Of a stretch of 28,604 nucleotides of DNA, positions 1 through 28,604 are shown in pieces. The notes under the pieces were generated by a model, which was given only the letters and a program-made list of their open reading frames with translations, was not told the DNA's origin and did no database searches. The stretch's first letter is position 1. Each line of letters starts with the position of its first letter. This stretch comes from a virus. Where the stretch lies: the IMG/VR virus record IMGVR_UViG_3300023257_000090, positions 1 through 28,604 of that record; one strand, 5' to 3'. Made by a program: the position numbers and the translations under genes.

Positions 1-653
1 ATCCCAATTTATTTAAACCAGGCAAAAAGAAAACAGACATTTTTACTTTCCTATGCAATAAAGGATTCAGAGGATTAGAAGATCGTGGGGGAATCCAATA
101 TGCGATTAAGGCATTCATAGAAGAATTCAAATTCGGTGAAGCACAAATGATATTAAAGATTAATCCGGCATACCCAATCGGAGATATGAATCAACACCTG
201 AAAGATCTCGGAGTAAAAGAAGATTCACCAAAGATTGGAGTCTGTGCAGACAATATGAAATATGAAGATCTGCCTAACTTATACAATGATTGTGACGTAT
301 TCGTAGCTCCAACAAGAGCAGAAGCGTTTAATATCCCATGTTTAGAAGCATTGTCTTGCGGGAAACCAGTGATTACTTCGAACTTCGGAGGACAAATAGA
401 CTTCTGTAATGATAAGAATGGATGGATAATTGGTGGAGAACTTAAAACAGTGGAGCATGAACTGATGTACGAAGAAGTAAAATGGTTAACCCCAGACATA
501 ACAGAATTGAGAAAAGCTATGAGAGAAGCATTTAATGATTTAGGAAACAAAGGAAACGTAGCAAGAAAAGATGCAGTAGAAAGAACATGGGAGAATACAG
601 CCAAGAAGGTTGCAAAGATAGTCCAGGACCAAGTTGGCGGTGATTCTGGATAA
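1..653 (+). CDS. GT4-type glycosyltransferase, C-terminal part (5' end outside window)
   Basis: The reading frame is open from base 3 through the ATG at 147, so the gene starts before the window and 147 is an internal Met. What remains is the nucleotide-sugar-binding Rossmann half of a GT-B fold enzyme of the GT4 (glycosyl transferases group 1) family. The family signature E-x7-E is visible as EAFNIPCLE, followed by the usual SCGKPVITSNFGG stretch and a short helical tail. Such enzymes transfer a sugar from an activated donor to a lipid, glycan or protein. Here it could modify the host surface, virion proteins or viral DNA; the sequence does not decide. It is separated from the next gene by about 100 bases with a promoter, so it belongs to an upstream transcription unit. 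The family call is secure; the acceptor is unknown. Confidence 0.88.
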   Translation, partial: PNLFKPGKKKTDIFTFLCNKGFRGLEDRGGIQYAIKAFIEEFKFGEAQMILKINPAYPIGDMNQHLKDLGVKEDSPKIGVCADNMKYEDLPNLYNDCDVFVAPTRAEAFNIPCLEALSCGKPVITSNFGGQIDFCNDKNGWIIGGELKTVEHELMYEEVKWLTPDITELRKAMREAFNDLGNKGNVARKDAVERTWENTAKKVAKIVQDQVGGDSG

Positions 654-712
654 TTTCTTAACTCTAACGGGTTTTTCATCCGACCAACTATTATGTTTGA
701 TAGTTTAATTAA

Positions 713-756
713 TAGAAACATTTAAAAAGGTTAAATACATTAATTAATCAAGTAAA
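713..756 (+). promoter_or_regulatory. Archaeal TATA promoter for the TM2-gene operon
   Basis: The TATA-like box ATTTAAAAAGG (720-730) lies in an AT-rich gap after the glycosyltransferase gene. Its centre is about 33 bases before the ATG at 757. With the usual 25-27 base spacing, transcription would start near 750, giving a leader of only a few bases. Unlike the later promoters in the window it lacks the upstream AAGTATAAAA element. Confidence 0.55.
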
Positions 757-987
757 ATGGCATACCAAACAATAACCTCAGACAAGGAAAAACGTACAGC
801 CTTAAAACTGTGTTTGATAGGTTTGTTGGGTTTGGGCGGTTTGCATAGGTTCTACGTCGGAAAGATTGGATCTGGTCTATTGTACTTGGTAACTTTCGGC
901 TTTTGTTGGATCGGAACATTAGTAGACCTATTGCAAATAAGCCTTGGATCTTTTAAAGACAACGTCGGAGCACCGTTAAGAGAATAA
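757..987 (+). CDS. TM2-domain membrane protein
   Basis: This 76-residue protein is almost entirely a TM2 domain: a short charged N-terminus, a first hydrophobic helix (about residues 17-28), the family hallmark GLHRFYVGKIGSG, and a second hydrophobic helix with WIGTLVDLLQI. TM2 proteins sit in the cytoplasmic membrane as two-helix hairpins; their molecular function is poorly defined. It is the first gene behind its own promoter, and its stop codon overlaps the next ATG by one base (TAATG), so the following genes are probably translated from the same message. A role in remodelling the host membrane or in superinfection exclusion is possible but only inferred. Confidence 0.85.
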   Translation: MAYQTITSDKEKRTALKLCLIGLLGLGGLHRFYVGKIGSGLLYLVTFGFCWIGTLVDLLQISLGSFKDNVGAPLRE

Positions 988-1220
988 TGGGAAGAAAAAG
1001 AATAGATCCTATGAGAAGGATCACACAAAGAAGTATCGGCTTGGAACTTAGACAAATTCTTTTCCTTGCTAAATACGATGGTCAAACAAAAGACGTAGAC
1101 GGAAGAAGGATACCAATAATCCAAGTGGATAAATGTTTTAGGGATACCCTTGACGAACAAATAAAAGAGATTGATGGTGAGAATTCAGAATTTTTAAGAA
1201 AAGATGAAGATAATAACTGA
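987..1220 (+). CDS. Small hypothetical protein
   Basis: A 77-residue protein with a basic N-terminus (MGRKRIDPMRR) and an acidic C-terminus. I do not recognise a family. The start is supported by the one-base overlap with the stop of the TM2 gene. It has no membrane segment or metal-binding cysteines. The mix of a basic arm and a charged helix-rich body could suit a small DNA- or RNA-binding protein, but nothing in the sequence proves this. Confidence 0.6.
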   Translation: MGRKRIDPMRRITQRSIGLELRQILFLAKYDGQTKDVDGRRIPIIQVDKCFRDTLDEQIKEIDGENSEFLRKDEDNN

Positions 1221-1416
1221 AAAACAATTAGAGGGCATAAGAAAGATTATGATAGAGAAAGATATTTTTATCCTCCGCTCAATGAATGAAATTAGAAGGG
1301 CATTAAATCTTCTTCGAGTTGCACAAGATAACGTAGATTTTCTGTTGGGCATTCCTGAAAAAGTAGAGAGAATCACAAGACAAGAAATGATATTAAACAT
1401 AGAGGAACAATTATGA
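1204..1416 (+). CDS. Small hypothetical helical protein
   Basis: A 70-residue, highly charged protein predicted to be mostly helical, with no recognised domain. Its ATG lies 17 bases inside the previous gene, and its end overlaps the next gene by four bases (ATGA), a pattern of translational coupling that supports it as a real gene. It contains one possible helix-turn-helix-like stretch (NEIRRALNLLRVAQDNVDFL), but this is too weak for a DNA-binding call. Confidence 0.55.
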   Translation: MKIITEKQLEGIRKIMIEKDIFILRSMNEIRRALNLLRVAQDNVDFLLGIPEKVERITRQEMILNIEEQL

Positions 1417-1712
1417 GAGAACTAACTGAAGAAGAAGCAAAAGCAACAAAGAAAGGGATTGAATTATTAGAGAAACAAATCAAAGAAGCACAAGAGGCCC
1501 AAGTATACGCAACCAAAAAGATGAAAGCAATGGAACAGGCCTGGGTATTCGAAGACTATTCAAAACCAATAGAAAGACGTAGAACAAGAGAAAATGCAAA
1601 TCGAACAATAGATCAGGCTAAAAAGGACATAGAAGAGATCACAGAGAAAGTTAAACAATTAAACAAACAATTAAAAGAAGGGGTTGAGGTAAGAAAACCC
1701 ACTGGAGTTTAA
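1413..1712 (+). CDS. Coiled-coil hypothetical protein
   Basis: A 99-residue protein rich in Glu, Lys, Ala and Gln, with heptad-like spacing over residues 1-45 and 65-92 and an aromatic break in the middle (AWVFEDYSKP). It probably forms a helical bundle or coiled coil. It overlaps the previous gene by four bases (ATGA) and directly abuts the variable-protein gene at 1713. DGR accessory proteins (Avd) are small helical bundles, so the position next to a DGR-like target is suggestive, but length and sequence do not allow that call. Confidence 0.6.
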   Translation: MRELTEEEAKATKKGIELLEKQIKEAQEAQVYATKKMKAMEQAWVFEDYSKPIERRRTRENANRTIDQAKKDIEEITEKVKQLNKQLKEGVEVRKPTGV

Positions 1713-2150
1713 ATGAAACTTAAAACAATAAAACAATTAGAAAAACAAAAACTTGAAATAGATGAACAAATACTTGAAATAGATAAACAAATTGAAGAAC
1801 TAAAAAACAAATCAACTTGGAGAAAGTTTAAATGTCTTCCAAATGTAGAACTATCAAATATTCAAGATTGGGATGAACCTTATGACAAAATTGTGATACC
1901 AAAAGGATGTAGATTAATGGAGGCGTGGGAATTTGCTAAACTAATTGAGAGTGAAGAAAGTGATGATTTTTTAGGAAAGTATAAAGGGAAATTTTCTTAT
2001 TTTTGGTTAAACCAATCAAAATATTGTAAAACAAATAACTTTTCCTTCCGTGTGTGTCTCGACAGTGGCTCGTTCTGGGGTGTCGACTACGACAGTCTTG
2101 GGGACTCCCTCGAGGGCGGTCGGGTAGTTTTCGTGAGGGATTTGAAATGA
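1713..2150 (+). CDS. Probable DGR target protein with C-terminal variable C-type-lectin-like domain
   Basis: A 145-residue protein. Residues 1-32 form a coiled coil (repeats of LEI-DEQ and EIDKQIEEL). Residues 35-109 contain DKIVIPKGCRLMEAWEFAKLI, which resembles the IPKGWRLPT-x-E-E pattern of FISUMP/formylglycine-generating-enzyme-like folds often diversified by DGRs. Residues 110-145 are rich in Ser, Gly, Asp, Tyr and Trp and end in GGRVVFVRD, a typical close of such ligand-binding domains. The coding DNA of this last part is GC-rich and adenine-poor, unlike the rest of the gene (see the variable-region entry). The protein probably binds a variable ligand; the coiled coil would oligomerise it or attach it to another virion or surface protein. 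There is no signal peptide. The fold is inferred from motifs and the DGR link from base composition. Confidence 0.7.
   Translation: MKLKTIKQLEKQKLEIDEQILEIDKQIEELKNKSTWRKFKCLPNVELSNIQDWDEPYDKIVIPKGCRLMEAWEFAKLIESEESDDFLGKYKGKFSYFWLNQSKYCKTNNFSFRVCLDSGSFWGVDYDSLGDSLEGGRVVFVRDLK
2040..2150 (+). other. Putative DGR variable region (VR)
   Basis: Base composition changes abruptly at about 2040. In 2041-2120, 48 of 80 bases are G or C and only 8 are A, whereas in 1981-2040 only 12 of 60 are G or C. None of the 27 codons from 2040 to 2120 ends in A, and 22 end in C or T. This is what adenine-directed mutagenic homing makes from template AAC/AAT codons. The stretch ends at the stop codon, where DGR variable regions normally lie. 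I found no template repeat or reverse transcriptase gene in the window. Confidence 0.65.
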
Positions 2151-2335
2151 GTTTATTAGAAGACTTAGAAAAATCAGCACAAAGACTAAGAAGAAGACAA
2201 GACAGAGAGGAACGAATAAAAAACAGAGGACCTGGCATGATAGTATTGATAGGATTCATGCAGACATTATTCTACTTTGTAATCACATTAGGGTTAGCAG
2301 CATTAATTAAATTTTTATGGAGTTATCTATGGTAG
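2147..2335 (+). CDS. Small single-pass membrane protein
   Basis: A 62-residue protein. The frame is open further upstream, from 2054, but that part only reads through the variable region in another frame. The ATG at 2147 overlaps the preceding stop as ATGA and is the likely start. Residues 1-28 are charged and strongly basic (SAQRLRRRQDREERIKNR). Residues 31-58 are a continuous hydrophobic helix (IVLIGFMQTLFYFVITLGLAAL) that should cross the membrane, with the basic N-terminus probably inside. Its position directly after the variable protein suggests it could anchor it or act with it, which is inference only. Confidence 0.65.
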   Translation: MSLLEDLEKSAQRLRRRQDREERIKNRGPGMIVLIGFMQTLFYFVITLGLAALIKFLWSYLW

Positions 2336-2826
2336 ACGAAGTTAAACCGTTAATTCGAGTTCAAACACCAGATGAGAAAGCAGATTTTATTGATATCTCA
2401 AGAAGACACGCAACACCAGAAATGGTACTACGGGCGCAGATAGCAGAAGCAGAACAAAAGGCAAATGCACCAAAGATACCGTTCGACAAGAAACTACCAT
2501 ATCCTGGAACAGCAGTTATTGAAGATTTCAATAAAGCAGCTAAAATGGCAGAATTGTCAGCAGTAGGATATGTTGGAAATAAGAAGGTGTCTGAAACAAC
2601 AAGAGAGAATCTAAGAAAAGAAGCATTAAAGAACATGGACTGGACAAAATATACAGATCCTAAGAACTTTTTGTTAATAGACTCATCTGAAAGAATTGAC
2701 GAACATCTAACCAAAACCAACCCCGGAAAGTCGATCTTTGTTAAGAAGAGATCATATACTTTCAAGGGACATGTTCAAAAATATGTGGTGATGGAAGATG
2801 CAGCAAGTGCAATTAATCGAGCATAA
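2329..2826 (+). CDS. Hypothetical protein (about 165 aa)
   Basis: A soluble protein with no recognised domain. Two in-frame ATGs exist, 2317 and 2329; I prefer 2329 because it overlaps the previous gene by only seven bases. The sequence mixes charged helices with a C-terminal part that looks beta-rich (KSIFVKKRSYTFKGHVQKYVVME). There are no membrane segments or cysteine motifs. It ends the accessory operon: after it comes a foldable non-coding gap of about 115 bases. Confidence 0.6.
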   Translation: MVDEVKPLIRVQTPDEKADFIDISRRHATPEMVLRAQIAEAEQKANAPKIPFDKKLPYPGTAVIEDFNKAAKMAELSAVGYVGNKKVSETTRENLRKEALKNMDWTKYTDPKNFLLIDSSERIDEHLTKTNPGKSIFVKKRSYTFKGHVQKYVVMEDAASAINRA

Positions 2827-2847
2827 TCATACTTTGCGAAGTGCGGG

Positions 2848-2855
2848 ATTTATAA
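2848..2855 (+). promoter_or_regulatory. Possible TATA box for the packaging operon
   Basis: ATTTATAA lies in the only non-coding gap before the packaging genes. The flanking bases are unusually GC-rich (GCGGG before, CCCC after) and can pair with each other, so this is a weaker match than the other promoters. A start about 26 bases downstream would fall near 2878, just before the hairpin at 2885-2920, leaving a leader of about 63 bases. Confidence 0.35.
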
Positions 2856-2864
2856 CCCCAAGAG

Positions 2865-2928
2865 TCCCTGGTCTAATGCGTAAGTCCAGTTGAGCAGATT
2901 TATCTTCTCAAACTACTGGAGCCAGGGA
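2865..2928 (+). ncRNA. Structured RNA element in the leader of the methyltransferase operon
   Basis: Nested complementary segments are visible by eye. TCCCTGG (2865-2871) pairs with CCAGGGA (2922-2928). TCCAG (2885-2889) pairs with CTGGA (2916-2920). TTGAG (2890-2894) pairs with CTCAA (2907-2911), and AGA/TCT close a four-base loop TTTA (2899-2902), with a one-base C/T mismatch and a bulge ACTA on the 3' side. It is more GC-rich than its surroundings. It could be a translational control element, a small RNA or a processing site. It is not a tRNA by any arm I can draw. Confidence 0.5.
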
Positions 2929-2940
2929 ACCTTTATTAAA

Positions 2941-4317
2941 ATGGAAAAATTAGAAATAGAGTACATACCAATAGCGGAGATAGTTCCTTACAAGAACAAT
3001 CCGAGAAAGAATGACAAAGCAGTAGAAGTAGTAGCAAAAAGTATTAAAGAATTCGGTTTCAAGAACCCAATAATTCTGGATAAGAAGAACGAAATAGTTT
3101 GTGGACATACAAGATTAAAAGCAATACCTAAAGCAAAGGAGCTAATATTAGAAGAACTAAAGGTGCAAAGGATAGAATTAGATAACGCAAAAATCAACAA
3201 GCCCGAAAGAATAGAAGATATTAATAACGTTATTGAACAATTAGAAAATAATCTTGCCGGAATACAAGAAGTTCCTGTAATTTGGGTTGACGATCTAACA
3301 GATGAACAAATAAAAGCATTCCGAATCATGGACAACAAATCAATAGAGTACGCGAGATGGGACTTTGACTTATTAAAAGAAGAGTTCGAATCAATGACCA
3401 ACTTAGAATTCACCGGATTCACAGAAGCAGAAAGAGAGAAGATCTTAAATCCAGATGACAAGTTCAGCGTAGGAGACAAAGAACCCAAATACAAAATAGA
3501 AACCGGAGAAGTCTGGCAATTAGGCAAACATCGATTAATATGCGGAGACTCAACACGGGAAGATACATACCTTAAATTAATACCAAGCGGCACCGACATC
3601 CAATGCGTATTCACAGACCCACCATATGGAGTAAGTTATTCAGGAACAAACAACCCAAACGGAAGAGAGTGGAAAGTGATTGAAGGAGACGATTTAAGGG
3701 GAGACAAACTATACGATTTAATAAAGGAATCCTTCACACACATTAATGCCCACTTAGTAAAGAACGGAGCAATCTATGTCTTCCATGCATCGTCTAATCA
3801 AATCATATTCGAGAAGGCATTAAACACAGCCAACTTCCAAGTAAAACAGCAATTAATATGGCACAAGCACCATATCCTTGGACACTCACACTATCACTGG
3901 TGTCATGAGCCTTTATTTTATGGATCAAGAATAAACGAGAACCCAGACTTTTTCGGCACAAGATGCAATAAGACCACATTAACAGAGATAGATCCAGATG
4001 CAATGGACCTGGAACAATTAAGGAAGTTCGTCAAGAAGATCAAGAAACATAGCACAGTATGGGAGATCAAGAAGGATTCAACCAAAGATTACATCCATCC
4101 AACTCAGAAACCAACCAAATTGGCGATTAGGGCCATCGTGAACAGTTCAAAGGTAGGTGATGGAGTATTAGACCCCTTCGCAGGGAGTGGAAGCACGTTG
4201 ATGGCCTGTGAGGAAAAAGGGAGAGTTTGTTATACGATTGAATTAGATCCGGTATTTTGTAGTCATATTATAGAAAGATGGGAAAAACTAACAGGAAAAA
4301 CCGCAGAAAAGATGTAA
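2941..4317 (+). CDS. ParB-like nuclease/DNA methyltransferase fusion
   Basis: This 458-residue protein has a ParB/sulfiredoxin-like N-terminal domain (residues about 4-110, with the typical NPRKND and VCGHTRLKA motifs) and a C-terminal amino-methyltransferase. The catalytic motif DPPYG is near residue 226 and the AdoMet-binding motif DPFAGSGST near residue 411; DPPY before FxGxG gives the beta-class order. DPPY usually indicates N6-adenine methylation. Such fusions are frequent in tailed viruses, where they modify viral DNA against host restriction or mark it. The frame is open from 2890, but 2890-2940 overlaps the structured element and ATG 2941 begins the conserved domain. The 3' end overlaps the small terminase gene by 40 bases. 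Confidence 0.88.
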   Translation: MEKLEIEYIPIAEIVPYKNNPRKNDKAVEVVAKSIKEFGFKNPIILDKKNEIVCGHTRLKAIPKAKELILEELKVQRIELDNAKINKPERIEDINNVIEQLENNLAGIQEVPVIWVDDLTDEQIKAFRIMDNKSIEYARWDFDLLKEEFESMTNLEFTGFTEAEREKILNPDDKFSVGDKEPKYKIETGEVWQLGKHRLICGDSTREDTYLKLIPSGTDIQCVFTDPPYGVSYSGTNNPNGREWKVIEGDDLRGDKLYDLIKESFTHINAHLVKNGAIYVFHASSNQIIFEKALNTANFQVKQQLIWHKHHILGHSHYHWCHEPLFYGSRINENPDFFGTRCNKTTLTEIDPDAMDLEQLRKFVKKIKKHSTVWEIKKDSTKDYIHPTQKPTKLAIRAIVNSSKVGDGVLDPFAGSGSTLMACEEKGRVCYTIELDPVFCSHIIERWEKLTGKTAEKM

Positions 4318-4658
4318 CGAAATGTAACAGATTAAAGCCCAAACAGAAGGCAATGATTGAATCAATGAAAGCAACGCTTGGGATTGTAACTGCATCTTGT
4401 AAGCAAGTAGGAATAGAAAGAGTCACACATTATCGGTGGCTGAAAGAGAATCCAGAGTATGCTAAGGGAATAAATGAATCTGAACTTGATTTAAAAGACT
4501 TTGCAGAAGGGGCCCTCCTCCAATTATTACATGAAAAGAACCCCATGATTGTCTGGAACGTCAACAAAACCCGAAACAAAGACAGAGGATACATGGAAAA
4601 ACAGGAAATAGAACATACTGGTCAGGCATTTAAATTAATAATAGAGAATCCGGACTAA
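4278..4658 (+). CDS. Probable terminase small subunit
   Basis: A 126-residue basic protein. Residues about 20-55 form a helix-turn-helix (TASCKQVGIERVTHYRWLKE) of the type that opens many small terminases, followed by an acidic helical segment (NESELDLKDFAEGALLQLL) and a C-terminal part (NVNKTRNKDRGYMEK) typical of phage small terminase/phBC6A51-like proteins. It would bind the packaging site and recruit the large subunit. Its start lies inside the preceding methyltransferase gene and its stop overlaps the next ATG by one base. The call rests on the HTH, size and neighbourhood, since the large terminase is the next gene but one. Confidence 0.7.
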   Translation: MGKTNRKNRRKDVTKCNRLKPKQKAMIESMKATLGIVTASCKQVGIERVTHYRWLKENPEYAKGINESELDLKDFAEGALLQLLHEKNPMIVWNVNKTRNKDRGYMEKQEIEHTGQAFKLIIENPD

Positions 4659-5875
4659 TGAATAAAATAATACAAGGTGAATGTTTAGAAGAACTAAAGA
4701 AACTTCCAGAGAAATCAGTAAATATGTGCATGACTTCTCCACTCTACTGGGCATTAAGGGATTATGGAACTGCAACTTGGGAAGGTGGAGATGATAATTG
4801 TGACCATAAAGAAGCTAAAGAGAAGTCAAGATATGATTATGATTTAAGTAAAGCACAAACAGGAACACATAAGGGTGCTAAGGAAGGAACAGACCAAGCA
4901 AAATGGAAAGACAAATGCCCTACTTGTGGGGCTATTAAAGTAGATAAACAATTAGGATTAGAACCAACCTTTGACGAATATATAAATAAGTTGTGTGATA
5001 TTTTTGATGAAGTAAAAAGAGTTCTAAGAGATGATGGAACTTGTTGGGTTAATTTGGGTGATACTTATTTTGGTTCTGGAAAGGGTGCTGGTGGAGACCC
5101 AGCTAAATGTAAAGAGTCTTACACTATGCCGACAGATTGGAAAAGACCAAGTAGAGATGAATTCACAAAGGCAGGGATAAAAAAGAATTGTTTAATTTGT
5201 GGCAAAGAGTTTTTAGGAAAAGAGAATTCACAATTTTGTTCTAAAAAATGTCTAAACAAAAAAGGGAATGATTTTAGAAGCCAAAATAGACAACTACCAG
5301 ATAAAACATTAACCTTGATTCCAATGCGTTTCGCAATAGAAATGGTTAATCGTGGTTGGATATTGAGAAACACAATCATCTGGCATAAACCAAATTGTAT
5401 GCCGAGTTCTGTTAAGGATAGATTCACAGTAGACTTTGAATACCTTTTTTTCTTTAGTAAGAAAAAGAAATACTATTTTGAAACCCAAAGAGAACCACAC
5501 CAAACAGAAGAATGGAAAACAAGAAATATGAATAAAAGAAAAAAGAACGATAGTAATCCCCAATATGGAAAACATTCTCACGGACCTCAAGATTATCATC
5601 CTCAAGGACGTAACAAAAGAACAACATGGGCTATCTGCCCTAAGCCATTCAAGGAAGCACACTTTGCAGTTTATCCAGAAGAGCTTTGTGAAACTCCAAT
5701 TAAAGCTGGGTGTCCTGAAGGTGGAATAGTATTAGACCCATTCGCAGGAGCAGGAACTACTTGCTTGGTGGCGTTGAAACAAAACAAGAAGTTTTTAGGG
5801 ATTGAGTTGAATCCAGAATACATTGAGATAATAAATAAAAGATTAAAACCTCATTTAGAACAGGGGAAGCTATGA
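4658..5875 (+). CDS. DNA methyltransferase (N4/N6 amino type) with zinc-finger insertion
   Basis: A 405-residue enzyme of the (S/D)PPY amino-methyltransferase group. The catalytic motif at residues 26-31 reads TSPLYW, where the family normally has TSPPYW; the following ALRDYG agrees with the family. The AdoMet motif DPFAGAGTTC is near residue 358, followed by GIELNPEYI. Two cysteine clusters are present: CPTC at about residue 87, and CLICGKEF followed by FCSKKC at about residues 177-200, which looks like an inserted zinc finger. The second proline of the catalytic motif is replaced by leucine, so activity is uncertain. It is coupled to both terminase genes by one- and four-base overlaps, suggesting that methylation and packaging are expressed together. 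Confidence 0.85.
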   Translation: MNKIIQGECLEELKKLPEKSVNMCMTSPLYWALRDYGTATWEGGDDNCDHKEAKEKSRYDYDLSKAQTGTHKGAKEGTDQAKWKDKCPTCGAIKVDKQLGLEPTFDEYINKLCDIFDEVKRVLRDDGTCWVNLGDTYFGSGKGAGGDPAKCKESYTMPTDWKRPSRDEFTKAGIKKNCLICGKEFLGKENSQFCSKKCLNKKGNDFRSQNRQLPDKTLTLIPMRFAIEMVNRGWILRNTIIWHKPNCMPSSVKDRFTVDFEYLFFFSKKKKYYFETQREPHQTEEWKTRNMNKRKKNDSNPQYGKHSHGPQDYHPQGRNKRTTWAICPKPFKEAHFAVYPEELCETPIKAGCPEGGIVLDPFAGAGTTCLVALKQNKKFLGIELNPEYIEIINKRLKPHLEQGKL

Positions 5876-7212
5876 ATGAAATTCGATGGAAGCCAAGTAG
5901 AAGACAGAAAGAGGCCCTCAAATACTTATTAGATCATGAAACTACTGAATTATTCTATGGTGGCGGTGCCGGAGGTGGAAAATCATACTTAGGTTGTGCT
6001 TGGACAATACTCTCTTGTTTACAATATCCTGGAATAAGAGGTCTAATGGGTCGAGCAGTGTTAAAATCATTAAAGGAATCAACACTATTGACATTCTTTG
6101 AGATCTGCAGAGATTGGGGATTAAAGAAAGATAAAGATTTCAAGTACAATTCAATTGAAGGAACAATCAAGTTCTCTAATGGATCGGAAGTTTATTTGAA
6201 AGATTTATTCGCTTATCCGAGTGATCCAGAGTTCGATAGTTTAGGTAGTACTGAGTATACCTTCGCTTTTTTGGATGAGGTGTCCCAGATATCGGAAAAG
6301 GCAAAAAACATCGTTATGAGCCGTCTGCGGTTCAAATTAGATGCATATGACTTGATACCTAAGCTATTAATGGCAAGCAATCCATCTAAGAACTTTGCAT
6401 ATAGAGAATACTGGCAACCATGGAATGAGAATAAACTGCCAGCTTTCAGAAAATTCGTACCTGCATTGGTAGATGACAACCCATTCATCAGTGATTACTA
6501 TAAAGAGAATCTAAAGAAATTAGATAAGAACTCAAGAGAAAGACTTCTTTATGGGAACTGGAACTATGATGACGATCCGAGTAGGCTCTTTGATTACGAT
6601 AAGATGATGCAAGTTTTTAATCTTGGATATGAAAGAAAGCCCCAGGAAAGAAGGTATATCAGTTGTGATGTAGCAAGATTCGGGCCAGATGAAACAGTAA
6701 TAATCGTATGGCGAGACTTTTGTATCTATAAAATTTATCACTTCGGCAAGAGATCAACAAAAGAAACTGCGGACTTTCTTAAAAAGTTAGTAGATATAGA
6801 GGGTGTACCGAGGAGCAATATAGTAGTAGATGAGGACGGGGTAGGGGGCGGAGTTGTAGATCAGGTACAAGGTTGTAAAGGATTCATAAACAATTCTCAA
6901 GCAAAGAGCACAAATACTATCTATAAGAAGAACTATGCAAACCTCAAAACAGAATGTTATTTCTTATTAGCCAAGTACATTGATGAGGCAAGAATAGGTT
7001 GCGAACCAATAGACATAGACGTAAAGAAGAGGATAATTGAGGACTTAGAACAGATCAAGTGGAAGGATCCAGAGAAGGATAATAAGATATCTATCACTCC
7101 GAAGGAAGAGATTAAAGAGAATCTCGGTAAATCACCGGATTTCGGGGATGCTTTGATGATGAGGATGGTGTTTGCTCAGAGAGAAGGGACCTTTGGATAT
7201 ATTGCAGTTTGA
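5872..7212 (+). CDS. terL: Terminase large subunit
   Basis: A 446-residue packaging motor with both domains. Walker A is GGGAGGGKS (residues 30-38), and Walker B with the catalytic acid is in FAFLDEVSQ (about residues 131-139). The C-terminal RNase H-like nuclease shows its acidic residues in ISCDVARFGPDET (about 263-275), VVDEDGVGGG (about 319) and SPDFGDAL (about 421). It cuts concatemers and pumps DNA into the prohead through the portal. The start overlaps the methyltransferase by four bases (ATGA). The length is normal for the family, and no inteins or breaks are seen. Confidence 0.95.
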   Translation: MNEIRWKPSRRQKEALKYLLDHETTELFYGGGAGGGKSYLGCAWTILSCLQYPGIRGLMGRAVLKSLKESTLLTFFEICRDWGLKKDKDFKYNSIEGTIKFSNGSEVYLKDLFAYPSDPEFDSLGSTEYTFAFLDEVSQISEKAKNIVMSRLRFKLDAYDLIPKLLMASNPSKNFAYREYWQPWNENKLPAFRKFVPALVDDNPFISDYYKENLKKLDKNSRERLLYGNWNYDDDPSRLFDYDKMMQVFNLGYERKPQERRYISCDVARFGPDETVIIVWRDFCIYKIYHFGKRSTKETADFLKKLVDIEGVPRSNIVVDEDGVGGGVVDQVQGCKGFINNSQAKSTNTIYKKNYANLKTECYFLLAKYIDEARIGCEPIDIDVKKRIIEDLEQIKWKDPEKDNKISITPKEEIKENLGKSPDFGDALMMRMVFAQREGTFGYIAV

Positions 7213-7264
7213 AGTATAAAATCAGTGAATCAATATTTAAAAAAGAGTTTTAACAACAATTTAT
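7212..7264 (+). promoter_or_regulatory. Bipartite archaeal promoter for the head operon (leaderless)
   Basis: AAGTATAAAA (7212-7221) overlaps the terminase stop codon. Thirteen bases on follows ATTTAAAAAA (7234-7243), the TATA box, preceded by AATCAAT. The TATA centre is about 26 bases before the portal ATG at 7265, so the message should start at or beside the start codon, and there is no Shine-Dalgarno sequence. The same two-part design recurs at 12108, 16260, 26054 and 27275. Confidence 0.75.
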
Positions 7265-9226
7265 ATGACAAAGGGCTATATTGCACTTTCAAAGGCACAA
7301 AAGCATATCTCTATTACTGAACAGTTTAAAGGAGAGACCAACGATGAAGAAGTAAGATTCCCCAAGTCACTGGGGGTTAAGCATCCGGTGGATTTCAAAG
7401 TAATGGAAGCATGGTACAATGGACATCCATTCGTTAAGGGAGCAATTGATAAACACGTTGATTCAATCGTAGCAGATTTCACAGTTGATTCAAAAGATGA
7501 CAAAAGTCTAACATTAATTGAGAGCTTTATTGCTAACACTAATTTTTTAGTATTCTTAAGACAATGGATTTTAAATGCCCTTATCTCTGGAAACGGATTT
7601 ATGGAATTAGATCTGGAAAATGAAAAAGTGAGAGTATTGGACAGTAAAACAATGTACGTAAAGCGTAATAGTAAGGGGAAAGTAATTGGTTATAATCAAT
7701 ATGTTGGAGAGATCAAGTCGTTTAAGAAAGACAGAAAAGAGATGATCCCATTCGGACCAGGAAATATTGCACACTTCCCAGTAAATACCTTAGCCGATAA
7801 TGCCTATGGGTTGGGATTAATCTGGCCAAATAGAAATGCATTGGACATGCTGGCTCAAAATGAATTGGACATGCATAAGTTAGTAAGCAGAAAAGCCGGA
7901 GCACCGTACCACGTAAAGATTGGACAACCAGGAGAGGCAGCACAGAAAGAAGACATAGATGACTTCAATTCAAAGTTAGAATATTTAAATAGTAGAACAG
8001 AATGGGTAACAGACGGAAATGTAGAGATCAAAGGAGTAGACTTCGGAGATTTAGGGAAGAACTTCGCGACATCATTAGAACATGATATCCAAGAATTAGT
8101 ATTTGGTTTTCAAGTGCCAGCAACATTAATGGGTGTGATGAATGTGCCTGAAGGATTAGCTAAAGTACAGTTAGAAGCATTCCAAAGAAGGATTAAAAGT
8201 TTACAGGAGTCAGTAGAAAAAGTAATAGAGGAAAAGATATTCAAACAAATCTTAAATGCAAATAAGTTAGATACAGATATAGAAATCACTTGGAACCTCC
8301 CCGGTGAAACAGAGATCAACAATCGTATAGAGAGATTAACTAATTTATTGGGCGGAACAGTAGCTATTTCAGAGAACATGAAGAGAATGATAGAAAAAGA
8401 ACTTGCTCAAGTATTAGACTTTCAAGATGCAGAGAAATATCTCAATGAACCAGACGAAGAGTTGAAAGGATTAGATGATGACCAAGCTAAAACAGATCCA
8501 ATAGTTGATCCACTAAAACCAAAGCCAGAGAATCCAGAACGTAAGAAAGAAGAAAATATCAAACAACCAGAAGTTCCAGGGGAAAAACCTGCAGCCAAAG
8601 AAGAACATGAACACGTATTGACTGAAACAGGAATGTGCGGATGTGGATGCGGGCAACAATTAACAGAAGAAGAGGTAGCAGAATATACGGTGGAAGAATG
8701 GTGCCAGTTACAAGAGGTGGCTGGATTTAATTATGTAGATTATTTAGTAAACATCCTCGGAAAGGCAGATACAGAGAAGTTCACAGACTTATTGGCCACA
8801 ACAGAGCAACAATTAGATCTTGGATTATTAAGTCAAACAGATATAGAAAAACTAAGAGTAGTATTAAAGGATGGCTTCCAAAAGAACAAAACAATCAAAC
8901 AAATAGAGTCAGACATAGGGAAGTTCATTAATCTTAAAGATAGATACGTAATTAATGAGCATGGTGATAAGGTGCTTAAAGCAAGAGCAGAATCAAGGGC
9001 AAACAATATAGCAAGAACAGAAACTGTCAGATTAGCGAATAAGGGATTACTAAAGACATACAATGAATCAGGGATTAAAAAAGTTAGATTTCTTGCTGCA
9101 CTATCAGAGAGAACTTGCCCGCAATGTAGTGCATTAAATGGTGAAGTCTTTGAAATAAATGAGGCAGAAGATTTAATCCCAGTGCATTCGTCTTGTAGAT
9201 GTACTTGGATGTCTGTTCTTGATTGA
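7265..9226 (+). CDS. Portal protein fused to MuF-type minor head protein
   Basis: A 653-residue protein. Residues 1 to about 400 are an HK97-type portal (VKHPVDFKVMEAWYNGHPFVKG at the N-terminus and a core ending in LEAFQRRIKSLQESVEKVIEE). A hydrophilic, proline-rich linker follows, then a cysteine cluster (MCGCGCGQQL, about residues 457-466). The last 80 residues are a phage Mu F/SPP1 gp7-like domain: ARTETVRLANKG, then FLAALSERTCPQCSALNGEVF and HSSCRC. The portal forms the ring at the packaging vertex; MuF proteins lie inside the head and may be ejected with DNA. Fused portal-MuF proteins occur in other viruses but are less common than separate genes. Its own promoter suggests a leaderless message. 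Confidence 0.9.
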   Translation: MTKGYIALSKAQKHISITEQFKGETNDEEVRFPKSLGVKHPVDFKVMEAWYNGHPFVKGAIDKHVDSIVADFTVDSKDDKSLTLIESFIANTNFLVFLRQWILNALISGNGFMELDLENEKVRVLDSKTMYVKRNSKGKVIGYNQYVGEIKSFKKDRKEMIPFGPGNIAHFPVNTLADNAYGLGLIWPNRNALDMLAQNELDMHKLVSRKAGAPYHVKIGQPGEAAQKEDIDDFNSKLEYLNSRTEWVTDGNVEIKGVDFGDLGKNFATSLEHDIQELVFGFQVPATLMGVMNVPEGLAKVQLEAFQRRIKSLQESVEKVIEEKIFKQILNANKLDTDIEITWNLPGETEINNRIERLTNLLGGTVAISENMKRMIEKELAQVLDFQDAEKYLNEPDEELKGLDDDQAKTDPIVDPLKPKPENPERKKEENIKQPEVPGEKPAAKEEHEHVLTETGMCGCGCGQQLTEEEVAEYTVEEWCQLQEVAGFNYVDYLVNILGKADTEKFTDLLATTEQQLDLGLLSQTDIEKLRVVLKDGFQKNKTIKQIESDIGKFINLKDRYVINEHGDKVLKARAESRANNIARTETVRLANKGLLKTYNESGIKKVRFLAALSERTCPQCSALNGEVFEINEAEDLIPVHSSCRCTWMSVLD

Positions 9227-10368
9227 TGGGACAAATTACTAATTCAACGATGGGGAGCCCAATCGCTATAGTTAACCATCAAGGAAGATTATTGGTTGAT
9301 ATTGGAAGCTCAATAAATATCGGTTCGGTATCCGCGCAAGTGGACTCAATATATGTTCAAAGCGGTGCGATGTACATCCAAAGCGGGACAGTAACAGTAG
9401 ATAATTTATATGCTGGAAGTGAATCTTGGGTAAAAGAAGTTCCAAAGACAGAGGTTTATACTTCTGGAATAGTTAGTGTTAGTGGAGTTGTAGGTGTGGA
9501 GTTTAGTAATGATTACGTTAATGTTATCCAATCAGGAACCCAGTGGGCAGTTAGCGGAGTGGTTACAGCTAATACTGGTTTATACGCAGGAAGCGAGACA
9601 ACAATTCTAAACTTTGGGGACTTAGGAAGCAGCAGAGTAGTAATTGGAAGTGTTGCTATAACAGGAAGTGTTCAAACATTCGGAACATCAATAACTGTTG
9701 GAAGCGAGTCTTGGATTAAGAACTTTGATGACTTGGGTAGTTCAACAGTAGTGACTAACTTCAGTGATTTGGGCAGTACCAGAGTAGTGCAAGGAAATGT
9801 AGACGTAGATAATTTATATGCGGGAAGTGAATATACAATACTCAATTTCGGTGATCTCGGCTCAAATAGTGTTATAACTAATTTCGGGACACTTGGTTCC
9901 TCGAGAGTTATTGAGAACCTTGGAGTTTTAGGATCATCAAGAGTTATAACAAATGTGGTTGGTGTAACCCCAAGCGGAACTTTTACAGTAGCAACAGATA
10001 ATTATCTCGGAAGCGAGGTATATCAAGGAACAAGCCCATTGGTGGTTCTCGGAAGCGTGAATATAGACAATGCAACGACCATAGGGAGTATAGGCAACCA
10101 AATAGTAACTGGTAGCGTAAACGTGACCAATTTTGCACAAGTGGGCAGTTTAACAACACAGGGGGTTGCAATATCAGGAACTCCAGAAGTATTCGTTGAT
10201 ACAAGGGAAAATACTTCTAATTCTTACAATCCAGACATGATATTAGTTTATTCTGGTGGGGTCATAGGTAGCATTTATAAGAACACCGGAACGGGAAGTA
10301 TAATTCAAGTCCTTTCTTATGATGCAAGCGATAATTTAACAAACGTCAGTCCGTGGGGGGCAGTATAA
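9226..10368 (+). CDS. Repetitive beta-rich fibre-like structural protein
   Basis: A 380-residue protein made of short Gly, Ser, Val and Thr-rich beta strands. A unit of about 13 residues, NF-x-DLGSS-x-VV, recurs at least six times in the middle (NFGDLGSSRVV, NFDDLGSSTVV, NFSDLGSTRVV, NFGDLGSNSVI, NFGTLGSSRVI, NLGVLGSSRVI). The unit LYAGSE also recurs. This suggests a beta-helix or triple-beta fibre shaft. The gene at 27419 shares the segment SA-x-VD-x-(I/V)Y(V/I)QSG and one copy of the unit, so the two are paralogous in part. The ATG at 9226 overlaps the portal stop by one base. Its place in the head operon suggests a capsid fibre, but a tail fibre cannot be excluded. Confidence 0.7.
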   Translation: MGQITNSTMGSPIAIVNHQGRLLVDIGSSINIGSVSAQVDSIYVQSGAMYIQSGTVTVDNLYAGSESWVKEVPKTEVYTSGIVSVSGVVGVEFSNDYVNVIQSGTQWAVSGVVTANTGLYAGSETTILNFGDLGSSRVVIGSVAITGSVQTFGTSITVGSESWIKNFDDLGSSTVVTNFSDLGSTRVVQGNVDVDNLYAGSEYTILNFGDLGSNSVITNFGTLGSSRVIENLGVLGSSRVITNVVGVTPSGTFTVATDNYLGSEVYQGTSPLVVLGSVNIDNATTIGSIGNQIVTGSVNVTNFAQVGSLTTQGVAISGTPEVFVDTRENTSNSYNPDMILVYSGGVIGSIYKNTGTGSIIQVLSYDASDNLTNVSPWGAV

Positions 10369-11228
10369 TGGGAGACGTAGCAACATTGAATCCTTTTACA
10401 GGGGACTTACAATTGATTAATCGGGCTACTGGTGATACAGGATATACTAACTTAACAGAGTTTGTAGACCAAACAGCTTGGAGATTATTTTATTCTAATG
10501 CAGATGGAGATGTTACAGAACTTGTGTTTGGAGATTCAGATAAAGTTTTAACTTCTAACGGAGCAACATCAGCACCAACTTGGGAAACTCCAAGTGGTGG
10601 TGCACAAACACCTTGGACGGCAAACATAGAAGGGGCAGAATATGCTCTTGGAAGTGTTGGGGACATAGACCACGACGACGCAACAGCTTCAGATTGGAAT
10701 TTAATAAACAAAGACCAAGACAAAGATATTAATTTAAAAATTAATGATGGAGGAACAGAGAGGACAGCAATACAAATTCATGGAGATAGCGGAATAATAT
10801 CACACCCTCGACAAAGTTTTGTGGTTGCTTACATAGGAGCAAGGCAAACTATTGCCAACGCTACAAATACAACCTTGAATTTTGACACAGAAGAAGTTGA
10901 TGTTTTAGGAGAATTTAACACAACAACCAAAACATTTACAGCGATAGAAGCAGGAGTTTATAATGTTACATGCACAGCATCTTGGCTGAATGTAAATGTA
11001 AATAAAACATATTTTATTCAGATCCGTTCTTCATCAGCCCCAACGCTAGCAAGATTTTCAAATACTACGGTAGCTCAAATACTTTTAGGGCAAATGAACT
11101 CTATTAATGTAAAACTAGCAGCAGGGGGTACAATATATGTTCAGGGTTATCAGAACAGCGGTGGAAACGAAATTGTTGAGGGCGGATCGTCATGGGAGAG
11201 TACTTTAACCATAACAAAGGTATCATAA
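10368..11228 (+). CDS. Virion protein with C1q-like C-terminal domain
   Basis: A 286-residue protein. The N-terminal 85 residues are a linker-like region common in phage fibres (FYSNADGDVTELVFGDSDKVLTSNG, then a Thr/Pro-rich stretch). The C-terminal 135 residues resemble a C1q/TNF jelly roll: FVVAYIGARQTI, FNTTTKTFTAIEAGVYNVTC, then IYVQGYQNSGG and a closing SSWESTLTITKV. C1q-like domains form trimers and bind ligands at fibre tips. The ATG 10368 overlaps the previous stop by one base; the open frame from GTG 10353 is less likely. Together with the preceding gene it may form a head-attached fibre and its tip. Confidence 0.7.
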   Translation: MGDVATLNPFTGDLQLINRATGDTGYTNLTEFVDQTAWRLFYSNADGDVTELVFGDSDKVLTSNGATSAPTWETPSGGAQTPWTANIEGAEYALGSVGDIDHDDATASDWNLINKDQDKDINLKINDGGTERTAIQIHGDSGIISHPRQSFVVAYIGARQTIANATNTTLNFDTEEVDVLGEFNTTTKTFTAIEAGVYNVTCTASWLNVNVNKTYFIQIRSSSAPTLARFSNTTVAQILLGQMNSINVKLAAGGTIYVQGYQNSGGNEIVEGGSSWESTLTITKVS

Positions 11229-11476
11229 TGAAAATTTTAAAAATAGAAAGCAACAGTATCAATAAAGAAAAAAAGATAGTAATAACTTTGGAAGGTTACC
11301 CACACGCTAAACCTGTATTTCCAGCAGACATATCAGAAGAAGAATTAAAAACAAAATTAGCAGAATGGAAGATAAACCAAGACGAAGTGGATGCTATCAA
11401 TGCTAATGCTGTTGCAGAAAAGGTAGTAGAAAAAGACATTAGTGAATTAAGGGACTTAGAAGGAAAAGAAATATGA
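11228..11476 (+). CDS. Small hypothetical protein
   Basis: An 82-residue acidic protein starting at ATG 11228, which overlaps the C1q gene stop by one base (TAATG). The frame is open from 11192, but that extension would lie inside the C1q gene. The first 40 residues look beta-rich (KILKIESNSINKEKKIVITLEG) and the rest is helical. The family is unknown. By place between fibre and capsid genes it could be a chaperone or minor virion protein, which is not shown by sequence. Confidence 0.6.
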   Translation: MKILKIESNSINKEKKIVITLEGYPHAKPVFPADISEEELKTKLAEWKINQDEVDAINANAVAEKVVEKDISELRDLEGKEI

Positions 11477-11655
11477 AAGAAGAAAGAATAACCATAGAAC
11501 CGAAAGATAAAGAGCTCGGATTAGAGATAATGGAATTTATGAAGGACATAGAAGATATCATGGATGCCGCAAAAAAGGTAAGTCAACCTTATTATAAATT
11601 CGATCCATCAATGTTTTTGATGTGGAGGTTAAATGAAAATAGAAGAAAGGCCTAA
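11473..11655 (+). CDS. Small hypothetical protein
   Basis: A 60-residue charged protein, mostly helical, overlapping the previous gene by four bases (ATGA) and the next by 23. No family is recognised. The C-terminal WRLNENRRKA is basic. The tight overlap on both sides is the main reason to accept it as a gene. Confidence 0.55.
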   Translation: MKEERITIEPKDKELGLEIMEFMKDIEDIMDAAKKVSQPYYKFDPSMFLMWRLNENRRKA

Positions 11656-11785
11656 ATGTGAAAAGCCAGGATGTGAAGAGTATGCCATAGTCTTATGGGG
11701 AGATATGTGGCTTTGCGGGAATCATTTGGTAGAATTGCAAGAGAAATTAAATAAAGAACGGAGGGATATGTTAATACATGGTTAG
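11633..11785 (+). CDS. Zinc-ribbon microprotein (50 aa)
   Basis: A 50-residue reading frame from ATG 11633 to TAG 11785. It holds KCEKPGCEEYAIVL, then LCGNHLVEL, so it has two pairs of likely zinc ligands (C-x4-C and C-x2-H) about 15 residues apart, a compact zinc-ribbon or treble-clef-like knuckle. The remainder is a short basic helix (LQEKLNKERRDML). It overlaps both neighbours in other frames, as is common in this operon. The metal site suggests a nucleic-acid- or protein-binding role. Confidence 0.6.
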   Translation: MKIEERPKCEKPGCEEYAIVLWGDMWLCGNHLVELQEKLNKERRDMLIHG

Positions 11786-12104
11786 GATAATCAAGAAAAC
11801 ACAGCAAAGAGTAGTAACTATGCCGCACATAGGGGATGTTATAGAGTTTTCAAACTCAGGTCACGATGCAGTAGATAAAGAGAGTGTCCCAATTATTGGT
11901 CCCTGGGAAGATACCTTGATAGATGGTGTTACAACTTCTGGCGGACCTCCCAGCAGACAACAACTCATGTGGGGTGGGCACGGAAATAAGCTCCAAGGAA
12001 CAACTGCAGCCTTAATGGGTGCGGAATTAGATAGCTTAAATGTGGTAGGACAACGGAAATCTACGCATAGAAGACGTAAAACAACAGTATCAATTGATAC
12101 ATAG
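11778..12104 (+). CDS. Hypothetical protein (108 aa)
   Basis: A basic protein at both ends (MVRIIKKTQQR at the start, STHRRRKTTV near the end), with a Gly/Pro-rich middle (SGGPPSRQQLMWGGHGNK). No recognised domain and no membrane segment. The start overlaps the zinc-ribbon gene by eight bases; a second in-frame ATG at 11820 is possible. It closes the operon that begins with the portal, as a promoter follows directly. Confidence 0.55.
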   Translation: MVRIIKKTQQRVVTMPHIGDVIEFSNSGHDAVDKESVPIIGPWEDTLIDGVTTSGGPPSRQQLMWGGHGNKLQGTTAALMGAELDSLNVVGQRKSTHRRRKTTVSIDT

Positions 12105-12107
12105 TTA

Positions 12108-12158
12108 TTTTATACTTAGTTTATCAACGTTTAAAAAGCAAAATTGAGTAATTTAACC
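12108..12158 (+). promoter_or_regulatory. Bipartite archaeal promoter for the capsid genes (leaderless)
   Basis: TTTTATACTT (12108-12117) is the reverse complement of the AAGTATAAAA element at other promoters. After an 11-base gap with ATCAAC comes the TATA box GTTTAAAAA (12129-12137). The TATA centre is about 26 bases before ATG 12159, which fits a leaderless message and argues against the in-frame TTG at 12144 as start. Confidence 0.75.
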
Positions 12159-13118
12159 ATGGCTCTCGAAGAAAAAGAACTGGCTGTGAATAACATAGAA
12201 CTTAAGTGGAACGAGCAGATAGTTGAATTTGATTCAAAAACCGAAGCATCTGAAGATTTCAAGATTAAAGGGATAGCAATAAACGAGACAACTACTTCTA
12301 ATGGGCATAAATTTCTTTCAGAAGAATTAAGCAAATCAGCTGGAAGCCTAATGGGTGTACCATTACTTAAAGATCATGAAAATAGAATAGAAAACATTGT
12401 TGGGAGAGTAACAAACGCATACTTTGACTCAATGCAAAATAATATTCAATTTGAAGCAAAGATCATGGATGTCAAAGTCCGAGAGATGATAAAAGATGGA
12501 AGGATTAATTCAGTAAGTGTTGGAGCATCAGTAAGTGAATTAGAAGAAACAGAAGAAGGGGAAATTATCCCAAGAGGAATCCAATTTAAAGAATTAAGTT
12601 TGGTGGCAGTTCCAGCAGATCAAGGGGCAACATTCAATGTGGCTTTAATGGAAGCATATAACAAAGATAATCCAAAAGTTAAGGCAGAAGAATTAAGAAA
12701 AAATAAGGGCCTAACAAAAGCACAATCATTCTCATCTAATGAGAAACTTAAACAAATGAAAGGGGGAAAATTACAAATGACAGAAGACACACCAGAGGAA
12801 AAAGAACAACCTGAAGAAAAAGTCGAAGCACCAGCAGAAACTGCAGAGGAAACTAAGGAAGAATCGAAAGAAGAACCTAAAGAGGAACCAGCAGTTACAG
12901 AAGAGAACGTTAAGAACTGGGTTAAAGAGGCTATCAAAGAATCTGACGCCGACGAAGCGCCTAAAGAAGCACCAGCTGAATCTAAAGAGGAAGTTAAGGA
13001 TGAAGTTAAGGATGAAGAAGACGAGGACGAAGAGGAAGTTGAGGAAGGTTTAAAGTTCGTACAAGAATCCGGAAGTTTACGGGGTGGAGCTATCACTGTA
13101 GTGCGAAAACTTAGATAA
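12159..13118 (+). CDS. Prohead protease (HK97/U35-like) with acidic scaffold-like C-terminus
   Basis: A 319-residue protein. Residues 30 to about 165 are a herpesvirus/HK97-type maturation protease: the likely catalytic His73 lies in LLKDHENRI, the likely Ser120 in INSVSVGAS, and the family's closing motif FKELSLVAVPADQGA is at about 150-164. Residues 207-319 are almost all Glu, Lys, Asp, Pro and Ala, predicted helical and acidic, as in internal scaffolds. The protease would cut scaffold and capsid proteins before expansion. An in-frame ATG at 12777, preceded by a GGGGG run, could give a separate 113-residue scaffold, as known in other viruses with nested protease-scaffold genes. Confidence 0.88.
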   Translation: MALEEKELAVNNIELKWNEQIVEFDSKTEASEDFKIKGIAINETTTSNGHKFLSEELSKSAGSLMGVPLLKDHENRIENIVGRVTNAYFDSMQNNIQFEAKIMDVKVREMIKDGRINSVSVGASVSELEETEEGEIIPRGIQFKELSLVAVPADQGATFNVALMEAYNKDNPKVKAEELRKNKGLTKAQSFSSNEKLKQMKGGKLQMTEDTPEEKEQPEEKVEAPAETAEETKEESKEEPKEEPAVTEENVKNWVKEAIKESDADEAPKEAPAESKEEVKDEVKDEEDEDEEEVEEGLKFVQESGSLRGGAITVVRKLR

Positions 13119-13579
13119 TGGCAAATCCATTAGGAGCAGTCGTAATAGCAGATGGAGGAAACCCAAGAACTTTGACAGGTATTGCTTTAGAAACAATCTC
13201 TGGAGGTCAAATAGTAGTAGTATCAGGCGCATTTGATGCAGTAAGTTCAGGAGCATCGAGCTTTAAAACTTCAGACATCGAAGTAGCTCAGATAGTTAGT
13301 GCTGAGAGAGCAAACGGTGTAGCACTTAGAAATGCAACTTCAGGTAATGAAGTGGTATTCCTTACAAGAGGAGCAGTTATTGTTCCATCTTTGGGATCAG
13401 TTCTACAAGGTACATCAATTGAAGCAGTTAGTGCAGATGGAGTTAGATCTCTATCTTCAGGAGCAGTTCCAACAGGATTGTATGCAGGAGTATCTGCAAA
13501 CAAGGTTATTGGAAGAGCATTAACAGCAGCAGGATCAGTAACAGCAGGAAACTATGCGTTAATTGATTTTAGTTTTTAA
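13118..13579 (+). CDS. Capsid decoration-type protein (DUF2190-like)
   Basis: A 153-residue, Gly, Ser, Ala and Val-rich beta protein placed between protease and major capsid protein. Its series of short strands with the sense G(I/V)AL, and the C-terminal GLYAGVSANKVIGRALTAAGSVTAGNYALIDF cut into segments, resembles small capsid cement proteins, in which repeated values are released as trimers on the capsid surface. It overlaps the protease stop by one base. High expression is likely from the leaderless promoter upstream. Function is inferred from position and composition. Confidence 0.6.
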   Translation: MANPLGAVVIADGGNPRTLTGIALETISGGQIVVVSGAFDAVSSGASSFKTSDIEVAQIVSAERANGVALRNATSGNEVVFLTRGAVIVPSLGSVLQGTSIEAVSADGVRSLSSGAVPTGLYAGVSANKVIGRALTAAGSVTAGNYALIDFSF

Positions 13580-13580
13580 G

Positions 13581-14444
13581 ATGGCAAATTTGAAACACAT
13601 AACAGAATATATTGGTACAGAAGACGGAACAGCAGGAACACTATTAATTCCTAAATTAATAGTTTCTAAGATGATCGAAGAAGTAGACAAAAAATTACTT
13701 CCAAGAGAATTAGCTGCACAAGTTTGGACACCAAATATGATTCAAGGATCATCTTTCACAGTTAACTTGGAAGATCCAGACACAATGGATGTTCGAAAAG
13801 TTGGAGAAGGTGCTGAAATACCATTGGACGCTCTTGAATATGAAACTGTAACATTTACTCCAAAAAAGTATGGTGTTGCAATTAGAATAACAAGAGAGAT
13901 GATGGAAGACGCGCAATTCCCAATACTTGAAGGGCAAATTAGAGCCGCAGGTAGAAGATTCGCTGAGAAAGAAACTGAGTTAATCTTAACAGCATTAGAC
14001 GGAGCAGGTACTACAGTTGCTGGAGGAGCAGCCGCAACAATTGCTAACATAACAGAAGCTATGGAAGGAATTGAGTCATATAGTTACACACCTACAGATA
14101 TAGTAATTGGTAGGGAATTTCTTTATGATTTGAGAAATATCGATACTTTTGTTGAAGCAGCTAAGGCCGGAAACACAGACATGTTAAGTAGAGGGTTCCT
14201 TGGAACAATCTATGGATTAAATGTAGGTGTATTCGACGATAAGGCAAGCCCAACACCAGGAACATACAAGAAATACGCATACGTACTTGACAGAAGTCAA
14301 GCATACGGTCTTGCAGTGAAGCGTGATTTAACAGTTGAAAATTTCGACTTACCAATTTACGATATGCAAGGAACAGCTATTACTTGGAGATTTGACGTCC
14401 AACTATTGAGAAGCAACGCTGTGGCAAAGATCACAACAGCTTAG
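13581..14444 (+). CDS. Major capsid protein, HK97 fold
   Basis: A 287-residue protein with HK97-fold capsid features: an N-terminal helical arm, a central stretch with GEGAEIPLDALEYETVTF and KKYGVAIRITREMMEDAQ (E-loop to spine helix), and a C-terminal A-domain (FLYDLRNI, then SRGFLGTIYGLNVGVFDD and the final AVKRDLTVENFDLP). It is shorter than HK97 gp5 and has no long N-terminal delta domain, consistent with scaffold being supplied by the protease tail. ATG 13581 follows the preceding stop by one base; the in-frame TTG 13563 would overlap the previous gene. A U-rich terminator follows. Confidence 0.92.
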   Translation: MANLKHITEYIGTEDGTAGTLLIPKLIVSKMIEEVDKKLLPRELAAQVWTPNMIQGSSFTVNLEDPDTMDVRKVGEGAEIPLDALEYETVTFTPKKYGVAIRITREMMEDAQFPILEGQIRAAGRRFAEKETELILTALDGAGTTVAGGAAATIANITEAMEGIESYSYTPTDIVIGREFLYDLRNIDTFVEAAKAGNTDMLSRGFLGTIYGLNVGVFDDKASPTPGTYKKYAYVLDRSQAYGLAVKRDLTVENFDLPIYDMQGTAITWRFDVQLLRSNAVAKITTA

Positions 14445-14456
14445 GGTTCAAAACAA

Positions 14457-14484
14457 TTTTTTTTATTATTTTTTTTATTATTTT
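14457..14484 (+). terminator. U-rich archaeal-type terminator after the capsid gene
   Basis: Twenty-four of 28 bases are T, in three runs separated by A or TTA, beginning 12 bases after the capsid stop codon. There is no GC-rich stem before it. Archaeal RNA polymerase ends transcription at such T tracts without a hairpin. No good TATA box lies before the next gene, so partial read-through probably feeds the downstream genes at lower level. Confidence 0.7.
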
Positions 14485-14513
14485 CAGAGACAATTAAATA
14501 GGAGACAAAAAAC

Positions 14514-14738
14514 ATGACAACAGGAAGTTTAGCACTCGGCTTAGTTCGAGGAATGAAGCAAGAAATGGGCGCATCGGGAGCAGGAATTCCGGCACTACTT
14601 TATGTAGAAGGAACACCAGACGGAAATTTAATGGCCGTTACAGGTAACGATGTGGTTTACGACGCAGTAAACGACCAATTCTACAAGTCCGAAACAGCCA
14701 GTGAAACAGATTGGATTAAATTGGGAAGTGTTGCTTAG
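14514..14738 (+). CDS. Small hypothetical virion protein
   Basis: A 74-residue protein with a Shine-Dalgarno-like AGGAGA 11 bases before the ATG. It is Gly- and Ala-rich with a likely beta C-terminal half (GNDVVYDAVNDQFYKSETASETDWIKLGSVA). No family is recognised. Position just after the capsid gene and before the head-tail connector genes suggests a minor head protein. Confidence 0.55.
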   Translation: MTTGSLALGLVRGMKQEMGASGAGIPALLYVEGTPDGNLMAVTGNDVVYDAVNDQFYKSETASETDWIKLGSVA

Positions 14739-14746
14739 GAGTTTAA

Positions 14747-15202
14747 ATGGCCCTAAGTTCAATAGGCAGTATTGCCAACCACATCAGTGAGAACTTTCCA
14801 AACTTACCGATAGGTATCAGTGGAAACCTTGTTGAAATTGTTAATTTATCTCTTTTTAATACAGAAAACTATACTGGACAAAGCATAGGATCTAATTCTA
14901 TAAGTGAAACATACCAGCACGCTATTTTAAATTTTGCACAAGCAGATATAATCGACCTTGTATATGGTCAAGCATCTACATTCTTGACATCCGGAGTAAC
15001 ACATTCCGTAACAACTTCTGAAGTATCCACAGTGAAGTTAGAAGGATTATCCGTTGAAGACGGAGAAGGTAAAACTACAATCAGCGCAGTAAATGCACTT
15101 GGTGGCTTAGGTAAAAGTGCAGCAGATCAATTCAGAAAGATGGCAGAAGGTTCACTTAAAAATATTGGTCGAAAAGTTAACTTCGGCAAAACTTTGGCAT
15201 GA
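14747..15202 (+). CDS. Putative head-tail adaptor (HK97 gp6-like)
   Basis: A 151-residue protein whose first 90 residues resemble helical connector proteins: a start like SIGSIANHISENFPNLP, a helix with VEIVNLSLFNTENYTG, and a helix with HAILNFAQADIIDLVYG. The remainder is polar with a basic end. Such adaptors form a ring under the portal. The call depends on position, helix pattern and the NYTG element; the sequence signal is modest. It overlaps the next gene by four bases. Confidence 0.5.
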   Translation: MALSSIGSIANHISENFPNLPIGISGNLVEIVNLSLFNTENYTGQSIGSNSISETYQHAILNFAQADIIDLVYGQASTFLTSGVTHSVTTSEVSTVKLEGLSVEDGEGKTTISAVNALGGLGKSAADQFRKMAEGSLKNIGRKVNFGKTLA

Positions 15203-15894
15203 CTGCAACAACAAGACTACAATCTGGATTCGATAAAATAGTTAGCCATGCTTCTAAGGTTTGTAAAATAAAAGCATTTGACCAAACGATAGGTAGTGTT
15301 TGGGATGATGATACAGCTTTGACAGGTAGGATCCAGAAGTATAGTATAACTGGATCATTAACTCCAGACGCAACTGGAACTTATTTTGAAAGTGGAATGA
15401 CTGGCGGAAAAATTTCTTATGTGAGAACTGATGGAGCATATTGGATTTGGCAGCAAGGTACACCACCCAATAATGGTTTATGGTTTATGACAAAATATAA
15501 GAATCTTGAAAGTGGTGCTATGTGGGGGGGGGTTGTAGATTTATCTTCTGATCTACCCGCATTTGCTGGTTCAGAAACTGGAACTGGTATAACTACGCCA
15601 CAAGATATCTGGACAAGCGGAATAGTTCTACCTTTAGATCATCGAGCAGGCACTACAGACTTCTTATTAGTACAAGAAGGAAAATTAGCACAATCAGATC
15701 AAAGACTCTTTATTAGTGGGGGTGTAAGATTAGCTGGTTCAGAAATACAAGTTAAAATTCAATTAGGAAGTCCAAGTGGAGATAATTACTTTGTTATCCC
15801 GGACGGAATAATCAATCATGAAATAGCTGGTACATCTATCTTCCAAAAGGCATATATTCGGAGACTGACCAATGGGTCTTTAATCAGAGAATGA
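15199..15894 (+). CDS. Putative head-closure (stopper) protein
   Basis: A 231-residue protein, beta-rich. The C-terminal third has LVQEGKLAQSDQRLFISGG, then VKIQLGSPSGDNYFVIPDG and AYIRRL, which matches the general pattern of siphovirus head-closure proteins (a strand, D-x-R-L-F, then a Y-x-V strand). The N-terminal two thirds are unfamiliar and longer than the usual stopper of about 110 residues. It is coupled to genes on both sides by four-base overlaps. It contains a run of nine G bases at 15524-15532. Confidence 0.5.
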   Translation: MTATTRLQSGFDKIVSHASKVCKIKAFDQTIGSVWDDDTALTGRIQKYSITGSLTPDATGTYFESGMTGGKISYVRTDGAYWIWQQGTPPNNGLWFMTKYKNLESGAMWGGVVDLSSDLPAFAGSETGTGITTPQDIWTSGIVLPLDHRAGTTDFLLVQEGKLAQSDQRLFISGGVRLAGSEIQVKIQLGSPSGDNYFVIPDGIINHEIAGTSIFQKAYIRRLTNGSLIRE

Positions 15895-16259
15895 GCGTAA
15901 GCATGAGCGTTTTGGGATTGGCGCGGCTTCATTTATATCTTGGCAAGAAAAATAATAACATAGCAGTATTAGAAAAGGCAGGATTGACTAAGGCGGCAGC
16001 ATTCATGCAGAGCGAGGTTAAAGCGAGTATAGCTGGACGAAGAGCCGAACACGTAAGTGTGGATACTGGAAGATTCCTTAATAGTGTTAATTTTCAGGTA
16101 GGTAATGACGATGCTGTTATATTTAGTAACGTCCCTTATGCAGATTTTTTGGAATTTGGTACTACCAGTTTTCAGGCGAGACCGCACTTCAGAAATAGTA
16201 AAGCAAGGAACCAGAAAGAGGCAATAGGGATTATTAACAAGGAGATTAAGAAGGCTTAA
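15891..16259 (+). CDS. HK97 gp10-like tail-completion/neck protein
   Basis: A 122-residue protein with the family pattern: a helix AAAFMQSEVKASIAGR, then VDTGRFLNSVNF, then SNVPYADFLEFGTT followed by RPHFRNS and a C-terminal helix. These proteins sit at the head-tail junction and complete or join the tail. The four-base overlap (ATGA) supports ATG 15891; ATG 15903 in frame is also possible. The stop is directly followed by the promoter of the HNH gene. Confidence 0.8.
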   Translation: MSVSMSVLGLARLHLYLGKKNNNIAVLEKAGLTKAAAFMQSEVKASIAGRRAEHVSVDTGRFLNSVNFQVGNDDAVIFSNVPYADFLEFGTTSFQARPHFRNSKARNQKEAIGIINKEIKKA

Positions 16260-16291
16260 TTTTATACTTGATTAATCAACGTTTAAAAAAC
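16260..16291 (+). promoter_or_regulatory. Bipartite archaeal promoter for the HNH/tail genes
   Basis: TTTTATACTT (16260-16269), the inverted form of the upstream element, is followed after 11 bases by GTTTAAAAAAC (16281-16291). The TATA centre predicts a start near 16311, so the HNH message has a leader of about 44 bases. This promoter lies between neck and tail-terminator genes and may also drive the tail genes downstream. Confidence 0.7.
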
Positions 16292-16308
16292 AAAAAAACA
16301 AAATACTA

Positions 16309-16326
16309 TTGTACAAGCGAGTACAA
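16309..16326 (+). other. Short hairpin at the predicted start of the HNH transcript
   Basis: TTGTAC (16309-16314) pairs with GTACAA (16321-16326) around the loop AAGCGA. The predicted transcription start (about 16311) falls inside the first strand, so the RNA would begin with a stem of at least four pairs. The region is otherwise A-rich and non-coding. Confidence 0.4.
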
Positions 16327-16354
16327 AAGAGAAAACAACAAGCGAGTTGGAAAA

Positions 16355-16684
16355 ATGAAAAAGAAATGTATAGAATGTGAAAAAGAATTTGAAGTAAGTA
16401 AATATAATAATTATTCTGGTTTAAGGAAGGCTCATTCTTTTTGTTGTAAAGAATGTAAGGACCGATTTTTCCATAAGGAATACGACCAACAAGAAAAAGT
16501 TAAGGCATTGCACAATGTTCGGGCAAAAGACCGATATAAATCGCGGGACAAAGAAAAGTTTTGTCAAGAGTGCGGTTCTGAAGAGAATGTGGAAATACAT
16601 CACATCACCTATGATTTGGAAAATAATTATATTAAATTTTTATGTAGAAATTGTCATAGAAAACTACATAGGAGTTTTATATAA
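16355..16684 (+). CDS. HNH endonuclease (free-standing, homing type)
   Basis: A 109-residue protein. The first 40 residues have a zinc-finger-like pair (CIECEKEF, then FCCKECKDRFF), and the C-terminal 45 residues are an HNH nuclease: CQECGSEENVEIHHITY, then N, LCRNCHRKLH. The HH pair and the two CxxC pairs give the active site and structural zinc. The frame is open from 16268, but that includes the TATA box; ATG 16355 lies after the predicted start of transcription. It sits between neck and tail-terminator genes with its own promoter, typical for an inserted homing nuclease. HNH nucleases also assist packaging, but those are normally near the terminase. Confidence 0.88.
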   Translation: MKKKCIECEKEFEVSKYNNYSGLRKAHSFCCKECKDRFFHKEYDQQEKVKALHNVRAKDRYKSRDKEKFCQECGSEENVEIHHITYDLENNYIKFLCRNCHRKLHRSFI

Positions 16685-17130
16685 TGGTAAATTCTCAAAC
16701 ATTCGTAAGAGACACTCTGTATTTTATAAAGACTGACTTATTGGCAAATATTACAGATCCAATTTCAGCGTCGAGACCGTCGAATTCTAAATTCATTTTG
16801 ACAGAATATCCTCAAAGAATAGCAGTATATCCAATAATCACAATCAAGATCCCAAACTATGTTGCAAACCGTGCAGGAATGCAAGTAACAAATATGGATA
16901 TGCAAATGACAATAGAAGTAAGAATCTGGGCAAGGAATGTTAAAGAGAGAGATACACTATTCACAGATGTTTTAAACAGATTAAAAGATATTCAATTCAC
17001 AGCAAGTGGTTCAACCAAAGCAGAACTTCATGATTTCAACATGCCAAGCGCAGTAGAAATAAACGAGGAAGGAGACCAAGGAATTAAATCAAAGGTTATG
17101 GAGATTATCTATAACTTTTATAATATATAA
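16684..17130 (+). CDS. Putative tail terminator protein
   Basis: A 148-residue protein. The pattern of an N-terminal helix, then FILTEYPQRIAVYPIITIKIP, a strand with MQMTIEVRIWARNVKERDTLFTDV (in pieces) and a C-terminal beta end fits the gpU/Tc1 type of tail terminators, which cap the tail tube and join it to the head. It begins one base after the HNH stop overlap (TAATG) and is followed by the tail tube gene, the usual order. The family match is by pattern and place. Confidence 0.65.
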   Translation: MVNSQTFVRDTLYFIKTDLLANITDPISASRPSNSKFILTEYPQRIAVYPIITIKIPNYVANRAGMQVTNMDMQMTIEVRIWARNVKERDTLFTDVLNRLKDIQFTASGSTKAELHDFNMPSAVEINEEGDQGIKSKVMEIIYNFYNI

Positions 17131-17145
17131 ATGTAAGGAGGAAAA

Positions 17146-18153
17146 ATGACCAGATACATATCCGATCTTAATAAAGTTGTAATGCTCTACGAAAGTGGAA
17201 CTTATGCGAATGCGTTAACAAGTGGAATGTGGCTTGGAGAAGTTACAGACAACTCTTTGGCTGATGAAGAAGGTTATCTAAAAGATATATTCTTGGGTGA
17301 TAAATCAAGATCAGTTGGAAGATACGAAAGAGGACCAAACGACGTAACCGGAACAATCACATACCATCCAGTTGATATGAATCTCGTTGCTCACCACATC
17401 GGTTCGGTACAAGAGATCTCAGGAGCTTCTACGGAGCATAATGCTACAGAAGTTTCTACAGATGTAAACCAGAATCCGTTCACAAGTGGACCAGCAGGAG
17501 ATTTAAACACGCCATATAGTTTTACTGTCGAAGATTCGAAACAAGCAGCAGGAACAGGACAGAATTTCATAAGAACTGTACACGGGTGTGTTGTTGATAG
17601 TATGTCAATTAATATTGCTCAAGGCGAGAAAGTCGCAATAGATGTTAATTGGCTTGGACAAGGAGTAGTATTCAGTTCAGGAACAACAACAACAGTAACC
17701 GTAGCAGATCAATCACCATATTTGTGGTCTGATTGTAGCTTAACAGTTGCAGGAAGTTCACTAACCACTGCGAAAGACATGACTTTAGACATCAACCAGA
17801 ATGTAACCGGCCCGCACTACTTGAATGGATCAAGACAAATTGCTGAACCGTTCTTCGGAACCAGAGAATATGCATTAAGCATAACTACCGATTTGTCCAC
17901 AGACCATGCCAAGATGTTGTACAACGAGTACTACAAAGGCGGCAGTACATTGAATTGGGTCTTAGACATGAATGCAGATACAACAGGAAGTCAGCACGCT
18001 ATCTTCACAGTAAGCGGTGCCAGAGTAACTTCTATGGAATTACCAAGTACATCAGAAGGGATAAACGAAACAACATTTGAGTTAAGCGCAGGAAGTATGG
18101 ACTTAGTTGACTATACAAATCCAGCACAAATAGGTTCGTACAATCCTTTTTAA
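17146..18153 (+). CDS. Major tail tube protein
   Basis: A 335-residue protein with a strong Shine-Dalgarno sequence (AAGGAGG) eight bases before ATG. The body is beta-rich with segments typical of tail tube proteins: KSRSVGRYERGPNDVTGTI, MSINIAQGEKVAIDVNWLG, YLNGSRQIAEPFFGTREY and a closing VTSMELPSTSEGINETTF. It polymerises around the tape measure to form the tail. The absence of a sheath gene beside it suggests a non-contractile tail. Confidence 0.82.
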   Translation: MTRYISDLNKVVMLYESGTYANALTSGMWLGEVTDNSLADEEGYLKDIFLGDKSRSVGRYERGPNDVTGTITYHPVDMNLVAHHIGSVQEISGASTEHNATEVSTDVNQNPFTSGPAGDLNTPYSFTVEDSKQAAGTGQNFIRTVHGCVVDSMSINIAQGEKVAIDVNWLGQGVVFSSGTTTTVTVADQSPYLWSDCSLTVAGSSLTTAKDMTLDINQNVTGPHYLNGSRQIAEPFFGTREYALSITTDLSTDHAKMLYNEYYKGGSTLNWVLDMNADTTGSQHAIFTVSGARVTSMELPSTSEGINETTFELSAGSMDLVDYTNPAQIGSYNPF

Positions 18154-18172
18154 ATTGTAAGGAGGTAAAAAG

Positions 18173-18424
18173 ATGAAAACCAAAGAAGTTGAGATAGAAG
18201 GCAAGAAATATACCGTGAAGGAGATTGGCTACCTTGACTCTGTAGAATTGCAAGATAGCAAAGAAAAGGGAACCAGGGTATTGATTTCCAAACTCTTGAC
18301 ATTATCAACAGGAATGACTGAAGAAGAGTTAGTTGTGCTTTCAAGAACTGAGGGAGAAGAACTGCAAAAGGCAGTTAACGATATCAATGGACTGAGCCCT
18401 TTGCCGAAACCAACCAAAGAGTAG
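18173..18424 (+). CDS. Tail assembly chaperone, zero-frame product (gpG-like)
   Basis: An 83-residue protein with a strong Shine-Dalgarno sequence (AAGGAGG). A short N-terminal beta part (KEVEIEGKKYTVKEIGYLD) is followed by helices. It lies between tail tube and tape measure genes, the fixed place of the tail assembly chaperone. The zero frame ends at TAG 18422-18424, while the -1 frame continues to 18567, as in the lambda G/G-T arrangement. Chaperones of this kind bind the tape measure and recruit tube subunits. Confidence 0.8.
   Translation: MKTKEVEIEGKKYTVKEIGYLDSVELQDSKEKGTRVLISKLLTLSTGMTEEELVVLSRTEGEELQKAVNDINGLSPLPKPTKE
18397..18403 (+). promoter_or_regulatory. -1 programmed frameshift site CCCTTTG
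   Basis: The heptamer fits X-XXY-YYZ in the zero frame as C-CCT-TTG, so tRNAs on CCT and TTG can re-pair on CCC and TTT. It lies 21 bases before the zero-frame stop. A stem of six pairs (ACAGAG 18427-18432 with CTCTGT 18439-18444) starts 23 bases downstream; this is further than the usual spacer, so its role is uncertain. Confidence 0.7.
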
Positions 18425-18567
18425 AGACAGAGTTAAATCTCTGTAAGTTTTTTGGTTGGTCGCTCGCGCAAACAAGAGAATTGAGTCTTCCGGACTTTAA
18501 TTCTGCAGTTAGGCACATCAATAAGTTCGTCAGAGACCAAAAGAAGCGGAACAAAAGGAAAAAATAA
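18397..18567 (+). CDS. Tail assembly chaperone, -1 frame extension (gpT-like)
   Basis: The -1 frame is open from the slippery site to TAA 18565-18567 and encodes, after the shift, FAETNQRVETELNLCKFFG, then WSLAQTRELSLPDFNSAVRH and a strongly basic end (DQKKRNKRKK). The LC-x-FFGWS and LPDF pattern is typical of gpT-like tail chaperone extensions. It has no good start codon of its own. The fusion of about 131 residues would be made by ribosomes that shift at 18397-18403. The stop overlaps the tape measure ATG by one base. Confidence 0.75.
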   Translation, partial: PFAETNQRVETELNLCKFFGWSLAQTRELSLPDFNSAVRHINKFVRDQKKRNKRKK

Positions 18568-21077
18568 TGGTAGATATAGGTGGAGCAATAACGCAAGGAG
18601 CAACAATATCTATTGTCATTAAGGCAATAGATCAATATAGCAAGGCGTTTAAATCAGCGAATATGGCTGTTTCTGCGATGGGTATGGCATTCAAAGCTGG
18701 TGCAATCGCAATAGGTGCCGCTTCAGTTGCGCTTGGAGCTGTTGGGGTAAGTGCAGTTAAAACAGCAGCAAGTTTTGAGACTGCCTTCACGGGCGTAAGG
18801 AAGACATCAGATTTAACAGAACAAGGATTCGAAGAACTACAAAATAGGTTCGAAGAATTAACAAAAGTAACCCCAGTAACATTTGAACAATTATCTGCAA
18901 TAGGTGAAATTGCTGGTCAATTGGGTGTAGAGGGAGTTGATAATTTAGAAAAGTTCACCAAAACGATAGCAGATATCTCAGTAACTACTAATTTAACAGC
19001 AGAGGCGGCAGCTACATCATTCGCAAGGATTGCTAATGTTATGCAAATACCTTTAAGCGAAGTAGACAGAATGGCTTCATCGGTGGTTGATTTAGGTAAT
19101 AATTTCGCCACAACAGAATCAGAGATTACTAATTTTGCAGAAAGAATCGCTGGTGCAGGTAAAATCGCAGGATTTACAACAGACGAGATACTTGCAATAG
19201 GGGCTGCAATGACTTCTGTTGGTGTAGAGGCAGAAGCAGGTGGTACGGCTGTACAGAAAGTACTTCTTGCTATGCAAGAGTCAGTTTCTACAGGCGGAGA
19301 TAAGCTCGATGCATTTGCTGAAACTGCGGGAATGACCTCAGCAGAATTTCAAACAATGTGGGAACAAGACGCATCCGGCGCATTTGCCAGATTTGTTAAT
19401 GGTTTGGGTACTGCAGGAGATCAAGCCTTTGGAATTTTAGATGAACTTGGACTTAAAGATCAGCGTTTAATTAGGTCATTTTTATCTTTGGCCAATGCGG
19501 GTGACTTAGTAAATAGAACATTGACTACTTCTGAAAGTGCATGGTCCTCAAATAGTGCCTTAGTAGAAGAGGCAACAAAGAGATACGATACCTTTGATTC
19601 TAAGATGGCTATGGTTAAAAACCAAATAAGATTAGTATCAGAAGAAATAGGTGTAGCATTCCTCCCGGCATTAGTAGAGCTCGCGGCAACTTTTACTGAA
19701 GAAGTACTTCCAGCATTAGAACCATTAATCCCAAGATTAGTAGAGATATTCACAACAGCGGCAGAACTCGCTTCAGGAGCCTTGCCTATGCTCACAGAGG
19801 GCTTCATATTCTTAGCGGACATATTTCTCAACCAAATAATCCCCGCATTTCAGCCAGTATTAGATATAATAAAAGAATTGGCCAACGATCCATTTTTTAC
19901 AGGGGCAATAACAACAGCCATTGAAGGAATGGCCCCAGTGGTTACTATCCTTGCAGAAGGGTTCGCATCATTGGCAAGAGCAATAGTTCCTTTAATAGAA
20001 CCAGCAGCAGAATTAATACAATTATTTGCAGAGTTATTCGTTGATGTAATAACACAATCCGCACCAATAGTGGTTGACTTACTTCTCGCATTGTCAGAAA
20101 TCTTCAAAGATATCTTCGCAAGGTTAAAACCCTTAATACCAAAGATCATAGAGTTTGCATCACGACTGATAGACAAGATCGTTCCGAGATTACCTAAACT
20201 GGTTGACATATTTTTTAAGTTAGTAGATATCCTCTTTGAATTGTTTGTAGCAGTAGAACCACTCTTAGAACCATTAATGGACATTGCCATACTTCTTGCG
20301 GATTTGTTAATAGATGCTATAGAGCCACTTATCCCATACTTAGAAGATATTGGGGAATTGTTTGCCGATTTGCTCGTGGCTCTAATACCAATCATACCAT
20401 CCATTGCAGAATTGGTTGGGGCTCTTGTTTTTTTAACAGTAAAGATATTGGATGAGTTACTTCCAGCACTTAGTTGGTTAATAGACATTCTTGATGGGCC
20501 GGTAGTTGATGCGATAGTTAAGAATATCGAAACAGTGATAAATTTTGTGAAATGGATAGGAAAAGCCATCGACGCTATCTTTATATTCGATGATTTGTTC
20601 GGAAAATCAAAAAAGAGTGCAGAAAGCGCTGCTTCAGGGATTGATTCTTATACAAGATCACTCAATAATGCGACTTCAGCACAAGATGATTTAATTAGAA
20701 GACAACAGGAAACAATAGATCTTGCGAATCAAACTTCTGATGCTATAAGAGCAGAACCAATAGACCTAACAAGAGATGCTATAGAAAGAGATGATAGAAG
20801 TAGAAACAGAAACAGGAACAATAATCGGTCGGATCCAATAGTTTTAAATGGCCCAAACCAGAATGATGATCCAACAAGATCACCTGTGATAAGACTTAAT
20901 GATTTCATACTCACAAAGAATGGGCAAATCATCGAAACAAATCCGAATGATACTATCTTCGGAATGCAAGGTGGTGGAGCAAACGTGACAGTTAACATAG
21001 ATAGAATATACGGGACAGATCCAGAAGAAATGATGGAAGCATTCGAAAGTAAATTGAGGACTTTAATTCGCGCGTAA
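18567..21077 (+). CDS. Tape measure protein (TP901-like)
   Basis: An 836-residue protein. After a hydrophobic Gly/Ala-rich segment (residues about 30-70) comes the TP901 tape measure core: AASFETAFTGVRKTSDL, VTPVTFEQLSAIGEIAGQLG, and AAMTSVGVEAEAGGTAVQKV (about 70-220). Residues about 360-680 are a long alternation of hydrophobic helices with Leu, Ile, Glu and Pro (for example EPLIPRLVEI and KPLIPKIIEFA), which may insert in the membrane during DNA entry. The C-terminal part is polar. By the usual 0.15 nm per residue the tail would be about 125 nm. The ATG overlaps the chaperone-extension stop. Confidence 0.9.
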   Translation: MVDIGGAITQGATISIVIKAIDQYSKAFKSANMAVSAMGMAFKAGAIAIGAASVALGAVGVSAVKTAASFETAFTGVRKTSDLTEQGFEELQNRFEELTKVTPVTFEQLSAIGEIAGQLGVEGVDNLEKFTKTIADISVTTNLTAEAAATSFARIANVMQIPLSEVDRMASSVVDLGNNFATTESEITNFAERIAGAGKIAGFTTDEILAIGAAMTSVGVEAEAGGTAVQKVLLAMQESVSTGGDKLDAFAETAGMTSAEFQTMWEQDASGAFARFVNGLGTAGDQAFGILDELGLKDQRLIRSFLSLANAGDLVNRTLTTSESAWSSNSALVEEATKRYDTFDSKMAMVKNQIRLVSEEIGVAFLPALVELAATFTEEVLPALEPLIPRLVEIFTTAAELASGALPMLTEGFIFLADIFLNQIIPAFQPVLDIIKELANDPFFTGAITTAIEGMAPVVTILAEGFASLARAIVPLIEPAAELIQLFAELFVDVITQSAPIVVDLLLALSEIFKDIFARLKPLIPKIIEFASRLIDKIVPRLPKLVDIFFKLVDILFELFVAVEPLLEPLMDIAILLADLLIDAIEPLIPYLEDIGELFADLLVALIPIIPSIAELVGALVFLTVKILDELLPALSWLIDILDGPVVDAIVKNIETVINFVKWIGKAIDAIFIFDDLFGKSKKSAESAASGIDSYTRSLNNATSAQDDLIRRQQETIDLANQTSDAIRAEPIDLTRDAIERDDRSRNRNRNNNRSDPIVLNGPNQNDDPTRSPVIRLNDFILTKNGQIIETNPNDTIFGMQGGGANVTVNIDRIYGTDPEEMMEAFESKLRTLIRA

Positions 21078-21100
21078 TTAAATAAAAATGGAGGAACAAA

Positions 21101-21532
21101 ATGGAAGAAAAAGTAGGACTTAACGGAAGAGTTGAATTGATTCACGTGTCTAATGGTATTGCTACAAGAGTACCAAACACTGTTGTGAATGAAGGAAAAG
21201 CACTATTGGCTGGTTTGATGGTTGGTAGTTTTAGTGGACCATCAAATATGGCAATTGGTACTGGATCTGAAACAATAGCAGGCACAGAAACAACACTTGG
21301 ATCAGAACAACTTCGTGAAGGTACTGACGCAACTTTGACAACAACTTCGGTTGCAGACGACACAAGTACATTTGTGGGTAGTTTTGGTGTTAGTGGAACA
21401 CACGCTATTCAAGAAGCAGGTTTATTCGATGCAGCTTCAGCAGGAAGCATGATATCAAAAACCGTATTCTCAACAATCAACGTTGTGAGTGGCGATAGTA
21501 TCAATGCGACTTGGGACATACAAGTTAGTTAA
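21101..21532 (+). CDS. Phage-type structural protein with the 'MAIGTGS' fibre motif
   Basis: A 143-residue protein with a Shine-Dalgarno sequence (GGAGG) eight bases before ATG. The order NTVVNEGKALLAGLMVG, NMAIGTGSE, TTLGSEQLREGTDATLT, then AIQEAGLFDA is a widespread tail-associated pattern in phages; the domain is beta-rich and near the tail tip or fibres. The gene at 25705 is a paralog (SHIAIGIGST, TVLENETDRNQI). It may form part of the tail tip or fibre base. Confidence 0.65.
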   Translation: MEEKVGLNGRVELIHVSNGIATRVPNTVVNEGKALLAGLMVGSFSGPSNMAIGTGSETIAGTETTLGSEQLREGTDATLTTTSVADDTSTFVGSFGVSGTHAIQEAGLFDAASAGSMISKTVFSTINVVSGDSINATWDIQVS

Positions 21533-21599
21533 ATAACATTTTGGAACCGAAAGAGAATGGCAATAACTTTCAATATACCTGTAAGGGGGTTAATCTAAA

Positions 21600-22079
21600 A
21601 TGGCATGGAACGATAATAAAAGTTCAGGAGACGACATACTTAGTGCAGACTGGGACGCGATGGTTGCGGATCAACAAGGCAAGAGCATCATTTTCGGAGG
21701 AAATACTGGAGAGAAGCAATGGAACAACGGGTTCTCAGGATACTTCACGATAAACGGAGGAAATGTGGCAGATGAATACGCACACGCAACAGAGTCGTTT
21801 GCTGATATAATTATGCCGAAAGCTGGGTGGTTATCAAATATGTATACTTATGTTGCAACTAACGCTATAAATGCTGGATCTTCAATAGTATTTACTGTTA
21901 GAAAGAACGGTGTAGATACTGGGATGACAACAAAATACGATGCTACCACTACAGGATCACAAATAAATGTGGGATCTGTTGAAGTTGCGGTAGGAGATTT
22001 ACTAAATATGCTTGTAGAAACAGCAAACGACGGAGGAGCAACTGCGTCAAGTCTAAGTTGGGGCTTAGAATTTAAGTAA
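21600..22079 (+). CDS. Putative tail-fibre protein
   Basis: A 159-residue protein starting with MAWNDNKSSGDDILSADWD, an N-terminal sense common in phage fibre and tail proteins that attach to the tail tip, followed by a Gly/Thr-rich jelly-roll-like C-terminal part (IVFTVRKNGVDTGMTTKYD, then GSVEVAVGDLLNMLVETAN). An AAGGGGG stretch lies 14 bases before the ATG. An overlapping open frame at 21541-21753 is a shadow. Receptor contact is likely but not proven. Confidence 0.6.
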   Translation: MAWNDNKSSGDDILSADWDAMVADQQGKSIIFGGNTGEKQWNNGFSGYFTINGGNVADEYAHATESFADIIMPKAGWLSNMYTYVATNAINAGSSIVFTVRKNGVDTGMTTKYDATTTGSQINVGSVEVAVGDLLNMLVETANDGGATASSLSWGLEFK

Positions 22080-22103
22080 GGGCATAGTTAGATCATATTC
22101 AAA

Positions 22104-23042
22104 ATGGCAAGCTGGGAACAAACACAATATAGTGCAGACTTCGATACTGGTAAGTTTGACAAATCAAAATTTGATATACTGAACAATCTCTTTGTAGGAG
22201 ATGACGAAGATATTGCGACACTTTCTGATAGCTTTACAGCAATTTCAAATTTCAAGTTTATTGGGTCAGGAACGGCTATCAATCCGTATCAAGTAAGAGA
22301 TTGGAACGAATTGACTAAATGTATAAACAAACCATTCAGCTATTTTAAATTAATGAATGACATTGACAAAAATTCTGATTGGTATTCTGTGGACGCCGGT
22401 TCAGATGCGAATGGGGGGTTGGGATTCAGAACGATAGTTCTCCTTTTTGGCGGGTTTGATGGAAATGGAAAAACAATAAATGACCTTTATGTTAAGAGGG
22501 ATGGTGAAGATTATCAGGGGGTATTTGGTACTGTAAGGGGGCCTGTTCATGATCTTGGGATCAACGCGTCGATATTTTCAGACGGAGATTATGTTGGGGC
22601 TTTAGCAGGTAACCTTGATAGTGTCGGTTCGGTTTATAATTGTAAGACAACTGGAAAAGTAGAAGGTGCAACAAAGGTCGGTGGAATGATTGGGTTCCAA
22701 GACGATGTGACTTCTCTTGTTAAAAATTGTTATAGTTCTGTAGCGGTTTCCGGGGGTGATGATGTCGGGGGTTTGGTTGGAAGATTTCTTGAGGGGTCTT
22801 GTATTAATTGTTATAGCACTGGCAAAGTGGAGGGTACAACAAGAGTTGGTGGGTTAATCGGTTCTATTGGAATTGGTGTTGCCGAGGATTGTTTCTGGGA
22901 TACCGAAACTTCCCAAATAGGTAGTTCGGTAGCAGGTTCTGGATTAACTACCGCACAGATGCAGGATGTAGATACGTTTAGTGGGGCTGGATGGGACATC
23001 GAAGAAGTAAATAATTGGACCGACGAGGTTTGGGTTATATAA
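22104..23042 (+). CDS. GLUG-repeat adhesin-like tail protein
   Basis: A 312-residue protein. The N-terminal part (MASWEQTQYSADFDTGKFD) shares the same style as the preceding fibre. Residues about 60-280 are a beta-helix-type GLUG region: FGGFDGNGKTINDLYV, YQGVFGTV, VGALAGNL, VGGMIGFQ, VGGLVGRF and VGGLIGSI, each followed by a strand with N-C-Y or similar. GLUG domains occur in bacterial and archaeal surface adhesins, so this is a good candidate for host-surface binding. The gene at 28106 is a second GLUG-like protein. The stop overlaps the next ATG by one base. Confidence 0.8.
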   Translation: MASWEQTQYSADFDTGKFDKSKFDILNNLFVGDDEDIATLSDSFTAISNFKFIGSGTAINPYQVRDWNELTKCINKPFSYFKLMNDIDKNSDWYSVDAGSDANGGLGFRTIVLLFGGFDGNGKTINDLYVKRDGEDYQGVFGTVRGPVHDLGINASIFSDGDYVGALAGNLDSVGSVYNCKTTGKVEGATKVGGMIGFQDDVTSLVKNCYSSVAVSGGDDVGGLVGRFLEGSCINCYSTGKVEGTTRVGGLIGSIGIGVAEDCFWDTETSQIGSSVAGSGLTTAQMQDVDTFSGAGWDIEEVNNWTDEVWVI

Positions 23043-24211
23043 TGGGATATCCTTTTTTAAGTTGGGAAGCTAAAATATTCACCCCAGAAATTCTGGACGA
23101 TGTAACAATAGTAGAATCTATAGATATTTATCGACCAGCAAGACATTTTCAAGATCCATTCTATCCTAAAGATGATAATACCTTGTTGGATAGTCTTACA
23201 ATCGATAAACAAAATAAGACTTATACTCCAAGTACATTCACAGATGAGGCCACGCTGTCAGAAAATATAATAATACAAAGGGTGAGTGAGCATAGTGTAA
23301 TGCAAATATCTGAATCAACAACACTCTCAGACGATTTTAATTATTTCAAAAACCCCACAAAGACTATTAAACAATTTGATGATTCAGTAACTTTAGGAGA
23401 ATCAATCCGCATAGCGAGAGTGAAAGAGAGCACAGACATCTCAATAAGTGATGCTTTGGATCTCCTTGAAGCAATAGATGTGCATAGAGAATCAGAATCA
23501 AGAACGTTGCAGGTAGACAACACTGCCACATTAGGAGATTCATTCTCATACTTCAAAAACCCGACAAACACTATCAAACAATTTGATGATTCCATAACAT
23601 TGGGCGAAACAATTAAAATAGCAAGGGTGACAGAGATTACTAATATAGGGATTAATGATATCGCATCGTTATCTGAATCAATAGATATAAAGAGGAACGC
23701 AGAGGTGAGGACTTTGCAGATTAACGACAGTGTGGTTCTCTTAGACCCTTTTAGTTATACAAGAAGTGCGATAACGTTTTATAGGTTCTTTGATGAAGAA
23801 CTACAGATAGAGGATTCATTCGATACAGATAAGTCCAGACACGTATTCGTGGAAACTTTTGATGATGCAATAATCCCAAAGAGTACCTTGGCTATAAGAA
23901 GACAATCTGAGCAAACTGCAATAGATATGCAAGACACAACAACCGTTTCTGATTTGTTCACAATAACTCGTTCCGGCAGAAAGTTCAGCTTTTCAGTTTC
24001 AGATAAAATAACTAATTACGAAGGAACAACTATTAAGGCTGGGACCCGTGTTAGAAAATGGCTGTCTGAATTTGCACTCCAAACAGATATCTTTAAGAAA
24101 GAAGTCCACAAGAAGATTATAGACGTACCAACATTCACAGATGATCTTGATATTAATAAAATCATCCCACCAAAGTTCAGAAGACTTTATACGAGGTTAG
24201 TAATAACATGA
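23042..24211 (+). CDS. Repetitive tail-tip protein
   Basis: A 389-residue protein starting at ATG 23042, which overlaps the GLUG gene stop; the in-frame upstream part from 23015 is unlikely. It is built from repeats of about 35 residues with the sense (V/I)-x-D-(S/A)-x-(T/S)-L-x-(E/D)-x-(I/F)-x-I-x-R. Two larger units of 69 residues, containing YFKNPTKTIKQFDDSVTLG and YFKNPTNTIKQFDDSITLG, are tandem copies. The gene lies just before the hub gene and probably forms a tail-tip or spike-like element. No family is recognised. Confidence 0.6.
   Translation: MGYPFLSWEAKIFTPEILDDVTIVESIDIYRPARHFQDPFYPKDDNTLLDSLTIDKQNKTYTPSTFTDEATLSENIIIQRVSEHSVMQISESTTLSDDFNYFKNPTKTIKQFDDSVTLGESIRIARVKESTDISISDALDLLEAIDVHRESESRTLQVDNTATLGDSFSYFKNPTNTIKQFDDSITLGETIKIARVTEITNIGINDIASLSESIDIKRNAEVRTLQINDSVVLLDPFSYTRSAITFYRFFDEELQIEDSFDTDKSRHVFVETFDDAIIPKSTLAIRRQSEQTAIDMQDTTTVSDLFTITRSGRKFSFSVSDKITNYEGTTIKAGTRVRKWLSEFALQTDIFKKEVHKKIIDVPTFTDDLDINKIIPPKFRRLYTRLVIT
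23345..23758 (+). repeat. Two tandem 207-base units inside the tail-tip gene
   Basis: The segment beginning TTCAAAAACCCC at 23345 recurs as TTCAAAAACCCG at 23552, exactly 207 bases (69 codons) later. Identity is strong over the first 90 bases and weaker after, so the duplication is in frame and not very recent. The remaining third of the gene shows older, more diverged copies. Confidence 0.75.
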
Positions 24212-25692
24212 CACAGTATGATACATCCAAACAGATAATAGTAGAAAGGACAGCCGGCGAATCAAATGGAACAAGCAACTTTAAGATCTCTTTTGATAGT
24301 CCATTTGGTAAATATAATGATGAGTTTACTTTAAACCAGAAGGTAGAAGTATATTCCGACGAGGAAAACCCTCCAACGACACTTATTTTTACAGGGATAA
24401 TAGAGGACATAAGATTCAGTGGGCGGGGTGCAAAACAAACCGTTGAATTAACTGGTAGAGATTATGGGGCAATATTACAAGATATAATCGTGGATCCAAG
24501 AATTTTCAAGAACGCAGAAGCAAGCAAGATCATTGAATCATTAATGGCCCAGAACGTATCTCCCACACTCATATCCGTAAATAATGTAAACCCAACAACA
24601 ACAACTATAGAAAGGATAACTTTCAATGGAGTAAGTGTATTTGATGCAATAGATAGGGTAGCAAAGATCGCGGGATTTTATTTTTATGTAGACGAAGACA
24701 AAGACTTGCATTTTGTTGAAAAGGATACAATTCTATCTTCAGAAGTTTTAGATGATACAAACATAACTTCCGCAGTATTTAGAGAATCAGATCAAGAGAT
24801 TTATAATCAGATAACAGTATACGGGGCAAGACAATTAACTGGAGCAAAGGAAATATTCACTGTTGGGACAGATAATACTGGTTCAAAGTTTGATTTAACT
24901 TCAAAGCCATATAATGTTACAGTTAATTTAAGTGGTACAACAAATACACAACTGCAACCAGGGGGAATTGTTAACATTAGTAACCCAGCAGAACAAGATG
25001 TAAAGTTTTTAGTTGATTTTCAGCAAAAGGATGTTATCTTGACAAGTGGAACTACTGCAGGAGATAACACTGTACCAAATGGTAGTGTAGTCATAATTGA
25101 TTATCAGAGGAGTACTCCACTAATTAGAAGAACAAGGGACGACACAAGTATCGCAGCTTATGGGCCAAAGCATAAACTAATTGTAGATAAGAACATAAAA
25201 GACTTAGAAGAAGCAAGCATTGTAGCGTCATCAACCTTATCTGAATTGAAGGATCCCAAAATAGAGGGAAAGGTAGATGTTGCAGGAATAACAAACGTAA
25301 CGCCAGGCAACTTAGTGACTGTACATATTCCGGACCAAGGACAACCGAGCAAGCAATATGCAGTTTATAGTAGTATTTATGATCTAACACCGACGACAAC
25401 ACTAAGAGATAACACTACAAGTCTCAGATTGAATAAAAAAGTTTATGATTTTGCTGATACAATGAAAGAACAAATTTTAAGATTAAGAGAATTGGAAGCA
25501 TCAGACGTTGATACTTCGGTAACAAACATAGAAATCTCCACAGGAAGCGTAGGGGTGTCCGGGGCTTATCAGATAGTACAAACAAGCATTGGTTCTGGAT
25601 TTTACTTTAACATTCCTGGGCATGATGTATTAAATAATCCAAGATCTATATTGGGGCCATGGGTTGGAGGATCCGTAGTATTAAATGGATGA
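24208..25692 (+). CDS. Tail hub protein (gp27/late-control-D-like)
   Basis: A 494-residue protein with the hub fold order: an N-terminal beta domain (NFKISFDSPFGKYNDEFTL, then FTGIIEDIRFSGRGAKQTVELTG in segments, giving the characteristic GRDY), a helix with SVFDAIDRVAKIAGFYFYVDED and the start of a second barrel (DLHFVEKD), then a long C-terminal beta part. Such hubs form the trimeric centre of the tail tip. The C-terminal 100 residues are fibre-like. Start overlaps the previous gene by four bases. Confidence 0.75.
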   Translation: MTQYDTSKQIIVERTAGESNGTSNFKISFDSPFGKYNDEFTLNQKVEVYSDEENPPTTLIFTGIIEDIRFSGRGAKQTVELTGRDYGAILQDIIVDPRIFKNAEASKIIESLMAQNVSPTLISVNNVNPTTTTIERITFNGVSVFDAIDRVAKIAGFYFYVDEDKDLHFVEKDTILSSEVLDDTNITSAVFRESDQEIYNQITVYGARQLTGAKEIFTVGTDNTGSKFDLTSKPYNVTVNLSGTTNTQLQPGGIVNISNPAEQDVKFLVDFQQKDVILTSGTTAGDNTVPNGSVVIIDYQRSTPLIRRTRDDTSIAAYGPKHKLIVDKNIKDLEEASIVASSTLSELKDPKIEGKVDVAGITNVTPGNLVTVHIPDQGQPSKQYAVYSSIYDLTPTTTLRDNTTSLRLNKKVYDFADTMKEQILRLRELEASDVDTSVTNIEISTGSVGVSGAYQIVQTSIGSGFYFNIPGHDVLNNPRSILGPWVGGSVVLNG

Positions 25693-25704
25693 AAGGAGGA
25701 TAAA

Positions 25705-26055
25705 ATGGGAATAACAACAACCGCATTAAACGTAATCGCAGCGAATATGGCTGGCTCAGCCATTCCATCCCATATAGCAATAGGGATAGGAAGTACCGCA
25801 TTCACAAGTGGCGATACGGTACTTGAAAATGAAACAGACCGGAACCAGATAAATGAGTATGATTTAACGGCGAATGAGCAAGTGACTGTCATAGGAAACT
25901 GGGCACCATTAGAAATAAGTGGGACCATCCTAAAAGAATACGGAGTAATGACTGTCGGGAGTTCAATGTTGAATAGGGAAGTTTTAACAGGGAGTTTAGT
26001 GTTCGATGGTGAACAAGAACTTCAGATTCAACAAGTATTTAAATTGTATATTTAA
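25705..26055 (+). CDS. Paralog of the 'MAIGTGS' structural protein
   Basis: A 116-residue protein with a strong AAAGGAGG ribosome-binding site. HIAIGIGSTAFTSGDTVLEN and the closing LFKLY-like strand correspond to those of the 143-residue protein at 21101, so the genes arose by duplication or share a common virion fold. It is probably a tail-tip or baseplate-associated protein. Its stop codon overlaps the upstream element of the next promoter. Confidence 0.6.
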   Translation: MGITTTALNVIAANMAGSAIPSHIAIGIGSTAFTSGDTVLENETDRNQINEYDLTANEQVTVIGNWAPLEISGTILKEYGVMTVGSSMLNREVLTGSLVFDGEQELQIQQVFKLYI

Positions 26056-26106
26056 GTATAAAATTAAACAATCAATATTTAAAAAACAAAATTAACTTAA
26101 TATAAA
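26054..26106 (+). promoter_or_regulatory. Bipartite archaeal promoter for the collar-fibre gene (leaderless)
   Basis: AAGTATAAAA (26054-26063) overlaps the preceding stop. After 13 bases follows ATTTAAAAAAC (26077-26087). The TATA centre is 27 bases before ATG 26107, which fits a leaderless message; no Shine-Dalgarno sequence is present. Confidence 0.75.
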
Positions 26107-26925
26107 ATGGTAGAACTGTTTAGTCAATACGCGAGCGGGGTTCAATTAGCAGCAGGTGTGATAGCTGGAAGTACACTTGGGGTAAGTGGGCTCAATCCAA
26201 TAATCGATAGACTCAATTCTATTTCTCCGAGTGATGATCTTGTAAGCGGTACTGCATTGACAGTTTATGCCTCGGCAAGCAACCTTGGAGCACCAGTTGG
26301 AACTGTGGCATCATGGCTGAAAACATTAACCGGAACCCCAGCATTACCAGACAATTGGACAGAATGTGATGGTTCAGTAGTTAGCGACGGAGATTCGGTA
26401 TATGATGGGGAGACACTTCCAGATTTAAATGGAGATAACCGATTTCTACGTGGAAGTTCAAGCTCCGGATCAACGGGCGGAGCAGCAACACATACACATA
26501 CTGGTGGTAGTCATAGTCATAGTTTTAGTGATTCTTTTACAACTTCTTCAGATTCACATACCCATACAGTTAGTGTTAGTGGATCAACAAGTTCAGCAGG
26601 AGCGCACAGTCATACATTAAGTGGGAATACTGGGGATTGTGACGACACACATGATTTTGTAACCAGTGTTAGTGGCCCCGGGGTTACAAGTGTTAATTCA
26701 GCAGGTGGGGCAGATAATTCCCACGCGCATCCACAAATAGGAAGTACAAGCACTTATTCCAATCACTATCATACTTTCTCTGATACTGCAACAACAGGTT
26801 CAGACTCACATTCACACACAGGTTCGGTATCTGGAACAACAGGTGCGGGCGGAACAGGAACTACAAGTTCAGCGAGTACCCTTCCTCCTTACTATAGTGT
26901 AGTGTGGATCATACGAATTAAATAG
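26107..26925 (+). CDS. Collar-domain, histidine-rich tail fibre/receptor-binding protein
   Basis: A 272-residue protein. Residues about 70-125 are a phage tail collar domain (GTVASWLKT, PDNWTECDGS, LPDLNGDNRFLRGSSS). After that, H-x-H motifs repeat every 10-25 residues: THTHTGGSHSHS, SHTHTVS, AHSHTLS, SHAHPQ, NHYHTF and SHSHTGS. In T4 gp12 and related long-tail-fibre tips such H-x-H motifs bind metal ions that lock the trimer. The C-terminus ends in PPYYSVVWIIRIK, the typical end of collar-type fibres. It should recognise the host surface. Confidence 0.85.
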   Translation: MVELFSQYASGVQLAAGVIAGSTLGVSGLNPIIDRLNSISPSDDLVSGTALTVYASASNLGAPVGTVASWLKTLTGTPALPDNWTECDGSVVSDGDSVYDGETLPDLNGDNRFLRGSSSSGSTGGAATHTHTGGSHSHSFSDSFTTSSDSHTHTVSVSGSTSSAGAHSHTLSGNTGDCDDTHDFVTSVSGPGVTSVNSAGGADNSHAHPQIGSTSTYSNHYHTFSDTATTGSDSHSHTGSVSGTTGAGGTGTTSSASTLPPYYSVVWIIRIK

Positions 26926-26930
26926 ACAAA

Positions 26931-27089
26931 ATGAAAAAATACAATTGGAAAATAACTGCTAAGAAGTTTGGAATTATTGCATTGGAAATCCTGGTAGCAG
27001 GGGTTCTTTCTTATGCGACAGACCATCCAGAATTTTTAGTAATCGTTCCATTAGCTGAAGCATTTAGAAATTGGATCAAGCACAGATGA
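26931..27089 (+). CDS. Small holin-like membrane protein (52 aa)
   Basis: ATG 26931 to TGA 27089. Basic ends flank a central region of one long or two short membrane segments (FGIIALEILVAGVLSYATD, then PEFLVIVPLAEAF) and a C-terminal WIKHR. Size and shape match holin-like proteins of archaeal viruses. It overlaps the next gene by four bases (ATGA) and follows the fibre gene by five bases. Confidence 0.6.
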   Translation: MKKYNWKITAKKFGIIALEILVAGVLSYATDHPEFLVIVPLAEAFRNWIKHR

Positions 27090-27277
27090 AAGATGGGTGC
27101 TCTTACGGAAAAGTGACAAGACAAATAGTGACTGACATAAAAGATGATATTCAAAGCATAAAGGCAGATCTTAAAGATGTTTCAAATCACTTTCATAATC
27201 GACTTCCGACTTGGGCGTCTGTGGTATTAACCCTTCTTGGGATCGCCCTCGGAGCATTATTATCTGCACAGTTTTAG
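27086..27277 (+). CDS. XhlA-like small membrane protein
   Basis: A 63-residue protein starting at ATG 27086 (the open frame from TTG 27071 is less likely). Residues 15-38 form an amphipathic coil (DIKDDIQSIKADLKDVSNHF). Residues 44-62 are a transmembrane helix (WASVVLTLLGIALGALLSA). This coil-plus-anchor order is that of XhlA-type haemolysin/holin partner proteins. It probably works with the preceding membrane protein in host lysis or membrane permeabilisation. Confidence 0.6.
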   Translation: MKDGCSYGKVTRQIVTDIKDDIQSIKADLKDVSNHFHNRLPTWASVVLTLLGIALGALLSAQF

Positions 27278-27307
27278 TATAAAACCGATTAATCAATATT
27301 TATAAAA
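27275..27307 (+). promoter_or_regulatory. Bipartite archaeal promoter for the last fibre operon
   Basis: TAGTATAAAA (27275-27284) includes the preceding stop codon. After 13 bases follows ATTTATAAAA (27298-27307). The predicted start is near 27328, giving a leader of about 91 bases with a hairpin at its first bases. A second possible TATA box ATTTATATAT lies at 27380-27389, about 35 bases before ATG 27419. Confidence 0.7.
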
Positions 27308-27327
27308 CAAATTTGCGATGTTTATAT

Positions 27328-27352
27328 GTGTCGTGAGGACCGCCTTCGACAC
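27328..27352 (+). other. Hairpin at the predicted 5' end of the last fibre transcript
   Basis: GTGTCG (27328-27333) pairs with CGACAC (27347-27352). Inside, GAGG pairs with CCTT (one G-T pair) around the loop ACCG, with a single bulged T. The stem is GC-rich in an AT-rich leader, and it starts exactly where transcription from the TATA box at 27298 is predicted. No T run follows, so it is not a bacterial-type terminator. Confidence 0.55.
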
Positions 27353-27418
27353 TTAAAATACAAAAACAAACAGGAAAATGATTTATATATTCAAACAGAG
27401 AATTGAAAGGAGGATTAA

Positions 27419-28099
27419 ATGACTTATACATTATCAGACGGTTTAAGAGATAGAGAATACAATAAGTTCGTAGCAAACGCAGGATCAATATCTTCTGTAG
27501 CAGTATCGATAGTTTCTGGAGGAAATTTCTTTATTGGTTCGGTAAGTGCAAATGTTGATGCAGTATATATCCAATCAGGAAATAACGTACACCTTGGAAG
27601 TGCTTGGTCGCAGGTAGGTTCTGTTTTAGTTACTAACGTAACAGAAGTTGGAAGTTTAGCAGTACAAACAGTTGATGGAACAGTAATAACTGGATCAGCA
27701 GTAGTTGTTGAAAACTTTGGAGATTTGGGAAGTTCGGTAGTAGTGACTAACGATGTGGTTGTGAATGGATCTGTGGTAACATACAAAGACGACACAAACT
27801 ATATCAAGGAACTTAGAAACGCAACATCGATTTCGGCAACAACAACAGATCTATGGGCTGCAGGAGCAGGAAGCAAAGCAGTAGCAACAGACATAGTGGC
27901 ATCAATCGGAAGTCCGGCAAACAACTTGACAATTTCAACAGGTGGATCAGACCTTTATACAGTATTCCTTGGAGAGAATGGTGGATTTGTGACAAACTTG
28001 CAAACACCAATAGAAACAGCGGTTGGAGGTTCATTTGCTTTGACAACAACAACTGTGGGAAGTACATCGGTAACTCTTACAGGATACAACATAATTTAA
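27419..28099 (+). CDS. Beta-rich fibre-like structural protein
   Basis: A 226-residue protein with a strong AAAGGAGG ribosome-binding site. The first 120 residues have the same Gly/Ser/Val repeat style as the protein at 9226, including VDAVYIQSG and NFGDLGSSVVV. The C-terminal half resembles a small receptor-like beta domain: AAGAGSKAVATDIVASIGSP, then TISTGGSDLYTVFLGENGG. It is possibly a fibre subunit with the GLUG gene as partner. Shared segments with 9226 suggest a common attachment shaft. Confidence 0.65.
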   Translation: MTYTLSDGLRDREYNKFVANAGSISSVAVSIVSGGNFFIGSVSANVDAVYIQSGNNVHLGSAWSQVGSVLVTNVTEVGSLAVQTVDGTVITGSAVVVENFGDLGSSVVVTNDVVVNGSVVTYKDDTNYIKELRNATSISATTTDLWAAGAGSKAVATDIVASIGSPANNLTISTGGSDLYTVFLGENGGFVTNLQTPIETAVGGSFALTTTTVGSTSVTLTGYNII

Positions 28100-28105
28100 T
28101 AGAAC

Positions 28106-28604
28106 ATGACAGACATTGCAAGCTGGGCAGATTTCAGCGGAATTAGTACTGACCTTAGTGGAGACTATGTATTAACTACTAATCTATCCTCTTCGGATGC
28201 AGGATGGGCAGGAATAGGTAGTCCTTACACTCCATTCGGTTTCATTAGTGGGGTAAGTTATACTACATTTACTGGAACATTTAATGGAAGTTATTTCACA
28301 ATATCAGATATACATTGTGTTAAAATTGTAGATAGTTACATTGGGATGTTTGCTAATCTTTCTGGTTCAGCAGAAGTAAAAAATGTTGGGGTTGTTAATT
28401 CTACGTTTAATGGATATGGTGATGCTGGGACAATTGCTGGTAGAAATGCGGGACTTATTGAAAATGTTTATTGTGACACAAACTCTTCTGCTGAAAGTGT
28501 TACTGCTGGAGGAATCGTGTCAACAAACACTGGAAGTATTTTAAATTCATATAAAGCAGGAACAACAGCTTCTGCGTTTGATGCAGGAGGAATTGTATAT
28601 AGCA
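28106..28604 (+). CDS. GLUG-like repeat protein, 5' part (3' end outside window)
   Basis: An open frame starts at ATG 28106 and runs off the window end, covering 166 codons. Its N-terminus (MTDIASWADFSGISTDLSG) is followed by the GLUG/beta-helix order: TFTGTFNGSYFTISDIHCV, YIGMFANLSG, AEVKNVGVVNS, GTIAGRNAG, LIENVYC, AGGIVSTNTG, SILNSYKAG, AGGIVYS. It is likely a second adhesin or fibre tip and resembles the protein at 22104 in fold, not in detail. Confidence 0.75.
   Translation, partial: MTDIASWADFSGISTDLSGDYVLTTNLSSSDAGWAGIGSPYTPFGFISGVSYTTFTGTFNGSYFTISDIHCVKIVDSYIGMFANLSGSAEVKNVGVVNSTFNGYGDAGTIAGRNAGLIENVYCDTNSSAESVTAGGIVSTNTGSILNSYKAGTTASAFDAGGIVYS

Follow-up and report, generated by a model that had tools for sequence, protein, structure and literature searches.

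The window analysed here is a 28,604-nucleotide stretch of viral DNA (IMG/VR record IMGVR_UViG_3300023257_000090), in which two DNA methyltransferases and the terminase are found downstream of a gene for a small protein with a putative variable region (VR). The features of the locus are as follows:

1413..1712, + strand: upstream ORF encoding a coiled coil, the stop codon of which abuts the ATG of the variable-protein gene
1713..2150, + strand: variable-protein gene, 145 aa, with an N-terminal coiled coil and a domain of about 105 aa, the variable region being at its end
2037..2117, + strand: putative VR of 27 codons, none of which ends in A; the GC maximum of the genome
2118..2134, + strand: putative IMH-like element GGTCGGGTAGTTTTCGT, identical in a distantly related gene
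2147..2335, + strand: small membrane protein (ORF frame 2054-2335, with an ATG at 2147)

The preliminary description had recognised a small coiled-coil protein followed by a membrane protein, and this arrangement is borne out: the coiled coil comprises residues 2-34, which form a helix in the structure model (pLDDT 77-94), and the start codon of the membrane-protein gene at 2147 shares bases with the stop codon of the variable-protein gene, forming an ATGA overlap. The domain of the variable protein terminates in NNFSFRVCLDSGSFWGVDYDSLGDSLEGGRVVFVRDLK. No significant match to this protein was found in Pfam, PHROGs, the PDB or annotated phages, and a family search with the upstream ORF (1413..1712) gave no confident match. 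The structure models, predicted with two sequences, are of very low confidence (pLDDT 53 and 46), and fold searches with them returned no match that would speak for or against a C-type lectin fold; nor was the variable protein matched in a sequence search against solved structures.

The GC content rises from 20% in 1980-2039 to 53-62% in 2040-2129, in agreement with the sharp switch near 2040, from 20% to about 60%, that had been reported previously. The highest-GC 81-base stretch of the genome (2044-2124) has 64% GC, as against 38% overall, and when each 81-base window across the 28,604-base record is compared, the region 2039-2125 holds both the top GC count (52/81) and the lowest number of A residues on the + strand (8); both extremes persist across the complete 41,998-base contig described below. 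A run of 30 codons, none of which ends in A, extends from AAT (2034) to CGG (2121-2123). This is the longest such run in the genome, in which 41% of codons end in A and the runner-up is 22 codons long. Conditioned on the encoded amino acids and the codon usage of the genome, the 29 codons examined should include 8.7 that end in A, and none is observed (log10 P(0) = -5.5). Hence the claims that adenine is nearly absent and that no codon in 2040-2120 ends in A both hold, the run in fact spanning 2034-2123. Within the 27 codons of 2037-2117, A occurs three times at the first codon position, seven times at the second and never at the third, with all bases being represented at positions one and two. 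A C-terminal VR having such template-typical codons, free of A at third positions, is a trait of DGR targets.

The window is contained in IMGVR_UViG_3300022890_000048 (G001), a contig of 41,998 bases with which it agrees base for base over bases 1-12,147. The same 81 bases are found at both ends of G001, and when these are joined a 154-codon ORF, apparently part of a sugar-transferase-like gene, spans the joint; G001 is consequently taken to be complete, and either circular or circularly permuted. Near the contig ends there is a cluster of glycosyltransferase-like genes and an epimerase-like gene (L005 6210-10994; window 147-653), accompanied by a ClpP-like protease (L005 10991-11557); all of these names were assigned by eye, except that of the window gene at 147-653.

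An RVT_1 search of the window, G001, G002 and G003 (the last being a second virus, described below) detected no reverse transcriptase, and in G001 and G003 a scan for RT-like motif pairs was empty and the bAvd accessory gene (PF22296) had no match. An adenine-tolerant scan of both strands of the complete G001, and of G003, found no template repeat (TR): even with template adenines free to mismatch, the best candidate in G001 for 2040-2120 has 15 non-adenine mismatches in 81 positions. For G003, these absences of RT, Avd and template apply to a 66,996-base record in which a terminal repeat was looked for and none found. No inverted repeat of at least 8 bases, corresponding to the hairpin that accompanies the VR in some DGRs, is present in 2010-2300. 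The absence of a template and a reverse transcriptase, first noted for the window, thus extends to the complete genome. With neither RT nor repeat in G001, the finding that the preliminary description had itself set as its criterion, a DGR carried in cis by the virus is refuted; Avd is lacking too. That the virus does have its own RT and template, overlooked through assembly or extreme divergence, we consider very improbable: the record carries no completeness value, and the searches consisted of profiles and motifs only, but the ends of the genome join to give an ORF that reads through the joint, and the best candidate left by the scan of both strands is far from a template.

Scanning for the conserved end of the protein identified one relative beyond the window's own virus: L025, in IMGVR_UViG_3300037722_000435 (G003; 66,996 bases, 33% GC). 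The L025 protein (L025:7974-8312) is 112 aa long, lacks the coiled coil, and is 44% identical to the window protein over residues 44-145 (E = 4e-24). The GGRVVFVRD end, described as conserved from the window alone, appears as NGRVVFVKD in this one distant relative. The two viruses are not close, as their large terminases match different families and tblastx matches are found in few genes only. The homologous end of the G003 gene is nonetheless the most GC-rich 81-base window of its genome, at 67%, and likewise contains a run of 30 codons without an A-ending codon (P given the amino acids, 10^-6.5).

In G003 the gene is found on the minus strand, clustered with small ORFs and close to a DNA methyltransferase, whilst the plus strand carries the structural genes. 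The gene that follows begins, in both viruses, inside the stop codon of the variable-protein gene, at an ATGA. Being apart from the structural genes in G003, near methyltransferases and overlapped by the following gene at the ATGA, the gene probably encodes a small binding protein that is not part of the virion, and not a tail fibre. Elsewhere in G003, two similar hairpins, GACATACTCCCACATCATAAATGATGGGGTATC and GACATCCTCTCACACCCTAAAGGGTGGAGTATCC, precede genes (in L028, upstream of 279; in L031, at about 65564 of G003), and these resemble the ends of IS200/IS605-type elements.

The window and L025 genes were aligned without gaps, counting back from the glycine of GRVVFV. Over the framework, 50 codons, they share 59% DNA identity; over the putative VR, 27 codons long in both, this falls to 47%, and only six of the 27 residues (N, C, L, S, L, S) are kept. 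By contrast, 17 of the 18 bases of the six codons that follow the VR are identical, and the 17-base GGTCGGGTAGTTTTCGT is fully so, despite encoded proteins that are just 44% identical. This element contains the rare arginine codon CGG, which accounts for 4% and 1.4% of the arginine codons in the two genomes. The probability of its five codons agreeing through codon usage alone is about 1%, such that its identity is supportive rather than decisive. Judged from the two sequences, the invariant DNA 3' of the VR appears to behave as expected of a homing-initiation site (IMH), and the combination of a conserved framework, a replaced core and invariant downstream DNA, all at the end of a gene, is the layout of a DGR target with its IMH. 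As third positions differ between the two VRs, a single common template did not give rise to both.

We also have to consider a conserved protein tail that is not derived from a DGR, its composition having come through recombination from a GC-rich donor or through selection acting at the start of an overlapping gene. No template is known, as would then be expected, and the probability of about 1% that codon usage by itself makes the five element codons agree is not extremely low. However, no part of the protein is less conserved than the GC-rich one, which lies between conserved blocks in both viruses; the overlapping downstream gene begins only at the stop codon; and the exclusion of A from third positions is shared by the VR of the relative, with all bases being used at the first two positions of the window VR. 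An origin of this kind seems unlikely, whereas a DGR origin of the variable end appears likely.

No difference in the VR is seen between three assemblies of the window virus, which are consensus sequences from one lineage. In one of them, L002, 15 positions within 6.9 kb depart from the window, and these fall in two other genes. As one VR is common to the three assemblies, its current rewriting is unproven, although slow or rare rewriting may be compatible with three consensus sequences from a single lineage. The gene could instead have been captured from a cell or virus with a full DGR, the VR now being a frozen allele that evolves in the ordinary way. Such a fossil would explain both a virus without RT or TR and a VR that is unchanged in three assemblies whilst L002 has accumulated SNPs elsewhere, and it is one of two readings offered for the partial DGRs of nanoarchaea (PMC4372165). 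Yet if nothing rewrote the VR, its codons should have drifted towards ending in A, and thus the persistence of GC-rich, A-free third positions in two AT-rich genomes, whose proteins have diverged to 44% identity, speaks against it, as does the retention of a 17-base element at the DNA level; we regard a fossil as rather doubtful.

Variation of another kind is seen in the gene at 23015-24211, which has an internal 111-base repeat at a spacing of 207 bases, the copies being 75% identical (window 23342-23659; G001 about 24084-24169). The window and G001 are of unequal length at this repeat, and clusters of SNPs between them lie at 22964-23377 and 19679-19886. This gene possibly encodes a tail protein under diversification or recombination. 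Two further proteins (9223-10365 and 27419-28099) have repeated motifs of the kind NFGDLGSSxVVTN / DNLYAGSE, and their genes have in common a DNA segment that is 80% identical (9716-9759 and 27708-27751). An intergenic element of the kind GTATAAAAT...AATCAATATTTAAAAAACAAAA is repeated at 7198-7254, 12107-12143, 16259-16295, 26040-26096 and 27261-27317, and its copies are probably promoters of one family.

Among 2.9 million viral contigs, scans for GRVVFVR[DE], for 17- and 15-base versions of the element and for the patterns FWxxQ...GRV[VIL]F and DFLGxYKG found no relative beyond the window virus and G003. All other matches were due to chance or to unrelated proteins, an example being L027, a GC-rich prophage-like contig. 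Two scans of the GTDB species genomes also found no relative, but the narrowness of the seed patterns used makes this weak evidence of absence from cellular genomes. Of the seed alignments, A1 and A5 include rows that are synthetic, and A4 a modified version of the L025 protein; these steered the choice of patterns only, and the relationship to the window protein was verified for each relative reported. The host may plausibly be an archaeon (DPANN). There is a slight enrichment of TATA-like boxes at archaeal spacing, which precede 2/15 and 5/23 starts, the shuffles giving 0.5 and 1.0; the terminase, however, is best matched by Flavobacteriia phages.

On sequence evidence, the region is best read as an orphan DGR-type VR, probably either written in trans or inherited from such a system. 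Of the original proposal, what is supported is the DGR-type variable region, since an independent relative has the same features, and what falls is a DGR carried by this virus. Our best explanation, in which we have evenly balanced confidence, is that the VR of a DGR target makes up the last third of the gene at 1713-2150, and was written by a DGR elsewhere, with the host as best guess. The virus would retain the target only, consisting of the framework domain, the VR and the invariant homing-initiation element, with neither TR nor RT. Such a DGR would have written the VR, now or in the past, its enzyme making errors at adenines as it copies the TR, and the resulting cDNA homing to the viral gene via the common element at 2118-2134. 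The coincidence of the GC maximum of the genome with this position in both viruses supports such an explanation; counting against it, no TR was found in either G001 or G003, the three assemblies agree in the VR, and a hairpin was looked for beside the VR and not found. The host is the most economical location for the writer, since DPANN archaea are known to have DGRs (PMC4372165, PMC8144416, PMC10907252), but host-encoded writing in trans, taken overall, is something to which we lean slightly less than halfway. More tentative still is the generalisation that viruses carry bare DGR targets to be diversified in trans by a host retroelement during infection; if true, viruses can borrow the hypermutation of their hosts whilst carrying only the landing site.

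Surveys of DGRs begin with the reverse transcriptase and then seek adjacent targets, and the largest of them is, by its own statement, blind to remote targets (PMC8144416). The occurrence of bare targets in a complete virus and a second, unrelated one suggests that they can be found solely through composition and a short invariant DNA element. Similar loci have been described in cells. The partial DGRs of the DUSEL4 Nanoarchaeota (Paul et al. 2015, PMC4372165) also consist of a target, a VR and cis elements without an adjoining RT, and for these the authors weighed remote writing as well as fossils; they differ in belonging to cellular genomes with other DGR cassettes, and in that adenine-directed change is evident, whereas the target described here belongs to the complete genome of a virus and has no known TR. 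In Thiohalocapsa PB-PSB1, VR loci that lack a full DGR are diversified by components which act in trans from other places in that genome (PMC10907252). There, TR, RT and VR are found in one genome, non-adenine sites match and the population varies, whereas the machinery proposed for the window virus would belong to another replicon, and none was found in the viral genomes searched. ANMV-1 resembles the window virus, itself probably archaeal, in being an archaeal virus with a DGR target, but its DGR is complete and apparently active and its target is classed as a C-type lectin (PMC4372165), whilst the window virus has the target only. Finally, the window protein is smaller than the archaeal variable proteins of the AvpA type, has its VR at the very C-terminus and does not match solved structures, but, as in those proteins, a VR near the C-terminus precedes an invariant strand, encoded in the window gene by the putative IMH (PMC5006420).
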